DNA of 56,064 nt from a virus: positions 1 through 56,064 of the IMG/VR virus record IMGVR_UViG_3300025106_000003, one strand, 5' to 3'. How positions within the stretch are numbered: the stretch's first letter is position 1; every line of letters begins with the position of its first letter. This document shows positions 1 to 56,064 of this stretch, one piece after another. The notes under the pieces were generated by a model. The model ran no database searches. It saw only the letters and a program-made list of their open reading frames with translations, and was not told the DNA's origin. A program made the position numbers and the translations under genes.

Positions 1-1526
1 AGCATTTACCGAAAGACGCTGAGAGAAGTATACCTGTCAACTCCTTCTATGTAAAAAATATTAACCTTTTTTCTATCGTAGACGGATCTCAGATTCCTCT
101 AACTGGTGACCCTGTCTGCGCCATCGGAAGCGATTACACCGTAGATGTTTTCGGCAGGGTTCCGGTAAATATTACAGGCTTCTTTACTGGTGAAATTTTG
201 CCAGAGCATAGCGGAGTGAGAGACTTTAAAAACGCCCTTATCACAGGCAAGATGTCTGGTCTGAACTCTGGTGACTGGGTAAGGTTTCATAATGCTTCTG
301 GAAAGCTGACTCAAGATCACGGATCTGGCTACTTTTCTGGCAAGTTTTACGGAACAGGAGTGTTTGAGAATAATGCGCCGGGCTGGTTCTATGAGCCTAC
401 TACAGAAGAGGTCACATTCAAGAAGCCCGTAACGCTTGGAATATTCAACGATACCGGAACTATGGATCCGAATTATCTGGCGCTGTTTGATTCTATCGGG
501 ACAAGCGGGTCAGGACAGTTTAGTGGTAAATTTATTTCTATCAATGAGGATGTTGTTAATCGCGAGTTGGTTGCTGGAGGGTTTTTAAATCCAGAGGTTA
601 GCATTAATTACAATACTGGGGTATACTTCCGAGGCAATATTACTGGCAATATCGCTGTAACCAACAAGAGCGGCTTCTTCGATTCTGGATACCGTATCAC
701 GGGATACTCTGACAGTGGAAGCTTCTTCTACGAGACTGGCATTACTGGTGTGACGCCACAAATCATTTATGTTCTGGAGAATCCAACTGGATTTGTAAAT
801 GCTTCGGTAAATGTCGCCGTAACAAACTTGGCCACATATGATTATCTGTCTATAAATGGAGAAGAAACAAGAAAGGCTCCAGCTTATGATTTGTCCACGT
901 ATTCATCTCCAGAGTACTTCTATGACTTTGCGCAGCTAGTTTCCGGCATCAGCGGTAGCCCTCTAATCTTTGGCGCGTACATTAAGAATGTTGACTTCTT
1001 AAATCAAACCTTTACATTGGAGGCGGCGCAATCTGGTGTATCTGGAAACCTAATTCCAATCAGCACAAACTCTACTGGATTTAATATCTCGTCAAATGGC
1101 GGATATTTGACTGGTGGCCAAACCTTTTATCAGAGAATTTCTGGAACTGGAAATTACGACCATGACGCCAGTGGTTATATCGCTGTCACTGGGTATTATA
1201 CTTCGACCGGTGGATCTGGATATCTCAGCGGAAACGTCCCGACTTATATGGGTCTGCGCGAATTCTCTGGGGTTTGGGATATATCGTCTGGTGCGGGATA
1301 CTCGTTTAAGACATTGGAGTTGTTTTCAGCGGGTGGGGACTTGTTTTATTCTGGAGACTTTGGAGGCGCAAGCGGCGAGTTCTTCCCCGTTTCCTGCTCG
1401 GTGAAAATCAACTACAACGATGTCGGCCTACCAGTTACAGAACTTGACGTTGTGAAGTTAAAAATATTTGATATCAACTCGGCTTCTGGAGTAGAATACT
1501 TTATTACAGGAACAAATAATCTATAA
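1..1526 (+). CDS. Virion (tail-fibre-like) protein, 5' end outside window
   Basis: The reading frame is open from the first bases of the window to a TAA at 1524-1526, so the gene starts upstream; an internal TTG at 198 is not a credible start. About 508 residues are visible. They are very rich in Gly, Ser, Thr, Asn and aromatics, with recurring short units of the type SGYFSGKF, TGVFENN, SGYLTGG and TGYYTSTGGSGYLSG. This is typical of beta-structured phage tail or fibre proteins; no enzyme motif is visible. The next gene starts 2 nt downstream without a Shine-Dalgarno, so the two are probably co-transcribed. The virion role is inferred from composition and from neighbouring structural genes. 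Confidence 0.7.
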   Translation, partial: HLPKDAERSIPVNSFYVKNINLFSIVDGSQIPLTGDPVCAIGSDYTVDVFGRVPVNITGFFTGEILPEHSGVRDFKNALITGKMSGLNSGDWVRFHNASGKLTQDHGSGYFSGKFYGTGVFENNAPGWFYEPTTEEVTFKKPVTLGIFNDTGTMDPNYLALFDSIGTSGSGQFSGKFISINEDVVNRELVAGGFLNPEVSINYNTGVYFRGNITGNIAVTNKSGFFDSGYRITGYSDSGSFFYETGITGVTPQIIYVLENPTGFVNASVNVAVTNLATYDYLSINGEETRKAPAYDLSTYSSPEYFYDFAQLVSGISGSPLIFGAYIKNVDFLNQTFTLEAAQSGVSGNLIPISTNSTGFNISSNGGYLTGGQTFYQRISGTGNYDHDASGYIAVTGYYTSTGGSGYLSGNVPTYMGLREFSGVWDISSGAGYSFKTLELFSAGGDLFYSGDFGGASGEFFPVSCSVKINYNDVGLPVTELDVVKLKIFDINSASGVEYFITGTNNL

Positions 1527-1528
1527 GT

Positions 1529-2158
1529 ATGGCAAATCATTATTCGCAACCCTTTTTAAACGGCGCATCGTCAAGTCCCGCAAGAAGATTTGAGGTAAAG
1601 CTGTCTGGCGTCGACGCTTCCAACTTGAAGAAATATAAGGTTTCAAGCGGCACTTGTTTTCGTACATTTTCATATGATACTGGCAATGGCGCTAGGGGCG
1701 GATCTATACCAATTGCTGGTCTAGAATCTGGCTTTGAGTGGGGCGTGGGAGAAAAGGTTTATCTAGAATTTGATATTTCTCAAAACCTACAGGTTACTGG
1801 GGCTAGAGTTAAATGCTCAAGCGTTGGCAGCGCATCTTCTGAAGCTTCCTCGAAAGAACCAAACGTTGCTGAGTGGGCTGATTTTCCAAATATGTTTAGG
1901 ATTACTCCTCAAGATCAGCTTGATGGTGATGGTTATGTTTTTAAAAGAGCAGAAAATAAGAGGCAAACTAAAGCCTATCTTCTCTTGGCTACACGCAGCG
2001 ACGACGGCGACGGGAATGCATCTGCCTCTAGCACCTTTAGAATAAACGGAAAGGTCGACTCTAACATTATAATGATGATTAGTCAGGTTAGCGGAGTACC
2101 TGTTGTTTTTCCGATGCCTTGGTTTGGTTCAGCTTACTCTGACGACAACCTGTATTAA
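1529..2158 (+). CDS. Putative virion structural protein
   Basis: A 209-residue protein starting at ATG two bases after the previous stop. I do not recognise a family. It has no signal peptide or membrane segment and mixes beta-prone stretches (ARRFEVKLSGVD, VYLEFDISQNLQVTGARV) with a Gly/Ser/Asp-rich interior. It sits between two genes of virion type and overlaps none of them; the next start (2160) follows its TAA by one base. A tail or baseplate component is the likeliest reading, from context only. Confidence 0.55.
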   Translation: MANHYSQPFLNGASSSPARRFEVKLSGVDASNLKKYKVSSGTCFRTFSYDTGNGARGGSIPIAGLESGFEWGVGEKVYLEFDISQNLQVTGARVKCSSVGSASSEASSKEPNVAEWADFPNMFRITPQDQLDGDGYVFKRAENKRQTKAYLLLATRSDDGDGNASASSTFRINGKVDSNIIMMISQVSGVPVVFPMPWFGSAYSDDNLY

Positions 2159-2159
2159 A

Positions 2160-3041
2160 ATGTATTTAAACTATCTAGGTTACGTTCCATTCAATGTCGA
2201 TAACCTGCCTGAGAGGAAGCCTTTGCGCGGCGCAGGCACGGATCGGCCTGTGGGCTTGATCCCATCTACTATGTTTGATATTTATTGGAGCGTAAGAAGT
2301 ATGAGCGTGGGGGTTTCTAGCTATATACAGAATAACCAGTCTGCTTTTGATGTGTTTATGATAGGGGGAGGGTCTAGCTTTACAGTCGCTGGAGCCAACG
2401 CTGGATTGGAGCTTCTCAATTTCGTTAACTCTCAAAACAATGGCGCGGGATCATTTTCTGGAAACACTAAAATTCAAAACGCTATATCTTTGAAAAACAG
2501 AAGGGGAATGGCTTACGGGGCAGAAAATCCATTTGATACGACGATTATGAAGAAAGACCGCTACGGCGTCACGCCTCAGGTTACAATTTCTAGAACCAAG
2601 AAGAACGTAAATGAGGGCACTATTTGCGGCGCAGGGCCTCAGCATTTTTTGCATACAAAAAGCGGATACGTCTTTATAGATTTCTCTGACATCTTATTTT
2701 ATCAAGGGCTTTATTGGCCAAAGATCCTAGTTATGCTTGGAGGCGCTGGAGCGGAATATTTCGTTTCAACTACTGTAAGTAGGAAGAAGGATGGGACGCT
2801 GTATTTTCCCACTTGGGATTTAATCCAAGCGCAGGGTGGCGTCTCGTTTTTCGGACATCTTATTCCTATGTATGCTGGAATAGGGCTTAGTTTGGTGACA
2901 AACAACCCAAATCTAAGCTTTATCACGGGGACGATATCTAAAGCAAAGCACTGCTGCGCAGAATTTTACTACGACGGCATGGACGAGGTTAGATGCAATA
3001 GATGCGAAGAAGGAAAACTCTTCCTAGACTCTATTAAATAG
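2160..3041 (+). CDS. Putative virion structural protein with C-terminal Cys cluster
   Basis: 293 residues from ATG 2160, one base after the previous TAA. The frame is open further upstream, but this start gives the natural coupling. The N-terminus (MYLNYLGYVPFNVDNL) and the Gly/Ser-rich body resemble phage tail-associated proteins. The last 35 residues contain CC...CNRC, which could bind zinc. No catalytic motif is seen. It is the last gene of the plus-strand virion block and converges with the minus-strand gene ending at 3034, overlapping it by 8 nt; no strong terminator lies between. Function is inferred from position. Confidence 0.5.
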   Translation: MYLNYLGYVPFNVDNLPERKPLRGAGTDRPVGLIPSTMFDIYWSVRSMSVGVSSYIQNNQSAFDVFMIGGGSSFTVAGANAGLELLNFVNSQNNGAGSFSGNTKIQNAISLKNRRGMAYGAENPFDTTIMKKDRYGVTPQVTISRTKKNVNEGTICGAGPQHFLHTKSGYVFIDFSDILFYQGLYWPKILVMLGGAGAEYFVSTTVSRKKDGTLYFPTWDLIQAQGGVSFFGHLIPMYAGIGLSLVTNNPNLSFITGTISKAKHCCAEFYYDGMDEVRCNRCEEGKLFLDSIK

Positions 3042-3225
3042 ATTTAAAATAGGAGCAGTCCGCGCACGTTTTCACGCAAGTTCTCTTATTTAAGAATGCG
3101 CAGTAAGCGTATCTAGTTGTCTTGGAAGTAGGGATCTTTCCGCAACAAGTCTTGGAGGCGGATTCCTCCAAGATTCTTTTGTGAGCACAGTTGTTGAACT
3201 TATTTTCTGGATCAACTAGCTGCAT
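3034..3225 (-). CDS. Small Cys-rich (zinc-ribbon-like) protein
   Basis: 63 residues when started at the ATG at 3225, which overlaps the end of the upstream gene by 14 nt; a longer in-frame start at 3255 is less likely. It holds seven cysteines in the order C, CC, C, C, C, C, ending CVKTCADCSYF, a pattern typical of a small metal-binding ribbon. It is the distal gene of the minus-strand block 7740-3034. A nucleic-acid-binding role is possible but not shown. Confidence 0.5.
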   Translation of the reverse strand: MQLVDPENKFNNCAHKRILEESASKTCCGKIPTSKTTRYAYCAFLNKRTCVKTCADCSYFKSI

Positions 3226-4039
3226 TTTCCTCGACCTTTTTCTTGATTCTTTCAATCAGCTTAAAGATCTGGTCTTTAGGGATATCCGTGACGCTAGTCC
3301 ATGCTTCTGCCTCGGCGTTACCCTCTTTTACTACAGCCCTCTTGACGGTGTCAAAGCTGATGCTAGCCTTATCCATCAGTTTCGTAAGAACGTTTACGGG
3401 ATCAAGGGCTGACACGCTTTTTGGGGCAGATTCCTCGCTTGTGGAGGCATTCTTTTTGTCGCCCATTTCGTCCGAACCAACAATGTTGATACGAAGGAAG
3501 TTTCTGACGGCGCGGGTAAAAGCACGATTCTCGGCGGTGGCCATCAAGAAGTCACGAGCAAAGCTCTTTGTGTTTTCCGTGTGAGCGTCAGCCAAAGCCT
3601 CAAACTCCACAGCTGCGAAGTCAGTTTCATAATTCGGGAGCCAAGTGATGTTACAGGTGACCGCAACATAGGTTGGTGTGGCCACGTGGACGGTGTATGC
3701 GACCTTTCGGATTCCCCTGATTTGCGCAAGATCCTTGATTCCACCTAGCAGGATCAAAAGTTGATTGTCGTCAAGGTCTTCGACCTTAAGATCACGCAGG
3801 GCAGTCCCCTCTGGGAATTTTGCCGCATTCGGGACGAGATATTCCTTCTTTACCAGTTTTCGCCAGTTGATAAGGCCAGTCTCTTCATCCTTCGGATACT
3901 CCTGATTTAGAAGGAGGCCGTCCGAATTTCTGCGGTATTTCGCTGATGTTGTGGCTACTGATGTCACAAACGGAGCCTGCTCGTCCCCGCTGATTCCAAC
4001 GCCTTCTGTAGTTTGTTCTGATTTTTTTGGTCTTCCCAT
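3212..4039 (-). CDS. Conserved large-phage protein, possible single-strand annealing type
   Basis: 275 residues. The N-terminus is basic (MGRPKKSEQ). The core contains LLILLGGIKDLAQIRGIRKVAY, then a beta-rich stretch, then FLMATAENRAFTRAVRNFLRINIVGSDEMGD near residues 165-195. The segment (A)xNRAFxRxVRNFL recalls phage proteins sometimes labelled Rad52/Erf-like, but I cannot verify a fold. The C-terminal 60 residues are charged and helical. It overlaps the small Cys-rich gene by 14 nt and lies just downstream of the glycosyltransferase genes. I treat the family as probable and the annealing function as speculative. Confidence 0.45.
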   Translation of the reverse strand: MGRPKKSEQTTEGVGISGDEQAPFVTSVATTSAKYRRNSDGLLLNQEYPKDEETGLINWRKLVKKEYLVPNAAKFPEGTALRDLKVEDLDDNQLLILLGGIKDLAQIRGIRKVAYTVHVATPTYVAVTCNITWLPNYETDFAAVEFEALADAHTENTKSFARDFLMATAENRAFTRAVRNFLRINIVGSDEMGDKKNASTSEESAPKSVSALDPVNVLTKLMDKASISFDTVKRAVVKEGNAEAEAWTSVTDIPKDQIFKLIERIKKKVEENAAS

Positions 4040-4045
4040 ATAATT

Positions 4046-5236
4046 TTATTTCTTGTTGATTATAATACAATATTCTAGTTCTTTTGCTTGTTTTGTCAAG
4101 TCTTTTATTTCAGATAGTTTCTGCTCTCTGGAACCTCTGGATTCTGCGCCTTCTAGGAAAGCTTGTTTGCTGAGGAACATCTTGCGGTCAGAAAAGATCA
4201 CTCTTGAGGATCTGAAGACGGTGTCTTCATTTATTTTAGATTGATCTATGCTTTCGATGGATGTCTCGTCCACTTCTACGATAGGAGCAATGTCAATAAA
4301 ATCTAATTTGAGCATGTCCATTTCGTCTTTTGTGAAGTTGTTCTTGATGGCCGCAGGGATGAACTTAAAGCCCAGTCTTGAGACTGCCGCACAGAACTCC
4401 AATACTTCTGGACTATTCGAGCTTTCTTTTTTTATGTTGAAGATGAAGCCAGCGATATTTACCGTGCCTCTCCTTTCCTCTAGAAGAGTTAGGTCAAAAA
4501 TCTTATCTGTAACAAAAACGACATTTCTTTTCTCCGCGCTGACAAGGGCATTGACGATGTGTTTTTGCTCAACATTTTCCAAAAAATCGAACCTTATATT
4601 GACGGGCTGTCCCTTCATGAAATTTTCCGACACAGCTAGATCTGGAACAACATCGACTGTGGTTTTAGGATACTTGTCTCCGATATAGACGGTTTCCATT
4701 GGGGAAAAATCACCCTCTTTCCCAAGCTGCTGATAGATTTTTTTAAGAATCTCTTCCGGCTTGGTGTGCTCGCCTGACTTGGTTACAATTGCCTCGTGGG
4801 CGTGCTTGTTCCAGAACGGCCCAAGAGTCTTGTGAAGAGACCCCTCAGGATAAACGCAAACAGAAAACGTGGCGGGAGAAGCCATGTCGCAGATGGAAAG
4901 GTATCCAGATATGTTGCCTACGTAAAGAGAGCTGCTGCCCAAAACATAATTAAGCTGGCTGATTGTTAGAGATCCTGTCAGGTTTTTGCAGCCGTTCAGA
5001 ATCTGATCCTCCTTTGTGCCTATTTGTATCAGTTCAAATTCGTCAGCCAGTGGAGACTCTAAGATTTCGTCGACCACATCTTGAAAATATGGATACGAGG
5101 GCGCATATTCCGCCGTAGTCGAAAAGACCAGTAGAGGCTTGGATCCTAGCGTAACATAAGATGAGAAAACCTCAGGGGGAATAAGGTTCTGGGGATTGAC
5201 CCCGCAGTCGAGTGCGTATTTTTCTACTAGATGCAT
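4046..5236 (-). CDS. C-terminal half of a split GT9-type glycosyltransferase plus unknown domain
   Basis: 396 residues. Residues ~85-135 (LTGSLTISQLNYVLGSSSLYVGNISGYLSICDMASP) match the C-terminal Rossmann domain of GT9 heptosyltransferases, where the usual form is LTGxxSLxELAALLxxADLxVGNDSGxxHLAAAxG. The matching N-terminal GT9 domain ends the upstream ORF. This gene begins at an ATG overlapping that ORF's stop by 10 nt in another frame. The last ~200 residues are an unrecognised domain ending in a probable coiled coil. The GT9 enzyme is therefore encoded in two overlapping pieces: a natural split, a frameshifting site, or a recent frameshift. Confidence 0.65.
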   Translation of the reverse strand: MHLVEKYALDCGVNPQNLIPPEVFSSYVTLGSKPLLVFSTTAEYAPSYPYFQDVVDEILESPLADEFELIQIGTKEDQILNGCKNLTGSLTISQLNYVLGSSSLYVGNISGYLSICDMASPATFSVCVYPEGSLHKTLGPFWNKHAHEAIVTKSGEHTKPEEILKKIYQQLGKEGDFSPMETVYIGDKYPKTTVDVVPDLAVSENFMKGQPVNIRFDFLENVEQKHIVNALVSAEKRNVVFVTDKIFDLTLLEERRGTVNIAGFIFNIKKESSNSPEVLEFCAAVSRLGFKFIPAAIKNNFTKDEMDMLKLDFIDIAPIVEVDETSIESIDQSKINEDTVFRSSRVIFSDRKMFLSKQAFLEGAESRGSREQKLSEIKDLTKQAKELEYCIIINKK

Positions 5237-7242
5237 ATCTTGTCCTCTCCGTTATGCTGGAAATTCTCTATTTTTTGCGTGTTAAAGTACGGGTTAAAAC
5301 AGATATCGAAAAGCCTTCCGTCTTCAGATTTTGACTCCATGAGTTTCTGATTATCCATTTCGGGCACGAACTCTATCCAATTGGCTATATCATGACCTAT
5401 TGCAGCATCGAATATGTCCTTATACCTTCTCTCGGTAGCCACGTAAACTTCCCACTTATCTTTTCCATAATGCTCTTGCAATTGTTGGGCAACCGAAAGC
5501 GCGGCCAGACAATCATTGAGTGAGTGAGGCATAGCCAATAATATCCTTTTTTTATCAGGACTTGTAAAGCTATCCTTAATTTTCTTTTTCCAGTCATTTT
5601 TGCCAACCTTCTCTGTTAGTGTTTTTTGGGCAACATGCCTGAAGTATTTCTCAATAGCGTCACGCTCTGTCCCTCTGCCAATCTCTTTCATCCAGTACTG
5701 GAATCCGTCGTAATCGTCTGTGACTTCTCTGTCCAAGACGTTTTTGTACAGGGCTTTTATCCATGTGGCGTTATCACTAAAACTCTCCACAGAGGCAGTT
5801 GGATTTGGCAATTCGCTGTTCCCCATGAACAGTTTGTCATTTTTTTGATCCACCTCTGGCGCAGAGTCCAGAAACCTTTCAAACTCTGCTCCAATATTTT
5901 CAATGCTGTAATTCAAGATAGCCCATTCCCGCGCCTCACGACCCCATTTTTCCTTATCTGCCTTGCTCATATTGCAGATCTTGGATAGCTGTTTACAGAT
6001 GGAGCCGGGCGAGGTGGATGCTTTGATGAATTCTGTGCCGTGTTCGACGTATTTATTCCAGTCTAGCGGTAGAGATTTTGCCGCAGGTTCGCACATTTCT
6101 TCACCGCAGGAGTAGTTTGTGACTAGGGTAATTAGCTCGCAAAGCTTGGCCTCTTGAATTGGGATTTCTTGACCTCCAGAAGTAAATGCATGAAGATACA
6201 CATCCATGAGGTTATAGATCTCATTGAGTTCTTTTTCCGTGATTCCAAATCCAACACCAGTGGTGACTTGAGACTTTTCAGCTTTGCAATACGGACAATC
6301 CTTGTTTTGAGGGTCAAGATCGATTTCTTTCTTTTTACCCTTCGCATCTAAAAGATACTCGCCCTTGTTGTCAAGTTGGTATTTTGACTTTCTATCATCA
6401 AAGGTTTTTACCTCGTATTTTCTGCATTTGCGGCAAATGTATGTAGTCAAGATCTCTTTAGTGTCAACTCCGTAGAGATCTGCCTGATCTTTAATATTCC
6501 ATCCCTCTGAAAAGTTTGTATGGAACAGGAGATAGGTATTTTTGATCTCTGGATTTTGTCTCTTCCACAACTTGTACCCCTCGATTACGTTTGGAACCAA
6601 CTTTCTTAGCTGATTGCGAAATACGAAACCGATGATGAAAGCATCTTCTTCCAGACCGAACTTCTTTCTAAGCTCTTTCCTCTGTGATTCTGGAAGTTTG
6701 TAGAAATGCTTGGATTCAATTGGGCCGTGGACGGTTTTGACATGACTCTCACCCTGCTCCTTGAGCGCCTTTTCCGCAAAGTTGCTCCAAACCCAGTAAT
6801 TCTTGACCTTGTGCGCGTTTGAAACGGCCTGCTTCAAGATTGGTACTGAGTCAAGCGTAATCCATAGTGCGGATGTAAGATTTGAGAACCAGCTTTTATC
6901 TACGACATAGTCGACCCCCCACCAGTCTTGCGCGCCGATGTAGACATCTGGTCTTACTTCATTAATGACTTTGTCGATAGAGTACGATCCGTATCCCGCC
7001 GCACGAGCCGCTTGTGGATCCTTAGATAGCTCCGATAGCTCCTCTTGATCTGAGGGCAGAGAGCCTATGCTTTTCCAAGGCGTATTCTTGAGCCCAGGAT
7101 CGCCCTCATGCATGCCGCAGCAGTAATGGTATATGTCGTACTTGCCAGTCCTGTACAGGTGCGATAGCAGCGCCTTCATGACGCGACCAAAGCCTGTCTT
7201 TGCCAAAGCAAAGTCCGAGTGAAATAATACCTTTTTGGGCAT
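5227..7242 (-). CDS. Multidomain glycosyltransferase: GT-B with zinc ribbon, DUF4214, N-terminal half of GT9
   Basis: 671 residues. Residues 1-250 look like a GT4-type GT-B N-domain (VLFHSDFALAKTGFGRVMKALL). Around 270-330 there is a Cys4 ribbon (CRKC...CPYC) inserted between the GT-B domains. SGGQEIPIQEAKLCE stands where GT4 enzymes carry the donor-site EGFGxPxxEA motif. Residues ~500-550 (WIKALYKNVLDREVTDDYDGFQYWMKEI) fit DUF4214. From ~577 (RILLAMPHSLNDCLAALSVAQQL) the protein becomes a GT9 N-terminal domain and stops abruptly; the rest lies in the overlapping downstream ORF. It probably modifies phage or host surface glycans. Acceptor and donor are unknown. Confidence 0.7.
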   Translation of the reverse strand: MPKKVLFHSDFALAKTGFGRVMKALLSHLYRTGKYDIYHYCCGMHEGDPGLKNTPWKSIGSLPSDQEELSELSKDPQAARAAGYGSYSIDKVINEVRPDVYIGAQDWWGVDYVVDKSWFSNLTSALWITLDSVPILKQAVSNAHKVKNYWVWSNFAEKALKEQGESHVKTVHGPIESKHFYKLPESQRKELRKKFGLEEDAFIIGFVFRNQLRKLVPNVIEGYKLWKRQNPEIKNTYLLFHTNFSEGWNIKDQADLYGVDTKEILTTYICRKCRKYEVKTFDDRKSKYQLDNKGEYLLDAKGKKKEIDLDPQNKDCPYCKAEKSQVTTGVGFGITEKELNEIYNLMDVYLHAFTSGGQEIPIQEAKLCELITLVTNYSCGEEMCEPAAKSLPLDWNKYVEHGTEFIKASTSPGSICKQLSKICNMSKADKEKWGREAREWAILNYSIENIGAEFERFLDSAPEVDQKNDKLFMGNSELPNPTASVESFSDNATWIKALYKNVLDREVTDDYDGFQYWMKEIGRGTERDAIEKYFRHVAQKTLTEKVGKNDWKKKIKDSFTSPDKKRILLAMPHSLNDCLAALSVAQQLQEHYGKDKWEVYVATERRYKDIFDAAIGHDIANWIEFVPEMDNQKLMESKSEDGRLFDICFNPYFNTQKIENFQHNGEDKICI

Positions 7243-7248
7243 TAGAGA

Positions 7249-7740
7249 TTATTCTGATTCTGCGGTTTCCGCCGTGTCCACGGGGGCCTCTTCATAGAAG
7301 CCGTTTCTGATATACTCTTTCAGATACTCTCGTAGACAAATAACCTCATCAAGTGTAAAGCCTACGGAAAATGGATTGTCCTTATCTCGACTGTCGAGGA
7401 TCTTTAGGCCAAAACCTACAAGAACTTCCTCTCTTTCGTATGGGGAGAAATAAATCGACACACCGCTGTCGGCACCAAACTTATGGAAAGCACTCCACTT
7501 GTCTTTGGTTTCGATTGCGCGAATAATTCCGCCTGCTTCAAATTGATTGAATTTGATGTTTTTCTTGGCAGACGCAACGTCCTTATTCTCCTTGAATGAT
7601 CCAGTCTTTTTCTCAGGATTCCACGAGAACTGCCTGATAAAAGAAATGTAAAGTCCGCCGTCCTTTGCCCCCGCATTTACGGATACAGCTACGCCAGTGT
7701 TTTTCGAATTCGGTTTGTAGAATGATAGTTGTTTAATCAT
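7249..7740 (-). CDS. Conserved phage protein of unknown function
   Basis: 163 residues, first gene of the minus-strand block. It starts MIKQLSFYKPNSKNTGVAVSV and contains SFIRQFSWNPEKKTGSFKENKD and a beta-rich centre (GVSIYFSPYEREEVLVGFGLKI). The C-terminal tail is acidic (EEAPVDTAETAESE), a layout often seen in single-stranded-nucleic-acid-binding phage proteins, but I do not recognise the family. A promoter with -10 TATTAT ends 5 nt before its ATG, so its mRNA is probably leaderless. Confidence 0.5.
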   Translation of the reverse strand: MIKQLSFYKPNSKNTGVAVSVNAGAKDGGLYISFIRQFSWNPEKKTGSFKENKDVASAKKNIKFNQFEAGGIIRAIETKDKWSAFHKFGADSGVSIYFSPYEREEVLVGFGLKILDSRDKDNPFSVGFTLDEVICLREYLKEYIRNGFYEEAPVDTAETAESE

Positions 7741-7745
7741 AGAAG

Positions 7746-7774
7746 ATAATAGCTTTCAAACGGACCTACATCAA
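7746..7774 (-). promoter_or_regulatory. Sigma70-type promoter of the minus-strand block
   Basis: TTGATG (7774-7769), 17-bp spacer, TATTAT (7751-7746), then 5 nt to the ATG at 7740. The geometry predicts transcription starting at or next to the start codon. Confidence 0.6.
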
Positions 7775-7830
7775 AAAAATATTAAGAATAAAATTCACGA
7801 AACGCGCTGAAAATATTTTCTTTTTGTCTA

Positions 7831-7858
7831 TTGACATCTCCCCAAAGCATGGTACAAT
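7831..7858 (+). promoter_or_regulatory. Sigma70-type promoter for a leader or small RNA
   Basis: TTGACA (7831-7836), 16-bp spacer, TACAAT (7853-7858). The first coding start downstream is 350 nt away and has its own promoter, so this one probably drives a non-coding RNA. Confidence 0.65.
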
Positions 7859-7864
7859 AAATTC

Positions 7865-8170
7865 CATCGATGGACTAAACGACGCTCGAAGAAAGGCGTC
7901 CAACAACACTCTTCTTCTCCAAACCTTTTCTTAAAATGCTTGGACGCGCAGCGGCCATCCCCCTTGGGGGTAGGGGGTATTCGACCTTACTGCGAAGCCT
8001 AATTTTAAATTCGTTTTAAAATCTTACCGCCGCATATGTGCAAAGACGGTCAGGTGGCAAGTGGTGAAACGCCATAACTATGTTCTTTATTTTGAATAAA
8101 AATACCGCATTCCACAGAATTTTACATGCGACGAGTTGGCGCTACGCGCCCGGCTCCGCTTCGCGGCAAA
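7865..8170 (+). ncRNA. Candidate structured leader/small RNA in the divergent region
   Basis: This ~300-nt gap has no credible ORF. Just after the promoter, GACGC (7881-7885) can pair with GCGTC (7896-7900). Alternatively GCGTCCAA (7896-7903) can pair with TTGGACGC (7940-7947). The two helices share bases and exclude each other, as in attenuators and riboswitches. Further on are a CCCCCTTGGGGG palindrome near 7970 and a GGCGCTACGCGCC hairpin near 8140. I do not recognise a known riboswitch class. Confidence 0.4.
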
Positions 8171-8175
8171 AAAGC

Positions 8176-8203
8176 TTGACAAATAGAAAAAGCGCGCTAT
8201 CTT
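8176..8203 (+). promoter_or_regulatory. Promoter placed for a leaderless transcript
   Basis: TTGACA (8176-8181), 16-bp spacer, TATCTT (8198-8203). The ATG of the next gene begins 7 nt after the -10 box and there is no Shine-Dalgarno. Confidence 0.65.
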
Positions 8204-8210
8204 AGCAAGA

Positions 8211-9218
8211 ATGAGTAATGTTTTAATGATTGAAAGTTGCGAAAAGAAGTCCGTTGCTGATGACTTTTCAAATACGACGATAGTTCACGTAAGGAATTCC
8301 AAAATTCTTCAACGAGAACTCGGTTATGATTTGGTGACGCACGCATCGCAGATCCCGTCAGTCATAAAAAACAGGTATGACCACATCATTTGTCATTACG
8401 CCTCACCGTACATGAAGTACAAAGAGTATCTGGTTCTTCTGGAGTCAAATCCTGACGCCAAACTCCACTGGTTTATGAATGACCACGATGGCGAGGACAA
8501 TATCCTGTTGCGGAATTACCTCAAGCAGACCCACAAAGCTTACAACGTCATCTGCAACAACCCACGCGCAGGTTACAGGCATTGGATTCTCGGTAAAAAT
8601 CTGGAAGAGAAGAAGTTAAATGATTGGCTCACAGAGTGGCACACGCTAAATCTTAATACGTTAATCTTTTCAGGCACATCCTCTTGCGCGCCCCGGCAAA
8701 AAAGCGGCTGTATCTATTTCGGCACATTTCGAAAACACCGTGCGGAAGACATGGCGGCTTTTAACGGAATTGAAAACTACACCATTTCCTCTTCCACTAA
8801 GAACCAGCAAAAATATATCGACGCAGGAATCCAAGCGAAGTTTATAGACAAGCTTGACTGGACAGTTGGAAATGAAACTCTTGCTAATTTCAAGTACTCT
8901 ATTTACTTCGAAGATAAGCATACTCATGAAAACTTCGCATATCTTGCGAATAGATTCTATGAATGCCTTATGACAGATGTCGTTCTTTTCTTTGACAGGA
9001 AATGCCAAAATACCATTGACCGAGCCAGAGAACAGGGATATATTATTGACGAATATCTCATAGTTGATGGGGCAGATGAGATAAATAGAAAAATACGTCA
9101 ACTAGACGCGCTTCCAGAATCGTATGAAATTGCGCTTAATCAACAAAGATTAAATATAGATATTGCAAAAAAAGAAAAACAAGATACACTCAAGATGATG
9201 AGGGAAATACTATCATGA
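8211..9218 (+). CDS. Putative GT-B glycosyltransferase-like protein
   Basis: 335 residues. The N-half has Rossmann-like alternation (HIICHYASPYMKYKEYLVLL, DAKLHWFMNDHDG). The C-half contains GCIYFGTFRKHRAEDMAAF and FKYSIYFEDKHTHENFAYLANRFYECLMTDVVLFFD; the ANRFYE...V stretch resembles the donor-site region of GT-B enzymes that read NRFYEALxxGxVP. No exact family is recognised. It is expressed from its own leaderless promoter and heads a plus-strand operon; its stop overlaps the next start by 4 nt. The glycosyltransferase call rests on these motifs and on the GT-rich surroundings. Confidence 0.5.
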   Translation: MSNVLMIESCEKKSVADDFSNTTIVHVRNSKILQRELGYDLVTHASQIPSVIKNRYDHIICHYASPYMKYKEYLVLLESNPDAKLHWFMNDHDGEDNILLRNYLKQTHKAYNVICNNPRAGYRHWILGKNLEEKKLNDWLTEWHTLNLNTLIFSGTSSCAPRQKSGCIYFGTFRKHRAEDMAAFNGIENYTISSSTKNQQKYIDAGIQAKFIDKLDWTVGNETLANFKYSIYFEDKHTHENFAYLANRFYECLMTDVVLFFDRKCQNTIDRAREQGYIIDEYLIVDGADEINRKIRQLDALPESYEIALNQQRLNIDIAKKEKQDTLKMMREILS

Positions 9219-9532
9219 ACGACGTAGAGAAATCTGCTAAAAAATACGAAAAAATTCTGGATGCGCTTGAGGCGACCATGAGTCGAGGCTCAAGAGTCGT
9301 AGTCAAGCCGTCCCCAGCCCTAAACAACAAGGGTATCATCAATAGCGACCAAACAGGAAGGCTCCAGAAAAATATGTGGGTTGTATTTGAGATCCACTAT
9401 CTCCCAGATGAACTCACAAATATCGTTCGAAGCGAAGCAGAACTCCGTCAGCACGGAATCTTATTTGATAAGAGACTCAGGGGCCAAGTCAGGGATTGGT
9501 ACGTCGATTACTCACTAACAATAAGCGATTAA
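9215..9532 (+). CDS. Hypothetical protein
   Basis: 105 residues, ATGA-coupled to the upstream gene. The N-terminus is charged and helical (MNDVEKSAKKYEKILDALEATM), followed by a mixed alpha/beta domain (MWVVFEIHYLPDELTNIV). No family or motif is recognised. It belongs to the 8211-11608 operon-like run. Confidence 0.5.
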   Translation: MNDVEKSAKKYEKILDALEATMSRGSRVVVKPSPALNNKGIINSDQTGRLQKNMWVVFEIHYLPDELTNIVRSEAELRQHGILFDKRLRGQVRDWYVDYSLTISD

Positions 9533-9536
9533 AAAT

Positions 9537-9797
9537 ATGATTAATAAACTTCCATTTATAGGCTGGGCTTTTAGCTTCATCGCCAGCGTGTCACTTTCGG
9601 TACCTTTCTGGTTCATCTGGACATTTTGCGGCATCGGAGAGAAGTACTTTTACTTTCTGCCCACGGTCTACCATTCCATCCCCTTCTGGAGCAGCGTCGG
9701 GCTTTTCATGGTTGTGGGTATTTTAAAGGCCGTCTTGACTCCCAAATTTGCAACCGTCTCACAGACAGTGAAAAATAACACTAAAGAGGAGGAGTAA
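9537..9797 (+). CDS. Small two-helix membrane protein
   Basis: 86 residues with two hydrophobic segments, about 8-32 (GWAFSFIASVSLSVPFWFIW) and 45-65 (IPFWSSVGLFMVVGILKAVL), and a charged C-terminus (KNNTKEEE). It is likely an inner-membrane protein; holin-like topology is possible but there is no lysis gene beside it. Its 3' end holds the GAGGAG ribosome binding site of the next gene. Confidence 0.5.
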   Translation: MINKLPFIGWAFSFIASVSLSVPFWFIWTFCGIGEKYFYFLPTVYHSIPFWSSVGLFMVVGILKAVLTPKFATVSQTVKNNTKEEE

Positions 9798-9798
9798 T

Positions 9799-10332
9799 AT
9801 GGGCATCCTAAAAAATACAAACTGTTACCTTGTTGGTAATATCGAATATACTCAAGACGCTTATTCGTGGAGGACAATGATCTCCAGAGAATTGGCCGCG
9901 ATGGGGGTAAAAAGCCTAGACCCGAACAAGGACAACTTCATCAATCAAACTTCTGAAAATGAAGATGACAGAAAGAGACTAAAAGATGCTCGCTCTCGTG
10001 GGGAATGGGCCTTTGTTCACGACTACATGAAAAAGGTGATTCGGCGCGACCTGCGCATGGTAGACCTCTCCACCTTCATTGTGGGACGAATTGAGCCAAA
10101 AATGCCAACGTTTGGAACCATCCATGAGATCGTGGAGGCGTCTAAGCAAAGCAAGCCTATCCTTCTTCAAACCGACAGGAAAGATGAATTTCCCCTGTGG
10201 CTGGCCGGACTCGTAAACATGGAAATGGTATTTGAAAGCTGGACGGAGGTATTGATTTATATTCATTCAATTGACGGGGGAAGCGTCAAAGCAGACCCGA
10301 AGTACTGGAAAATTCTCAATAACGAATCATGA
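9799..10332 (+). CDS. Nucleoside 2-deoxyribosyltransferase-like protein
   Basis: 177 residues. The N-terminus (YLVGNIEY) followed by SWRTMISRELAAMGVKSLDPNKDN and the central DLRMVDLSTFIVGRIEPKMPTFGTIHEIVEASKQSKPILL fit the nucleoside 2-deoxyribosyltransferase fold: substrate loop, D-x-V-D strand, then a conserved GTxxE helix. Such proteins cleave or exchange the N-glycosidic bond of deoxynucleosides. It has a strong Shine-Dalgarno (GAGGAG), unlike most neighbours, and overlaps the kinase gene downstream by 4 nt. A role in nucleotide salvage or base modification fits the context. Confidence 0.6.
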   Translation: MGILKNTNCYLVGNIEYTQDAYSWRTMISRELAAMGVKSLDPNKDNFINQTSENEDDRKRLKDARSRGEWAFVHDYMKKVIRRDLRMVDLSTFIVGRIEPKMPTFGTIHEIVEASKQSKPILLQTDRKDEFPLWLAGLVNMEMVFESWTEVLIYIHSIDGGSVKADPKYWKILNNES

Positions 10333-10961
10333 AACAAAAAAAAATATACATTGTAGGTATCGGAGCCACGGCTCGTGTTGGAAAAGATCTGTTTGCAGAT
10401 TATTTTGTAAAGTTTGCGCAAAATTTAGGCTATTCCGCTGGTAAGTATGCACTTGCCTCGGAGTTGAAAAATGATCTCGCGCCATTCTTGAAAGATAAGT
10501 GCGGCATGAACGTATGGACGGAGGAAACTTCGGAAAAGGCCAAATTCCGCGATCTGCTAGTCGCCTACGGAAAAATCCAACGCATGGAATCTCAAGGAAC
10601 ATACTGGACTTCTCTCCTTCTGGAAAAGATCAAGCAAGACGCGATAAATTCCATGAATGATATGGATGATGCCAGAGATTCTTATATCGCTGTGGTATCC
10701 GATATCCGCTATGACTTCTTCCCTAAAGATGAAGCTCACTGGGTTCAGAACAATAACGGCTTCCTTATCTACCTTGACAGGGACGGCATTAGCCCAGCTA
10801 ATATTGACGAGCAGGAAAATGCACCAAAAATCAAAGAAAAAGCAGACCTGTGCGTGTCTTGGGGCAATCGCGGAGAGCCTAATAGGGAAGACATGGATTC
10901 GTATCATGCCAATGTTGTAAAGATGGCTTTTTGTAAATTTATTATGGAGAAAGGTCTATAA
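10329..10961 (+). CDS. Deoxynucleoside monophosphate kinase-like P-loop protein
   Basis: 210 residues. The N-terminal P-loop reads GIGATARVGKDLFADYF (residues ~10-26), the GxxxxxGKD form common in phage dNMP kinases. VVSDIRYDFFP (~residues 123-133) is the substrate-binding strand with the DxRxxxE-like pattern, and FLIYLDRDG follows. It probably phosphorylates dNMPs for phage DNA synthesis, in line with the reductase and dCMP deaminase further down. It starts at an ATG overlapping the upstream stop, with no Shine-Dalgarno. Confidence 0.65.
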   Translation: MKQKKIYIVGIGATARVGKDLFADYFVKFAQNLGYSAGKYALASELKNDLAPFLKDKCGMNVWTEETSEKAKFRDLLVAYGKIQRMESQGTYWTSLLLEKIKQDAINSMNDMDDARDSYIAVVSDIRYDFFPKDEAHWVQNNNGFLIYLDRDGISPANIDEQENAPKIKEKADLCVSWGNRGEPNREDMDSYHANVVKMAFCKFIMEKGL

Positions 10962-10963
10962 TT

Positions 10964-10975
10964 GGTGTATATACT
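10964..10975 (+). promoter_or_regulatory. GTGTA-type promoter element before the sigma factor gene
   Basis: GGTGTATATACT matches a motif seen upstream of many genes here (AGTGTA followed by an AT-rich -10-like core). The sigma factor start is 22 nt downstream, with an AAGGA Shine-Dalgarno between. Confidence 0.4.
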
Positions 10976-10996
10976 GTAAGTAAAGGAACTGATAAA

Positions 10997-11608
10997 ATGG
11001 CTGATAAAACGCAAGTAACGGACTCGACTTTAGCTAGTCGGGTCAAAAAACACAAAGATAACGAAGCATTAAAAGAGCTTATAGCAAGACACTCAGGTAT
11101 ATATACCGCTACTTGTCGAAAATTTTTTAACTCGTCGTCGTATAACTACTTCCAAACAGACCTTCTTTCGGAGAAGGATTTGATTATTTACGAAGCGGCA
11201 CTCACCTACGACAAAACAAAAAAGTGCAAATTCTCAACTTGGCTAGCCAATAGGGCGCGCTACCATTGTTTGAACTCTTTTGCGAAACAGTCTCGCGTAC
11301 TGCATCCAGACGGCGAAAATTCCGAGCAGATTATTTCCGATTCGCATTCTTGCTTACTTGCCAGAGAGGCCGACTATAAAGAGGACAAGGATGAGCAGAT
11401 TCAGCAAATCAGAATGATCCTTGAAGATATGGAGGATGAAAGCGTAAAGAAAGTAATCCAAAAAAAATACTTCGGGAACCAGCGCGGAGAGAACGTGACC
11501 TTTTTAGAGATAGCCAACGAACTCAAGGTTTCCAGACAGACTGTATTGAACTGGCATAAAAAATTCATTAAATATGTTCAGGGAAAAAAGCATCACATCA
11601 AAAAATAA
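10997..11608 (+). CDS. Phage sigma70-family RNA polymerase sigma factor
   Basis: 203 residues. Residues ~25-95 form sigma region 2: LIARHSGIYTATCRKFF, then EKDLIIYEAALTYDKTKKCKFSTWLANRARYHCLNSF, parallel to the FDxxKGxKFSTYAxxWIRxAI motif that binds the -10 box and core polymerase. Residues ~145-195 form region 4 with a helix-turn-helix (TFLEIANELKVSRQTVLNWHKKF). It is short, like alternative or phage sigma factors. It likely redirects host polymerase to phage promoters; the AGTGTA motif is a candidate target. It has its own GTGTA-type promoter and a Shine-Dalgarno. Confidence 0.8.
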   Translation: MADKTQVTDSTLASRVKKHKDNEALKELIARHSGIYTATCRKFFNSSSYNYFQTDLLSEKDLIIYEAALTYDKTKKCKFSTWLANRARYHCLNSFAKQSRVLHPDGENSEQIISDSHSCLLAREADYKEDKDEQIQQIRMILEDMEDESVKKVIQKKYFGNQRGENVTFLEIANELKVSRQTVLNWHKKFIKYVQGKKHHIKK

Positions 11609-11611
11609 TAG

Positions 11612-11643
11612 TTGACATTCAACCCAAAACCAATTAGTATAAT
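11612..11643 (+). promoter_or_regulatory. Promoter placed for a leaderless transcript
   Basis: TTGACA (11612-11617) with either TAGTAT (11635-11640, 17-bp spacer) or TATAAT (11638-11643, 20-bp spacer). The ATG at 11650 is 6-9 nt away. Confidence 0.55.
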
Positions 11644-11649
11644 AACACT

Positions 11650-11943
11650 ATGAGTAATACAAACGAAGAAAAGAAAGACATCGGTGCCCTTTGGGCAAGA
11701 ACATCAAAGGCTGGGGCAACGTTCCTGTCTGGCAAGATCACAGTGGATGGTCAGGAGGTCGAAATTATCGCCTTCAAGAACACGTATAAGAAACCGGGAG
11801 ACAAGACTCCAGATTGGCGCGTGTACCCTAGCACTCCCCTAGGGCAGGGTGCAGGAGCTTCAAAGCCAGCCGCAAAAACTGAGGCAAGACCCGCTAAGGC
11901 CGCAGCCGCCGCAGTAGCACAGGACGACGACATCCCGTTCTAA
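11650..11943 (+). CDS. DUF736-like protein with SSB-type acidic tail
   Basis: 97 residues. Residues 10-58 (IGALWARTSKAGATFLSGKI ... WRVYPS) fit the DUF736 pattern: IGxLWxxTSKxGxxFLSGxI followed by a KNxxKxPGDxxPDWRVY strand. An Ala/Lys/Pro-rich linker then leads to a DDDIPF terminus, the same acidic tip that single-stranded DNA-binding proteins use to recruit replication partners. Together they suggest a small ssDNA-associated protein, perhaps serving as the phage SSB; no other SSB is visible in the window. The binding role is inferred. Confidence 0.65.
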   Translation: MSNTNEEKKDIGALWARTSKAGATFLSGKITVDGQEVEIIAFKNTYKKPGDKTPDWRVYPSTPLGQGAGASKPAAKTEARPAKAAAAAVAQDDDIPF

Positions 11944-11947
11944 TAAA

Positions 11948-13042
11948 GTGTCGAGCAACTTCTCTGTTGAAGCGCCGATAAACACTCTCAGCTTTGGGAA
12001 TGTCGCATTCGGTATCCTAAATGAGCTTCGGGTTAGAGGCTTCGCCCCGCCAATTAAAAGCGTGGGCGATAAGGCAGACCTCTCTAACCTCAGGGAGAAC
12101 CATCCTATTTTTGACTGGGTGGAAAGAGGCATGGCATCTTTTGAGGAGCGACACCAGAGAAGTAGTCCCATCTTGAAGATATGGCACATAAGCAATAGTC
12201 TACAGTCTTATTCAAATAAGCAGTATCTCTTTACCTTTTATGAGTTGGACTCCCCAACTCCTACTGAGGTTAATATCCTTAAAAATCAGGAGAGGGTTTT
12301 AGTCTCTTCGAAATATACCAAAGAGGTGTTCGAAAGTGCTGGCGTTGAAAACGTTGTATATTGCCCTCTCGGATTTGATAGCGAAAACTACCATAAGGTT
12401 TCTGTTCGCCGCCCCACGGCGAAGGTTATTTTTGGTCTAGTAGGTAAGCTTGAAAAAAGGAAGGCTCACCACAAGGTTTTGAAGGCGTGGTCGAAGAGGT
12501 ATGGCAATAACAAAAACTACATGCTCAACTGCGCCATCCAGAATCCTTTCATCTCTGGAGAGGAGCAAAGTCGGGCAATCCTTGGGATGCTTGGAGGGGA
12601 ACGCTTCTTCAACATCAACTTCCTAGGCTTTATGCCCTCAAACGCTCTCTATAATGAGTTTCTTAACTCAAATGACATCATACTTGGCATGTCACACGCA
12701 GAGGGGTTTGGTCTACCAGAGTTCCACTCTTTGGGACTTGGCAAGCACGGGGTTATCTTAAATGCTCACGCTTACAAGGATTGGGCTAACTCCAAGAACG
12801 CGGTTCTAGTAAATCCCACTGGCAAAATTGACGCAGCTGACGGTGTCTTTTTTAGAAACGGTGGAGATTACAATCAGGGTCAATACTACGACTGGAACGA
12901 GGATGAGTTTATTGCCGCCTGCGAGGCCTCTGAAAAGAGATTCCTTGACTCTCCACTTAATGAAGAGGGTTTGAAGCTGCAACAGGAGTTCACTTACTCC
13001 AAGACTTGCGACATCATAGTTCCGCTAGTAACCGCTGGATAA
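11948..13042 (+). CDS. GT4-family glycosyltransferase
   Basis: 364 residues from GTG 11948, 4 nt after the previous gene. It is a GT-B protein: the N-domain has FTFYELDSPTPTEVNIL and VLVSSKYTKEVF; the C-domain has FGLVGKLEKRKAHHKVLKAW and the GT4 donor-site signature MSHAEGFGLPEFHSLGLGK (~residues 250-268), with the E-x7-E spacing. It transfers a sugar from a nucleotide donor; donor and acceptor are unknown. It converges with the next minus-strand GT gene, with an 18-nt overlap of 3' ends. Confidence 0.75.
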   Translation: MSSNFSVEAPINTLSFGNVAFGILNELRVRGFAPPIKSVGDKADLSNLRENHPIFDWVERGMASFEERHQRSSPILKIWHISNSLQSYSNKQYLFTFYELDSPTPTEVNILKNQERVLVSSKYTKEVFESAGVENVVYCPLGFDSENYHKVSVRRPTAKVIFGLVGKLEKRKAHHKVLKAWSKRYGNNKNYMLNCAIQNPFISGEEQSRAILGMLGGERFFNINFLGFMPSNALYNEFLNSNDIILGMSHAEGFGLPEFHSLGLGKHGVILNAHAYKDWANSKNAVLVNPTGKIDAADGVFFRNGGDYNQGQYYDWNEDEFIAACEASEKRFLDSPLNEEGLKLQQEFTYSKTCDIIVPLVTAG

Positions 13043-13852
13043 AATCCTATTTTTCAAGGTCAGGAAATTGGCCCCACGATTCTTCTCAAACATATGTATG
13101 AATGGGATGAATCCGCTCATGGTTCCTTCTTGCAATGCCGCTGTTTGAGCTTTTGTTGGTAGAGGGCTAGTTCCCTTATGGTTGAATGTCATAATTGGAA
13201 AGTCTGAAAAGTTAATTGGCACAAGGCCATTTTTGCTAAATGAGTAAGAAAAGCAAGGCTCATCAACTGCGCCGCCCTCATAAAATCTTTTCATCCCTAA
13301 TTCCGAGTAATTGACGAAGCAGTATTCCGCTTCGCCAAAAATACGAGAAAGCTTTTCGCTGTAATTCTTGTTGAAGAATATCAACCCCCCGTGAGTCTCC
13401 ATCGGAGAAGTGCCTAATCGCCCACAAATTTCTCCCCAGTAACCCCAATGCCATTTGGCATTTTCTTTTGCGCCAAGCAAGCTTACGGGCTGATTATTTT
13501 TCTTTAAAAAATCCCACGCGGCATCTGTAGGAAACGCGCAAAGCATGTCAACATCCAGAAGCATAGTATATTCGTGATTCAAGTACTTTTCAAGGCGCAA
13601 GCGAGGCAACAAACACTTCTTCTCAAAATTTGTCTTACACATTCCAAATAAGGGATCACTCTCAACGTCTATGTGCATAACCCTGTTGAATACTCGGAGA
13701 GATTCTGCGTAGCGAGCCTCCTTGGCTGATCCAGTCAAAATATCTACTGGGCGCGTATCCTTATTCTTCCTCAACGTCAAAATCAAGTCTATCGCATCGC
13801 CAATATACTGACATCCCAAACCCAAAAGGAGATAACCTTCTTTCATATTCAT
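13025..13852 (-). CDS. GT-A glycosyltransferase (GT8-like)
   Basis: 275 residues. It opens with a Rossmann strand (YLLLGLGCQYIGDAIDLILTL). CLLPRLRLEKYLNHEYTMLLDVDMLCAFP (~residues 78-106) carries a DxD metal-binding motif (DVDM), the hallmark of GT-A enzymes. THGGLIFFN is the typical acceptor-side strand and FNHKG is the C-terminal metal ligand region. It lies last in a five-gene minus-strand glycosyltransferase run (17060-13025), with its ATG overlapping the upstream stop by 4 nt. Donor and acceptor are unknown. Confidence 0.65.
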   Translation of the reverse strand: MNMKEGYLLLGLGCQYIGDAIDLILTLRKNKDTRPVDILTGSAKEARYAESLRVFNRVMHIDVESDPLFGMCKTNFEKKCLLPRLRLEKYLNHEYTMLLDVDMLCAFPTDAAWDFLKKNNQPVSLLGAKENAKWHWGYWGEICGRLGTSPMETHGGLIFFNKNYSEKLSRIFGEAEYCFVNYSELGMKRFYEGGAVDEPCFSYSFSKNGLVPINFSDFPIMTFNHKGTSPLPTKAQTAALQEGTMSGFIPFIHMFEKNRGANFLTLKNRILSSGY

Positions 13853-14667
13853 TCTAAAGAGTTAATAATGTCTGCAATTTTACACAGAGCGGCGCGGCGA
13901 GAACAATACTGTTCGGCAAAAACCCTCTGGTTTTGAAGGATGCTTTTTTGAAGACCCAAGTCCCCCTCTATTTTGCGATAGTTTTCTTCAAAGTCCGCAA
14001 AGTCAGAACTCACGGGGATAAAGTGAACCCAAGGTTCCAAAAATGGAAAGAACCACTCTCTATACGTCCTAGCGGTCATAAATACTATTCTATTCGATGC
14101 CAAGAGGAGCTTGAGTCTGGCCGACCAGCCAGCACCTTTTATATCAAAGAGATATTTCCACGAGCGCGCCTGATCCTGCATGGTCATGTATGAACTTGTA
14201 TGCAAATGTAAATTACTTGGATCTTTTCGGTTCCAAGTGTTCTCCCGAAAATCACAGAAGCTGCGATTATGATGTCCGTAACGGAGTAGAACTTCGCGAT
14301 CATAGCAGGTAACAGCTCCAATCCATCCGATCTTATTAGACAAAGGTTCGCCCAAATCAGCTAGAGCTGCGCGCTCGACCTCGTAGTCTGGTATTCCAAT
14401 TTCAGGCCATCCGTCGTACATAAAGTCGGGGAACGCATCGCGACAATCATCCCAAAAAGAGGAAAAATGAAACAAAGGAACGGAAGGTTCGCCCACGGAA
14501 GCCGGGCGATCATCGACATTCAAGATGAAAGAAAAATCTTTAGTTATATTGAATATGGTTACCGCCTCCCTTATCAACTTCTCCATACTTACCCCTCGAC
14601 TTTCATAGCAGTTGACGTGCTGAAAGCCAATCTCCCCTTTCTCCTGCTTTACTTTTAAAATAGGCAT
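13849..14667 (-). CDS. GT90 (CAP10-like) glycosyltransferase
   Basis: 272 residues. Residues ~165-235 (KYLFDIKGAGWSARLKLLLASNRIVFM ... YREWFFPFLEPWVHFIPVSSDFADFEENYRKI) match the GT90/CAP10 signature KYLxxxxGxxxSxRLxxLLxSxSVVxxxxxxxxEWFxxxLxPWxHYVPVxxDxxDLxE. This family includes xylosyl- and glucosyltransferases and capsule or LPS modifiers. The gene is packed tightly between two other GTs (4-nt overlap downstream, 1-nt gap upstream), so they probably build one glycan. Confidence 0.75.
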   Translation of the reverse strand: MPILKVKQEKGEIGFQHVNCYESRGVSMEKLIREAVTIFNITKDFSFILNVDDRPASVGEPSVPLFHFSSFWDDCRDAFPDFMYDGWPEIGIPDYEVERAALADLGEPLSNKIGWIGAVTCYDREVLLRYGHHNRSFCDFRENTWNRKDPSNLHLHTSSYMTMQDQARSWKYLFDIKGAGWSARLKLLLASNRIVFMTARTYREWFFPFLEPWVHFIPVSSDFADFEENYRKIEGDLGLQKSILQNQRVFAEQYCSRRAALCKIADIINSLE

Positions 14668-14668
14668 A

Positions 14669-15352
14669 TTATACCTTGTAGTTATGAACTAGCGTAGCCC
14701 TGTAATCTGCCTCCCGCATCCGCCCATCGACATAATGTACAGGGATATTAGACACCTCTTCCCAGTGACCAAATGTCAATCCGGCCTTCCTAGCAACAAG
14801 TGTGGAAATTAAGTCCATGAAGTAATTGCGTGGAAACTTCTCAAACAAATCTTCAAACATGTAAAAATAGTTCCTTGATATGATTTCCTCAAAATAGCTC
14901 CTCTTGAACATTGTTGCGCCGCAGCCGGTGTGAATATACGGCTTTGGAATACATAGGTACTCGTAAAGGACATGCTCGCCGCCACCACAGAAATTAATAG
15001 GGCCGCTTATGTCAAATTTTGGCTCAATTGTAATCGGCCTATTGGTGAGAACGTCAGTCTCAAGAAGGAGAACGTGGTCATACACATCGTCGCTTAAGGC
15101 GTACTCGAAAAGGACATCGCAGTACTTAGGCCCAAAAGAGCCTACCCCACACGCTGTTTTTTTATGCCACAGATTCTCGTGATGCACAACCTCAGCAATT
15201 ATCCCGTTGGTATTGAAATACGGGGAAGGATCTTCTCCCCCAGAGTTGATCACTCTAATGGGAATATCTGGATTATGCTTCTGAAAATGGCCTAAGGTAA
15301 ACACCGCACGGTCAAAATCGTTACACATGAACATAATTGCTTTTATTTTCAT
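14669..15352 (-). CDS. GT-A-type glycosyltransferase
   Basis: 227 residues. The N-terminus is a nucleotide-sugar Rossmann region (KIKAIMFMCNDFDRAVFTLGHFQKHNPDIPIRVINSGG). Near residue 95 stands HVLLLETDVLT, in the place of the DxD motif (here ETD). HTGCGATMFKRSYFEE is an acceptor-side segment. Member of the 17060-13025 GT run. The exact family is not recognised and the replaced DxD leaves its metal dependence open. Confidence 0.6.
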   Translation of the reverse strand: MKIKAIMFMCNDFDRAVFTLGHFQKHNPDIPIRVINSGGEDPSPYFNTNGIIAEVVHHENLWHKKTACGVGSFGPKYCDVLFEYALSDDVYDHVLLLETDVLTNRPITIEPKFDISGPINFCGGGEHVLYEYLCIPKPYIHTGCGATMFKRSYFEEIISRNYFYMFEDLFEKFPRNYFMDLISTLVARKAGLTFGHWEEVSNIPVHYVDGRMREADYRATLVHNYKV

Positions 15353-15355
15353 AAC

Positions 15356-16303
15356 TTAATTCGATAATTTTTGAAGCATTGGGATATACTCGTTCTTTAT
15401 TATATTTTTCCACGAGAAACGAGACGCGTATTCTCTAATTTCATCTCTGCAAGACAGCGCCAATTTTGCATTTTCAGTGATGCAGTTATTAACATAAGAG
15501 ATATCCTTCAACTCTTCCTCGTCTATAACCTTGATCCAAGGCTTTGAAGTGTCAAGGTTTTGCGCGGCACACTCAGAGATAACCAAGCCCAACCCAGCAG
15601 CCAGAGCCTCTAAGCACACAAGCGGCTGTAACTCCATCTCGCTTAATAACACCAGATTGGAGAATCTTGGAAGATTTTCATTCACCTCTTCCTCAGTCCA
15701 ATTTCCAAGATAATTGGGGTCAGAAGAATCAAAGGAGGGATCTTGAATCGGGCCAGCAAAGAAGCAATTTATTCCAGCGCGTTGGAGTAAAGCCTGACGC
15801 TTAATTGGGGCAACCTTTGCGAGATATATAGAGGCAGGAAGAACTGGCGTGCCAGTGCCAGCGCCAGCGAATCTATCTATATCGACGCCATTAGGGATAA
15901 TATTCACAGAGCGCACACCTATCGAACTAAAGAATTCTGACTCCCAAGATGTCAGAACTGAAAATGTACAATCCGACAAGAAATTACCCGCCACGTTGCC
16001 AAAAAAACCCTTACATGCTTCAAAATTGCCAGCGTGGCTCGTCACAAGCTTAATTGGCGCTCGCAGGAGCTTCATCAATTCAAAATGCTTGCCAAGATGC
16101 AAGTGGATTACATCAGGCCGGAATTCACGATATAGATCTAGGCACTTAAAAGAATCAGCATCATTAAATATTGCGACAGTATGACCTAATTTCTCCAATT
16201 CCGTTTTATACGACCACACGACTCTTTCTAGCGCGCCCCACCCAGAAACTGGAGGTATTGGCATTTCACCGGGCGCAATAAGTAGAAACTTTTTAGCTGT
16301 CAT
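15356..16303 (-). CDS. GT4-family glycosyltransferase
   Basis: 315 residues from the ATG at 16303, which follows the upstream stop directly; an earlier in-frame start at 16339 would overlap that gene. It is a GT-B protein: LIAPGEMPIPPVSGWGALERVVWSYKTELEKLGHTVAIF is the classic GT4 N-terminus with its Gly-rich loop, IPNGVDIDRF the interdomain segment, VLLSEMELQPLVCLEALAAGLGLVISE the donor-site E-x7-E motif. It sits among four other GTs and likely extends the same glycan. Confidence 0.75.
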   Translation of the reverse strand: MTAKKFLLIAPGEMPIPPVSGWGALERVVWSYKTELEKLGHTVAIFNDADSFKCLDLYREFRPDVIHLHLGKHFELMKLLRAPIKLVTSHAGNFEACKGFFGNVAGNFLSDCTFSVLTSWESEFFSSIGVRSVNIIPNGVDIDRFAGAGTGTPVLPASIYLAKVAPIKRQALLQRAGINCFFAGPIQDPSFDSSDPNYLGNWTEEEVNENLPRFSNLVLLSEMELQPLVCLEALAAGLGLVISECAAQNLDTSKPWIKVIDEEELKDISYVNNCITENAKLALSCRDEIREYASRFSWKNIIKNEYIPMLQKLSN

Positions 16304-16304
16304 T

Positions 16305-17060
16305 CTATTTGTGTCTGAAGAAAACGTCTTTTCGATCATTCTCGTATTGTTTGAATTTGCTGGTCACAGGTTCCCCGATCATAATCTTTGAATCCCCAAG
16401 AAGTATCCGAAACACATATTGGCCAACCCACATATCCGCATTGAAAGAGTAGCTTCCCAAAGCAAGCCTTGCCAGACAGAATCTGTCTAGAAATTTTTGC
16501 ATAGCTTTAATCTTACCGCCCACCACGCCCATGTTTATCAACTCAAGCTGCGGCAGCATCATCGAGAGCCATAAGCTGTCACGCCAACCAGCTTTTTCGT
16601 GAAGATCCATGTAGGGGAAATCCGACAGTCCGATGCTATCGTTGCACACAAAAAAATCAACACCTTCATTAGAATCTACCAGAGATGCTGGATTTTGAAT
16701 AACCGTTACATCTGAAGAGTCTGTCAGAAATACAGAATCAAACTCGTTCCACTTAGTATCGTCAAGGTACTTTCGGTAACAGAAAAAGCGCCAATCGTTA
16801 TTGGAGAAAGGGGATGACCCCACCTTTACAAATTGTATCTTATCAGTTGAGTATTCCTTTATAAACTCATCGCTCAAGTTATCGCAAAATATTCTTGCGT
16901 CGATGCCCAGCTCTTTTACAGAGCTATACCAGTTCCATATGTAGGAAATGTCGTTTTGAAGAACACGACCGTCCGCACCCACGCCCTCTATATGGGGGTC
17001 GCCAAGCTGCGGATGTTTGTTTTTTGAAAAATAAGATGTGAATATTGCCGTTCTAGACAT
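16305..17060 (-). CDS. GT-A-type glycosyltransferase-like protein
   Basis: 251 residues from the ATG at 17060. RTAIFTSYFSKNKHPQ opens the fold. WRFFCYRKYLDDTKWNEFDSVFLTDSSDVTVIQNPASL (~95-130) carries a DSSD element in the DxD position, and ELINMGVVGGKIKAMQKFLDRF resembles the acceptor-side region of GT-A proteins. First gene of the minus-strand GT run, with its own promoter whose -10 box is 5 nt before the ATG. No family name can be given with confidence. Confidence 0.6.
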   Translation of the reverse strand: MSRTAIFTSYFSKNKHPQLGDPHIEGVGADGRVLQNDISYIWNWYSSVKELGIDARIFCDNLSDEFIKEYSTDKIQFVKVGSSPFSNNDWRFFCYRKYLDDTKWNEFDSVFLTDSSDVTVIQNPASLVDSNEGVDFFVCNDSIGLSDFPYMDLHEKAGWRDSLWLSMMLPQLELINMGVVGGKIKAMQKFLDRFCLARLALGSYSFNADMWVGQYVFRILLGDSKIMIGEPVTSKFKQYENDRKDVFFRHK

Positions 17061-17065
17061 AGAAT

Positions 17066-17094
17066 ATATTATCACAACGAAGAGGAGAAAACAA
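17066..17094 (-). promoter_or_regulatory. Promoter of the glycosyltransferase run, leaderless geometry
   Basis: On the minus strand TTGTTT, 17-bp spacer, TAATAT, then ATTCT and the ATG at 17060. A TGTG sequence precedes the -10 region and may act as an extended element. Confidence 0.5.
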
Positions 17095-17101
17095 AGAATT
17101 T

Positions 17102-17494
17102 ATGATTTATTTATACGAACATCCGAGAACAAAAAAGATTATTGAGGTTAGTCAGGGCGCGCACGACGAGCATACATTTATCGATGACAAGGGGGTAAAA
17201 TGGAATAGGGTATTTACCGTGCCGAACGTGCAGGTTGACTCCACAACCATCAACATTGATCCCTATGACGCCCAAAAATTCGTAGAAGTCACAGGTCGCA
17301 AGAAAGGTAGCGTGGGAGATTTATTGAAATTCTCGCAAGAATTAAGCGAAAAAAGAGGCGGCGCAGACAAAGACCCCATCATTGAGAAGAGAAACAGGGA
17401 TTACAAGAAGAAATTTGGAGTAGAACATGCGTCCGTTCTGAAGCAAAAGTCTAAAAAACGATTAAAAAAGCTCGGCATAAACGTGACGCACTAA
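17102..17494 (+). CDS. FmdB-family-like phage protein without the zinc cysteines
   Basis: 130 residues. MIYLYEHPRTKKIIEVSQGAHDEHTFIDDKGVKWNRVFTVPN resembles FmdB-type regulators (MPxYEYxCxxC ... FExxQ ... RVFxVP), but the CxxC pairs are absent. The second half (KKGSVGDLLKFSQELSEKRGG) matches a version found in large phages. Role unknown; it lies divergent from the GT run and upstream of the ribonucleotide reductase block. Confidence 0.5.
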   Translation: MIYLYEHPRTKKIIEVSQGAHDEHTFIDDKGVKWNRVFTVPNVQVDSTTINIDPYDAQKFVEVTGRKKGSVGDLLKFSQELSEKRGGADKDPIIEKRNRDYKKKFGVEHASVLKQKSKKRLKKLGINVTH

Positions 17495-17552
17495 CCCCGC
17501 ATACACTGAAAAAAGATCAGCGACAAAATATTTTATTCAAATTACTTTTCTC

Positions 17553-17581
17553 TTGCTTTCGAGGAAAAGTTTCTGTAAGAT
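17553..17581 (+). promoter_or_regulatory. Sigma70-type promoter before the reductase operon
   Basis: TTGCTT (17553-17558), 17-bp spacer, TAAGAT (17576-17581). The first downstream start is at 17614, so this transcript has a leader of about 25 nt. Confidence 0.55.
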
Positions 17582-17613
17582 AAATACTCAATTAAATTTA
17601 AAATAACAAAACT

Positions 17614-17832
17614 ATGGCATCAAGAACGAAAAATCCCGATACTCAGAGACAAATCAAGCTCATTAAGTCTGCCCGAAAGGCCCTCGACCTTCAAACACGC
17701 GCAGCGTTCCTCTCGGAGAACGTAGGCCGAGAAATCCAGCATAAGGATCGCACCTACAAAATCACACCAAAAGGAAATTGGGTGTGCATCACGGCGAAAG
17801 AAGATATTATTCGTAATAGCTCCAAATATTAA
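17614..17832 (+). CDS. Small basic hypothetical protein
   Basis: 72 residues, basic in its N-half (MASRTKNPDTQRQIKLIKSARKALDL), with a short C-terminal domain (REIQHKDRTYKITPKGNWVCI). No family is recognised. It lies 5 nt before the ribonucleotide reductase and shares its promoter, so expression is probably linked. Confidence 0.5.
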   Translation: MASRTKNPDTQRQIKLIKSARKALDLQTRAAFLSENVGREIQHKDRTYKITPKGNWVCITAKEDIIRNSSKY

Positions 17833-17837
17833 TTGCC

Positions 17838-20165
17838 ATGAGTCTTAAAGCACTGGCGGATTACACGCTTTACGCAAAGTATTCCCATTACCTCCCAAAC
17901 AAGAAACGCAGGGAGAGTTGGGGTGAGATCGTGGATCGCGTTTTCGGGATGCACGAAAGAAAGTTTGAGGTTCTTTTGAATACAAATGAGGATTTCAAGC
18001 AGGAATTTGATTTTACTCGCAGAATCGTGCGAAAAAAGAGAGTCTTGGGTTCTCAACGGGCGCTCCAGTTTGGAGGGCGCTGGATCGAAAAGGAGAATTT
18101 CAAGATTTATAACTGTTCAGCTACATATGTAGACCGCCCTAGAGTTTTTCAGGAGTCCATGTATGTACTTCTATGTGGCGTAGGCTTGGGCTTTTCAGTC
18201 CAAAAGCACCACATCCACAAGCTTCCGACTCTTTCTCCCGTTGGCGAAAGCTGGAAGAGGTTCAAGGTGGAGGACTCAATCGAGGGATGGGCCGATGCCG
18301 TAGGCGTAATCGTAAATAGTTATTTCCCGCAGGAAGATAATGCCTTTCCAGAATTTGCAGGAAAGACCATTCGGTACGACTTTTCAGAAATCAGGCCAGA
18401 AGGCGCGCTAATAGCTGGTCAGTTTAAGGCCCCGGGGCACGAGGGTCTAGAGAAAGCCATCAATAAGATCAAGGCAGTCATTGAGGCTAGAATTCTCAGC
18501 GAAGGATTTAATTCTGGAGAGTTTGCTGGTAAGCTTCGCCCAATCGACGCATACGATATTATTCTCCACGCCGCTGATGCGGTGCTTTCTGGAGGGGTAA
18601 GACGATCTGCCACTATCTGTCAGTTCGATGTGGACGACGAGGAAATGATGACCGCCAAGACTGGCAACTGGTTCATTGACAATCCTCAAAGGGCAAGGTC
18701 TAATAATTCCGCCGTTCTCATTAAGGGTCAGACGACGAGGGAGCAGTTTGCAAAGCTCATGACCTCCACAAAGGAGTTCGGTGAACCGGGCTTCATTTGG
18801 CTGGACAATAGGGACATCGTGTTTAATCCTTGCTGTGAGATCGGAATGATTCCGCGCACGCGTTCTGGAAAGAGCGGCGTACAAACCTGTAACCTTACAG
18901 AGATTAACGGCAAATTCTGCGAGACGGAAGAGGCTTTCTACGAGGCATGTAGGGCTTCGGCAATCCTCGGAACTATGCAGGCGTCTTACACTAACTTCAA
19001 TTATCTTACTAAGGAAACGAAGGAGATCGTGGAAACTGAAGCCCTCCTAGGATGCTCAATAACTGGTTTCATGGAAAACCCTGATATTCTCCTAAACCCT
19101 GAGATTCAAAGAAAGGGCGCAGAGGAGATCAAAAAGACAAACGCCAAGATTGCGGCAATACTTGGAATCAATCAGGCTGCGAGACTTACATGCGTAAAGC
19201 CTGCTGGCTCAACGTCTTGCATCTTGGGAACATCCTCTGGAATTCACCCACACCACGCTCGCAAATATATTCGCAGAGTGCAGGCTAATCGTAATGAATT
19301 TCCCGCCCAATGGTACAAGGCTATGAATCCGCTTGCCGTGGAGAGAAGCGTTTGGTCTGCTTCTGGAACGGACGAGGTAGTTTCTTTCTTGTGCGAGGTT
19401 CCGAAGAGGTCAATCCTTAAGAACTCATTATCCGCGAAGGCTTTTCTTGAACAGATTAAGCTCACACAGCAAAATTGGGTTGAGGCGGGGACGAATGCAC
19501 ATCTTAGCACTATTACAGAGGCTCGCCACAACGTAAGTTGCACGGTCATTGTTAAGAGGGACGAGTGGGACGAGGTGGAGGAGTTTATCTTCTCCAATCA
19601 GCAGTTTTTCTCTGGCATCTCTCTTCTTCCAGCGTCAGGAGACTTAGATTACCCTCAAGCACCATTCAGCACGGTTCTGACACCGTCCGAAATTGTAGAG
19701 GAGTATGGCGATGCATCTGTATTCGCATCGGGTCTTGTTGTCGATGGTCTAGCCGCCTTCGATGGCGACCTATGGAAGGCGTGCGATGCGGTTTTCGGTA
19801 GAGGTGAGAAGATCCCCGACAATATGACAGAGCCTGTCCAGCCAACTAAGAACGGATACTCTTTCAAGGAGTACAATCAAAAACTTATCCAGTATTTTAC
19901 CATTAAGGGAGATTACGATAATTGGTTTGAAAAGAAAGATTGGATTCGTCGCGCAAATCAGTTTGCAGAGCGTTACTTCGCTGGAGATGTCGTCAGAATG
20001 TCCCATTGTCTAAAACATGTCAGCCTATGGAAAACATGGTGCGATATGGAGCGCGAACACAAAGAGGTGGACTGGGATGATGTGGTAGAAACGGATCAGA
20101 TATTCGTTGACGTTAACACGTTGGCGGGTGCTGCTTGCAGTGGAGGCTCCTGCGAATTGAAATGA
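17838..20165 (+). CDS. nrdJ: Adenosylcobalamin-dependent (class II) ribonucleoside-triphosphate reductase
   Basis: 775 residues, the usual length for monomeric class II reductases. NCSATYVDRPRVFQESMYVLL (~92-112) and the Gly-rich GVGLGFSVQ follow family order. NPCCEIG (~330) and QTCNLTEIN (~350) surround the catalytic thiyl cysteine and substrate site. A C-terminal C-x4-C pair (C767, C772 in CSGGSC) is the swinging redox pair that re-reduces the active site. It reduces NTPs to dNTPs using B12 and needs no oxygen or second subunit. There is no intein here, although this family is a frequent intein host. Its stop overlaps the next start (ATGA). Confidence 0.9.
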   Translation: MSLKALADYTLYAKYSHYLPNKKRRESWGEIVDRVFGMHERKFEVLLNTNEDFKQEFDFTRRIVRKKRVLGSQRALQFGGRWIEKENFKIYNCSATYVDRPRVFQESMYVLLCGVGLGFSVQKHHIHKLPTLSPVGESWKRFKVEDSIEGWADAVGVIVNSYFPQEDNAFPEFAGKTIRYDFSEIRPEGALIAGQFKAPGHEGLEKAINKIKAVIEARILSEGFNSGEFAGKLRPIDAYDIILHAADAVLSGGVRRSATICQFDVDDEEMMTAKTGNWFIDNPQRARSNNSAVLIKGQTTREQFAKLMTSTKEFGEPGFIWLDNRDIVFNPCCEIGMIPRTRSGKSGVQTCNLTEINGKFCETEEAFYEACRASAILGTMQASYTNFNYLTKETKEIVETEALLGCSITGFMENPDILLNPEIQRKGAEEIKKTNAKIAAILGINQAARLTCVKPAGSTSCILGTSSGIHPHHARKYIRRVQANRNEFPAQWYKAMNPLAVERSVWSASGTDEVVSFLCEVPKRSILKNSLSAKAFLEQIKLTQQNWVEAGTNAHLSTITEARHNVSCTVIVKRDEWDEVEEFIFSNQQFFSGISLLPASGDLDYPQAPFSTVLTPSEIVEEYGDASVFASGLVVDGLAAFDGDLWKACDAVFGRGEKIPDNMTEPVQPTKNGYSFKEYNQKLIQYFTIKGDYDNWFEKKDWIRRANQFAERYFAGDVVRMSHCLKHVSLWKTWCDMEREHKEVDWDDVVETDQIFVDVNTLAGAACSGGSCELK

Positions 20166-20578
20166 GACCCTCTTGGCCAGAATACGCAATGACTCTAGCC
20201 GTAGCGGCTAGCCTGAGAAGTGAAGATCCCTATCAGAGGGTTGGAGCATGCATTCTTAGACATGACAATTCTGTGGCCGCGCTAGGATACAATGGCGCGC
20301 CTCCGGGGGTTGAGATAGACTGGTCTGATAGGGACGCTCGCAGGGAGAGAGTTTCTCACGCAGAGGCATCAGCTTTGCGCTACATTCGGCCTGGTGAGGG
20401 TAGGATTATTGCTGTGACACTTCGCCCATGCAAGGACTGCATCAAAAATATAGCCCTCTACGGCATAAAGGAAGTTTATTACATACAAGAATATGATAGG
20501 GATGAAATCTCTGCAAAACTTGCGGGGGAGTTTGGTATTAATTTGATTAAGCTGGACAAGCTTAATACAGCACTATAA
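20162..20578 (+). CDS. dCMP deaminase
   Basis: 138 residues from the ATG overlapping the reductase stop. It is a cytidine/deoxycytidylate deaminase: HAEAS (H66, E68) and RPCKDC (C90, C93) provide the zinc ligands and the proton-shuttling glutamate, and GYNGAPPG is the substrate loop typical of dCMP deaminases. It converts dCMP to dUMP for thymidylate synthesis. Translational coupling to the reductase supports a role in dNTP supply. Confidence 0.85.
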   Translation: MRPSWPEYAMTLAVAASLRSEDPYQRVGACILRHDNSVAALGYNGAPPGVEIDWSDRDARRERVSHAEASALRYIRPGEGRIIAVTLRPCKDCIKNIALYGIKEVYYIQEYDRDEISAKLAGEFGINLIKLDKLNTAL

Positions 20579-20579
20579 T

Positions 20580-21035
20580 ATGTCTCATTTGGATATTCCT
20601 AAAGCCGATTTAGTAAATCACTTGAAAAAAAGTGCGGAGGAGATGGCCGACACCCTAAGAGATCGGTTCTCGCGAGATTTGATGTTCAATATGACATTTT
20701 TTCTCTTCAATCTCATGAGCAAAAAGATGGTTGAGAGCGTTGAATCGAAAACTACAGGTAAGACTTCTACTTTGGCTGAACACTTCATCAATACTTGGGA
20801 GTCTGAAACTAAAAAGCAGATTGCGCCAGAGCTTAAAGACATGAATGATCAGCTTAATTCTAATAAGCACACCGCATTGATGCAAGCAATGTGCGATTAT
20901 GAACTTCCGAGTACCGAAGACTTTCAGAAGATTTACAGCAAGGCCATAGCAGACACGGTAGCGATGTTTAAAAGGAATACAAAGCTGAACAAAGATGATG
21001 ACGGTGATGATGAGGGGGAGGAGCAGATATGGTAA
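20580..21035 (+). CDS. Hypothetical protein with acidic C-terminus
   Basis: 151 residues, mostly helical, with a central hydrophobic stretch (DLMFNMTFFLFNLMSKKM) that is too polar at its edges to be a clear membrane segment. The C-terminus is strongly acidic (DDDGDDEGEEQIW). Start follows the deaminase stop by 1 nt. Not recognised; it travels with the nucleotide genes. Confidence 0.5.
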   Translation: MSHLDIPKADLVNHLKKSAEEMADTLRDRFSRDLMFNMTFFLFNLMSKKMVESVESKTTGKTSTLAEHFINTWESETKKQIAPELKDMNDQLNSNKHTALMQAMCDYELPSTEDFQKIYSKAIADTVAMFKRNTKLNKDDDGDDEGEEQIW

Positions 21036-21247
21036 TTGGAACTCTACGTTCTGTCGCAAGCACCATTTCAGCGCAAGACGGGGAAACTGTAGAGGTATGC
21101 GTAATTAAAAAACCAACGACTAGAAGGGGGAAGTCTGCGACCTTCAATGTTGGGGAGACGGTAGTTATCCTAGCCCAAGAGGAGTACCATAAAATTTTAC
21201 ACAAGAAAAGATCGCCAATGCCATTTGCAAACTATGAAGAATTTTAA
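21029..21247 (+). CDS. Small hypothetical protein
   Basis: 72 residues starting inside the end of the preceding gene (7-nt overlap). It has a beta-rich core (TVEVCVIKKPTTRRGKSATFNVGETVVIL) that could be a small barrel. No family is recognised. Its last codons overlap the start region of the GDP-mannose dehydratase gene. Confidence 0.45.
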   Translation: MVIGTLRSVASTISAQDGETVEVCVIKKPTTRRGKSATFNVGETVVILAQEEYHKILHKKRSPMPFANYEEF

Positions 21248-23363
21248 AAAAGTAGTTATTACAGGAGTGACTGGTCAAGATGGAAGCTATATGGCTGACT
21301 ATCTTCTAGAGAACACAGACTGCGAAATATTCGGCGCGATCCGAAGACTCAGCGTGGACAACCATATCAACATAGAGGGAATCAAAGATAACCCGCGTTT
21401 TCATCTAATAGAAATGGATCTGTGCGACTCCGAGAGTATTGAATGTTCCGTAAGGGAGATTCAGCCAGACTACTACATCAATTTTGCCGCAAACTCGTTT
21501 GTTGGAACAAGCTGGAAACTACCAGTCAATCATTTTCAGTCCAATACAATGGCAGTCCTTCATCAACTTGAGGCAATCCGCAAGCATGCGCCACATTGTC
21601 GCTATTACAACTCTGGGAGTTCGGAGGAGTATGGAAATGTTGCATACACGCCACAAGACGAGAATCACCCCCTTAATCCAAGAAGTCCATATGGTGCCTC
21701 CAAAGCTTCCGCAAGACATATTGTGAAAGTGTGGAGAGAGTCCTATGGTTTATTTGCGATACAGGGACATCTTTTCAACCACGAATGCTTAACCGCCCAA
21801 ACTCCAGTTATATTAAAAAATAAAAATACTGGACTTATTGATATAAAGCCAATTAAAGAAATTGTTCCACATAGAACGAAACCAAATGGTACAAAAAAAT
21901 ATACATCCGTTAATGAATGTGAATATTTAGTTTGGGACGGAAATCGTTGGGAAGAAATCATTACCAGAACCGCTACTTGGAATGATCGTAAAAATGATAA
22001 AAAAGTTTTAAGAGTAATGGCTCGTGGTGGATTCTATGAGGCAACCGAAGATCATATTTCTTTTAAAAACGGCCAAATAGAAACCAAAACTAAAAGTTTA
22101 AAAATAGGAAACGAATTAGAACTAAAAAATTTGCCAGAACTAACCCAAAAATCATTAATAAGCCAAGAGGAGGCAGAATTTTTAGGGCTTATGTCTGCCG
22201 AAGGGTGGGTTTCCTCATGCGGGAAAGGCAGATTTACTAATAAGGACGAGAATCTATGTAATAAAATTAAAGACTTGTGGTCCAAATTATCCATTGGATA
22301 TACATCTGAAAACATAAGTGAAAGCGGATATACTGGTAAAAAAGATATTAAAAATATCAATCTCCTTGGAGATGCTAATTATTTAAAATCAATTAAAAAT
22401 CAATTATATACAAAATCGGAAGAAAAAAGAGTACCTCAAAAAATTCTTAATGCCGATAGAGAGACGATGCTTGCCTATCTGCGCGGTTACAATTATGGAG
22501 ATGGACTCAAGGCTGGAAATCAAAATTCTGAATTTCAAGGTTTTACAACAAATTCTTATACATTAAGCGCGGGACTCTGTTATTTACTTCATCAGCTAGA
22601 TTTTAGATTTGTACTATGCCCAGAAGAAAGGGGCGACAAGATTTATTTTAAAATAAATATAAACGTCAAAAACTCGCAAAAAGGCCACCACCTCAAAAAG
22701 AGCCTCAATGAAATAACTAAAATATCAAAACTTAATTATGAAGGCTGGCTTTTTGATTTAGAAACCACTTCTGGAACATTCTCTGCGGGTGTCGGATTTT
22801 CTTGGGTGCATAATAGCCCTCGTCGTGGAGTGGAATTTGTTACACGCAAAATCTCAATGGGGGTAGCAAGAATTAGGGAAGCTATAAGAAAAGGAGAGTC
22901 TTTTGAGCCTATTGAGGTAGGAAATCTGTATGCCAAGCGCGATTGGAGTCATGCCAAAGACTTTGTAAGAGGGATCTGGATGATGCTTAATCAGGAAACT
23001 CTCCGAAAAGAATCCGTTGCAATATGTAGCTTGAAAGAGTATGTCCTATCCTCTAATGAAACGCATACAGTAAAAGAATTTATTGAAATAGCCTTCTCAA
23101 TTGCAGGATTGAAGGGCGAATGGGTGGGTGAAGGAGTAGACGAAAGGTACATCATGCCTTGTGATACACAGCAGGGAACAATTAATTTGGTTAAAATTAA
23201 TCCAGATTTTTACAGACCAGCGGAGGTCGAGCTGTTACTTGGCGATTCCACAAAAGCGCGCACCGAACTCGGTTGGAAGCCAGACTACAATTTGGAGCAG
23301 TTGGTTAAAGAGATGGTAGACAACGACATAAAGCTGGTAAAAAACAAAGCAAATACAGATTGA
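21234..23363 (+). CDS. gmd: GDP-mannose 4,6-dehydratase interrupted by an intein
   Basis: 709 residues from ATG 21234 (an in-frame ATG at 21225 is possible), against ~350 for the enzyme alone. The extein is a short-chain dehydrogenase: TGVTGQDGSYMADYLL binds NAD(P), NSGSSEEYG carries the active-site Ser/Glu, YGASK is the catalytic Tyr-Lys, and NHE/SPRRGVEFVTRKI is the GDP-mannose site. The intein splits NHE from SPRRG. After splicing the enzyme should convert GDP-mannose to GDP-4-keto-6-deoxymannose, a precursor of fucose, rhamnose and perosamine-type sugars for the phage glycosyltransferases. Confidence 0.9.
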   Translation: MKNFKKVVITGVTGQDGSYMADYLLENTDCEIFGAIRRLSVDNHINIEGIKDNPRFHLIEMDLCDSESIECSVREIQPDYYINFAANSFVGTSWKLPVNHFQSNTMAVLHQLEAIRKHAPHCRYYNSGSSEEYGNVAYTPQDENHPLNPRSPYGASKASARHIVKVWRESYGLFAIQGHLFNHECLTAQTPVILKNKNTGLIDIKPIKEIVPHRTKPNGTKKYTSVNECEYLVWDGNRWEEIITRTATWNDRKNDKKVLRVMARGGFYEATEDHISFKNGQIETKTKSLKIGNELELKNLPELTQKSLISQEEAEFLGLMSAEGWVSSCGKGRFTNKDENLCNKIKDLWSKLSIGYTSENISESGYTGKKDIKNINLLGDANYLKSIKNQLYTKSEEKRVPQKILNADRETMLAYLRGYNYGDGLKAGNQNSEFQGFTTNSYTLSAGLCYLLHQLDFRFVLCPEERGDKIYFKININVKNSQKGHHLKKSLNEITKISKLNYEGWLFDLETTSGTFSAGVGFSWVHNSPRRGVEFVTRKISMGVARIREAIRKGESFEPIEVGNLYAKRDWSHAKDFVRGIWMMLNQETLRKESVAICSLKEYVLSSNETHTVKEFIEIAFSIAGLKGEWVGEGVDERYIMPCDTQQGTINLVKINPDFYRPAEVELLLGDSTKARTELGWKPDYNLEQLVKEMVDNDIKLVKNKANTD
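21786..22814 (+). other. LAGLIDADG intein within GDP-mannose dehydratase
   Basis: 343-residue in-frame insert (residues 185-527). It begins with Cys1 (CLTAQTPVIL), has a block-B histidine (ATEDHISF), two LAGLIDADG helices (FLGLMSAEGWV and YLRGYNYGDG), and ends FSWVHN followed by Ser+1. All splice-site residues (C1, TxxH, HN, S+1) are present, so it should splice. Both LAGLIDADG motifs look intact enough for a homing endonuclease. The DNA is more A-rich than the exteins, a sign of separate origin. Confidence 0.92.
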
Positions 23364-23388
23364 CAGACGGGCAAAGCCGATGTAATAT
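23360..23388 (+). promoter_or_regulatory. Promoter placed for a leaderless transcript
   Basis: TTGACA (23360-23365), 17-bp spacer, TAATAT (23383-23388); the GTG start at 23395 is 7 nt after the -10 box. The -35 box overlaps the end of the dehydratase gene. Confidence 0.65.
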
Positions 23389-23394
23389 GTATTC

Positions 23395-23793
23395 GTGACC
23401 AGTACAGGCAAATTTAATTATTTAGGAGAAAGATTCACGAAATCCTCTTTTAAGGCGGAGTTCGTGATGGCTTGCATACAGACAGAAGACCCGAAGGAGA
23501 TAAATTGGCCACGCGAGATGAAAATTATGAACAAGCTTGCAAAAGCTGTCCCAAATTATCTGTTTTGGGATCACGCTAGGCCGACATTTAAACTCCCTTC
23601 TCTGGCATGGTTCCTGACAAAAAAAGGTAAAAAATACCTGAACGAAAAATGGCGTGATTTTAATCACAAAATGAAGGAGCCGGAAGCGCCGCCTATGCTA
23701 GAAGAGGATAAGGTAGGGCAAGACGGCGAAGTGGGAGAGAAAAAAATATTGACAATTTCAGACTTTTTAAAACAGAAAAAAACAGAGGAGTAA
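23395..23793 (+). CDS. Hypothetical protein heading the recombination/replication block
   Basis: 132 residues from GTG 23395, chosen because the promoter ends exactly in front of it. Helical N-half (FKAEFVMACIQTEDPKEINWPREMKIMNKLAKAV), an aromatic stretch (FWDHARPTFKLPSLAWFLT), and an acidic linker ending in a short helix (ISDFLKQKKTEE). No family is recognised. Three bases separate it from the RecA-like gene. Confidence 0.5.
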   Translation: MTSTGKFNYLGERFTKSSFKAEFVMACIQTEDPKEINWPREMKIMNKLAKAVPNYLFWDHARPTFKLPSLAWFLTKKGKKYLNEKWRDFNHKMKEPEAPPMLEEDKVGQDGEVGEKKILTISDFLKQKKTEE

Positions 23794-23796
23794 AAT

Positions 23797-24921
23797 ATGG
23801 CTAAAGAAAAAAATACAAAAGAAGAAGCAGATAAGAAAGGTGACCCAACGGTAAGTCTATTGTCAGGGTATCTTAAAGCGAACAAGGAAGATCACTATGG
23901 GGATATTTTGGAAAAGGATTTTCAAATTCCAACAGGTAGTTTGATTTTCGATATTGAGACGGGGGGAGGCATTCGGCCCTCTATTCTGAGAATGTCTGGA
24001 GTGAGCGGCGGCGGAAAAACAAGTTGCAGCCTTTCTATTCTTAAAAACTTCCTTGACGAACCAATCGGGCGCAGGGGCTTGTATGTCAAAGCGGAGGGGA
24101 GATTGAGCAGGGAAATTATTGAAAGGTCTGGAGTTAAATTCGTTCATAATCCAGAGGAGTGGGTTGATGGAACATGCTACGTCCTAAAAACTAATATCTA
24201 TGAGGTTGCTGCCAATCTTATCCATGATTTGGTAAAGCATAACCCTAATGAGCTATCGTTCTTTTTTATTATTGATTCGATGGATGCCCTATTTCCAAAA
24301 GGTGATAAGGACAAACTCTTTGAAGAGTGCGGTAAGGTATCAGGAGGAGCAACTCTCTCCTCTCACTTCCTTCGCAAGATGTCTCTACCGTTCTCGGTGG
24401 GAGGTCACATCTGTAGCATGATCTCTCAGGTTAGGAGCGCGATTTCTATTAATCCTTACGCTAAAGCTGATCCCAAGCAGACAAACGCTTCTGGAGGTAA
24501 CGCGCTCAATCACTATCCAGACTGGACGCTTGAGTTCCAGCCTCGCTATAAAGCGGATCTAATGTTCGATAAGAAAGATAATATCATAGGCCACTGGGCC
24601 AAGATCATCTTCCGTAAATCCCCAAACGAAAAGGACGGAAAGGAAATTCGATACCCTATTAAGCATAACCAGAAGTCTGGCAATTCAGTATGGAAAGAGT
24701 ACGAAATTTTCGATATCTTAATAGCTTGGGAAATGCTAAAGAAAGGTGGGGCGTGGCTCACGCTATCGGATGATATTCATGCGGAGCTAACAGCGGTATG
24801 CCCTGAGTTTCCAAAGATGGTTCAAGGTCAGGAGAAATTTATTGAAACTCTTGAGGCCAACCTTGCCGCCACGGAGTATCTATTTAATAAATTTAAGAAG
24901 CTCCTTGCGCAGCCAGTATGA
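23797..24921 (+). CDS. RecA/UvsX-like recombinase
   Basis: 374 residues. Walker A is GVSGGGKT (68-75), preceded by PTGSLIFDIETGGGI as in RecA. YVKAEGRLS sits where RecA has the catalytic-glutamate strand, FFFIIDSMDALFP (155-167) is Walker B, and ISQVRSAISINPY...KQTNASGGNAL is the DNA-binding L2-like region. It should form filaments on ssDNA and drive strand exchange in recombination-dependent replication. Some motifs are diverged, so it is nearer to phage UvsX-type proteins than to bacterial RecA. Its ATGA overlap couples it to the next gene. Confidence 0.8.
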   Translation: MAKEKNTKEEADKKGDPTVSLLSGYLKANKEDHYGDILEKDFQIPTGSLIFDIETGGGIRPSILRMSGVSGGGKTSCSLSILKNFLDEPIGRRGLYVKAEGRLSREIIERSGVKFVHNPEEWVDGTCYVLKTNIYEVAANLIHDLVKHNPNELSFFFIIDSMDALFPKGDKDKLFEECGKVSGGATLSSHFLRKMSLPFSVGGHICSMISQVRSAISINPYAKADPKQTNASGGNALNHYPDWTLEFQPRYKADLMFDKKDNIIGHWAKIIFRKSPNEKDGKEIRYPIKHNQKSGNSVWKEYEIFDILIAWEMLKKGGAWLTLSDDIHAELTAVCPEFPKMVQGQEKFIETLEANLAATEYLFNKFKKLLAQPV

Positions 24922-25340
24922 CAATAATCCCAAACATAAGCGGGAAACCTCGCTCGGTCAACTTGGCAAAATACAGAGTTGACTGGGCAAGTAAAAGGGC
25001 GAGCAACGCGCAGTTCAAGGCGAAGCAGTTCTTCAAGCAATTTTGGTATGCTGATCAGGTTCTAGAGGAAATGGTTATCCCCGGCACGAGGCTAAGGCTC
25101 GATTTGGTCAACCTAACCAAAAAAATTGTTGTGGAGGTTTCTGGAGCGCAGCACGAAACGTTCGTCAAATTTTATCATAAAAACAGATTGGGTTTTTTAA
25201 AGTCAGTAAAGAGGGACTTCAAAAAGATAAATTGGGTCGAGAAGCATTTGTGCTTTACTTTCCTCGAAATATACGATACAGAAGTAGATGACCTAACGGT
25301 GGACGGCATAGAAAAGAAGTTTGGTATTAAAATTTATTAA
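24918..25340 (+). CDS. PD-(D/E)XK-type nuclease, possible resolvase
   Basis: 140 residues, start overlapping the recombinase stop. GTRLRLDLVNLTKKIVVEVSGAQH (~52-75) has the D...ExSG spacing of a PD-(D/E)XK core, where the usual Lys is replaced by Ser/Gly. The remainder is helical and basic. Small phage endonucleases of this shape often act on branched DNA or recombination intermediates, which fits its place beside the RecA-like gene. The substrate is inferred. Confidence 0.55.
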   Translation: MTIIPNISGKPRSVNLAKYRVDWASKRASNAQFKAKQFFKQFWYADQVLEEMVIPGTRLRLDLVNLTKKIVVEVSGAQHETFVKFYHKNRLGFLKSVKRDFKKINWVEKHLCFTFLEIYDTEVDDLTVDGIEKKFGIKIY

Positions 25341-25345
25341 ATAAA

Positions 25346-25654
25346 ATGAAAAAAGAAAAAGAATTCGAAAACGAGGGAGATGATGGATTTGTCATCAGCG
25401 ATGCGTTTTTTAGCGAGCTAAACGAAATGAGCGGCGGTGGCTATCTTATTTTCATCTTAGATGACGATGGAACGCCTGTCATCTACGAATCTTTTGACAC
25501 CAGAGCTTACGAGAGCTTGGTGAAGTCATTTGCTTCCGATTGGTTGGAGGCAGACCGAGAGGTTCGCAAAGACATCCTCAAGGATGAGATTTCAGACCAG
25601 TGGTTTAATTTCGAGGGGGGTATTGAAGACGGGAGCGACGAAGATGGCTTTTAA
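25346..25654 (+). CDS. Acidic hypothetical protein
   Basis: 102 residues, rich in Asp and Glu throughout, ending in an acidic tail (EDGSDEDGF). The middle (YLIFILDDDGTPVIYESFDTRAYESL) is a small alpha/beta region. No family is recognised. Its last 11 bases overlap the helicase start, so it is probably co-translated with the helicase; an acidic accessory or loader partner is possible. Confidence 0.5.
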   Translation: MKKEKEFENEGDDGFVISDAFFSELNEMSGGGYLIFILDDDGTPVIYESFDTRAYESLVKSFASDWLEADREVRKDILKDEISDQWFNFEGGIEDGSDEDGF

Positions 25655-27179
25655 TCCTAACCCCAACCACCTGATTTATAGCCCAACTCTGGAAAAACAC
25701 GTAATCGCGGGTTGCTTCAAATACCCGAAGATGTTTTACGAGATTGAGACGTTCGTTCATGAAAATGACTTCGTTTATGATCTTTATTCCACGGTTTTTG
25801 CCGTGCTAAAGAATCAAATTCATAATCAGGACTCGGTAGACCCCTTTATCGTTACGGAAAAGATCAAGAATCTTGGAATCTCCTTTAAGAGCGGGGAAGA
25901 TATTGACAGCATGCTCCGCAGCTTATCATTGATCAAATTGTCGGAAAAGGGATTTATTGAGGCTTGTCGTGACTTGAAGAAAACGACCGTGCGTCGAGAG
26001 ATTTTCGATACTGCGACCAAAATCCAAGATGTGATGAAGGCGAAGAATGACGCCTCTTATGACCAGCTTATCGCAGAAGCAGACGCCATCTATAACAAAA
26101 AAATTTCATCCTATGACCTAGTCGAAGATCCCCAAAACGTATTCGATGACATGCAGGAGATCATGGAATCATTGGGGAATAATCCTGTTGACGAGTCTGG
26201 CTTCTCCACTCCATATCCTGACTTTAATAGGCTTTACGGAGGTCTAAGGCCCAAGAATCTTTACGCCTTTACTGCTCGTGCTGGTCAGGGAAAAACCACC
26301 TTTCTTACAGATATGTGCTATCGTGCATGTAATACGGTAACTGCCAATCTCGATAAAAATATCCACTGTCTCTATCTAGATACAGAAATGGAAAAACTTG
26401 ACCAGCAGAAGAGGCTTTTGGCATCAATCTCAGGTGTGCCGTTCTGGTATATCGACACAGGCCAATGGAGAAAAAATCAGGAAATGGTAGAAAAGGTTCG
26501 CGCAGCATGGCCTATCATTAAAAATTATCGCTTCCATCACATGAAGGTAGGCAACAAGCCCGTCAACGAGGTTATCTCCATGGCTCGCCGCTGGTATTAT
26601 TCAAAGGTTGGTCGCGGAAATAACGCCATTCTCTGTTACGATTACTTAAAGATGACCGGAGAGGGAACGTCGGACTCTTGGAAGGAGTATCAGGTCATTG
26701 GAGATAAGACAGACAAGTTAAAAAAGCTAGCGGAAGAACTTGAGGTTCCAATCCTTACGTCGACGCAGCTTAATAGGACTGGAGAAAACCAGAATCGTCG
26801 CGCTGGCGGCTTTACGGATGATGCTTCAGCAATCGCGCTTTCCGACCGTCTACAATGGTTTGCCTCATATGTAGGTATTTTTAGGCGCAAAACTCTTGAC
26901 GAGATAGAATTAGACGGAGAGGACAATGGAACGCATAAGCTCGTAACAACGAAGAGTCGTTTCCAAGGTAAAGAGGCTGCTGGGCATCATGACCTAATCC
27001 AGAGAGAGATCGACGGAGAAAGAAAGTATGTTGCTAACTATGTATCATTTGATGTAAAAAACTTTGGAGTTGAGGAGAAGGGGAGTTTAGATACGCTCAT
27101 CAAACGAGGCGGCTTGCAATTTCAAATATTTGATAACGAGGGGAGGGTTGTTAATAATGAGCCAGAAAACCTACTTTAA
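25644..27179 (+). CDS. DnaB-like replicative helicase
   Basis: 511 residues from ATG 25644 (the frame is open further upstream inside the preceding gene). The N-domain (LEKHVIAGCFKYPKMFYEIETFVHENDF) is DnaB-like. Walker A is ARAGQGKT (211-218), preceded by YPDFNRLYGGLRPKNLYAFT. AILCYDYLKM is Walker B and PILTSTQLNR the RecA-fold motif 3 region. It should unwind DNA at the phage fork as a hexamer. Length matches phage and bacterial DnaB. The primase gene starts inside its 3' end. Confidence 0.88.
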   Translation: MAFNPNPNHLIYSPTLEKHVIAGCFKYPKMFYEIETFVHENDFVYDLYSTVFAVLKNQIHNQDSVDPFIVTEKIKNLGISFKSGEDIDSMLRSLSLIKLSEKGFIEACRDLKKTTVRREIFDTATKIQDVMKAKNDASYDQLIAEADAIYNKKISSYDLVEDPQNVFDDMQEIMESLGNNPVDESGFSTPYPDFNRLYGGLRPKNLYAFTARAGQGKTTFLTDMCYRACNTVTANLDKNIHCLYLDTEMEKLDQQKRLLASISGVPFWYIDTGQWRKNQEMVEKVRAAWPIIKNYRFHHMKVGNKPVNEVISMARRWYYSKVGRGNNAILCYDYLKMTGEGTSDSWKEYQVIGDKTDKLKKLAEELEVPILTSTQLNRTGENQNRRAGGFTDDASAIALSDRLQWFASYVGIFRRKTLDEIELDGEDNGTHKLVTTKSRFQGKEAAGHHDLIQREIDGERKYVANYVSFDVKNFGVEEKGSLDTLIKRGGLQFQIFDNEGRVVNNEPENLL

Positions 27180-28125
27180 TCCATCCACAGAGCAGATGCG
27201 TGAAATACTTACGGAGCTAGGCTTCAAGCTTAACGATGAAGGTAAAGATTGGCGTTGCGCTGCAATCCATCGTGATGGCGACAACGAAAGAGGTATTCGC
27301 ATTAATAAGATCACTGGGGTTTGGCAGGATTTCTCCGTTGGCGAGTTTGGCTCATTTTTCCAATTGGTGGGCAAAGCTAAGGGTTTTAAGAATAAAACCG
27401 TTAAGCAGATTATTGAGGCTATCGAAAGCGAACAGAGGAATAATCACTCAGAAGTCGCCTACCCTCTCGAAAAGATAAGCTGCCCAAAAATATTTGACCC
27501 AAGTTTGCTTGATAAACTTAAGCAGGATCACAGCTACTGGATCAACAGGGGCGTAAAAGAGGAAACTATTAAGTTGTTCAAGGGGGGGCTTTGCACATCG
27601 GGAAATATGAACGGCAGATATGTATTTCCAATCTTTGACGAAAATAGCATCATAAGAGGATTCTCTGGCCGCGCTGTTTACGACAACCCAAAAATTAAGT
27701 GGAAGCATTTTGGCAGCAAGACAACTTGGGAGTATCCATTATTTGCCTCACGCGAAGAGGTGGAAAAAGAGGGGTTCGTTGTAATTATAGAAAGCATAGG
27801 GGACATGCTGCGCCTCTGGGACAATGGTGTAAAAAACACTCTGGTCACATTTGGGCTTGACGGGCTTAGCAACATTAAATACAAACTCCTAGAGCTTGAT
27901 CCGCAAAAGATTTCAATATCCTTCAATGATGACAACGTTGGAGCGAAATTCAATGGAAAGGGTAATGAGGCCTCAGTAAGGTTTGCCAGAGACTTGGTTT
28001 TTAGCCAACTTTTCGAGAGGGAGCAGATTAAAATTTTACCGCCGAGCAGTAATGACTTCGGGGTAATGACAGATGAACAAATACAATTATGGCACCAGAA
28101 AACAAAAAAGAAATTACTTACCTAA
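27157..28125 (+). CDS. DnaG-like primase (TOPRIM)
   Basis: 322 residues from ATG 27157. The N-part (DWRCAAIHRDGDNERGIRINKITGVWQDFSVGEFGSFF) resembles a zinc-domain fold but lacks the full set of cysteines. The TOPRIM core is FVVIIESIGDMLRLW (catalytic Glu and GD) and ISISFNDDNVG (acidic metal ligands). It should make RNA primers for the DnaB-like helicase encoded just upstream. A 30-codon ORF, apparently the old start of the next gene, begins inside its end. Confidence 0.8.
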   Translation: MSQKTYFNPSTEQMREILTELGFKLNDEGKDWRCAAIHRDGDNERGIRINKITGVWQDFSVGEFGSFFQLVGKAKGFKNKTVKQIIEAIESEQRNNHSEVAYPLEKISCPKIFDPSLLDKLKQDHSYWINRGVKEETIKLFKGGLCTSGNMNGRYVFPIFDENSIIRGFSGRAVYDNPKIKWKHFGSKTTWEYPLFASREEVEKEGFVVIIESIGDMLRLWDNGVKNTLVTFGLDGLSNIKYKLLELDPQKISISFNDDNVGAKFNGKGNEASVRFARDLVFSQLFEREQIKILPPSSNDFGVMTDEQIQLWHQKTKKKLLT

Positions 28126-28181
28126 GTGCATCTAAAAAGGATTGGCGCGGAATTCCACAATATATTTATTCTTGTGTATAA
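28089..28181 (+). pseudogene. Remnant 5' end of the PD-(D/E)XK nuclease gene
   Basis: A 30-codon ORF starts inside the primase gene and begins with a segment ending ITYLSASK, then runs into unrelated sequence and stops. The intact nuclease downstream carries VALSASKIKTLQ at its own N-terminus. The simplest reading is that this is the original start of the nuclease gene, cut off when the homing endonuclease gene 28191-29231 was inserted. Confidence 0.55.
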
Positions 28182-28190
28182 GTCGTATAT

Positions 28191-29231
28191 ATGAAAATAA
28201 AAAAACAAGAAGATGTTGCTGCCATGGTTGCCATGTATAATTCAGGCTTCTCTATGGAGAAGATAGGGGAAAAAATGCGCGTCTCTAGCTATATTGTAAA
28301 AAAGTCCCTGCAAAATAAAGTAGCGTTTCGTGCGCAGGGTTCATGGGCCAGAAAATATACGTGCAATAGTGATTTTTTTGATAAAATCAATACGCAGGAA
28401 AAAGCTTACTGGTTAGGTTTTTTATATGCCGACTGTTACGTAAGAGAGGGAGGAATTCAACTTCTTCTCAAGCAGTCAGACCAAGATCATGTAAAAAAAT
28501 TCAAACATGCCATAAAGGCGACCAACCCAGTAGAATTGCGCTCAGATAAGGTTAAATACAAAAACGGACAGACTGGAATTCAACATACGGCAAAGCTAAG
28601 AATCTCTGACGTGAAGATGTCAAAAGATTTGCAAAAACTTGGTTGTTTTATTAATAAAACGCACAAATTGAGTTTCCCAACGGAGAATCAGGTTCCAGAC
28701 AGATTAGTTAAACATTTTATGCGCGGATATTTTGACGGAGATGGCTCCGTTTGGCAGTGCGAATCTTCCCGCAGCAAAAAGTTTGGAGCCTCTCTAACTT
28801 CTACCAATGAATTTATTTTAAAATTTAAAAAGAAGTTGAATAAATTGACTAATTCAGAAATAGGCCAAATAAGTTTTCATAAAAATTCTAATTTTAGCAT
28901 TTTATCTTTTAGTAGCGTTGACTCGTTTAACATTCTGAGGGATTTCTTTTATAAGGACTCTGAGGTTCATATGGAGAGAAAATTCAGTAAATTTAAGCAG
29001 TTTCCGTCTACGACTCTGCGACATGCTCTGCGAGATACGCTAAACAAAATTATGGAGCATTTTGACGAGGGGGGCGAGTTGTCAACCAAAGATATTATGA
29101 AAAGATTAAGTGTCAAATTAAATAAAGCGCAGATGTTGGTTAAAAAACTTGTAGGGGAAAATAAAATTGAACAAGTTGGATACAAATGCCGCTACGCAAA
29201 GATTTATAGAAAAAAAATAACAAATGGATAA
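28191..29231 (+). CDS. Free-standing LAGLIDADG homing endonuclease
   Basis: 346 residues. An N-terminal helix-turn-helix (AMYNSGFSMEKIGEKMRVSSYIVKKSL) precedes two LAGLIDADG helices: KAYWLGFLYADCYV (~residue 72) and HFMRGYFDGDGSV (~residue 180). The C-terminus has a winged-helix-like region. It lies between primase and PD-(D/E)XK nuclease, apparently inserted at the nuclease's 5' end, and overlaps that gene's present start by 8 nt. A GTGTATAAG promoter-like element lies 8 nt before its ATG. Confidence 0.85.
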   Translation: MKIKKQEDVAAMVAMYNSGFSMEKIGEKMRVSSYIVKKSLQNKVAFRAQGSWARKYTCNSDFFDKINTQEKAYWLGFLYADCYVREGGIQLLLKQSDQDHVKKFKHAIKATNPVELRSDKVKYKNGQTGIQHTAKLRISDVKMSKDLQKLGCFINKTHKLSFPTENQVPDRLVKHFMRGYFDGDGSVWQCESSRSKKFGASLTSTNEFILKFKKKLNKLTNSEIGQISFHKNSNFSILSFSSVDSFNILRDFFYKDSEVHMERKFSKFKQFPSTTLRHALRDTLNKIMEHFDEGGELSTKDIMKRLSVKLNKAQMLVKKLVGENKIEQVGYKCRYAKIYRKKITNG

Positions 29232-30234
29232 CAATAAACCGACTGTCGCACTTTCCGCCTCCAAGATTAAAACACTTCAAACCTGCTCTTGGCTGTATCA
29301 CTGCAATTATGAAATTAAACTCCCTCAAGGCAGTAATGATGGGGCGAGGAGGGGATCGTGCGTGCATGAAATTCTAGAGCTTTTGACAAAAAACCGACAC
29401 AAAAAATATATAGATTTGATAGCGTCAGCTGAGCAGCCTTGCGAGGTAAAAGCTATAGAAAAATTAATGACTGCAAAATTTAAAAAACTCGAACTCGAAA
29501 AAGTAGAACCGGTCAAGCCGCTAAGCGGAAAAGTTTCCAATGAGACAAACTGGGATTGCGTGTGGAACATGCTCAAATTTACGATACAAAAAGAATACCT
29601 AGATATTGGAGATAAAAAAATTATTCATTCCGAATATGAATTTGACATGGAAAATGAATCTCCACGCTATAAAGTAAGAGGGTTTATAGACAGGCTATCC
29701 GAAGAGGATGGCGTGATAGAGATTTTGGATTTCAAAGGAAGCGCGCGCAAATTTAAAGGAGATGAAGAGTCGAGCAACGTACAGGCTATGATATACTCGT
29801 TGGTGGCAAGAAAAATATGGAAGCATTACAAGAGATACAGGGCTAATTTCTTTTTTATGAGATTCAAAAAAGACCCGTATCAATGCAATGAATTTTCAGA
29901 TGAGGAACTTAAAGGGTTTGAATCGTATCTTGAATATGTCACCGAAATCATTGAAAACTTCGACAGCAAAACTGCGGTGTCGAACATGGCCTCAGAATCA
30001 AAAGAGAAGTCATGGCTTTGCGGCAGGGGCAAATGGCAGTGTCCGTATAAAAAACCATTTTTTTTCTTTGTCGTAGAGGATGAGGCAGGCAAGCAGCTTT
30101 CATCGCACCTTTCCCACAAGGAGGCCGAGGAGGCTGCTTTAAAAATAAAGGATAAAAAGGTGAATATCGAAATGAAGCATTATCATGGATGCCCAAGCTG
30201 GAAAACGCTTGACAGCGACGAAAATCCGTTTTAA
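29224..30234 (+). CDS. RecB/Cas4-type PD-(D/E)XK nuclease with Cys cluster
   Basis: 336 residues. LSASKIKTLQTCSWLYHCNY, then GARRGSCVHEILELL, then VRGFIDRLSEEDGVIEILDFKGS and QAMIYSLVARKIW, reproduce the RecB-nuclease order (S-x-S-KI, GxxxH, GxxDR, DxK, QxxxY). Cysteines at ~21, in CGRGKWQC and in HGC could bind an iron-sulfur cluster as in AddB and Cas4. Beside the replisome it probably trims or resects DNA ends. Its present N-terminus seems rebuilt after the upstream endonuclease insertion. The next gene starts 10 nt after its stop. Confidence 0.75.
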   Translation: MDNNKPTVALSASKIKTLQTCSWLYHCNYEIKLPQGSNDGARRGSCVHEILELLTKNRHKKYIDLIASAEQPCEVKAIEKLMTAKFKKLELEKVEPVKPLSGKVSNETNWDCVWNMLKFTIQKEYLDIGDKKIIHSEYEFDMENESPRYKVRGFIDRLSEEDGVIEILDFKGSARKFKGDEESSNVQAMIYSLVARKIWKHYKRYRANFFFMRFKKDPYQCNEFSDEELKGFESYLEYVTEIIENFDSKTAVSNMASESKEKSWLCGRGKWQCPYKKPFFFFVVEDEAGKQLSSHLSHKEAEEAALKIKDKKVNIEMKHYHGCPSWKTLDSDENPF

Positions 30235-30244
30235 ACTGCAAAAA

Positions 30245-31009
30245 GTGAACATACTTCCATTTTTTAAATCTCATTACTCCATCAACAAGAGCATCCTAAC
30301 TCTTGACAAGGATCATGCCTCAAACAACGGCCCAAAGTCGATCATCAAGTTGGCGCAAGACTACGGGGTTTCTGACCCATTCTTGGTGGACGATAATCTA
30401 TCAGGATTTCTTGAAGCGTACTACAACGCAAAAGATGCGAACGTAAAGCTCAACATGGGCGTCAGGATTACGGTCTGTGATGACATGGACAAGAAGGATA
30501 AGGAGAGCTTAAAAAACGAATCCAAATATATCATCTTTTTGAAGAAGTCCAAGGGATATGACACGCTTTTTAAGATTTATTCTCACGCATCAACAAAAGG
30601 GCTTTATTATATCCCTCGCATAGACATGAAAACTTTGGAGTCTATGTGGTCAGACGATCTAGCATTGGGGGTGCCATTCTACGACAGTTTTCTGTTTAAA
30701 AATCATTTCACGATCTGCAATATTATCCCTCCCCAGTTCTGGTGCGAGCCAACTTTTTTCATCGAACAAAACGGACTGCCATTTGATGAGCGCTTCGGTG
30801 AAAGTTTAAAGGCGTATTTGGATACGGCTGGCTTAACTGCGCCGCTCCCCTGCCAGTCCATCTTTTATGAGCAGAAGGATGACTTCTTGGCTTATCTTAC
30901 CATGAGATGCATCGGGAAACGCACTACTTTACAAAAACCAAATCTAGATTTTATGTGCAGCGACCAGTTCTGCTTAGAATCATGGGAGGAAAAATGCAAG
31001 ACGAACTAA
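30245..31009 (+). CDS. dnaE: Separate PHP-domain fragment of DNA polymerase III alpha
   Basis: 254 residues from GTG 30245; the frame is open further upstream, but MNILPFFKSHYSINKSILTL is the natural beginning. It corresponds to the N-terminal PHP region of DnaE: SIIKLAQDYGVSDPFLVDDNLSGFLEAYYNAKD parallels the A-x-E-x-G-x3-AITDH...G strand, and LNMGVRITVCDD and GLYYIPRIDMKTL follow in family order. The metal-binding histidines are mostly missing, so it is probably structural. The polymerase catalytic part is encoded downstream, beyond the exonuclease gene. Confidence 0.7.
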   Translation: MNILPFFKSHYSINKSILTLDKDHASNNGPKSIIKLAQDYGVSDPFLVDDNLSGFLEAYYNAKDANVKLNMGVRITVCDDMDKKDKESLKNESKYIIFLKKSKGYDTLFKIYSHASTKGLYYIPRIDMKTLESMWSDDLALGVPFYDSFLFKNHFTICNIIPPQFWCEPTFFIEQNGLPFDERFGESLKAYLDTAGLTAPLPCQSIFYEQKDDFLAYLTMRCIGKRTTLQKPNLDFMCSDQFCLESWEEKCKTN

Positions 31010-31629
31010 TACGATTTGATAAAACTAGTAAGTTTCTCTTTCTCGATTTCGAGACTGAGGGGCTTTGCCTTAACCATAGATTCAATAAGCCTTGGCAGAT
31101 GTCTCTTTTGAAGTCGGTTAACGGTCAGAAGGTAGGCTCGCAGGAGGTGTGGATTAAGTGGCCGAAATTCAAATTTTCCAAAGGCGCAAGAATGCTGGCC
31201 CATTCATTTAGTGAATCTAAAATGGAGCAAGATGGCATCTCCCCCAAGGCAGCGCTTGCAATTTTAGACAAAGCCCTGTCGGAAACAGATTACCTTATCG
31301 GCCATAACCTGCTAGGCTTCGATGTTTTCATCATCAAAGCTATGTATGAGGCTTGCGGACAAAAAATGCCCAAGCTGCCAACTATCATAGATACTTTCCC
31401 CATTGCCAAGGGGGTTATAAATAATCTGCCCTACAAGGCTGGCGAGGATTTCTATTTTTACCAATACAAGCTCATCAATGAGATCATCAAAGGCTCAAAA
31501 ACAAGCCTTTCCGCGCTCGCCAAATACTATAATATTGAAATAGACGAGGGTAGATTGCACGATGCGACATACGATTTAAGTTTAAATTTAGCTATATGGA
31601 ACAAACTCAAATTTCAAATTCAATTGTAA
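30994..31629 (+). CDS. DnaQ-like 3'-5' proofreading exonuclease
   Basis: 211 residues from ATG 30994, which has a GGAGG Shine-Dalgarno and overlaps the PHP gene by 16 nt. ExoI motif FLFLDFETEGL (D18, E20), ExoII IGHNLLGFDVFIIK (~108) and ExoIII LHDATYDLSLNL (~197) place it in the DEDD family; the HD in LHDATYD indicates DEDDh. It should proofread for the phage DnaE, and the interleaved gene order (PHP, exonuclease, polymerase) supports a complex. Confidence 0.8.
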   Translation: MQDELIRFDKTSKFLFLDFETEGLCLNHRFNKPWQMSLLKSVNGQKVGSQEVWIKWPKFKFSKGARMLAHSFSESKMEQDGISPKAALAILDKALSETDYLIGHNLLGFDVFIIKAMYEACGQKMPKLPTIIDTFPIAKGVINNLPYKAGEDFYFYQYKLINEIIKGSKTSLSALAKYYNIEIDEGRLHDATYDLSLNLAIWNKLKFQIQL

Positions 31630-33416
31630 GTTTTACGTCTAACTTTGAGAAGTTGGATCTGCCACTCTACGGGGTGCGCTGCCCAAAGATCGAAGTGGAT
31701 AAAAAGTTTCTCGATTCTATCGGTATTGATAGTTTTGAAGATAATCATGATCTTCTGCGCCAACTTTGTAATGCCAGCTTCAAACGGCATATGCCGAAGT
31801 GGAAAGAGATGGGCTACGATATTGAGGAATATAAGGCGAGAGTGCGCCGCGAGGTGGAAACACTCAACAAGCTAGGCTTTGTTGACTACATCCTAATTAT
31901 TTGGGATGTGTTTAACTTCTGCAAGAAAGAAGGAATCCCTGTCGGCCTTGGTCGAGGAAGCGCGGCATCGAGCTTGGTTCTATATCTTTTGGGGGTCACA
32001 GGTGTAGACCCTATTAAATATAAGCTGCTGTTTGAGAGATTCGTTTCTGATACACGAGCTAAAAAGACGGTTGTTGACGGTGTCACTTATTTGGACGGAA
32101 GCATGTTGGCGGATATTGATAGCGACATTTGCTACTATCGCCGCCACGAGGTTGTTAAATATCTGGACAAGAAATATCCAAACCGAACCTCCAAGATGCT
32201 TACGGTATCCACCCTCTCTGGAAAGGCTCTTATTAAAGATTGCGGAAAGATCATCGGTGAAAAAGATGAGAGCGAGATGAATAAAGTCACCTCTCTTTTC
32301 CCGTCAAAATTCGGCAAGGTCGCGGAGGTTGAAGAGGTGTACGCCAACGTACCAGAATTCACAACTTGGGCGGACGAGAATAAGCTGGTATACTCAATCG
32401 CTTGTAAATTAAAAGACCTTATTAGAAATAAGGGGGTGCATGCTTCGGGAACGCTCGTCGGCTTTAATGAGTTGACGCAGACTACTCCAGTAGAGCTTTC
32501 TGCGGACAAGGAGACTGTCTCTGGATTCACTATGGACTGGGCTACCAAGGTTAATCTTAAACTTGACTTGCTTGGCTTGAAATCAGTATCTGTCATCGCT
32601 GAGGTCGAAAGGCTTACAGGCGTAAAATACATGGAGGTGGACTTGGAAGATTACGATACAATCTACGCGCACCTACAGGATTTGAAGGCCGCAAAGGGTA
32701 TTTTCCAAATTGAGGCAGACACCAACTATAAGGTGTGCCGCGAGGTTAAACCTAAGAACCTTGACCAGCTTGCGGCTGTGGTGGCCATCGCACGTCCCGG
32801 CGCATTAGCTTTCACCAAGCAGTACGCAGACTACGCACAGACGGGGGTATTTCCAGAGAGCTTCCCACAGATCGACGAGATTCTAAAAGATACAGGCGGC
32901 GCAATTCTTTACCAAGAGAGTCTTATGGCCATTGGAAACAAGGTCTTTGGCTTGAGCCTCAACGAGTCCGAAACCCTTCGTAAGATCGTGGGCAAAAAGA
33001 AAGTCGCGGAAATGCCTAAATGGGAACAGGTCATTAGGGATAACGCCAAGAGGCTTAAACTCCCTGACGAGGTCGCTGATTTTTACTGGAAGGCTCTTGA
33101 CGAAAGCGCAAACTATTCCTTTTGTAAGTGTCTATCGCCAGAGACAATTGTACAAAAAGACAGTTTGGAATATGTGCCAATGTGCGAGGTAAAAAAAGGG
33201 GACAAAATTCTCAGCTATAACCCAGACTCCGAAATGGATGAGAGCGTGGAGGTCATTGATATAATGCACAATTCTACTGAAATGTTTGAATTTGAAATGG
33301 AGGACGGCAGGACAATAACATGCTCAATGGAGCACAAGTTCATGTGTGAGGACAAAAAAATGAGAAAAATTTCAGAAATTTTAAGGACAGGCGAGAAAAT
33401 TATGTGTATAGAATGA
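31596..33416 (+). CDS. dnaE: DNA polymerase III alpha, N-extein plus split-intein N-half
   Basis: 606 residues. Residues 1-511 are the DnaE catalytic core: GLGRGSAASSLVLYLLGVTGVDPIKYKLLFERFVS and LADIDSDICYYRRHEVVKYL carry the C-family polymerase motifs (GRGS, PDIDxD-like), followed by NKGVHASGTLVG and KLDLLGLKSVSVI. After YSFCK it switches to an intein N-half (residues 512-606) and stops. The remaining polymerase lies 0.9 kb downstream. Activity therefore needs protein trans-splicing with the product of 34315-35535. The start overlaps the exonuclease end by 34 nt. Confidence 0.9.
   Translation: MEQTQISNSIVSFTSNFEKLDLPLYGVRCPKIEVDKKFLDSIGIDSFEDNHDLLRQLCNASFKRHMPKWKEMGYDIEEYKARVRREVETLNKLGFVDYILIIWDVFNFCKKEGIPVGLGRGSAASSLVLYLLGVTGVDPIKYKLLFERFVSDTRAKKTVVDGVTYLDGSMLADIDSDICYYRRHEVVKYLDKKYPNRTSKMLTVSTLSGKALIKDCGKIIGEKDESEMNKVTSLFPSKFGKVAEVEEVYANVPEFTTWADENKLVYSIACKLKDLIRNKGVHASGTLVGFNELTQTTPVELSADKETVSGFTMDWATKVNLKLDLLGLKSVSVIAEVERLTGVKYMEVDLEDYDTIYAHLQDLKAAKGIFQIEADTNYKVCREVKPKNLDQLAAVVAIARPGALAFTKQYADYAQTGVFPESFPQIDEILKDTGGAILYQESLMAIGNKVFGLSLNESETLRKIVGKKKVAEMPKWEQVIRDNAKRLKLPDEVADFYWKALDESANYSFCKCLSPETIVQKDSLEYVPMCEVKKGDKILSYNPDSEMDESVEVIDIMHNSTEMFEFEMEDGRTITCSMEHKFMCEDKKMRKISEILRTGEKIMCIE
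33129..33413 (+). other. Split intein N-half (IntN) in DnaE
   Basis: 95 residues. It starts with Cys1 (CLSPETIVQ), has VKKGDKILSYN and a block B with ITCSMEHKF (the T-x-x-H equivalent SMEH), and ends KIMCIE at a natural stop. Size and motifs match the N-halves of naturally split phage inteins of the gp41-1 type. Confidence 0.9.
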
Positions 33417-34351
33417 GCGCATTAAAACTAGATTCTACGCGAACCATCCCAGTTTGTATGTTTGAAACATGCCTAATAGACGGCAGGACAAGAAAACAAA
33501 TATGTGATCTTTTTCCAGCACGAAATGGAGGGGCGTATTATTTAGACAAATTCTGCAATCATCTTAAATATAATCATCAGACAAGCTTGATCAGTTATTG
33601 TGAGCGCTATTTTAATTTCTCATGGCCTACATGTCCGGTTAAAAAAACAAAGCTGGGCTATTGTATTAGCGGGAAGGGCGTAAAAATATCAGAATATTCA
33701 CTGGGTAGTGTAAATAAGAAGAATTGCGCCAAATTTTCAGATGGGTGCAAAAGATTATCCGAAGAAAGAAAGGGCAGAGGGAATCCTATGTATAAAAAGA
33801 CCCTTTGGAATAAGGGTAAGAATTATGAAATACCTTCCAGACAAGGAAAACCACTTTCCGAGATGCATCGCGCAAGCTTAAAAGAGGCCAGAGCAAAAAG
33901 CCCATATAAAGCTAGACATACAACCCCACACTCGGAACAGACAAAGAAAATCTTAGCTATTCGTCAGGCTGAAAAATATGCAGCGGGGATTTTTAAGCGC
34001 AGAACAGGTATAGAAATAAAAGTCGAACAATTTCTATCAACATTAAAATTAAAAGAAAGTTATATAGAACAGCATCAGGTCAAATATTTTACATTGGATT
34101 TCGCTTTACAAAATGGCAAAGTAGGCATAGAGTGTCAGGGTTCATTCTTTCATATTGATCCAAGAGTTTATCCGAACGGTCCAATCTGTGCTGTTCAAAG
34201 GCGAAATTTTGGAAGAGATAAGGCTAAAAGGAAATATTTAGCCAAGAGAGGTTGGACGATTATAGAACTTTGGGAAACAGAAATAAACAGCGGAGAATTT
34301 AAAGAAATACTATTGTGCAAGCTATCGGAATTAAATCTGTTAGAAGACTAG
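33413..34351 (+). CDS. Free-standing Vsr-like homing endonuclease between split-intein halves
   Basis: 312 residues from ATG 33413, overlapping the stop of the IntN ORF (ATGA). The middle has NUMOD3-like DNA-binding repeats (GRGNPMYKKTLWNKGKN, RQGKPLSEMHRASLKEARAKS). The C-terminus (TLDFALQNGKVGIECQGSFFHIDP ... KRKYLAKRGWTIIELWE) resembles Vsr/EDxHD-type nucleases, with Asp, Glu-x-Gln-Gly and a final W-x-I-I-E-L-W-E strand. This is the fractured-gene layout described for split inteins, where the endonuclease lies outside the intein and spreads the whole cassette. Confidence 0.82.
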   Translation: MSALKLDSTRTIPVCMFETCLIDGRTRKQICDLFPARNGGAYYLDKFCNHLKYNHQTSLISYCERYFNFSWPTCPVKKTKLGYCISGKGVKISEYSLGSVNKKNCAKFSDGCKRLSEERKGRGNPMYKKTLWNKGKNYEIPSRQGKPLSEMHRASLKEARAKSPYKARHTTPHSEQTKKILAIRQAEKYAAGIFKRRTGIEIKVEQFLSTLKLKESYIEQHQVKYFTLDFALQNGKVGIECQGSFFHIDPRVYPNGPICAVQRRNFGRDKAKRKYLAKRGWTIIELWETEINSGEFKEILLCKLSELNLLED

Positions 34352-34428
34352 GACAACAAAACTCTATTGATTTTGAGGTCAATAGCAGATTTCATAATTT
34401 TTATGCGGAGGGCCTTGTTACCTCAAAT
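34315..34428 (+). other. Split intein C-half (IntC) in DnaE
   Basis: 38 residues ending in the block F/G pattern FHNFYAEGLVTSN before Ser+1. The penultimate residue is Ser rather than His, a known variation. The length matches the C-halves of naturally split inteins. Confidence 0.9.
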
Positions 34429-35535
34429 AGTCACGCTGTAAGCTATAGCGCGATGGCTGCACTGACCGTCTTTTACAAATTCAACTATCCAAAGGAATTC
34501 TTCTTGGCTCTGTTGAGAATGGCCAAGCATGAAAGTGACAGCCTGACAGAGATTGCTGCGATTTCACGAGACATGGGGGATTTTGGCATTGAGCTTCTTC
34601 CCCCTGATTTAAATAAGAGCGGCGAGGACTTCGAACTAGAGGGCAATAATATCCGATTTGGATTATCCGCAATCAAGGGTATCAGTACCAAGATTATGTC
34701 AAAGTTCTCTGGATTCAAAGACAAGCATGCCTCGCGCATCGACCTCTTCCTTTCCGCAAAACAGGCAGGAATCTCCATCGGAGTGCTTTCCGCCCTCATT
34801 CAAGCTGGCGCAATCGAATCACTTCACAATCGTTCTCGCAGCTACATGGTTCTTGAGGCTCAAACTTGGAATATTCTCAAGGATAGGGAGAAATTGCTCG
34901 TGAAAGACCTTATCGAATCAGGCGAGTGTAGGGATGTATTGTCGTGCATCAAAAAACTCAATGAGGAGATCAAGAACGACAAGGGCATGCCGCAAATCAA
35001 GGATAGTCGATTCTCCACGATCAAGCGAGATTACGAGAAATATAAATCCATTTATTTGATGAACAGTCGAAACGAGGATCTTGCGAATTACTTCTATGAG
35101 AAAGAACTACTTGGTCGTTCGTATAGCCAATCTCTCTCCTCTATATTCAGCAAGAAATGCGAAAAGTTGATGTCTATCAAGGAGTTCCAAGAGGAACTGA
35201 ACCCGAATGAAAAGGGTCTTATTGTGGGCGTGGTATCTGAAAAGGTTTCTAAAACCTCCTCAAAGGGCAACCCCTACATCAAATACACAATCCACGACGA
35301 GAGCGCGCAGATTGACTGTTTTATCTTCTCCACGGCACATTCCGACAAAATTGGACTGATCCGTGAGGATAACGGCGGCAAACTTCCAGAGGAAAAGGAT
35401 ATTGTTGTACTCAAGGGTATGCGAAAAGACGAGACTGCCTGCTACGTTGACAAACTTGGCATCCAAAGCTCCAAGATCTTTATGAAATTGAAGGACTTAA
35501 AGGATGCAGAGGAGACTTCAGATGAAAATAGTTGA
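34315..35535 (+). CDS. dnaE: DNA polymerase III alpha, split-intein C-half plus C-extein
   Basis: 406 residues from GTG 34315, overlapping the endonuclease end by 37 nt. Residues 1-38 are IntC, ending RFHNFYAEGLVTSN, followed by Ser+1. Residues 39-406 (SHAVSYSAMAALTVFYKFNYPKEFFLALL) continue DnaE exactly where the N-part stopped; the canonical sequence is NKSHAxAYxxxxYxTAYLKxxYPxEF. The rest contains the fingers and helix-hairpin-helix region and a C-terminal OB-fold (GLIVGVVSEKVSKTSSKGNPYIKYTIHDESAQIDCFIF). Trans-splicing would restore an alpha subunit of ~880 residues, apart from the separate PHP piece. Confidence 0.88.
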   Translation: MQAIGIKSVRRLGQQNSIDFEVNSRFHNFYAEGLVTSNSHAVSYSAMAALTVFYKFNYPKEFFLALLRMAKHESDSLTEIAAISRDMGDFGIELLPPDLNKSGEDFELEGNNIRFGLSAIKGISTKIMSKFSGFKDKHASRIDLFLSAKQAGISIGVLSALIQAGAIESLHNRSRSYMVLEAQTWNILKDREKLLVKDLIESGECRDVLSCIKKLNEEIKNDKGMPQIKDSRFSTIKRDYEKYKSIYLMNSRNEDLANYFYEKELLGRSYSQSLSSIFSKKCEKLMSIKEFQEELNPNEKGLIVGVVSEKVSKTSSKGNPYIKYTIHDESAQIDCFIFSTAHSDKIGLIREDNGGKLPEEKDIVVLKGMRKDETACYVDKLGIQSSKIFMKLKDLKDAEETSDENS

Positions 35536-35562
35536 AATATTTTGGAAAAAATGAATTTTGGT

Positions 35563-35756
35563 GTGTAGTATCTGTTATATGAAACAGCATGAAGCAAAAT
35601 ATACGCAGCGCACAGGTTGGCCGAAGGCCAATTTGGTGAGTTCGTCTGCGTTTATTCTGCTCCAAGGGAGAAATAACCCCATGACGAAATAAGAGGCTCA
35701 AAGTACACAGGATAAACAACTTTTGGGCCTCCGAAACGAGGTCTTTTTTATTTTTT
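35563..35756 (+). ncRNA. Candidate small transcript with intrinsic terminator
   Basis: A GTGTAGTAT promoter-like element (35563-35571) precedes an ATG at 35579 that opens a 37-codon ORF to 35692. A TTGGCC-GAA-GGCCAA hairpin lies inside it, and a strong terminator follows at 35726-35756. The short ORF resembles nothing I know, so the product may be a small protein or a structured RNA. Confidence 0.4.
35726..35756 (+). terminator. Rho-independent terminator
   Basis: GGCCTC (35726-35731), six-base loop CGAAAC, GAGGTC (35738-35743) with one G-T pair, followed directly by T6 and a further T-rich run. It separates the replication block from the RNA island. Confidence 0.75.
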
Positions 35757-35769
35757 AGAAAAAAACTAC

Positions 35770-35798
35770 TTGACGAAAAACCAAAACGCAACTACAGT
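35770..35798 (+). promoter_or_regulatory. Tandem promoter 1 of the RNA island
   Basis: TTGACG (35770-35775), 17-bp spacer, TACAGT (35793-35798). Confidence 0.6.
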
Positions 35799-35867
35799 CA
35801 CGACATTCAAGAACGAAACGATTAAAAACGAATTAAAAAAAAGAAAAAAGAAAAAAGAAAAAACCAC

Positions 35868-35896
35868 TTGACGAAAATTAAAAATCACGGTAAAGT
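35868..35896 (+). promoter_or_regulatory. Tandem promoter 2 of the RNA island
   Basis: TTGACG (35868-35873), 17-bp spacer, TAAAGT (35891-35896). A purine tract of repeated AAAAAAG units (about 35836-35863) lies just upstream and may act as an UP element. Confidence 0.65.
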
Positions 35897-35945
35897 GGCA
35901 AAACGATAGAGACAGCACCGAGTAAAAAGAAAATTTCGAAAAGTG

Positions 35946-35976
35946 TTGACAAAAAAGAAAATTTTGATAGTATAAG
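35946..35976 (+). promoter_or_regulatory. Tandem promoter 3 of the RNA island
   Basis: TTGACA (35946-35951) with TAGTAT (35968-35973, 16-bp spacer) or TATAAG (35971-35976, 19-bp). The next gene starts ~200 nt downstream, after a leader with a CCTTA/TAAGG hairpin near 36100. Confidence 0.6.
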
Positions 35977-36174
35977 AAAATAATAAACAATTTTAGACAG
36001 TTTGAGGAAGTCTTAGAAAGTAAGTTCTCTTCCACGCAGTAAAGAACTACCCACAACAGCCCGACACACTCCTACGGGTAGAATAAGGATAAGACCTTAC
36101 TTAAGTATAAGGCATAGGAACACCGTAATGGAAACATGGCGACCTCTTTCTCTGTCGATTAGCGAGGAGCAACA

Positions 36175-36357
36175 ATGAATATGAAAAAGTTAAACAAATT
36201 CGGAATCCATTATAATAGACAAGATTATCGTCAGGAATATCTACGAAGTGAAAGTTGGAGAGCCAAGAGTTCGGATACATTAGCGCGTAATCCTATATGT
36301 ATGATCTGTGATACTGAAAACCTGTTGACAAACTGGTATGCAATCTCGTTAAATTAA
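36175..36357 (+). pseudogene. Truncated HNH-type endonuclease N-terminus
   Basis: 60 residues with a good GAGGAG Shine-Dalgarno. YRQEYLRSESWRAKSSDTLARNPICMICD is the usual start of an HNH nuclease (first zinc CxxC), but the ORF stops before any HNH catalytic residues. It looks like the surviving front of a homing endonuclease gene cut short next to the first tRNA. Confidence 0.5.
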
Positions 36358-36371
36358 TTTCATTCTAAAAT

Positions 36372-36444
36372 GTTCTCTCCAAGGGAATTTGGCTCGGAAA
36401 CTTCTAATTTCTAATGGACGGCTCAACTCCGTCAGGGAACACCA
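36372..36444 (+). tRNA. tRNA-Arg (anticodon TCT), probable
   Basis: Acceptor GTTCTCT/AGGGAAC with discriminator A and encoded CCA. Anticodon arm GGAAA-CTTCTAA-TTTCT, T-arm GACGG-CTCAACT-CCGTC. The D-arm is poorly formed. Confidence 0.55.
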
Positions 36445-36446
36445 TT

Positions 36447-36833
36447 TTACAATTCTTTTGCTCTTTGGCAGGGCTTAGATTGAAATTTATCTTTTGACCT
36501 CCAAGGATGCTTGTCAGGATTCTCTTTTAAATACTTCTTGCGAATTTCCGACAATCGAATTTTTTCTTCTAGTGATATTTTCCTTGGTGGTTCTTTCTTG
36601 TAAGAGACGTTTAGATTTTTGCACCATCTGGCAATGGTGGCCTTTCCGCGATTAAAAAATATTGCCCATTCCGCAAGGGTTTTTTCAGATGAGTGCTCTT
36701 TGAGATGAGTTAGGTCGATTGTGTTGTCCGTATACTCAATATTACACTTAAACCGCAGGAGCGGTTCGAATATTTCAACAATTTTCCGTAGTGGCTGGTC
36801 GGGAGGCAGGTCTTTCCCCTCTGGATGCGGAAA
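36447..36833 (-). pseudogene. Homing endonuclease remnant with no start codon
   Basis: 129 codons are open on the minus strand without any Met. The translation (EKTLAEWAIFFNRGKATIARWCKNLNVSY, SLEEKIRLSEIRKKYLKENPDKHPWRS) is the helix-turn-helix and linker of a phage homing endonuclease family and stops before the nuclease domain. An AAGTGTAAT promoter-like element is embedded where a start might once have been, near 36750. I read it as a decayed endonuclease in the gap between tRNA-Arg and tRNA-Tyr. Confidence 0.55.
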
Positions 36834-36995
36834 TTAATCTCGTCCACAAAGTTTGTCGATTAGTGTGTTTGTATGTGGAATTGAAGTAGATAAAAAACAT
36901 CGACTTTGACGGAAACTGCCGCCTTCTATTTCGGCACTCCGTTGAAACCATGACAAAGCTCGCGAGGAAAACATGGTAGAAACTTGAGAATTTAT

Positions 36996-37086
36996 GGGGG
37001 TTGTTCAGCGTAGCGGTCTGTAAAACCGATGTCCAAAAATAAGCGTTGTGGTCAGACGAGAGGTTCGATTCCTCCTACCCCCACCA
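36996..37086 (+). tRNA. tRNA-Tyr (GTA) with long variable arm and short D-arm
   Basis: Acceptor GGGGGT/ACCCCC, A, encoded CCA. Anticodon arm GCGGT-CTGTAAA-ACCGA, T-arm GAGG-TTCGATT-CCTC. The variable region is ~28 nt, longer than for normal class II tRNA-Tyr; the D-arm is shortened. Confidence 0.75.
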
Positions 37087-37177
37087 ATAATCTCAGACCC
37101 TATAATGAAATACCGAGCGTGATGTTAACGAATCGGTTGATGGGATCGGAAATGTAACATATACACCGAAGCTGAGT

Positions 37178-37252
37178 GGTGTGGAGAGCAGCGTGAAACT
37201 CCTGATAGGCTATACGATGGCCGAAGTAGCATTAAGATAATGCGCCACACCA
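37178..37252 (+). tRNA. tRNA-Arg (ACG), probable
   Basis: Acceptor GGTGTGG/CCACACC and discriminator A, no encoded CCA. Anticodon arm AGGCT-ATACGAT-GGCCG with a G-T closing pair, T-arm GCAT-TAAGATA-ATGC with an unusual T-loop. Confidence 0.5.
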
Positions 37253-37265
37253 AACCTTTTGTAAA

Positions 37266-37421
37266 TTTCGGCTCATGGTAGAGCGAGAAGCGGCAAAGCA
37301 CAACTACTTGTTGGAAGAGAACGTTGCCAGTAACCGCACGTAAGTCGCCATGCGTTCCAGTTCCAAGTCTGTGGGTTGCAACCTGCAAAGATTATGTCAA
37401 GACTAAAAGGACATGCCGAAA
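37266..37421 (+). ncRNA. 156-nt structured RNA closed by a 7-bp terminal stem
   Basis: TTTCGGC at the 5' end pairs with GCCGAAA at the 3' end. Inside are a D-arm-like GCTC-ATGGTA-GAGC, a GGCAA/TTGCC helix around CAAC/GTTG, and a GTGGG-rich hairpin. It has no ORF and lies between tRNA-Arg and tRNA-Glu. It could be a greatly expanded tRNA or an independent RNA. Confidence 0.4.
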
Positions 37422-37430
37422 ACTTTTTAT

Positions 37431-37502
37431 GCTCCTATAGTGTAGTGGTCAGCACGGAAGATTTTCAATCTTTAAGGTGGGTTTCGATTACCCATAGGAG
37501 TG
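37431..37502 (+). tRNA. tRNA-Glu (TTC)
   Basis: Acceptor GCTCCTA/TAGGAGT, discriminator G, no CCA (CCG). Anticodon arm GAAGA-TTTTCAA-TCTTT, T-arm TGGGT-TTCGATT-ACCCA. Confidence 0.85.
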
Positions 37503-37588
37503 CCGAGGATTGGTCGCACCAATCAGATTTCAGGGGATTTCGAGGTAGCCTGAACCAGAATAACAAAAATGCTCGACCAATTTATATT

Positions 37589-37661
37589 GCAGATTAGAGT
37601 ATGGGTAACTCGGTTGGCTCATAACCAATAGCAACGGATTCAAACGCCGTATCTGCTACCA
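37589..37661 (+). tRNA. tRNA-Met (CAT)
   Basis: Acceptor GCAGAT/ATCTGC ending TACCA; D-arm GAGT...ACTC; anticodon arm GTTGG-CTCATAA-CCAAT; T-arm ACGG/CCGT. Confidence 0.8.
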
Positions 37662-37662
37662 A

Positions 37663-37831
37663 TTTAAACACTAGTTAGTAGCGGTGGTCAGTTTTTGCCT
37701 TTAGTGGAGCAAACGTCCTTAAATCGACTCTCGCCCTCGCAGAGTTCGCTACTCACCTGAGTAAATACGTCAGCCGATGAGAACTTATGATACTAGTAAA
37801 TCTAAGTGCTAAAATCTGATTGGTGTTTAAA
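37663..37831 (+). ncRNA. 169-nt structured RNA closed by a 9-bp terminal stem
   Basis: TTTAAACAC (37663-37671) pairs perfectly with GTGTTTAAA (37823-37831). Nested inside, AGTAGCG (from 37677) pairs with CGCTACT, enclosing a tRNA-sized 77-nt unit with an ACTCT/AGAGT hairpin. No ORF and no recognised family. Confidence 0.4.
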
Positions 37832-37838
37832 CCTTTAT

Positions 37839-37912
37839 GGCTCTCTAGCTTAATGTAAAGCAATCGTTTCATACGCGATTAGATTTCCGGTCGATACGGA
37901 AGAGAGCTACCA
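37839..37912 (+). tRNA. tRNA with CAT anticodon (Met or Ile2)
   Basis: Acceptor GGCTCTC/GAGAGCT, A, encoded CCA. D-arm GCTT/AAGC, anticodon arm ATCGT-TTCATAC-GCGAT, T-arm TTCCG-GTCGATA-CGGAA. CAT could be elongator Met or lysidine-modified Ile. Confidence 0.8.
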
Positions 37913-37984
37913 TTACCACATAGCAGTCCGGTAATCCCGAATAGACAATACGGTTCGGGTTTAATGTGCGTAATCACTTTTTAT

Positions 37985-38077
37985 CCTTCGGTAGTTTAAC
38001 GATAAAACCCCTCGCTTATAACGAGTTTAGCGGTAGATTTCCGCGCAATGCAGGTTTGAATCCTGCTCGAAGGACCA
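37985..38077 (+). tRNA. tRNA-Ile (TAT) with hairpin variable arm
   Basis: Acceptor CCTTCGG/TCGAAGG, A, CCA. Anticodon arm CTCG-CTTATAA-CGAG, T-arm GCAGG-TTTGAAT-CCTGC. The variable region is ~24 nt with GCGG/CCGC, abnormal for a class I tRNA. Confidence 0.7.
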
Positions 38078-38080
38078 ATT

Positions 38081-38180
38081 TAGACTGTAGTTCAGCGGTA
38101 GATCGCAACCATACTATGTGGGAAAATACTCCTAAAAAGCGTATGGCTCTGATGACACAGGTTCGAATCCTGTCAGTCTA
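38081..38180 (+). tRNA. tRNA-like gene with 26-nt anticodon loop
   Basis: Acceptor TAGACTG/CAGTCTA and T-arm ACAGG-TTCGAAT-CCTGT are perfect. The anticodon stem CCATAC/GTATGG encloses 26 nt instead of 7. The anticodon cannot be assigned; the insert looks intron-like. Confidence 0.5.
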
Positions 38181-38344
38181 ATAATTTCTAACGTTAGTTA
38201 AGTCATGGTGATAGACGAGTAAGAATAGGTCGAATTAGGAGGCATTCTATTAGACTGATAAGAAGACTCCCATATGAAGGGTTTCGACTTTCTGAATGGA
38301 ACGAATTCGTGAAATCCACTGTGCAAATTAAACGCTTACGGGAC

Positions 38345-38430
38345 CGCCAGCGTGGTCGCCCGACTTGGGATCGGGATATTCAGCAGAGGGCAGCACTCTG
38401 GTAGGCGACATAGAGTGGGTTTCCAATTTC
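38345..38430 (+). tRNA. tRNA-Pro (TGG)-like, degenerate
   Basis: A perfect anticodon arm CCCGA-CTTGGGA-TCGGG (38359-38375) follows a D-arm-like GCG-TGGT-CGC. The T-arm is weak, ~37 nt lie between, and no acceptor stem can be paired. Confidence 0.4.
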
Positions 38431-38517
38431 TCACATCTTACAAAAATTGGTGGTGGAGTCTCTACCGCGAAATCGGTACGGCCCAAGCTGGCAACTTGCT
38501 CTAAAGTTGCATATTAG

Positions 38518-38592
38518 CCCTTCGTAGGCCATGAGCGAGCCGCAACCCTTAGAAGGTTGTGTATGTAGTTGCAACCACTACCGAAGGGACCA
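38518..38592 (+). tRNA. tRNA-Leu (TAG)
   Basis: Acceptor CCCTTCG/CGAAGGG, A, CCA. Anticodon arm CAACC-CTTAGAA-GGTTG, T-arm GTAGT-TGCAACC-ACTAC. The variable region is short (5 nt), which is odd for Leu. Confidence 0.8.
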
Positions 38593-38597
38593 TTTTA

Positions 38598-38668
38598 GCC
38601 CGTTTAGCTCAATGGGAGAGCCAATAGTTGATAATTATTAGACGGTGGATCGAAACCATCAATGGGCA
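38598..38668 (+). tRNA. tRNA-Ile (GAT)
   Basis: Acceptor GCCCGTT/AATGGGC, A, no CCA. D-arm GCTC/GAGC, anticodon arm AATAG-TTGATAA-TTATT, T-arm GGTGG-ATCGAAA-CCATC. Confidence 0.85.
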
Positions 38669-38676
38669 TAGTTTAT

Positions 38677-38752
38677 GGGTGCGTGACGGGAATGCATACC
38701 TAGTTGGTCGAGAGCCAACTGCTTGTGAGGTCGAGACTCACCGCGCCCACCA
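38677..38752 (+). tRNA. tRNA-Leu (GAG)
   Basis: Acceptor GGGTGCG/CGCGCCC, A, CCA. Anticodon arm GTTGG-TCGAGAG-CCAAC, T-arm GTGAG-GTCGAGA-CTCAC. Short variable region. Confidence 0.75.
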
Positions 38753-38974
38753 AGTCTGGATGGCTACTCAGTATCAAGACGGACTTCATAAATGTCTACC
38801 AATCTGAGATCGTTTCTGAGTTTGTGATAATCATTAACTTAGCGTAACCCTATTTGCGAAAGAGGAAACACCTTAAATAGAAAACAATTTAACCTAGAAA
38901 AAACGGGTGACGAGTCCCGTAGTCGGCACTGGTCGGCTGGATGGTAAGTATCATAGTCTAAGTTATTCACCAAT

Positions 38975-39055
38975 GCGATAGTCGGATAGTGGTTCATTCC
39001 GCCTCTCTTCCAAAGAGGTTTATGGTCGTGGGTTCGAATCCCACCTGTCGCACCA
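38975..39055 (+). tRNA. tRNA-Gly (TCC), copy 1
   Basis: Acceptor GCGATAG/CTGTCGC, A, CCA. Anticodon arm CCTCT-CTTCCAA-AGAGG, T-arm GTGGG-TTCGAAT-CCCAC. Confidence 0.9.
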
Positions 39056-39059
39056 ATAT

Positions 39060-39113
39060 GCCAGTAGCAACTTGCAAGTTTATCGGCTTCATGGGCTGAT
39101 AATGCTGGCACCA
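39060..39113 (+). ncRNA. 51-nt two-arm tRNA-like gene with encoded CCA
   Basis: A perfect 7-bp acceptor GCCAGTA/TGCTGGC, discriminator A and CCA enclose only two hairpins: AACTT/AAGTT and TATCGGC-TTCATGG-GCTGATA with a 7-nt loop. There is no room for three arms. It could be a decayed tRNA or a functional minimal one; the ends look well kept. Confidence 0.45.
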
Positions 39114-39433
39114 ATTTGTGGTCATTGAGGGGAATAAATTATCGTGGGGGTTACGAACCACTATAAATAAATAAGTAATAAAAAGGTGTCTATTCAACGA
39201 CCTGAGCCACAAAAAATTTCAAAACCTAGATAAGACAACTTACCGAGCCGCTTACTCATCGGACAAAGACGTAAAGTGGTGGGTGCCACTTATCAGGTAT
39301 TAGCTATGCCTCCTGTCCGGTCGCATAGCTTGAATTAATTTCGAAGCTCCCCGCGAAGGAGTCCTAGTTCGGAAAAGCATCCTCCTTGTATGCTGTAAAA
39401 GGGTGAGAATCCCAACGGGCCAATACAATTTTT
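39114..39433 (+). ncRNA. Structured non-coding stretch between tRNA-Gly copies
   Basis: No credible gene lies in these 320 nt. Visible helices: AAGTGG/CCACTT near 39275, AGCTATG (39302) with CATAGCT (39324), CTCC-CCGCGAA-GGAG near 39350, and AGCAT/ATGCT near 39380. It carries one copy of a repeat (39203-39231) shared with 40673-40726, and ends GGGCCA like a tRNA 3' end. Confidence 0.35.
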
Positions 39434-39507
39434 GCATCATTAGTTTAGTGGTAAAACTTTTGCCTTCCAAGCAGAGTTCGTCGGTTCGATTCCGACATGA
39501 TGCTCCA
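39434..39507 (+). tRNA. tRNA-Gly (TCC), copy 2
   Basis: Acceptor GCATCAT/ATGATGC, discriminator T, CCA. D-arm GTTT/AAAAC, anticodon arm TTTGC-CTTCCAA-GCAGA, T-arm GTCGG-TTCGATT-CCGAC. Confidence 0.9.
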
Positions 39508-39527
39508 TAAAAGCGTGTGGCGCGATA

Positions 39528-39619
39528 AAGCGCGTAAAGTCGCCAGCGTGTAGGTAACATGCGGATAACTACACCAACAGACCCGCCTCTTGTGGGTTAA
39601 AATCCTATCGCGCTTACCA
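39528..39619 (+). tRNA. tRNA-like gene, anticodon not assignable
   Basis: Acceptor AAGCGCG/CGCGCTT is perfect with A and CCA. GTGTAG/CTACAC encloses a 15-nt loop where the anticodon arm should be, and the T-arm (GTGGG-TTAAAAT-CCTAT) is wobble-rich. Confidence 0.4.
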
Positions 39620-39659
39620 ATTTAAAGAACGTGGCGGAAGTCAAACGCTTTCGTTTAAG

Positions 39660-39700
39660 TCCTCTATAGCTCAGAGTAGAGCATCGGCATTGTCCGAAGG
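39660..39700 (+). pseudogene. 5' half of a tRNA
   Basis: TCCTCTA, then TA and a regular D-arm GCTC-AGAGTA-GAGC, then a partial anticodon arm TCGG/CCGA. No matching T-arm or 3' acceptor follows before the homing endonuclease gene, so it looks like a broken tRNA. Confidence 0.4.
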
Positions 39701-39786
39701 TCAGAGAAGTAACGAACTCTTAGATGCAAAGACAACGAAGACACAAAAGCTTAGTGTGAAAAGTCCAAACCTTTTCCGTTCTTTAA

Positions 39787-40272
39787 TTATTTAAGAGATT
39801 CAGATTGTTTTACAATTTGCTTACATAATAAAATAAGCTCGTCGTAAAGTAAATCTTGTTTAATTCTATTGGCTTTGTTAGAAGTTAGTCCGCAATTTTC
39901 TAGGGAGGAGTCTCCTCCGCGAGATGTAGGAATAATGTGATCTAATGAATAATCTTCTGGTTTATCTAAATCTATCAATTCCCCAGTCAAATAACATTTT
40001 GGGACAGGGCCGATTTTATTTAAAAGATCCTTTAGAGTAAACCGAATTATTTTAGGTCTGGTTTTACTTTTCGGATTGCCTCGATAGAAGTCTGACATCT
40101 TAGTAACCAATGGGTTTCTTTTGCGATAATTTTTATACGCCTGACTCATTGACTTTTTTCGGTTTGGACTAAAATGATAAATTAAAGTCCACTTAGATAT
40201 TTGAAGTTCATCGGAAATTTCCTGATAAGTTTTTCCGTTTTCTAACATTTTTATTATTTTTTCTTTGTCCAT
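39787..40272 (-). CDS. HNH homing endonuclease
   Basis: 161 residues from the second ATG (40272), which an AGTGTAAGTAT promoter-like element precedes closely. The N-terminus is a helix-turn-helix (MLENGKTYQEISDELQISKWTL). The HNH core is KCYLTGELIDLDKPEDYSLDHIIPTSRGGDSSLENCGLTSNKANRIK: DH, the central Asn and the final N/K residues are present. It lies antisense to the tRNA array beside a tRNA fragment and is probably a selfish element targeting it. Confidence 0.8.
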   Translation of the reverse strand: MDKEKIIKMLENGKTYQEISDELQISKWTLIYHFSPNRKKSMSQAYKNYRKRNPLVTKMSDFYRGNPKSKTRPKIIRFTLKDLLNKIGPVPKCYLTGELIDLDKPEDYSLDHIIPTSRGGDSSLENCGLTSNKANRIKQDLLYDELILLCKQIVKQSESLK

Positions 40273-40329
40273 ATGCAATACTTACACTTGTAAGACAGTA
40301 ATGTGAAACTTGCAATGGATATATTAAAT

Positions 40330-40405
40330 GGGGTTGTAGCATAAGAGGAAGTGCGCTTGTTTTGCAAACAAGAGTGTGTGATTTCGAGCATCATCAACTC
40401 CACCA
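40330..40405 (+). tRNA. tRNA-Ala (TGC)
   Basis: Acceptor GGGGTTG/CAACTCC, A, CCA. D-arm GCAT/GTGC, anticodon arm CTTGT-TTTGCAA-ACAAG, T-arm GTGAT-TTCGAGC-ATCAT. Confidence 0.88.
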
Positions 40406-40414
40406 TTTATTTAT

Positions 40415-40491
40415 CGCTACTGAGCAGGAACGGTGACAGGCACGAGACTGAAAATCTTGGGAACTCGGTTCGACTCCGAGAGTAGCGGCCA
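40415..40491 (+). tRNA. tRNA-Phe (GAA)
   Basis: Acceptor CGCTACT/AGTAGCG, G, CCA. Anticodon arm CGAGA-CTGAAAA-TCTTG, T-arm CTCGG-TTCGACT-CCGAG. Confidence 0.88.
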
Positions 40492-40987
40492 ATGAAAACA
40501 TGGTAGGCTCTATGCAGACCTCCGGTAAAATCCGGCGTGTTGGGTTAGTCGATAAGACCCTCCAATTTCCCGAATACCAAGGCGGGTTCCGCTGACCAGA
40601 TCCAGTGTGGTAGCTACTCAGGCGAGATAGCGATAACGAGATGCGTAAAAAGCCCTTAACGGTTGCAATCAGTGAGCCACAAAAAAGGTTAGTTATTCGG
40701 GATTTAAATTTTCACAAAACCTAGATCGGGGTATACAAACGACGAAGTTGCGCTAGTAGGTCGCTAAAATACGCTGTGCGGTAATAGGATAATGTAACGC
40801 AATACAGAAAGCTAGAAGTTAGGGGAGGCAACTCTCAGTCCTTTTAGTCCTTTGTGAAAAATTTTGAGAGCAGCATTAACTTGCTTGAAATGGGTTAAGT
40901 CCTAAACTCTCATGGTGTGCAGACCTATCCTGTAATAGTAGCAATCCTCTACGAATTCGGCTCGATAAGAGTATGGATAAATTTTAT
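40492..40987 (+). ncRNA. Structured non-coding stretch including a 135-nt stem-closed RNA
   Basis: No ORF of interest lies in these ~495 nt. TCCCGAATA (40568-40576) pairs with TATTCGGGA (40694-40702), enclosing 117 nt. Further on, AGGATA (~40785) can pair with TATCCT (~40930), and TGAGAG with CTCTCA encloses a tRNA-sized unit near 40865-40915. It contains the second copy of the 39203 repeat. It could be one large ornate RNA or several decayed tRNAs. Confidence 0.35.
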
Positions 40988-41062
40988 AGGTTAGAGTATC
41001 AACAGCATGATTACCTCTCTGTCGAAGAGGATCGAGCGGGGCAGCACCCGTCTAACCTGCCA
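40988..41062 (+). tRNA. tRNA-Asp (GTC)
   Basis: Acceptor AGGTTAG/CTAACCT, G, CCA. Anticodon arm CCTCT-CTGTCGA-AGAGG, T-stem GCGGG/CCCGT with a 6-nt loop GCAGCA that lacks the usual TTC. Confidence 0.75.
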
Positions 41063-41070
41063 ATTTAAAT

Positions 41071-41157
41071 ACATGGGTGGAGGAATGGTAAACTCAGCGG
41101 GTTGTTACCCCGCCTTTCGAAAGAAAATTGAACGTTCAAGTCGTTCTCCATGTGCCA
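41071..41157 (+). tRNA. tRNA-Asn (GTT) with 16-nt hairpin variable arm
   Basis: Acceptor ACATGGG/TCCATGT, G, CCA. Anticodon arm GCGGG-TTGTTAC-CCCGC, T-arm GAACG-TTCAAGT-CGTTC. The variable region contains CTTTCGAAAG, abnormal for a class I tRNA. Confidence 0.88.
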
Positions 41158-41162
41158 TATAA

Positions 41163-41250
41163 GCCAACGTGACCGGAATTGGTATCGGCCCGTTTTTGTA
41201 AATCGGTATGGGGAAACCCTTTGCAGGTTCGACGCCTGTCGTTGGCTCCA
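41163..41250 (+). tRNA. tRNA-Thr (TGT) with 16-nt hairpin variable arm
   Basis: Acceptor GCCAACG/CGTTGGC, T, CCA. Anticodon arm CCGTT-TTTGTAA-ATCGG, T-arm GCAGG-TTCGACG-CCTGT. The variable region contains GGGGAAACCC. Confidence 0.88.
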
Positions 41251-41259
41251 ATAATTTAT

Positions 41260-41343
41260 GCAATCGTCTGTTAGCGGCAATACAAACTGACTTTTAATCA
41301 GTCGCCCATTTGGGCTTCGAGAGTTCGAGTCTCTCCGGTTGCA
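41260..41343 (+). tRNA. tRNA-Lys (TTT) with 16-nt hairpin variable arm
   Basis: Acceptor GCAATCG/CGGTTGC, A, no CCA. Anticodon arm ACTGA-CTTTTAA-TCAGT, T-arm GAGAG-TTCGAGT-CTCTC. The variable region contains GCCCATTTGGGC. The antisense endonuclease ORF ends inside this tRNA. Confidence 0.88.
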
Positions 41344-42445
41344 AATCTTCTAAGTTAATATATTCTTTTTCATACCATAATTCAAATGAATACCCATGTT
41401 TAAGATATTCTTGACGTTTATCTATCATATTTTGGTAATCTAGGGTATATTTACTTTTCACCTCAATTATTTTATTATACGCTGGAAGATAAAAATCTGG
41501 AATTGCTACTCGATTCATCAGTTTTTGAGAATCCCAATAAACGATGCGTAATCCTTCTACCTCATAATCTATTTTTTGTTCATCAAAAATTTTGGCTAAT
41601 TCTAATTCGTAAGATGATCTATAAAAAACTCGCTTGTTGTTCCATGTAGTATGGAACCCATGCTTATATCTTAAGCAGGATGGTGGTGTTTGCCTGCCAG
41701 ATATTAGTGCGTTATTATGAGATTGAGATAAGTTTCTAAAACCTATACCAAGGCACGTTAACAATTTAGATAAATTTCCAACATTATTGTGGTTATATTT
41801 GTCGCAGATTTGTTGTAGAGATAGCTTTCGATCCCAGTAATCTTCTCGTAGCATTAGGGAAACACGATCAAATTCGCGATAAGCGTCAACGCTCCCCAGT
41901 GTGGTGAGATCAAACCCAAAGTATTTATTTAGCCCTTTAAATAATTGAGGGCTTTTACAGATTTCCTTACGCTCACATTCAGATTTCCCACAAATATTAC
42001 ATTTTCTTATTTTTGCATTATATTGTGCTGCTTTTCTCACTTTTCGTAACTTCCTACAGCCAGAACATATTTTTTTCCCCATATTTTTTGAATATAATAA
42101 TATGTCCGCGCCACATTTTATACAGTTGCTTGATATTTTTGGTGCATGCGCGTTGCTATATATGGCAGCACAGGAGCGTGAACAAAATAAGTGTTTGCTT
42201 TTTTTAACCTGACATATCGGGCGCGTAAACTTACTATCACATACCTCGCATGAATATTCTTGAGCGGTTGTTTTTCGTTTCGTATCGCAAAGTCTAGAGC
42301 ATATATCGCTTTGAGAACCGCTTATTATCGAGTGGTATATATTCTTTTTAGTTCTTTGAAATACTTTATGACAAGCATCACATTCTAAATTCAACAGCGT
42401 TTTTTGTGCAGCATTTTGGTATTCAGATTCGGTATAAAGTTTCAT
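41294..42445 (-). CDS. Zinc-finger homing endonuclease with PD-(D/E)XK-like domain
   Basis: 383 residues from the ATG at 42445 (MKLYTESEYQNAAQ), chosen because an AGTGTAATTATAC element lies just before it. The N-half holds several Cys pairs (CDAC, CEVC, CSRSC, CIKC, CSGC, CNIC) of zinc-ribbon type. The C-half (VFYRSSYELELAKIFDEQKIDYEVEGLRI ... AIPDFYLPAYNKIIEVKSKYTL) is a PD-(D/E)XK-type nuclease (PDF...EVKSK). Its last ~16 codons are read from the 3' half of tRNA-Lys on the other strand. A selfish element of the tRNA array. Confidence 0.75.
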   Translation of the reverse strand: MKLYTESEYQNAAQKTLLNLECDACHKVFQRTKKNIYHSIISGSQSDICSRLCDTKRKTTAQEYSCEVCDSKFTRPICQVKKSKHLFCSRSCAAIYSNAHAPKISSNCIKCGADILLYSKNMGKKICSGCRKLRKVRKAAQYNAKIRKCNICGKSECERKEICKSPQLFKGLNKYFGFDLTTLGSVDAYREFDRVSLMLREDYWDRKLSLQQICDKYNHNNVGNLSKLLTCLGIGFRNLSQSHNNALISGRQTPPSCLRYKHGFHTTWNNKRVFYRSSYELELAKIFDEQKIDYEVEGLRIVYWDSQKLMNRVAIPDFYLPAYNKIIEVKSKYTLDYQNMIDKRQEYLKHGYSFELWYEKEYINLEDLQPERLELSKPKWATD

Positions 42446-42600
42446 ATATGTATAATTACACTTATCAACTCCTTTTGGGAGCATCTTTCTATTACCACCG
42501 GACCCACCATTTTACGTAAAAGAAATTCCTCTTTCCATTCGGGAATAGGTGGAAAGTGATAAGGAGGGGTAAAAGTCCCAACCTTCCCACATTTTAGTAT

Positions 42601-42677
42601 GGTCTTATCATCCAACTGGCAGGATTCCCGTCCGATTAACGGGGCATGATTGGGTTCGAATCCCTCTAAGACTACCA
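42601..42677 (+). tRNA. tRNA, anticodon probably GAT (Ile)
   Basis: Acceptor GGTCTTA/TAAGACT, A, CCA. D-arm ATCC/GGAT, anticodon stem CCCGT/ACGGG around CCGATTA (C instead of T at position 33), T-loop TTCGAAT with only three good stem pairs. Identity uncertain. Confidence 0.55.
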
Positions 42678-42760
42678 TCAGTCTGCGGTAAGCGCAGACA
42701 TAAATTTTATATCAAAAAGGTGAAATTCCCGTTCGTCTGTAAAAGGCTTTGGTATATTAC

Positions 42761-42834
42761 CGCCTGCTAGTTTAAATTATAGAACAACCCCATGAAGAGG
42801 GGTAGATGTCGATTATCCACGACAAGGGCGACCA
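42761..42834 (+). tRNA. tRNA with GAA anticodon (Phe-like), degenerate acceptor
   Basis: D-arm GTTT/GAAC, anticodon arm ACCCC-ATGAAGA-GGGGT, T-stem TGTCG/CGACA, then A and CCA. Only the first four or five acceptor pairs (CGCC/GGCG) form. Confidence 0.5.
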
Positions 42835-42836
42835 TT

Positions 42837-43112
42837 TTATTCCTTGAAATGCACTTCTCTGTGGCAATTTGCGCATAGAAGATCGCACTTATTTATTTCT
42901 GCGACAATCTCTTCCTGAGAAAAGCCTTCGCCGTACATGGCAGAGGAAAGCTTAAACTTCTTCTCTTTCGGGTTCCTGTGATGAAACTCAAGGGCGTCCA
43001 GACATTTGGAGTAACCGCAAGTTTTGCATTTGCCTCCCGCAAGTAATTTAAATCGATTTTTTGCAAGCTTTCTTCGCATAGCTTTCGTCAGTGAGGGAGA
43101 TTTAATTGCCAT
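42837..43112 (-). CDS. Small HNH endonuclease
   Basis: 91 residues from the ATG at 43112. KCKTCGYSKCLDALEFHHRNPKEKKFKLS followed by EINKCDLLCANCHREVHF is a compact zinc-bound HNH nuclease: two CxxC pairs, the FHH catalytic site and a CxxCHRExH terminus. It stops 2 nt from the encoded CCA of the preceding tRNA, and a CGTGTATACTAT promoter-like element lies before its ATG, divergent from the PEP-CTERM-like gene. Confidence 0.78.
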   Translation of the reverse strand: MAIKSPSLTKAMRRKLAKNRFKLLAGGKCKTCGYSKCLDALEFHHRNPKEKKFKLSSAMYGEGFSQEEIVAEINKCDLLCANCHREVHFKE

Positions 43113-43169
43113 ATTAACAATAGTATACACGATTTAATGACAAAAGGGTGTATTTACAGGAAGAATCCC

Positions 43170-43742
43170 ATGAAATCAAAATTGTACAAACTTATCTTCG
43201 CTTTAGCGTTTTCGGTTGCGTTTTGCTGCTGCGATGAAACAGTCGCGCAGCTTCCCGCGCCGAACCAGATCGTTGTTAATACGGGCGGCACTTTATTTCT
43301 CAGCGGAATAGAAGTCATTCCAAATAACACAAATATCAAATTAAATGGAGGCGAAATAGACATCATTGGGGGCGGCACAGAAACCGTAGGAAAATTGACT
43401 CTCTCAAAAGACTCCGCAATCAACATCGACACGCTGATGAATTTTTCCCTTTATTTTAAGAATAGCTCTATGGAGAAGTGGAAGGGAAACTTAATCATAA
43501 CAGGATGGACTGGAGACGCTTACGGAGGATACACGACTAAAATATTTGTAGGCAATAACGCTAATGGATTAAATCAAAATCAGCTTAACTCAATATCGTT
43601 TGCTGGTTTTGGAAATGGCGCGATACTTCTTGGAAGCGGCGAACTGTGTCCGATTGCCGTGCCAGAACTCAATCCTTGGACTGGAGCGGTGGCGATCTTC
43701 CTGCTGATAGTGGCTATTGAATGCCGCATGAAAAAAAGATAA
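43170..43742 (+). CDS. PEP-CTERM-like secreted/surface protein of verrucomicrobial type
   Basis: 190 residues from ATG 43170. An N-terminal signal peptide (KLYKLIFALAFSVAFCC) leads into a beta-strand repeat region (LNGGEIDIIGGGTETVGKLTL). WKGNLIITGWTGDAYGGYTTKIFVGNNANGLNQNQLNSISFAGFGNGAILLGSGEL matches the end module of verrucomicrobial autotransporter-associated/PEP-CTERM proteins. The C-terminus (VPELNPWTGAVAIFLLIVAIECRMKKR) is PEP-like motif, membrane helix and basic tail, with PEL instead of PEP. It is probably host-derived and exported to the cell surface. Its place among tRNAs makes it an accessory (moron) gene. Function unknown. Confidence 0.7.
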   Translation: MKSKLYKLIFALAFSVAFCCCDETVAQLPAPNQIVVNTGGTLFLSGIEVIPNNTNIKLNGGEIDIIGGGTETVGKLTLSKDSAINIDTLMNFSLYFKNSSMEKWKGNLIITGWTGDAYGGYTTKIFVGNNANGLNQNQLNSISFAGFGNGAILLGSGELCPIAVPELNPWTGAVAIFLLIVAIECRMKKR

Positions 43743-43887
43743 TTTCCCTATAGCTAGGGGTTACGGGTGCGGAATAATTAAATAGTTCGCACCTAGAGCA
43801 GATAGATAGACAATTGGATAGGTTCGATTCCTTAACGCTGGTGCGCTCTTATTGTTGAGAACGTCCGTGAAATCCTGCTAATTTTTT
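43743..43887 (+). other. Gap with hairpins and a stray T-arm
   Basis: After the PEP-CTERM-like gene come a CCCTA-TAGC-TAGGG hairpin without a T-run, a GGTGCG/CGCACC helix with a 16-nt loop (~43776-43803), and a T-loop-like GG-TTCGATT-CC near 43820. No complete tRNA can be folded. Confidence 0.3.
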
Positions 43888-44028
43888 GATCCGTGGAGAA
43901 TGGGAAACTCACTAGCGATAGCAATGAATAATACAGCAAAAGAAGTTGGCTCATAATCGACCGTTCTGTTAGTTAATGTCTATAAGTCTTGAAACATGCT
44001 AGAGGTCTGGTTCGAATCCAGCGGATCT
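43888..44028 (+). tRNA. 141-nt tRNA-like gene with an ~80-nt insert at the anticodon
   Basis: Acceptor GATCCGT/GCGGATC is perfect; there are a D-arm GAG/CTC and a T-arm CTGG-TTCGAAT-CCAG. The anticodon stem CTAGC/GCTAG encloses ~80 nt instead of 7. That insert contains a second anticodon-like arm GTTGG-CTCATAA-TCGAC with a CAT triplet. It may be an interrupted tRNA or a nested one. Confidence 0.45.
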
Positions 44029-44104
44029 ATTTTATGGAGCGATAGTTTAAATGAAGAACACTGCAATAATGCAGAGGTGTGTGATCGTAATCCGCAAACT
44101 CCTC

Positions 44105-44182
44105 CATTCTGTCGAAGATGGCGTTTAAATCGCCACTGTAGCGCAAAGAGACAGTTAGCTCAACCCTAGAGCATCGACGCAA
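44105..44182 (+). ncRNA. tRNA-like element with arms in unusual order
   Basis: An anticodon-like hairpin TGGCG-TTTAAAT-CGCCA (TAA triplet) comes first, then CTGT/ACAG, then a D-arm-like TTA-GCTC-AACCCTA-GAGC. TGTCGA near the start can pair with TCGACG at the end. No TTCGAAT T-arm is present. Confidence 0.3.
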
Positions 44183-44192
44183 TTTTTTATAT

Positions 44193-44269
44193 GGTGTACG
44201 AATCCGAAGTGACCGAGGAAATGGACTGTGAATCCATTCATTAGCGAGTTTAAGTCTCGTCGTATACCC
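44193..44269 (+). tRNA. tRNA-His (GTG)
   Basis: Acceptor GGTGTAC/GTATACC, discriminator C as in tRNA-His, no CCA. Anticodon arm ATGGA-CTGTGAA-TCCAT, T-arm GCGAG-TTTAAGT-CTCGT. Confidence 0.85.
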
Positions 44270-44274
44270 CAAAT

Positions 44275-44349
44275 TGCGATGTCGGCAACAGTAGTCACTC
44301 TCACTCTGAATGAGAAAAAGTCTTGGGGCGGAACCAAGCATCGCAGCCA
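44275..44349 (+). tRNA. tRNA-Gln (CTG)
   Basis: Acceptor TGCGATG/CATCGCA, G, CCA. Anticodon arm TCTCA-CTCTGAA-TGAGA, T-stem CTTGG/CCAAG with a non-standard loop GGCGGAA. Confidence 0.82.
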
Positions 44350-44356
44350 TTTTTAT

Positions 44357-44427
44357 TCCCTTGTAGTGTAAAGGTAGCACACGGCTCTTTGAAAGCCTGA
44401 GTTTCGGTTCAAATCCTGACAAGGGAG
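44357..44427 (+). tRNA. tRNA-Gln (TTG)
   Basis: Acceptor TCCCTTG/CAAGGGA, G, no CCA. D-arm GTGT/GCAC, anticodon arm GGCT-CTTTGAA-AGCC, T-loop TTCAAAT. Confidence 0.85.
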
Positions 44428-44440
44428 CGTATTGGTTTTT

Positions 44441-44517
44441 GGGAATTTAGCTTAAATTGGCAGAGCAAGAAACTCTTAATTTCTAAGGTGTCGGATCATT
44501 GCCGACAGTTCCCACCA
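44441..44517 (+). tRNA. tRNA-Lys (CTT)
   Basis: Acceptor GGGAATT/AGTTCCC, A, CCA. D-arm GCTT/GAGC, anticodon arm AGAAA-CTCTTAA-TTTCT, T-arm GTCGG-ATCATTG-CCGAC. Confidence 0.88.
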
Positions 44518-44596
44518 TTTACCATACAAGCTCCTAGATTAAAATAGTGTAAAATCGTGGGGCGGCTGTCACTATAAAGCCAGTGTGGGAATTTAT

Positions 44597-44692
44597 ACGG
44601 ATGGGGCTATGGTAGCCGAGAACTCTCCAAAGGTTCTGTGCTTAATCGGAAGAAGCGGCGTCGATAGGGTTCGATTCCCTACATCCGTGCCA
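44597..44692 (+). tRNA. tRNA-Trp (CCA) with very long variable arm
   Basis: Acceptor ACGGATG/CATCCGT, G, CCA. D-arm GGCT/AGCC, anticodon arm GAACT-CTCCAAA-GGTTC, T-arm TAGGG-TTCGATT-CCCTA. The variable region of ~27 nt includes GCTT/AAGC. Confidence 0.8.
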
Positions 44693-44720
44693 TTTCGCGA
44701 CAAAATGTAACAAAACTTCC

Positions 44721-44750
44721 TTGGCTCAAACCAATTATTTAGTGTAATAT
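44721..44750 (+). promoter_or_regulatory. Promoter placed for a leaderless transcript
   Basis: TTGGCT (44721-44726), 18-bp spacer, TAATAT (44745-44750) within AGTGTAATAT; the ATG at 44756 is 5 nt further. Confidence 0.55.
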
Positions 44751-44755
44751 CCGTC

Positions 44756-45004
44756 ATGACTTTAGATATTTTCCTAATTGCCCAAGCAGAGGCCCTAGCC
44801 AATGGCAGGTATGTCCATCAGGTGCAGAACATGGTCGCGGCGTATCGCGCAGCCTACGAGTTTGCCGTGGCGTCAGGCGTCCAATCAGACATAGATGTAT
44901 TTCACGAAGCTCAAGCCGATCTAAGGCGTTTTATTCATAGAAGAAGGGTAGAGAAAACTGATCCCGATGAATACGATATAGACGTAATAAGGAGTGCTTC
45001 TTAA
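44756..45004 (+). CDS. Small helical hypothetical protein
   Basis: 82 residues, almost all helical (FLIAQAEALANGRYVHQVQNMVAAYRAAYEFAVASGV), with a basic stretch (RRFIHRRRVEK) and an acidic C-terminus. No family is recognised. Expressed from its own promoter inside the RNA island, between tRNA-Trp and the tmRNA. Confidence 0.5.
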   Translation: MTLDIFLIAQAEALANGRYVHQVQNMVAAYRAAYEFAVASGVQSDIDVFHEAQADLRRFIHRRRVEKTDPDEYDIDVIRSAS

Positions 45005-45179
45005 CAATTTCAACCGTAATGGTAAATTATCCAGCGATGGATATCGGAAACACAAATAAGTAACCTCTTAATATTGAGGCGAATGATGTTTTCAAATCGC
45101 CCGTTGAATTACGGGCTGTGAAGGTGCAAGAACTCGTCGTAGACTGTCACGCGAAAAACAGCACGGTTGAATTAATTTC
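45005..45179 (+). other. Gap before tmRNA with hairpins
   Basis: No ORF. GGCGA/TCGCC (~45078-45101) and a GCCCGT-TGAATT-ACGGGC hairpin (45099-45116) are visible. They may be tRNA remnants or processing signals for the tmRNA precursor. Confidence 0.3.
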
Positions 45180-45597
45180 GGGGGCGTTTTGGTTTCGATT
45201 TGTTGTCGTACTGCCTCCTTACAAGCAGAGGAAATCATCTTGGCCTCTATAAAATGGTGATAACAAAAAATAAATGCTAAGTTCAAAACGAACCTAGTCT
45301 CCAGCCTCAAGGGGTTGATTAAGGAAGTCTCCGACTTCTTTGCTCCTTCCCAAGAGTTGGCTTTCGCCTAAGAAATTAGGAGAGAAAGGATAGTTGCGAG
45401 AGGTTAAACCGGAAATTTGTATCGCAATGATTCTGACCGCAAAAGAAGGAAAGATGACAATGGTTGATGTCATTTAAATAAACAACTGCGGAAATAACAT
45501 CAGTAACAATACGCGACAGTGATAATCCTGATTGAAGCTTGTAAGTAATAGGAACATAAAAATAACAAACACGCGGGTTCGAATCCCGCCGCTTCCA
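45180..45597 (+). ncRNA. ssrA: tmRNA (ssrA)
   Basis: 418 nt. The 5' end GGGGGCG pairs with CGCTTCC at 45590-45596, A discriminator. GGTTTCGA follows the 5' end as in other tmRNAs, and the T-arm is GCGGG-TTCGAAT-CCCGC. Pseudoknot 1 is clear: AGAGG (45227) with CCTCT (45244), and ATCATC (45234) with GGTGAT (45256). The resume codon is probably GCT at 45276, nt 97 of the RNA, close to its place in E. coli. The tag would be 31 residues, beginning AKFKTN and ending SQELAFA, with the TAA (45369) inside the CCTAA-GAAA-TTAGG hairpin. It should rescue stalled ribosomes and tag the products for proteolysis. CCA is not encoded. Confidence 0.92.
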
Positions 45598-45599
45598 TT

Positions 45600-46193
45600 C
45601 TATTTAAGATGAGATAAAAACTCTATAAATTCATCATGAGATAATTCACCCTTGGCATAATTTATATTTCTGCTTACGAACTGAACATTTCCCTTCTGAT
45701 AAGGAAGGGCAGAGTCTATTCTGTCAACAGATGCATATAGATAGGTTTTTACTTTTAAATGATTTGAGTGAGTGGGAAGTAATAGCTTTATTTTCGAATA
45801 TGGGCATATTCCGTCTTGAGATTCCCATTGTTCTTTCAGATCAACTAGAGACAATAAGTTTGGTTTACGATTTTTGTTTGAAATACATTTAAGTAAATAT
45901 CGAAATGGGGTAAGCTTATCAGAGTTATCATATCCAGATAACATCTTCCCCTCTGAGCGAAGTTTTTTTAACGTTGTTTTAATTATTTCTATCTGTTGTG
46001 GATTATTACGCTGACATCCGCATCCTTTAATTTTTCCCCTAACTAAATCATAAAGATCACAAGTTTTAATAGTGCCACAATCGCATTCGACTTCGACTTT
46101 GCGATGAGTAATGAACTGTTTGATTGTTAAGTGAGCAATTTTAGTATTTAAGTATAATTGTTGATTTTTAGTTAATTTTTCTTTATTATTCAT
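45600..46193 (-). CDS. HNH-type homing endonuclease abutting the tmRNA
   Basis: 197 residues. VEVECDCGTIKTCDLYDLVRGKIKGCGCQ is a zinc-binding DNA-recognition motif. QWESQDGICPYSKIKLLL ... YASVDRIDSALPYQKGNVQFVSRNINYAKGELSHDEFIEF is an HNH-like core (VDRIDS, GNVQ, NxxK) of phage homing enzymes. Its stop lies 2 nt from the tmRNA 3' end and an AAGTGTATAATATG element precedes its ATG, placing the -10-like box 5 nt upstream. It probably homes into the tmRNA locus. Confidence 0.78.
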   Translation of the reverse strand: MNNKEKLTKNQQLYLNTKIAHLTIKQFITHRKVEVECDCGTIKTCDLYDLVRGKIKGCGCQRNNPQQIEIIKTTLKKLRSEGKMLSGYDNSDKLTPFRYLLKCISNKNRKPNLLSLVDLKEQWESQDGICPYSKIKLLLPTHSNHLKVKTYLYASVDRIDSALPYQKGNVQFVSRNINYAKGELSHDEFIEFLSHLK

Positions 46194-46240
46194 ATCATAT
46201 TATACACTTCAATTCCCGTCGTGTCCACTATTATTTTTTT

Positions 46241-46316
46241 GCGGCAGTAGGAGAATGGTAGATCCACTTCCCTCCAAGGAAGACACTTGCGGGTTCGACT
46301 CCCGTTTGCCGCGCCA
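46241..46316 (+). tRNA. tRNA, probably Gly (TCC)
   Basis: Acceptor GCGGCAG/TTGCCGC, G, CCA; T-arm GCGGG-TTCGACT-CCCGT. The anticodon region CTTC-CCTCCAAG-GAAG has 6 or 8 loop bases depending on pairing, so TCC (Gly) is likely but CCA (Trp) cannot be excluded. Confidence 0.6.
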
Positions 46317-46473
46317 TTTTGTGCTGCCATACGATGCACATATGTCGTATGAGCCGTAGAGATAAATCTGGTGACTCCAGTAAGGCTCTATGGTAATCGG
46401 GCGCACGGTCGTAAGATTGGGTTCGTCTCCTTTATATATCGACTCTCTGCGATTCCCCGTAGTGGCACAAAAT
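46316..46473 (+). ncRNA. 158-nt structured RNA closed by a 9-bp terminal stem
   Basis: ATTTTGTGC (46316-46324) pairs with GCACAAAAT (46465-46473). Inside: CATACGA/TCGTATG, an 8-bp CCGTAGAG/CTCTATGG helix enclosing CTGG/CCAG, and ATCGACTCTCTGCGAT. No ORF and no recognised family. It is one of several stem-closed RNAs between tRNAs here. Confidence 0.45.
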
Positions 46474-46478
46474 TTTAT

Positions 46479-46556
46479 GAGCATGAGCGCGAAGTGGATA
46501 GCGGCCAGATTCTCAATCTGGTATCCTAGAGGGTTCAAGTCCCTTCATGCTTGCCA
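46479..46556 (+). tRNA. tRNA-Glu (CTC)
   Basis: Acceptor GAGCATG/CATGCTT, G, CCA. Anticodon arm CCAGA-TTCTCAA-TCTGG, T-arm GAGGG-TTCAAGT-CCCTT. Confidence 0.85.
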
Positions 46557-46560
46557 ATTT

Positions 46561-46632
46561 GATCGTATAATGTAATGGATAGCATAAAAATTTCCTAAAT
46601 TTTTCGTCCCCGTTCGAATCGGGGTATGATCA
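46561..46632 (+). tRNA. tRNA-Arg (CCT)
   Basis: Acceptor GATCGTA/TATGATC, A, then CCC. D-arm ATGT/GCAT, anticodon arm AAAAT-TTCCTAA-ATTTT, T-arm CCCCG-TTCGAAT-CGGGG. Confidence 0.88.
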
Positions 46633-46637
46633 CCCTT

Positions 46638-46711
46638 GGGTGATTCGTCTAGTGGCAGGACGGGACATTGACATTGTTCAAACAGAGTTTCGATTACTCT
46701 ATTACCCACCA
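46638..46711 (+). tRNA. tRNA-Val (GAC)
   Basis: Acceptor GGGTGAT/ATTACCC, A, CCA. D-arm GTCT/GGAC, anticodon arm GGACA-TTGACAT-TGTTC, T-arm AGAGT-TTCGATT-ACTCT. Confidence 0.88.
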
Positions 46712-46719
46712 AATTTTAT

Positions 46720-46793
46720 GTCTCTTGAGTGTGTTGGATGCACGAAACTTTGCGAAGGTTTTAGGAGAGGTTCGATTCCTCTAGGAGACACCA
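46720..46793 (+). tRNA. tRNA-Arg (GCG)
   Basis: Acceptor GTCTCTT/AGGAGAC, A, CCA. D-arm GTGT/GCAC, anticodon arm AAACT-TTGCGAA-GGTTT, T-arm AGAGG-TTCGATT-CCTCT. GCG is an uncommon Arg anticodon (ACG is usual). Confidence 0.82.
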
Positions 46794-46797
46794 AAAT

Positions 46798-46874
46798 GCA
46801 TCAGTATGCCGCTCGTCTTCGAAACGAGAGAAAGCTAATGGATACATGTGGTTCAAGTCCCTCCTGATGCGCCA
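46798..46874 (+). tRNA. tRNA-Arg (TCG) with displaced D-arm-like segment
   Basis: Acceptor GCATCAG/CTGATGC, G, CCA, and anticodon arm CTCGT-CTTCGAA-ACGAG. Only 6 nt lie between acceptor and anticodon arm, so no D-arm can form there; a D-loop-like GCTAATGGATA sits after the anticodon arm instead. The T-stem is weak. Confidence 0.65.
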
Positions 46875-46883
46875 AATTTCCCC

Positions 46884-46912
46884 TTGACAAAATAGAAAAG
46901 TTGTAGTAAACT
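46884..46912 (+). promoter_or_regulatory. Promoter placed for a leaderless transcript
   Basis: TTGACA (46884-46889), 17-bp spacer, TAAACT (46907-46912); the ATG at 46919 is 6 nt further. Confidence 0.65.
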
Positions 46913-46918
46913 TCTTTT

Positions 46919-47311
46919 ATGAGTAAGAACAACACACGACCAGCGCAGTTTGTAGATTTTGTAGGAAACCCGATTAACGTGGGAGATTTTATCGCATACG
47001 GAAAGTCACTCGGACGCTGCGCCGGGGTTAACATCGGGGTTGTTCAAAAAACATACGAATCAGAAGATCCTTACAATAATCGATGGGAGCCGCGCATCAC
47101 CGTCCAAGCTAACCAAGATAGCTGGGAAGATTTTACGAAGCGCGATCCGAACAAAACAGACTGGAAAGGCGTGAGCGAGATCAAGCAAACGACTTTGATG
47201 TTTTCGGATCGATGCATTGTAGTCAAGGATATCGGCAATTCGCCGCTTGCCCAACGATTCAAGCAAATTTCCAAGGAGATTATTGACAAGGCTAATAACG
47301 TTAAGCCTTAG
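46919..47311 (+). CDS. Hypothetical phage protein
   Basis: 130 residues. The opening (AQFVDFVGNPINVGDFIAYGKSLGRCAGVNIGVVQKTYE) has the G-x2-I-x2-GDFIAY pattern of small beta-barrel, KOW- or SH3-like phage proteins that bind nucleic acid or regulate; the rest is alpha/beta. I cannot name a family. It is expressed from its own promoter inside the RNA island. Confidence 0.5.
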   Translation: MSKNNTRPAQFVDFVGNPINVGDFIAYGKSLGRCAGVNIGVVQKTYESEDPYNNRWEPRITVQANQDSWEDFTKRDPNKTDWKGVSEIKQTTLMFSDRCIVVKDIGNSPLAQRFKQISKEIIDKANNVKP

Positions 47312-47353
47312 CGGGCGCATCATCTTTCTCTTCACAAATTATTGATTAAAAAT

Positions 47354-47695
47354 ATGAAATCAGAAGACATCCAGCATTTGAAAAACTACGAAGAGTTGAT
47401 CCAAAAAAGGATTAAACCCAAGGGCAAAAAATACAATCCAACACGGATCAGATTGAAGTCCAGCGGCGAATACTTTGTGACAGAAGGAGGGAAAACTCTT
47501 TGGAATAACGTTGGGCCAGCGAAGGCGGCGCTCCGTTTGGATTTCCCTAGTGTATTTGTATATGATTGGCGCGCAAATACCTATTTTCACAGGATTACCA
47601 AAAAAGTCGTGGCGGACTATAATGAAAGAGAAAAAATAGCAGAGGAAACATTCCAAGAATTTGTGAAAAATTGGGTGGAGTTTATTCCAGCTTGA
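47354..47695 (+). CDS. Hypothetical protein
   Basis: 113 residues from ATG 47354 (a TTG at 47342 is in frame). Basic N-half (IQKRIKPKGKKYNPTRIRLKSSGEYFVTEGGKTLWNN), aromatic middle, helical C-terminus. No family is recognised. It lies between the 46919 gene and tRNA-Leu; no clear promoter of its own. Confidence 0.45.
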   Translation: MKSEDIQHLKNYEELIQKRIKPKGKKYNPTRIRLKSSGEYFVTEGGKTLWNNVGPAKAALRLDFPSVFVYDWRANTYFHRITKKVVADYNEREKIAEETFQEFVKNWVEFIPA

Positions 47696-47703
47696 CCCAA
47701 AAT

Positions 47704-47791
47704 GGGCATGTGGCGCAGTGGCGAGACGCATTCCGCTTAAGACGGAATACCCTTGTGGTAAACAACGTGGGTTCGAATCCCACCTAGCCCA
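47704..47791 (+). tRNA. tRNA-Leu (TAA)
   Basis: Acceptor GGGC/GCCC with weaker inner pairs, A, then TCA. D-arm GCG...CGC, anticodon arm TTCCG-CTTAAGA-CGGAA, class II variable arm TTGT/ACAA, T-arm GTGGG-TTCGAAT-CCCAC. Confidence 0.85.
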
Positions 47792-47883
47792 TCAAGAATG
47801 GCAAAGGAATAATAGTTTGGAAAAAGTGCCAAAAAACTCCAAGAACTCCACAAGGCCGATTGGCAGAAATATTGGGAATAACC

Positions 47884-47911
47884 TTGACAAATAATCAAAA
47901 TCTGATAAAGT
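47884..47911 (+). promoter_or_regulatory. Promoter placed for a leaderless transcript
   Basis: TTGACA (47884-47889), 16-bp spacer, TAAAGT (47906-47911); the ATG at 47919 is 7 nt further. Confidence 0.65.
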
Positions 47912-47918
47912 CAACAGT

Positions 47919-48275
47919 ATGAAATCACAAAATAAATTCAGAGTCTGGGATCATCAGACATCGACATTCTCATTTTTCGGATTGAGAGAATTATTCGGCC
48001 ATCTGCCAAATGATATTCCCGACAACCAAATTTGTCAGTTTACGGGGCTACAGGATAATTTCTGGCAAGATGTTTACGAGGGTGATGTTGTTCGTATATC
48101 AGAAAGCAATGATCCAGAAGACCCATCTTGGTTTGTTGGTGATGTTTCTTTTGTGAACGGCGGATTTAGAATTGGCCGCACCGAACCAATTACAGATTAT
48201 ATTTGTTGTGATGGTAAGCGTTATTATTTCGATGGTGAGGTCATTGGCAATATTTTCGAACAAAAAATCATATGA
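47919..48275 (+). CDS. YopX-family phage protein
   Basis: 118 residues. KFRVWDHQTSTF near the N-terminus, QFTGLQDNFWQDVYEGDVVRIS in the middle, GDVSFVNGGFRIG and the closing FDGEVIGNIFEQ follow the YopX pattern (KFRxWD ... QxTGLxDxxGxxIYEGDIV ... xVIGNIxEN). These small phage proteins are common and their role is unknown. The next gene overlaps its stop by 4 nt. Confidence 0.8.
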   Translation: MKSQNKFRVWDHQTSTFSFFGLRELFGHLPNDIPDNQICQFTGLQDNFWQDVYEGDVVRISESNDPEDPSWFVGDVSFVNGGFRIGRTEPITDYICCDGKRYYFDGEVIGNIFEQKII

Positions 48276-48778
48276 GTTTTGAAATTTGGAAAGATGTATT
48301 GGATACTAATGGGAAGTATAAGGTCAGCAATTTAGGAAACGTGCTGAGTTTTGTTAGAGGAGAAAAGAAACTATCGTATAGCGTAACAAAAAAAGGATAT
48401 GCGCGTTTAAGAATTTTTGATAAACAAATGTATATACATAGATTAGTTGCAGAGGCGTTCATTCCCAACGTAGAATTAAAACGACAAGTAAATCATAAGG
48501 ATGGTAACAAACTTAATAATTGTGTTGATAATTTAGAGTGGGCAACGCAAGAAGAAAATATGCAACACGCCCACGATAATAAACTTATCGAAACGATTGG
48601 AGATAATAACGGAAGATTCCTTGGTAAAATCGCAGGATTTAATTCTTCCGGCAAAAAAGTTGTAGAGTTTTGTGGTAGAAAAGATATGGAAGATAATGGA
48701 TATACTAACGTATGCGTATATAATTGCGTCAACGGCAAACAGAAAACATACAAAAGATTGACATTTAAAAGAATTTAA
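48272..48778 (+). CDS. NUMOD4/HNH homing endonuclease
   Basis: 168 residues. EIWKDVLDTNGKYKVSNLGNVLSF is a NUMOD4 DNA-binding motif, and YIHRLVAEAFIPN...RQVNHKDGNKLNNCVDNLEWATQEENMQHA is the HNH motif (H-x3-A-x-F, NHKDG, NxxxNLEW) of I-HmuI-type enzymes. The C-terminal helix (FNSSGKKVVEFCGRKDMEDNGYTNVCVYNCVNGKQKTY) looks like a NUMOD1 repeat. It overlaps the YopX-like gene and is a free-standing selfish gene. Confidence 0.85.
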   Translation: MSFEIWKDVLDTNGKYKVSNLGNVLSFVRGEKKLSYSVTKKGYARLRIFDKQMYIHRLVAEAFIPNVELKRQVNHKDGNKLNNCVDNLEWATQEENMQHAHDNKLIETIGDNNGRFLGKIAGFNSSGKKVVEFCGRKDMEDNGYTNVCVYNCVNGKQKTYKRLTFKRI

Positions 48779-48779
48779 A

Positions 48780-49073
48780 ATGAAACCTGTTCACAAATTC
48801 AACAACGGCAACGGCGCGACACTCTGCCATAACTGCAATGTGATTATCGGGTACGGACTTGCTAATGTATTTCTTTGCGCCGAATGCGTCGAAAAATTAC
48901 TTGAATTGAAAAAACTGACGGCAGAGCTAATTCAAATACTCGAAACCGTAGAGATTTCCGACAGCGAAAATGAATTTCACCCAACTGTGATTAGAACCTG
49001 TCGAGTTCAAGAAAATCTAAGATTGAATGAGATTATGCCAAAAATTTCTAAAATAGTTAAATCAGATGAATAA
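48780..49073 (+). CDS. Zinc-ribbon hypothetical protein
   Basis: 97 residues. A CHNC...CAEC ribbon (residues ~16-37) is followed by a helical leucine-rich segment (CVEKLLELKKLTAELIQILETV) that may form a short coiled coil. No family is recognised. It follows the HNH gene by 1 nt and its end overlaps the next small ORF. Confidence 0.5.
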   Translation: MKPVHKFNNGNGATLCHNCNVIIGYGLANVFLCAECVEKLLELKKLTAELIQILETVEISDSENEFHPTVIRTCRVQENLRLNEIMPKISKIVKSDE

Positions 49074-49239
49074 AAAATTCGAAAAATGGTGGATGAGAGT
49101 AAAACTCCCCGAATGGTGGAAGGATATGGATATGTCTAGAGGTAGGGAATTGGCCAAGAAAGCTTACCGTCTAGGCAGAGAACACCAAAAGGCTATTGAT
49201 AACGGAGATAAATCCTATGATCAGTATAGGAACTGGTAA
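49066..49239 (+). CDS. Small hypothetical protein
   Basis: 57 residues starting at an ATG that overlaps the stop region of the upstream gene by 8 nt. Trp-rich N-terminus (KFEKWWMRVKLPEWWKDMDM), then a basic helix (RELAKKAYRLGREHQKA). The overlaps at both ends suggest a real operon member. No family is recognised. Confidence 0.45.
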   Translation: MNKKFEKWWMRVKLPEWWKDMDMSRGRELAKKAYRLGREHQKAIDNGDKSYDQYRNW

Positions 49240-49519
49240 TATTTGCTCTCTTTGCGAGGTTGCGCCAGCCGAGTCGAAACATCACCTTATTCCTAAAAGT
49301 AGAGGGGGCAAATCCACCGAGGGTCTTTGTTCTGATTGTCATGACCAGATACATTCCGTCTTGACAAATAAAGAAATGATGGTAGAATTCAATAGTATAG
49401 AGAAATTAAAAGAATTCGAACAGATCCAGAAATGGGTCAAGTGGCGGCGAAAGCATCCTAATGTCACAGTCGCCCACAAGATGAGTAAAGAAAGGAAAAA
49501 ATATGGAAGATTCCATTAA
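49217..49519 (+). CDS. HNH nuclease-like protein
   Basis: 100 residues from ATG 49217, overlapping the previous ORF by 23 nt. CSLCEVAPAESKHHLIPKSRGGKSTEGLCSDCHDQIHS is a zinc HNH core (CxxC, HHLIP, CxxCHxxIH). The C-terminal half is a basic helix (FEQIQKWVKWRRKHPN). It is a small phage HNH protein: a homing enzyme or a nuclease with a packaging or restriction role. Confidence 0.7.
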   Translation: MISIGTGNICSLCEVAPAESKHHLIPKSRGGKSTEGLCSDCHDQIHSVLTNKEMMVEFNSIEKLKEFEQIQKWVKWRRKHPNVTVAHKMSKERKKYGRFH

Positions 49520-49540
49520 ATAATTAGTGTATCCCATTAC

Positions 49541-49696
49541 ATGGGAACTACAACCACAAAGGAAACCATTCAAAAAAGAATCCTTGAGCTTATTGAAGTC
49601 GCCAGAGTTAATAGGGATAACGATAAGCTAAGAATAGCCGCGCTCTCAGAGATAATCTTTCTGCGCGAGTTACTGGTAGATAAAAAAGAAATTTAA
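49541..49696 (+). CDS. Small helical hypothetical protein
   Basis: 51 residues. ATG 49541 follows an AGTGTATC promoter-like element by 7 nt. Predicted to be two helices (ETIQKRILELIEVARV and KLRIAALSEIIFLRELL) with a leucine pattern suitable for a coiled coil. Its TAA is 2 nt from tRNA-Gly. No family is recognised. Confidence 0.4.
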   Translation: MGTTTTKETIQKRILELIEVARVNRDNDKLRIAALSEIIFLRELLVDKKEI

Positions 49697-49698
49697 AT

Positions 49699-49772
49699 GT
49701 CGCATTAGTTTATTAGTAAAATCCATCATTGCCAATGATGAGAGATCGGAGCGTTACCGATATGCGATACCA
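49699..49772 (+). tRNA. tRNA-Gly (GCC)
   Basis: Acceptor GTCGCAT/ATGCGAT, A, CCA. Anticodon arm CATCA-TTGCCAA-TGATG, T-stem ATCGG/CCGAT with loop AGCGTTA. Confidence 0.85.
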
Positions 49773-49775
49773 TAA

Positions 49776-49847
49776 GCTTCCGTAGTATAGTGCTTATTAT
49801 TCTCGATTGGTATTCGAGGAACCTGGGTTGAATTCCCAGCGGAAGCT
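49776..49847 (+). tRNA. tRNA-Thr (GGT)
   Basis: Acceptor GCTTCCG/CGGAAGC, T, no CCA. Anticodon arm CTCGA-TTGGTAT-TCGAG, T-arm CTGGG-TTGAATT-CCCAG. Confidence 0.88.
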
Positions 49848-49852
49848 CATAA

Positions 49853-49943
49853 GGATCGTTAAATAGACAGGGTTCTATAATTCTTTGCTAAAGAAATTGT
49901 GCCGTATCCAATCGCGCATGACTTTCGAGTAGTCAGCGATCCT
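49853..49943 (+). tRNA. tRNA-Ser (GCT)
   Basis: Acceptor GGATCGT/GCGATCC. Anticodon loop TTGCTAA, class II variable arm of ~22 nt, T-arm TGACT-TTCGAGT-AGTCA. CCA not encoded. Confidence 0.82.
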
Positions 49944-49947
49944 CTTT

Positions 49948-50039
49948 CGGATGATGAAATCTAGCGGCCTAGATCACGGCTTTGAATCCCGTTGGAGGTA
50001 TGAGAACCATGCCTTTGAGATCGACACTTACTTCATCCG
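49948..50039 (+). ncRNA. 92-nt stem-closed RNA followed by a T-run
   Basis: CGGATGA (49948-49954) pairs with TCATCCG (50033-50039), followed by C and T6. Inside are ATCTAG/CTAGAT, a T-arm-like ACGG/CCGT with TTTGAAT, and GGTATG/CATGCC. It could be a permuted tRNA-like RNA; the T-run suggests termination after it. Confidence 0.4.
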
Positions 50040-50055
50040 CTTTTTTAAATAAAAA

Positions 50056-50254
50056 TCCCACGCTGATAACAGTAAAGCCTGTTATTAGAGGACAAGTTCG
50101 ACAATGCATAACTCGTAGAAGGAGAAGAAATTCATTATTACTTCATATCAGCATTAACCCTAAAGTTCCTAGAATGTGAGTTATTCTATGACGGAAAGGT
50201 TGGGGCGGTTGCTATTAGCAAGCAACTACTAGAAATAGTAAGATAAATGTGGGA
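50056..50254 (+). ncRNA. 199-nt stem-closed RNA
   Basis: TCCCAC (50056-50061) pairs with GTGGGA (50249-50254). GCTGATA near the 5' end can pair with TATCAGC near 50150, competing with an ATAACAG/CTGTTAT hairpin. TTGCT-ATT-AGCAA and TACTA-GAAA-TAGTA hairpins lie near the 3' end. No convincing ORF. Confidence 0.35.
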
Positions 50255-50288
50255 AGAAACACAGGATGTCGGCTATTTTATTTAAATT

Positions 50289-50380
50289 GGGTGGTAAATC
50301 AGAAGGGCTATCTGACTTGATTTCGAAAATCAAAGGAGCCGATTAATTATCGCGCTTGGGCTTCGATGCTCTGCCATCCT
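50289..50380 (+). tRNA. tRNA-Ser (CGA)
   Basis: Acceptor GGGTGGT/GCCATCC. D-arm TCAGA/TCTGA, anticodon arm TTGAT-TTCGAAA-ATCAA, long class II variable arm, T-stem GGGC/GCTC. CCA not encoded. Confidence 0.82.
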
Positions 50381-50385
50381 CATAA

Positions 50386-50476
50386 GGAGATGTAATCGGT
50401 CAGGGTACCGAACCATATTGGAAATATGTGTGTGCCGTAACCATTCGTGCATGGCTTTCGATTAGTCACATCTCCT
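50386..50476 (+). tRNA. tRNA-Ser (GGA)
   Basis: Acceptor GGAGATG/CATCTCC. D-arm CGGT/ACCG, anticodon arm CCATA-TTGGAAA-TATGT, class II variable arm, T-arm TGGCT-TTCGATT-AGTCA. Last tRNA of the array; CCA not encoded. Confidence 0.85.
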
Positions 50477-50509
50477 CCCTTCTTTCTCAAACTGTTCTAA
50501 AATAATCTC

Positions 50510-50538
50510 TTGACTTTCAATAAAAAGTCATTTAAGAT
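50510..50538 (+). promoter_or_regulatory. Sigma70-type promoter after the tRNA array
   Basis: TTGACT (50510-50515), 17-bp spacer, TAAGAT (50533-50538); ATG 50551 is 12 nt downstream. Confidence 0.6.
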
Positions 50539-50550
50539 GCTTCTACTGTT

Positions 50551-51216
50551 ATGAAACCTCAAAAACGCGAAGAAGAGTATAAAAAATTCATTAAAATGCG
50601 CGACCGCATTCACGAGATCTACGGATTGATGAGGGATCTCCCTTATGAACCTACCGAAAAGAAGATTTTCGCTGGTCATTGGCGCTTTTTTAAGGTGCGC
50701 GAGGACATCCTTCGATCCAGCATTGGCGCACAGGTTAAAATGGTCGTAGACAAGTGCAATACTTGGATACTTGGCAACAAAAACGATCCAGATTCTTACA
50801 AGCAGAAAATTTGGTCTACCGGAGAACTCCGTGAATATCAGGCACTTCGTTCTCTTTCTGAGAAGGAATTCAACGAGAGCGGATTTCCCGACTTTTTTAC
50901 CCGCAAATGGTTTGTAAAAGAAGTGACCTACAAAAATGTAGGAACTAAAAACCTTGAAATTATCCGTTTTCGCCCCAATATCCCTCCTCACATGATTGAA
51001 TACGCCTTTAAAAGAGCGTATAAATGCGCCTTTAAGATGCTTGACGGCGACCTTGAGGGCGAACTTGACCGACTTCAGCGCACCATGAATAACGAGAATG
51101 GCTGGGCCAAGATCGCTGGCAATAATTACGATGAATGGGATCGTAATGAGAAAAAGAAAAAGAATATGAAGAAGATTGCGCGCAGGGAGTTGCGCGAGGA
51201 ACTTGCGGAATTCTAG
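50551..51216 (+). CDS. Hypothetical phage protein
   Basis: 221 residues, charged and mostly helical, with a central alpha/beta region (FFTRKWFVKEVTYKNVGTKNLEIIRFRPNIPPHMIEYAFKRAYKCAFKML) and a strongly basic C-terminus (EKKKKNMKKIARRELREEL). No family is recognised. It lies alone between the tRNA array and the tail genes and has its own promoter. Nucleic-acid binding is possible from the charge pattern. Confidence 0.5.
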   Translation: MKPQKREEEYKKFIKMRDRIHEIYGLMRDLPYEPTEKKIFAGHWRFFKVREDILRSSIGAQVKMVVDKCNTWILGNKNDPDSYKQKIWSTGELREYQALRSLSEKEFNESGFPDFFTRKWFVKEVTYKNVGTKNLEIIRFRPNIPPHMIEYAFKRAYKCAFKMLDGDLEGELDRLQRTMNNENGWAKIAGNNYDEWDRNEKKKKNMKKIARRELREELAEF

Positions 51217-51256
51217 AATTAAAAGTTAAAAAATAGCCGTTCTGGAGTCAAAACGT

Positions 51257-51284
51257 GTGTAGTATATAGCTATACGCGTTTTTT
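51257..51284 (+). terminator. Weak terminator overlapping a GTGTAGTAT element
   Basis: GTATA-TAGC-TATAC (51262-51275), GCG, then T6. The GTGTAGTAT motif (51257-51265) overlaps the stem, so the site may end the upstream transcript or start the downstream one. Confidence 0.35.
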
Positions 51285-51287
51285 ACT

Positions 51288-51632
51288 ATGATTCCAGCAC
51301 CCTACAATTTACCTACAGGCTACAGAGGAGACAGCTACGGCCCAATAGCTTTTTATTTAAACAATCCATCTGGCGCAATTATGCTTGATGGTGCGACTGG
51401 CGCGGCGCAGGTAAGATCAAAAAGGGATCGTCGCGTAGTCCTCCAATGGTTGTCATCGGACGACTCCATTACGATCTCTGGGAACGCCGTGGTATTGAAT
51501 ACAAAGGTCGGCGCTGACATGCGTATTCCAGCAGATGTATACGACTGGGATCTCCAAATTTCATCAGGAGAATATACCGACACCTATCTTAGAGGAGAAT
51601 TTCCTGTCATCCAAGATATCACTGAAATTTAA
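51288..51632 (+). CDS. Tail/baseplate-associated structural protein
   Basis: 114 residues. LPTGYRGDSYGPIAFYLN, then LDGATGAAQVRSKRDRRVVLQW, then MRIPADVYDWDLQISSGEYTDTYLRGEFPVIQDIT form an immunoglobulin-like beta domain seen in phage baseplate upper-protein-type modules. It lies first in the downstream virion run. The exact position in the particle is unknown. Confidence 0.6.
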   Translation: MIPAPYNLPTGYRGDSYGPIAFYLNNPSGAIMLDGATGAAQVRSKRDRRVVLQWLSSDDSITISGNAVVLNTKVGADMRIPADVYDWDLQISSGEYTDTYLRGEFPVIQDITEI

Positions 51633-51646
51633 TTCATTTTTTTACA

Positions 51647-52174
51647 ATGGCGAATGATGAAATAACAGTGACGGTGGTGGTTTCGGGATCGGTGCAGCAG
51701 CCGATAGAGGTTTCTGTAGCTAATGAGCCGCAGCCGCCCGTTCAAGTCGTGGCAGAAACGGCGGGGGTCAAGTCGGTCAACGGCAAAGCTGGTTACGTCA
51801 ACTTAGATAAGAACGACATAAACTTGGGAAACGTCGAAAACATCAGCATTACTGGTGTTTCTGGTCATCTTCAGCAACAATTTGACAATTTGGATCTAAA
51901 TTATGCAACGGACGAGCAATTAGTTGCATTAAGTTGCAAATCTTACAAGAATACTTACGCAATATCTACAGGAGTGGAGAGTGAGTGGTATGGATTCAGC
52001 GGTGTTTTTCCAAGCTCTCCGTTTTTAGTCGCTAATATCGTAATGCCGACAGACGCTTCGGGCAGCTACTACCACACCCTCAGCGGTATTTCAACCTCTG
52101 GATTTTACGCAAACTACAGCATGGAGGTAGCGCAGACAGGCTACCTTCTCAATGTTCTAGCAACAATAGGATAA
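51647..52174 (+). CDS. Tail-fibre protein
   Basis: 175 residues. A beta-rich N-terminus (ITVTVVVSGSVQQPIEVSVANEP) leads to VKSVNGKAGYVNLDKNDINLGNVENIS, the common phage-fibre repeat VxSVNGKxGxVxLxKxDVGLGNVxN. The C-part is a beta domain (YGFSGVFPSSPFLVANIVMPTDASGSYYHTLSGIS). Probably a thin fibre or collar component next to the larger fibre genes. Confidence 0.72.
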   Translation: MANDEITVTVVVSGSVQQPIEVSVANEPQPPVQVVAETAGVKSVNGKAGYVNLDKNDINLGNVENISITGVSGHLQQQFDNLDLNYATDEQLVALSCKSYKNTYAISTGVESEWYGFSGVFPSSPFLVANIVMPTDASGSYYHTLSGISTSGFYANYSMEVAQTGYLLNVLATIG

Positions 52175-52196
52175 TATATACATCTTTCATCATACT

Positions 52197-53351
52197 ATGC
52201 TTCATTTTTTCAAAAATCTCAAGGTTGTAAATGCTGACATTAGTGGGCCGCTTACCGTATCTTCGGGGCCGCTAACCGCGAGCGCGCCTATTGCGCTTAC
52301 CCAAACCTGGAACAACTCAGGCGTCACGTTCACGGGGCTGAAGTTTGATGTGACGGATACAGCTAGTGGATCTAGCTCACTGCTGCTTAACCTTCAAAAA
52401 AACGGCAATACGCAAGCATCTATAAACAAGAACGGAGAGCTTAGACTACTTTATCAAGCAAACACAACTGGGGGCGTTTACATCTCTCCTATCGGCGGTG
52501 GAGGATCGACAGACCGTTGTAACGTATCGATTATCTCTTCATTTTTTGATCTTGATTCAAGGGGGGGCGTTAATCCTGGAGTTACCTCCTACAAGACACA
52601 TCTATTCAAGTCGTTTGTATATTTTGGGACGACAGCAACCATAGACTCAACTTTGGTTGGCCTCGGATACGACGGAGCAGCCGGAACCCTAGCCCAGCGC
52701 AACGGCACAAACGCCCAGACATTCCGCATCTACAACACCTACACCGACGGCTCAAACTACGAGCGCGGCTTCATGCGGTGGAGCAGCAACGTGCTCGAAA
52801 TCGGCGCTGAAGCAGCTGGGACGGGAACGGCGAGAAATCTTAGGCTGGTTTCGCCTTTCACTGCCAACCTTGGTACGTCCGTAGCATGGGATTTTTACAA
52901 TAACGGAGTTGCAAGATCGAAGCTCTTCGCTTGCGGGTCGCAGGAATGGTATTTGTCCGACGCGGCTGGAAACCTTAAAGGGAAAATTGCCTACGCGACA
53001 CCGGGCGGCAAACCCGGCATCATTTTTGCCACAGATACGCTCTCGGCAAATCGCGTAAACGCTTTTTATTACTCGAGTTCGGTTTTTCGGATTGCCTTCG
53101 ATGCCGACGCAAATGGTGGGCTGAACCTAAAGGCTGGCGGCAACGTCGGCATTGGAACGATTTCTCCGTCATATAAGCTTCATATTAAATATTCTGAGCA
53201 AGACGATCCCTTTAAAATAGAGCGATCAGATGGGCTTATGCCTTTAGTAATTACAGGTGATGGCAACATATCCTTATACAAACTCGACGTAGCTGGAGAT
53301 ATTGCATCAAATAATTTAAATCTTTATGCAATGGCGATTTTAGGACTATAA
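52197..53351 (+). CDS. Tail-fibre protein with mosaic GC-rich segment
   Basis: 384 residues. The N-terminal attachment region (VVNADISGPLTVSSGPLTASAPIALTQTWNN) is followed by beta repeats and, near the C-terminus, GGLNLKAGGNVGIGTISPSYKLHI, the motif that usually precedes an intramolecular chaperone in phage fibres. The chaperone itself is missing, so the fibre may be shortened. DNA at about 52680-52850 (AQRNGTNAQTFRIYNTYTDGSNYERGFMRWSSN) is clearly more GC-rich than the rest, pointing to acquisition of that module from another phage. Confidence 0.7.
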   Translation: MLHFFKNLKVVNADISGPLTVSSGPLTASAPIALTQTWNNSGVTFTGLKFDVTDTASGSSSLLLNLQKNGNTQASINKNGELRLLYQANTTGGVYISPIGGGGSTDRCNVSIISSFFDLDSRGGVNPGVTSYKTHLFKSFVYFGTTATIDSTLVGLGYDGAAGTLAQRNGTNAQTFRIYNTYTDGSNYERGFMRWSSNVLEIGAEAAGTGTARNLRLVSPFTANLGTSVAWDFYNNGVARSKLFACGSQEWYLSDAAGNLKGKIAYATPGGKPGIIFATDTLSANRVNAFYYSSSVFRIAFDADANGGLNLKAGGNVGIGTISPSYKLHIKYSEQDDPFKIERSDGLMPLVITGDGNISLYKLDVAGDIASNNLNLYAMAILGL

Positions 53352-53373
53352 TAAATAACAAAGAAATAAAAAT

Positions 53374-53793
53374 ATGGCAAAAACAACATCATTACCCTTA
53401 ACGCAGAGCATCAAGAATGCGGGAGTAACCATTCTACCCGCCGATACTACTGCACTCAAGACACTTTATACGGCAGGCGCGAACGACGCCGTGGTAAAAA
53501 GTATCATTTGCGTGTCCGACGACACGGCGGCAGTAAATCTGCGCGTTCTTATTAACATCGCTGGCACGGACTATCAAATCGGCACAGTCAATGTCCCAAT
53601 CGCCTCTGGAACAAATGGAACAGCTAATGCGGTGGATGTTCTTAATTCTACCGCCTTGCCGGGCCTCCCACTTGACCGTAACGGAAAAAGAATTCTTCCA
53701 TTGGTCGGCGGCGCGATTGTAAAGGTGGCGGCGCTGGCGACAGTAACGGCGGCAAAGACAGTAACAGTAACAGCAATTGTAGAGGAGTACTAA
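53374..53793 (+). CDS. Putative virion protein
   Basis: 139 residues, beta-rich, many Ala/Thr/Val (VSDDTAAVNLRVLINIAGTDYQIGTVNVPIASGTNG). It resembles small tail-tip or decoration proteins by composition only. It has no cysteine clusters beyond one Cys and no signal peptide. Tightly followed by the next gene (3-nt gap). Confidence 0.55.
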   Translation: MAKTTSLPLTQSIKNAGVTILPADTTALKTLYTAGANDAVVKSIICVSDDTAAVNLRVLINIAGTDYQIGTVNVPIASGTNGTANAVDVLNSTALPGLPLDRNGKRILPLVGGAIVKVAALATVTAAKTVTVTAIVEEY

Positions 53794-53796
53794 TTT

Positions 53797-54129
53797 ATGT
53801 TTACAATTAATCAACCCGATAGCGCGGCTCTTATAGCGGCGGAAAAGATAGACAGAATTTCAAACGACATGCTCACGACGTTTGCTGGTGGCCTTGCATC
53901 CGGCTTCGCCACCATGTTCCTCCGCGACGACGGCACGCCCCGCACCAAAGCCGAAGTCCGCAGCATCCTTGCTGCATTCGCCCGCCCCGCCGACGTCTTC
54001 GCCATGCAAGCCGCCGCGACGGCATTCCTGCTCTCGATGGCACCGGATGCCCTGCAACCGGAGCAATACACGATCCCATTCGAGGTCGTGGTCAACCAGC
54101 AAACCGGCCAAGTCACCATCCCCGAATAA
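53797..54129 (+). CDS. Hypothetical tail-region protein, GC-rich
   Basis: 110 residues. The N-terminal ~25 residues are encoded by AT-rich DNA, after which the gene turns strongly GC-rich with C- or G-ending codons (FATMFLRDDGTPRTKAEVRSILAAFARPADVFAMQ). The final FEVVVNQQTGQVTIPE is beta. No family is recognised. The composition step suggests a recombination joint inside the gene. Its stop overlaps the next ATG by 1 nt. Confidence 0.5.
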   Translation: MFTINQPDSAALIAAEKIDRISNDMLTTFAGGLASGFATMFLRDDGTPRTKAEVRSILAAFARPADVFAMQAAATAFLLSMAPDALQPEQYTIPFEVVVNQQTGQVTIPE

Positions 54130-54821
54130 TGCTCTGCGATTCCTCCAGTTCAACCCGTGCAGGACTCGATCTTGGGATGAGTCCCGCGCTCGACTGTGGG
54201 CTGGAGGCTTGGGGTAGGAGCGATGGGTTTAATCCGCTTTCGTTGTCGCCTGCGTTGTGGTTGTCGGACACCGGAAATGATCCGAGCGTCTGGCCGGATA
54301 TTTCTGGCAACAAGCGAGATTTCACTCAGTCATACGCTCCTAGTAGACCAACCATTGTAGCTGGTGCGCTGAACGGCCGACAGGTTAGAAGGTTTAATAA
54401 CAGCGTGCTTAAAGCGACATTCTCAATGCAGACAACGTTCTGCGCGCTCGTATGCAAACGCTCAACAATTGACGGCAGTTATCCCAGCGCAATTGGCGGG
54501 CTGGGCCTTGTCAACGAAAGCTTTCTCACGTTCCAGGGCGGCGCTCCAAATATTTACTACCCCCGGGGAACCGGCTACATAAATGGAGTCAGGCGATCAA
54601 ACACAGAACACCCGACGCCAGTTCCCAATGTGTGGTTCATCTATTTTTTCGGCGGGGCAACTGGTGCTACCACATTCTCGGTTGGAAACAGATACACTAT
54701 TGATCAGCCCTTTCCGGGCGACATCGCAGAGATCATTTTTTTTGCGTCCGCTCTTTCAATAGAAAACCGCCAGCGAGTCGAACGCCACCTCGGCCAAAAA
54801 TGGGGCATCCCCGTCGCCTAA
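54129..54821 (+). CDS. LamG/ConA-like lectin-fold tail protein
   Basis: 230 residues. LSLSPALWLSDTGNDPSVWPDISGNKRDFTQSYAPSRPTIVAGALNGRQVRRFNN is the front of a laminin-G/concanavalin-like module, and FPGDIAEIIFFASALSIENRQRVERHLGQKWGIPV is its usual end (IAEIIxYxxxLSxxxRxxVExYLxxKWGI). Such domains bind carbohydrates, so this is a candidate receptor-binding protein. GC content is high, as in the preceding gene, and falls downstream. Confidence 0.72.
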   Translation: MLCDSSSSTRAGLDLGMSPALDCGLEAWGRSDGFNPLSLSPALWLSDTGNDPSVWPDISGNKRDFTQSYAPSRPTIVAGALNGRQVRRFNNSVLKATFSMQTTFCALVCKRSTIDGSYPSAIGGLGLVNESFLTFQGGAPNIYYPRGTGYINGVRRSNTEHPTPVPNVWFIYFFGGATGATTFSVGNRYTIDQPFPGDIAEIIFFASALSIENRQRVERHLGQKWGIPVA

Positions 54822-54827
54822 TATCTT

Positions 54828-54917
54828 ATGACCATAAACCTCGAAAAAACACAGGCGGAAACGCTAATGCAACTCCTCGACATCGCAACCAAAGCTGGCT
54901 CCCGACTTAAGAAGTAA
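54828..54917 (+). CDS. 29-residue peptide
   Basis: A short ORF (MTINLEKTQAETLMQLLDIATKAGSRLKK) in the gap between two tail genes, 6 nt after the upstream stop. The sequence is an amphipathic helix with a TLMQLLDIATKAG core of a type that recurs at the ends of phage tail cassettes. It could be real; length is the only doubt. Confidence 0.4.
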   Translation: MTINLEKTQAETLMQLLDIATKAGSRLKK

Positions 54918-54936
54918 CACAATTATAAATAAAAAT

Positions 54937-56064
54937 ATGAACATAACACACATCGAACAATCAGTAGTATCTGGCGGAATAGGCGGAATGCAAGTCGCTG
55001 GAACCGTCGAATCACAATTCTCCCCAAGCAATATGTCGGCATTCGGCACACTTGAGGCGAGCGAACTAACCCCTGTAATCCAAGGTGACTGGGTATATGG
55101 AATCAATACGCAGATCTGGAACACTCCAGTTGTGTCTGGTACAGGCGCGGCGGTTGACTCTAATCTTTCTAGATTGAGGATACAGTCGGGTACAGGCGCG
55201 GCCAACTATGCTTATATCACCAGTAAAAAGATCGTAAGATATCGTGCGGGACAAGGTATCGTGATTCGTCTAACTCCCCTATTCAGCGTAGGTGCTGCCA
55301 ACAGTGTGCAGATGTGGGGCGCGGGAGCTATTGCGGCGCACGCACCGCAGGATGGATATTTCTTCGGATATAACGGAACCGCTCTGGGCATTTTCCACTA
55401 CAACCACGGCTCTCCTACATGGATTCCTCAATCATCTTGGAACGGAGACAAGGTTGATGGTAGTGCTGGAACCGCTTTCAACTGGAACCCTACTTTCGGA
55501 ACCCCAGCCATGATCAAGTATCCATATTTAGGGTATGGCGACATTGAGTTTTTCCTACAGAATCCAGCAACTGGCCGCTGGGTACTAGTTCACGTTATTC
55601 AGTATGCCAATACTACGCCTCTTGTTCAGTTGGGAAATCCATCCCTCCAGATCGTAGGCTATACAGCAAACAGCGGGAACACAACCAACCTCACTATGTA
55701 TTCTGGCTCGGTCGGCGCATTCATCTCTGGCATGCGCTCATTTGCGGGAAATCCTAAGTGGGCCGCTGACTCTTCAAACAACGCGCCCGGCGCGCCCCTT
55801 ATCGTCAAGGGTCTTATCCAAGGATCAGAAACGTGCATGCTTAATCTTCGTAACTGTACAACATACAACGGTCTACCTAACCGTGGGGCCTTAAGGCTAA
55901 ACTCCTTATCTTTCGGAAACTCGTCTAACTCTAACGTTTTGGTTAGATTAGCAATAGGCTCCACATTCAACGGCACACCTGTTTTCACCCCGATCAGCGG
56001 CTCAACAGCAGACAATGGAGTCACAATAACTAATGGAAATAGTATCTCTTCTGTAGATGTGGCC
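54937..56064 (+). CDS. Large tail/receptor-binding structural protein, 3' end outside window
   Basis: Open from ATG 54937 to the end of the window, at least 376 residues. It starts MNITHIEQSVVSGGIGGMQV. The body has VYGINTQIWNTPVVSGTGAAVDSN, KKIVRYRAGQGIVIRLTPLF, DGYFFGYNGTALGIFHYNHGSPTW and GYGDIEFFLQNPATGRWVLVHVIQYANTT, a beta-rich module found in virion proteins of large aquatic phages. It has no transmembrane or enzyme motif. As the last of the fibre run it is a plausible tail-tip or adhesin protein. Confidence 0.65.
   Translation, partial: MNITHIEQSVVSGGIGGMQVAGTVESQFSPSNMSAFGTLEASELTPVIQGDWVYGINTQIWNTPVVSGTGAAVDSNLSRLRIQSGTGAANYAYITSKKIVRYRAGQGIVIRLTPLFSVGAANSVQMWGAGAIAAHAPQDGYFFGYNGTALGIFHYNHGSPTWIPQSSWNGDKVDGSAGTAFNWNPTFGTPAMIKYPYLGYGDIEFFLQNPATGRWVLVHVIQYANTTPLVQLGNPSLQIVGYTANSGNTTNLTMYSGSVGAFISGMRSFAGNPKWAADSSNNAPGAPLIVKGLIQGSETCMLNLRNCTTYNGLPNRGALRLNSLSFGNSSNSNVLVRLAIGSTFNGTPVFTPISGSTADNGVTITNGNSISSVDVA

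Follow-up and report, generated by a model that had tools for sequence, protein, structure and literature searches.

How an intein came to sit in a sugar-nucleotide enzyme gene of a phage, and whether it can still splice and move, is the question raised by this locus. The window (the whole stretch analyzed, a 56,064-bp IMG/VR viral record) contains a single uninterrupted open reading frame that starts at 21225 (TTG) or 21234 (ATG), ends at 23363, and encodes GDP-mannose 4,6-dehydratase (GMD) with a 343-amino-acid insert. The family model PF16363 (GDP_Man_Dehyd) matched both extein sides (E value = 2e-96), and LAGLIDADG_3 matched between the two GMD halves (E value = 5e-7), bearing out the initial annotation, which had placed a full-length LAGLIDADG intein between NHE and SPRRG. 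The coordinates that it gave, 21786 to 22814, are exact to the base, because the intein begins with TGC (Cys) at 21786-21788 and ends with AAT (Asn) at 22812-22814, after which comes AGC (Ser +1). The features of the locus are as follows.

21234..21785, + strand: N-extein, the N-terminal half of GMD, ending in LFNHE, with the GxxGQDG, SSEEYG, and YxxxK motifs; aligns to residues 3-187 of E. coli GMD (1db3)
21786..22814, + strand: full-length intein of 343 amino acids, from C1 to the final HN, with a LAGLIDADG endonuclease domain
21786..21788, + strand: Cys1, present in all 37 aligned inteins
22044..22055, + strand: block B, T87-x-x-H90, both T and H being shared by all 37
22179..22205, + strand: first LAGLIDADG motif, FLGLMSAEG, with acid E139 (D or E in 34 of 37)
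22479..22505, + strand: second LAGLIDADG motif, LRGYNYGDG, with acid D239 (D in 33 of 37)
22746..22814, + strand: blocks F and G, WLFDLETTSGTFSAGVGFSWVHN, with D324, penultimate H342, and terminal N343
22815..23363, + strand: C-extein, the C-terminal half of GMD and the stop codon, beginning S(+1)PRRG

Two further matches fell under their cut-offs: intein_Nterm (TIGR01445) inside the insert (0.018) and TIGR01472 for the GMD (score of 299.8 against a cut-off of 415), the latter as may be expected because the insert splits the match. The base composition of the intein is foreign to the window: its G+C content is 0.334, whereas the exteins and the window both lie near 0.43, and of all stretches of intein size in the window only 0.1% reach this AT content, every one of them overlapping the insert. 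We rejected misassembly, artefact, and chance as explanations, since other assemblies and datasets show this arrangement as well, with the intein at the identical site in two other viral contigs (L003 and L004) and in dozens of cellular genomes.

Next, we looked at the residues on which splicing, DNA cutting, and dehydratase activity would depend, using an alignment of 37 intein homologues for the conservation counts. Besides Cys1 and the two block B residues, D324 and N343 were invariant; the penultimate residue was H in 32 inteins, A in 3, and S in 2. Among 48 complete inteins (5 of them viral), 43 end in HN and all have Ser at +1; the window intein has H342 and N343 followed by S+1. In block F, a Thr-Phe-Ser (TFS) stretch replaces the His that many inteins have there. 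The window intein retains both acids of the endonuclease, E139 and D239; within the alignment the acids were lost in L093 and L101 (both), in L107 (the second), and in the mini-intein L084. The last of these is a 246-amino-acid insert at the gmd site of an Anaerolineae genome (L084:3373-4110, − strand) without most of the endonuclease domain, and L093 and L101 are Planctomycetota inteins at the same gmd site; judging from their sequences, the three are stages of endonuclease decay. On the host side, the GMD catalytic residues were invariant (S129, S130, and E131; Y153 and K157; N182, H183, and E184), and by its family and catalytic motifs (SSE, YxxxK, and NHE) the host protein is classed as GDP-mannose 4,6-dehydratase. 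The intein thus appears to be complete and self-splicing, and its endonuclease, of the two-motif LAGLIDADG type by its motifs, is predicted to have homing activity. We infer splicing and DNA cutting by the window intein from sequence, and the GMD would presumably be active only after splicing. It is a fair inference that glycan-precursor supply would depend on splicing, because the insert splits a motif that is highly conserved across 27 aligned GMDs.

Structure prediction agreed with this reading of the insert. The AlphaFold model of the intein (pLDDT = 93.4, pTM = 0.93) aligned over 311 to 317 residues in VIA-align with 2cw7 (Z = 29.2) and with 7qss/7qsu (Z = 27.5); the best Foldseek match was 7qsu (E value = 5e-20), and the A4 profile also matched 7qsu (E value = 3e-17). 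Model residues 1-343 gave Z scores of 12 to 29 against full-length inteins and mini-inteins, and the window intein as modeled has the HINT fold. When the complete precursor was modeled (pLDDT = 84.8, pTM = 0.53), both parts were folded, and the sole segments of at least 3 residues with pLDDT below 50 lay at the two junctions (180-184 and 528-534). The inteins TliVMA (7qss/7qsu), PhoVMA (7qst), and PI-PkoII (2cw7) share the fold over nearly the full length (Z of 24 to 29) and, like the window intein, combine a HINT domain with a two-motif LAGLIDADG endonuclease, but they come from archaeal hosts and other genes and are 18 to 19% identical to it. Phage-borne LAGLIDADG inteins in helicase, terminase, and other genes, for example those of a Staphylococcus phage helicase and of the terminase of Corynebacterium phage P1201, are only weakly similar (about 30% over part of the length); these have replication or packaging proteins as hosts, whereas the host here is a sugar-nucleotide enzyme. 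A related intein (28% identity) was also seen in an uncultured 484-kb phage, LR756508 (L001:2902-4767), where it precedes TDSVFYP, a DNA polymerase B motif; its in-frame N-extein is very short, and it is perhaps part of a fractured polB.

We then considered how widely gmd inteins occur. The GMD-intein precursor was absent from 50,697 phage records, a 25-kb part of the window had no megablast match among phage records, and an intein-only query of viral contigs for close relatives gave none either. A full-protein query and a junction pattern each recovered viral relatives that the intein-only query had missed. The viral-contig search yielded 50 GMD loci, and in two of them, L003 and L004, an intein occupies the NHE/SPRRG site; these two come from two IMG/VR datasets, are identical over the stretch compared, and have an intein 65% identical to that of the window. 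The junction pattern added L055, L059, and L062/L065, giving intein alleles in four viral-contig lineages besides the window; among isolated phages of the collection searched, none had such an allele. L055 and L059 are taken as viral on the strength of their IMG/VR listing and a few genes. The GMD of L065 has a second intein in its catalytic SSE motif (L065:2708-3832, NAG|C...SGN|SSEEYGN), making a precursor of 1113 amino acids. The L055 contig, whose GMD intein is divergent, also has a ThyX-like thymidylate synthase gene with a likely intein (L055:4467-6461, − strand).

In genome contigs, a similar pattern gave 61 matches, 57 of which had a GMD N-terminal half immediately upstream and an intein junction; L066, L076, L095, and L126 were excluded as chance pattern matches, and L090 and L108 look like one contig in two bins. 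Because the pattern is strict, these counts are lower bounds. The hosts, many of them metagenome bins, include bacteria (Cyanobacteria, Chloroflexota, Actinomycetota, Planctomycetota, Myxococcota, Pseudomonadota, and Patescibacteria) and archaea (Woesearchaeota, Pacearchaeota, and Thermoplasmata). A profile search of 291 genomes of one phylum found full-length members in 6, each in GMD at the NHE/SPRRG site, with an E value gap from 1e-147 to 2e-15 separating the family from other matches. Two Thermosynechococcus genomes (L103 and L114) have the intein at the exact site, that of L103 being 44% identical to the window's. A type II intein in Thermosynechococcus gmd was published in 2022 (PMC9403480); that intein, from strains TA-1/CL-1, is like the window's in being full length and in the same host gene, but there the gene is cyanobacterial and chromosomal, and the passage describing it mentions neither insertion site nor tree nor phage allele, while here a diverged intein subclade is found on a phage contig. 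Open-licence literature on inteins and GDP-mannose or gmd gave no other relevant precedent. The initial annotation had treated this enzyme family as not known to carry inteins, which holds for the phage records searched and fails for cells, and its suggestion that the host gene was novel falls with the many cellular GMD inteins at this very site. The host gene and site are known; what is new is mainly the carriage of the gmd intein by phages and the traces of its jumping.

These traces come in part from a comparison of trees. In the intein tree, the window grouped with L003 (support of 100/99), then with L065 (100/97), with L106 from Falkowbacteria (99/92), and with L059 (97/97). In the GMD tree, well-supported branches with empty alleles lay between the window, L003, and L065; the sister of L003 was L029 and that of L065 was L042, both of them empty, and the GMDs of L106 and L059 were of bacterial type; some deep forks were weakly supported in both trees. 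The histories of intein and host gene therefore disagree, since a single clade unites the inteins of three phages (the window, L003, and L065) whose GMDs are interspersed with empty ones. Five label changes were needed for the five intein-bearing viral GMDs, all of them forced by starred branches. These phylogenies indicate that the gmd intein is mobile between lineages. Between the window and L003, the inteins were 65% and the exteins about 60% identical, and with divergences so similar, there is no need to assume a recent transfer between the two.

Further traces lie in the residues next to the insertion site. In a 27-row phage GMD clade, Gly follows NHE in 23 of the 24 empty alleles (L045 has Ser-Glu), and SP is present in 3/3 occupied alleles (window, L003, and L065) versus 0/24 empty ones (P value of about 3e-4, shared ancestry ignored). 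SPRRG is kept in some empty alleles elsewhere, namely, in a second phage GMD clade (L008-L015) and in two Synechococcus phages. Moreover, compared with eight near relatives, the L003 extein showed a local drop in identity, to 0.71 versus 0.87 among the relatives over codons −19 to 0 and to 0.71 versus 0.85 over codons −9 to +10; away from the junction, other bins deviated downward by at most 0.06. The trough was seen for L003 alone, the empty relatives of the window being at most about 67% identical and too diverged to reveal such a tract directly. Binned identity did not support the window or L065 lineage as donor of the L003 flank, and the donor was not found. The junction-centered trough and the SP pattern fit homing in which the flank, +1 Ser included, was co-converted. 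Splicing needs C, S, or T at +1, and by this established chemistry Gly there would be incompatible with it (PMC2814812). In haloarchaeal mcm, empty alleles have Pro at +1, and co-conversion of the +1 residue has been proposed (PMC10643990), so that such co-conversion is not new in kind. There, as in phage gmd, the empties are splice incompatible and invasion coincides with a change to Ser, but the gene and domain of life differ, and the mcm case has experimental support while ours comes from comparison alone (PMC10643990).

Taken together, we are confident that this is a class-1-type full-length LAGLIDADG intein whose precursor would self-splice and whose endonuclease would home into empty gmd with co-conversion of the flanks. 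Most likely, a precursor of about 709 amino acids would yield a 366-amino-acid GMD and a free 343-amino-acid intein through Cys1/Ser+1/Asn343 chemistry. The freed intein would keep its endonuclease activity and would cut empty gmd alleles in co-infection or on contact between phage and host DNA, and repair of the break would copy the intein and part of its flanks, among them the SP codons as the source of the +1 Ser. Vertical inheritance in a phage GMD lineage with many losses, the occupied alleles being relics, would also yield one clade of window, L003, and L065 inteins whose GMDs lie within one broad GMD clade, and recombination with an empty allele as the route of loss could mimic part of the contrary evidence. 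We nevertheless consider this history improbable: precise loss would leave SPRRG, yet Gly prevails at +1 in the empty alleles; the nearest kin of L003 are empty and differ from it just at the junction; and the intein clade also holds L106 and L059 with their bacterial-type GMDs.

Two other readings concern function and seem less probable still. The absent block F His would suit an intein that had lost splicing and left the phage GMD dead, but the core splicing residues and GMD catalytic motifs are intact, the frame is unbroken, and conservation extends across distant alleles, whereas decay is the expected fate of a dead insert, all of which makes this loss very unlikely. There is similarly little to recommend the idea that the intein has been domesticated as a regulated switch, with conditional splicing timing GDP-sugar supply in infection: the site does split a conserved motif adjoining the active site, and the junction residues are the least confident in the precursor model, but an intact endonuclease and a mobile distribution fit a selfish element better. 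Under the favored reading, self-splicing with homing, a bolder extension can be entertained tentatively: in the phage GMD clade, Gly at +1 may mark a splice-incompatible, resistant allele that the intein could enter only through homing repair co-converting the flank to SP, and phages would then be vehicles for the gmd intein between bacterial lineages.

The GMD gene lies between nucleotide-metabolism genes (ribonucleotide reductase and dCMP deaminase) on one side and replication genes (UvsX-like recombinase, DnaB-like helicase, and primase) on the other, and the window has several glycosyltransferase-like genes; given these neighbors and glycosyltransferase-like genes, a role of the GMD in glycan supply is plausible. 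Elsewhere in the window, DNA polymerase III alpha is apparently fractured (31596-35535): a polymerase part ending in an N-intein (31596-33416; CLSPETIV..., PF14890 weak) is followed by a possible MTES_1575/Vsr-like endonuclease (33404-34351, weak match) and by a frame that starts with a C-intein (34315-35535; ...GLVTSN|SHAVSYS). The arrangement resembles a split intein whose halves flank a free-standing homing endonuclease. The window also has a tmRNA gene (45180-45600; RF00023, 79 bits) and about 22 tRNA genes (37431-49848).

These results add phages to the range of a gmd intein otherwise seen in bacteria and archaea and indicate that inteins in phages also reach beyond replication and nucleotide genes. 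In addition, occupied and empty phage alleles that are close relatives and yet differ at +1 offer a direct test of whether an intein is able to invade a splice-incompatible allele and of how long a flank it carries along.

What the first reader, a model, noticed from the sequence alone, without database searches (positions are those of the whole stretch)
31596..35535. Fractured dnaE: split intein with a Vsr-like endonuclease between its halves
The polymerase stops after YSFCK + IntN (95 aa), a separate endonuclease ORF follows, then IntC (38 aa) + Ser+1 resumes DnaE at SHAVSYS. All splice-site residues except the penultimate His are present. The fractured-gene layout is known for phage split inteins (gp41-1, NrdJ-1 type). 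What stands out is the host gene: the site lies four residues downstream of the equivalent cyanobacterial DnaE split-intein junction (AEY/CFNK), so two split inteins appear to have colonised the same conserved block independently.
Basis: partly seen in the sequence, partly recalled or inferred. Interest (0 to 1): 0.85.

Follow-up and report, generated by a model that had tools for sequence, protein, structure and literature searches.

The report
Phage polymerase gene split by intein
In this phage the gene for its DNA-copying enzyme is broken in two by a mobile element whose halves should rejoin the protein after it is made; relatives show the element entering intact genes with neighbouring DNA, swapping or losing its DNA-cutting enzyme, and once occurring as a single piece.

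Summary
Confirmed: dnaE (31596-35535) is broken into an N-half ending in a 95-aa IntN, a Vsr-like homing-endonuclease gene, and a C-half starting with a 38-aa IntC. All splicing residues are present (penultimate Ser instead of His; block-B Ser instead of Thr). The layout is a known kind, the phage 'fractured gene' (for example PolB of phage Aes123). The window belongs to a lineage of viral dnaE inteins at one site, YSFNK|SHS; I found more than 30 other contigs. The 29 inteins on a tree form one group (96/93), and nesting inside the cyanobacterial DnaE inteins, which sit four codons upstream, is rejected (p-AU 0.002). A distant common ancestor of the two groups is not excluded. Mobility is visible: L002 and L003 are about 97-98% identical (protein) to the intein-free L010, except for about 107 codons next to the insert, which match the window-type allele: an asymmetric co-conversion tract. 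At this one site the nuclease is Vsr-like, LAGLIDADG, HNH fused to IntN, or a 512-aa phage type. Two alleles keep only the last codons of the nuclease gene, one keeps a truncated nuclease, and one intein is contiguous. Trans-splicing and cleavage are inferred, not shown.

The parts
31596..33128 (+). DnaE N-extein, 511 aa (polymerase core up to YSFCK)
32814..33128 (+). last 105 codons of the N-extein: the allele block that travels with the intein (in L002/L003 it is of window type although the rest of the gene is of L010 type)
33129..33413 (+). IntN, 95 aa (Cys1, block B SMEH), stop TGA 33414-33416
33413..34351 (+). Vsr-like homing endonuclease gene (ATG 33413, 312 aa; GTG 33404 is an alternative start)
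   Evidence: purifying selection between relatives
33731..33844 (+). NUMOD3-like DNA-binding motif of the endonuclease (matches phrog_21964; Pfam NUMOD3 matched only in homologues, above its cut-off in L275)
33992..34282 (+). Vsr-like nuclease domain (LDF...IECQGSFFHIDPR...RD...W)
34315..34428 (+). IntC, 38 aa (GTG start inside the endonuclease 3' end; His of block F; ends TSN)
34429..35535 (+). DnaE C-extein, 368 aa (Ser+1; HhH and OB regions)
30185..31009 (+). separate PHP-domain gene, next to the polymerase core (context)
30907..31629 (+). separate RNase_T/DnaQ-like exonuclease gene (context)

Best explanation
A mobile split intein occupies the conserved YSFNK|SHS motif of a phage DnaE polymerase. 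The N-half carries IntN and the C-half carries IntC; the halves should associate and splice in trans by the class 1 route (Cys1, Ser+1, terminal Asn) to give an 879-aa polymerase. The Vsr-like endonuclease encoded between them should cut intein-free dnaE alleles near the site during co-infection; repair then copies intein, endonuclease gene and adjoining dnaE sequence into the recipient. Shown by sequence: anatomy, empty and occupied alleles, the co-conversion tract, and purifying selection on IntN and endonuclease between related alleles. Inferred: trans-splicing, the cleavage site, and homing as the cause of the tract.
For: Intact splicing residues: block-B His, block-F His and terminal Asn are invariant in 29 viral dnaE inteins and Asp114 is present in 27; C-extein residue +1 is Ser or, in L015, Cys. 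IntN L002-L003 dN/dS 0.058; endonuclease 0.055 and, L029-L030, 0.046. Sporadic distribution: of the 80 best DnaE relatives 78 have an empty site and one is occupied. L002/L003 versus L010: about 97-98% aa identity elsewhere but about 37-40% over the three blocks next to the insert, and identical DNA for 17 codons from codon +6. Trees disagree as a transfer predicts: body groups L002/L003 with L010 (body with window rejected, p=1.5e-5); flank groups them with window (flank with the empty alleles rejected, p=0.005). In L271/L278 the endonuclease is deleted to its last codons and in L276 to a 93-aa fragment, yet IntN and IntC stay intact, which is expected only if the halves still rejoin. Same layout in the PolB1 locus of phage Aes123, whose intein is studied as a trans-splicing intein (PMC12707363).
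Against: No splicing or cleavage was measured. The AlphaFold model of the endonuclease is poor over the nuclease domain (pLDDT 31-49) and had no significant structural match. A putative nuclease-domain His (FFHIDPR) is Asn in L018. In L002/L003 the aligned IntC start codon is GTC, so their start must lie upstream. The donor of the L002/L003 tract was not found; window is only 71% identical to it over the flank.
Confidence: 0.87

Rival explanations
1. Genes in pieces without splicing: the endonuclease broke dnaE and the two polypeptides act as a two-subunit polymerase, the intein parts being relics.
For: A two-piece ribonucleotide reductase split by a homing endonuclease that works as separate peptides is known (cited in PMC10448857). 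No splicing was measured here.
Against: Splicing residues are invariant across 29 diverged inteins, IntN is under purifying selection, and both halves persist intact after the endonuclease is deleted. A relic would decay.
Confidence: 0.06
2. Simple transfer of the cyanobacterial DnaE split intein into phage, with slippage of the insertion point by four codons.
For: Same gene and block, split at a similar position, both lack the penultimate His; in cyanobacterial genomes the DnaE inteins are the best matches to the phage profile. A sister relation is not rejected (p-AU 0.41).
Against: Nesting in the cyanobacterial clade rejected; mean identity only 28% against 35.5% to a Campylobacter phage NrdA intein; different insertion codon.
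Confidence: 0.05
3. The intein spreads by ordinary phage recombination at a conserved block and the endonuclease is a passenger or already inactive.
For: Alleles without endonuclease persist (L271, L278, L276); one contiguous intein without nuclease (L294).
Against: Endonuclease dN/dS about 0.05 in two pairs; the transferred tract abuts the insertion site and ends within five codons of it, as a break at the site predicts; different nuclease families occupy the same gap.
Confidence: 0.12
4. Assembly or sequencing artefact joining unrelated reads.
For: Metagenomic source.
Against: The same layout in many contigs from different metagenomes, with diverged sequences and open frames.
Confidence: 0.01

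Closest known systems
Aeromonas phage Aes123 PolB1 split intein with VSR endonuclease (JN377899)
   Same: Replicative phage polymerase gene broken between IntN and IntC with a Vsr-type endonuclease gene between, overlapping reading frames; its intein is studied as a split intein (PMC12707363)
   Different: Host is PolB, not DnaE; intein ends in HN; only distant endonuclease similarity (23% over 105 aa, E about 0.06)
Fractured genes with split inteins and Vsr-related endonucleases (Dassa et al. 2009, PMC2677866, paper not held)
   Same: Layout, phage setting, DNA-synthesis host gene, Vsr-related free-standing endonuclease (definition from my own knowledge; cited in PMC12350094 as the source of the EDxHD/Vsr domain)
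Cyanobacterial DnaE split inteins (Npu, Ssp)
   Same: DnaE host, same conserved block, class 1 residues, no penultimate His
   Different: Inserted four codons upstream (AEY|CFNK), no endonuclease between the halves, separate clade, about 28% identity
gp41-1 and NrdJ-1 phage-type split inteins
   Same: Split intein from phage or environmental DNA; gp41-1 matches at 3e-13 and NrdJ-1 at 3e-6
   Different: Other host genes; gp41-1 falls outside the phage DnaE group
Pseudomonas phage MIJ3 PolB split intein with HNH endonuclease (PMC6892783)
   Same: Fractured phage polymerase with an endonuclease ORF between
   Different: PolB host and HNH nuclease

Membership tests
Fractured gene (split intein with endonuclease gene between) | Conserved enzyme gene broken in two, IntN at the end of one ORF and IntC at the start of the other | tested here: met
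Fractured gene (split intein with endonuclease gene between) | Free-standing endonuclease ORF between the halves, same strand | tested here: met
   33413-34351
Fractured gene (split intein with endonuclease gene between) | Uninterrupted homologue gives the extein with an exact joint | tested here: met
   866-aa intact DnaE in L004-L012 aligns across the joint; 78 of 80 relatives empty
Fractured gene (split intein with endonuclease gene between) | Trans-splicing to a full-length enzyme | not testable with these tools
   needs co-expression
Class 1 intein | Cys or Ser at position 1, block-B His, block-F His, C-terminal Asn, Cys/Ser/Thr at +1 | tested here: met
   penultimate His absent as in Npu and Ssp
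Vsr/EDxHD homing endonuclease family | Sequence match to the Vsr family | tested here: met
   TIGR00632 E=7.1e-6, but below its curated cut-off for true Vsr; phage VSR hits
Vsr/EDxHD homing endonuclease family | Vsr-like fold of the nuclease domain | tested here: inconclusive
   low-confidence model, no structural match
Vsr/EDxHD homing endonuclease family | Site-specific cleavage | not testable with these tools
   needs enzyme assay
Cyanobacterial DnaE split intein clade | Falls inside the clade | tested here: not met
   p-AU 0.0002 to 0.002 against nesting
Cyanobacterial DnaE split intein clade | Same insertion codon (AEY|CFNK) | tested here: not met
   four codons downstream

The most novel reading that the evidence does not exclude
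One intein lineage holds a single codon position in viral dnaE while its nuclease is repeatedly exchanged or lost: Vsr-like in both main subgroups, replaced by LAGLIDADG (L286, L291-L293), by HNH fused in frame to IntN (L031) and by a 512-aa phrog_559-type nuclease (L034, L301); deleted with a 93-aa fragment left (L276); deleted to the last codons that overlap IntC (L271, L278); and in one case the intein is contiguous (L294), possibly re-joined. This would be a stepwise record of how fractured inteins gain, swap and lose nucleases and become plain split inteins.
Probability: 0.6. Interest if true: 0.72.

Novelty: new member of a known kind. Interest (0 to 1): 0.6.

Why it matters
Plain split inteins such as the cyanobacterial DnaE intein carry no nuclease, and how they arise is an open question. 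Here one site holds alleles with nuclease, with nuclease remnants, with no nuclease, and contiguous, plus intein-free near-identical recipients with a visible co-conversion tract. That makes the route from homing intein to nuclease-free split intein directly testable with natural alleles. The inteins are also a new source of DnaE-derived split inteins, with Ser+1 and a site next to the best known one.

Tried and rejected
Search for the phage IntN in 84,980 bacterial and archaeal genomes: no relative, at limited pattern sensitivity. Sequence search of the endonuclease against solved structures: nothing for the single sequence and only chance-level hits for the profile. AlphaFold and fold search of the endonuclease: low confidence, no significant match. 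Relatives of a virus record cannot be drawn by the genome search. Simple cyanobacterial transfer: rejected by tree tests. A NrdA-type sister (closest by identity) was rejected in one tree (p-AU 0.013). Chance or artefact: rejected by many independent contigs. That the L004-L011 empty alleles, not L002/L003, had their flank replaced was considered: L002/L003 lie inside those alleles on the body tree (sister to L010), so gain in L002/L003 needs fewer steps. Whether L294 is ancestral or re-joined: unresolved; it is sister to the LAGLIDADG alleles (98/94), not inside them (pairing with L286 rejected, p-AU 0.038). Key papers not held: Dassa 2009, Caspi 2003, Carvajal-Vallejos 2012.

Full report
OBSERVATION. 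The window is an IMG/VR virus record. Searches show the stated layout: N-ORF 31596-33416, endonuclease 33404-34351, C-ORF 34315-35535. The N-extein ends YSFCK; IntN is 95 aa; IntC is 38 aa and ends TSN before SHAVSYS. The three frames overlap: the endonuclease ATG at 33413 overlaps the IntN stop (ATGA), and the IntC start lies 37 nt inside the endonuclease end. Family searches confirm the polymerase halves, the intein and the Vsr-like nuclease. The fused intein halves match solved Npu DnaE and gp41-1 inteins.

SAME SITE IN OTHER VIRUSES. Scans of viral contigs with the polymerase, the endonuclease and the intein halves gave intact dnaE genes (L004-L012, 866 aa) and more than 30 other contigs with an intein at the same codon. 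Of the 80 DnaE genes most like the window's, 78 are uninterrupted, mostly YSFNK|SHS; one carries the intein and one could not be parsed by the script but is an intact 855-aa ORF. This sporadic presence fits a mobile element.

TRANSFER WITH CO-CONVERSION. L002 and L003 carry the fractured gene; L010 does not. Outside the insert the proteins are 97-98% identical, but over the three 30-column blocks upstream of the joint identity falls to 37-40%. At codon level the divergent block begins about 107 codons upstream (raised synonymous divergence starts further up) and ends within five codons downstream, after which 17 codons are identical. Trees agree: on the gene body L002/L003 are sisters of L010, and grouping them with window is rejected (p=1.5e-5); on the 105-aa flank they group with window (90/77), and grouping with the empty alleles is rejected (p=0.005). 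The simplest reading is that a window-type allele entered an L010-type gene together with its upstream flank.

RELATION TO THE CYANOBACTERIAL INTEIN. Cyanobacterial DnaE inteins were fetched and compared; the Npu and Ssp reference rows were typed from my own knowledge and Npu agrees with the chain printed. Mean identity is 28%. In a 27-row tree phage (98/97) and cyanobacterial (99/98) inteins are separate; in a 38-row tree the 29 phage DnaE inteins are one side of a branch (96/93). Placing the phage group with Ssp DnaE is rejected (p-AU 2e-4, 8e-4 and 0.002). A sister relation is not rejected (0.41). With insertion points four codons apart, two separate insertions into one conserved block is the better reading. 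Conservation around the joint is high but not extreme (120 of 903 windows as high or higher).

THE ENDONUCLEASE AND ITS EXCHANGES. The window endonuclease matches Vsr (TIGR00632, E=7e-6) and has a NUMOD3-like region. Homologues in the second subgroup of alleles are full-length relatives (hhalign 99.9%, E=2e-35 for L281; BLAST), so the Vsr type occurs in both main subgroups. Other alleles at the same site carry LAGLIDADG (L286, L293), NUMOD4-HNH fused to IntN (L031) or a 512-aa phrog_559-type nuclease (L034). L276 differs from its 94-95% identical relative L279 by a 675-nt deletion inside the endonuclease, and L277 shows the same reading at its intein halves in a second assembly. L271 and L278 keep only 27 nt between IntN stop and IntC start, and this stretch with its continuation reads in the endonuclease frame as the endonuclease C-terminus (SDGTFKEDLKCKLLKLN in L278; with a stop in L271). 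So the nuclease was lost and the split intein kept. L294/L295/L297 have a contiguous intein in one ORF.

HOW IT WORKS. Inferred: trans-splicing by the class 1 route gives an 879-aa polymerase; the endonuclease drives homing into empty alleles. Support is the invariance of catalytic residues, purifying selection, persistence of both halves after nuclease loss, the co-conversion tract, and the Aes123 PolB1 locus, which has the same layout and whose intein is studied as a split intein (PMC12707363). Not shown: splicing, cleavage, the exact cut.

LIMITS. Dassa et al. 2009 is not in the library, so I cannot say whether DnaE at this site was among its loci. The endonuclease fold could not be verified. 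The absence in bacterial genomes depends on the scan's peptide patterns. The start of IntC in L002/L003 is unresolved. Intein trees rest on about 130 columns, and L034/L301 are on a long branch.

Noticed in passing
window 45180-45597: A tmRNA gene (Rfam RF00023, 79 bits; ARAGORN agrees) within a cluster of about 22 tRNA genes spanning 37431-49848 in this phage.
   Followed up: no
window 28191-29231: Free-standing LAGLIDADG endonuclease gene between the primase-like gene and the PD-(D/E)XK gene; in L002 and L010 those two genes overlap directly. It is a distant relative of the LAGLIDADG genes found inside other dnaE inteins (L286, L293).
   Followed up: partly
window 30185-31629: The polymerase is in pieces beyond the intein: the PHP domain and the DnaQ-like exonuclease are separate genes upstream of the DnaE core, also in relatives such as L002 and L010.
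   Followed up: partly
L022:2243-6497: Another split intein in a viral dnaE, at a different site inside the PDID catalytic motif (PDID|CDVS), with under 200 nt between the halves.
   Followed up: no
L294:2297-3175: The dnaE that holds the contiguous intein has a second intein C-half upstream (AVHN before SAAGCLISY, the GRGSA motif), so this gene carries two intein sites.
   Followed up: no
L032:4635-6162: Split intein in a clamp-loader-like gene (joint at DYMN|CFGKVQ), about 140 nt between the two ORFs.
   Followed up: no
L016:2575-3207: A Mom-family DNA-modification gene lies between the exonuclease gene and the fractured dnaE.
   Followed up: no
L002/L003:7632-7700: The codon aligned to the IntC start is GTC; the IntC must start upstream (ATG 7632 or GTG 7650) or at an unusual codon.
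   Followed up: partly
L018:5001-5954: The FFHIDPR motif of the Vsr-like endonuclease reads YFNIDPR (His to Asn), possibly a weakened or inactive nuclease.
   Followed up: no
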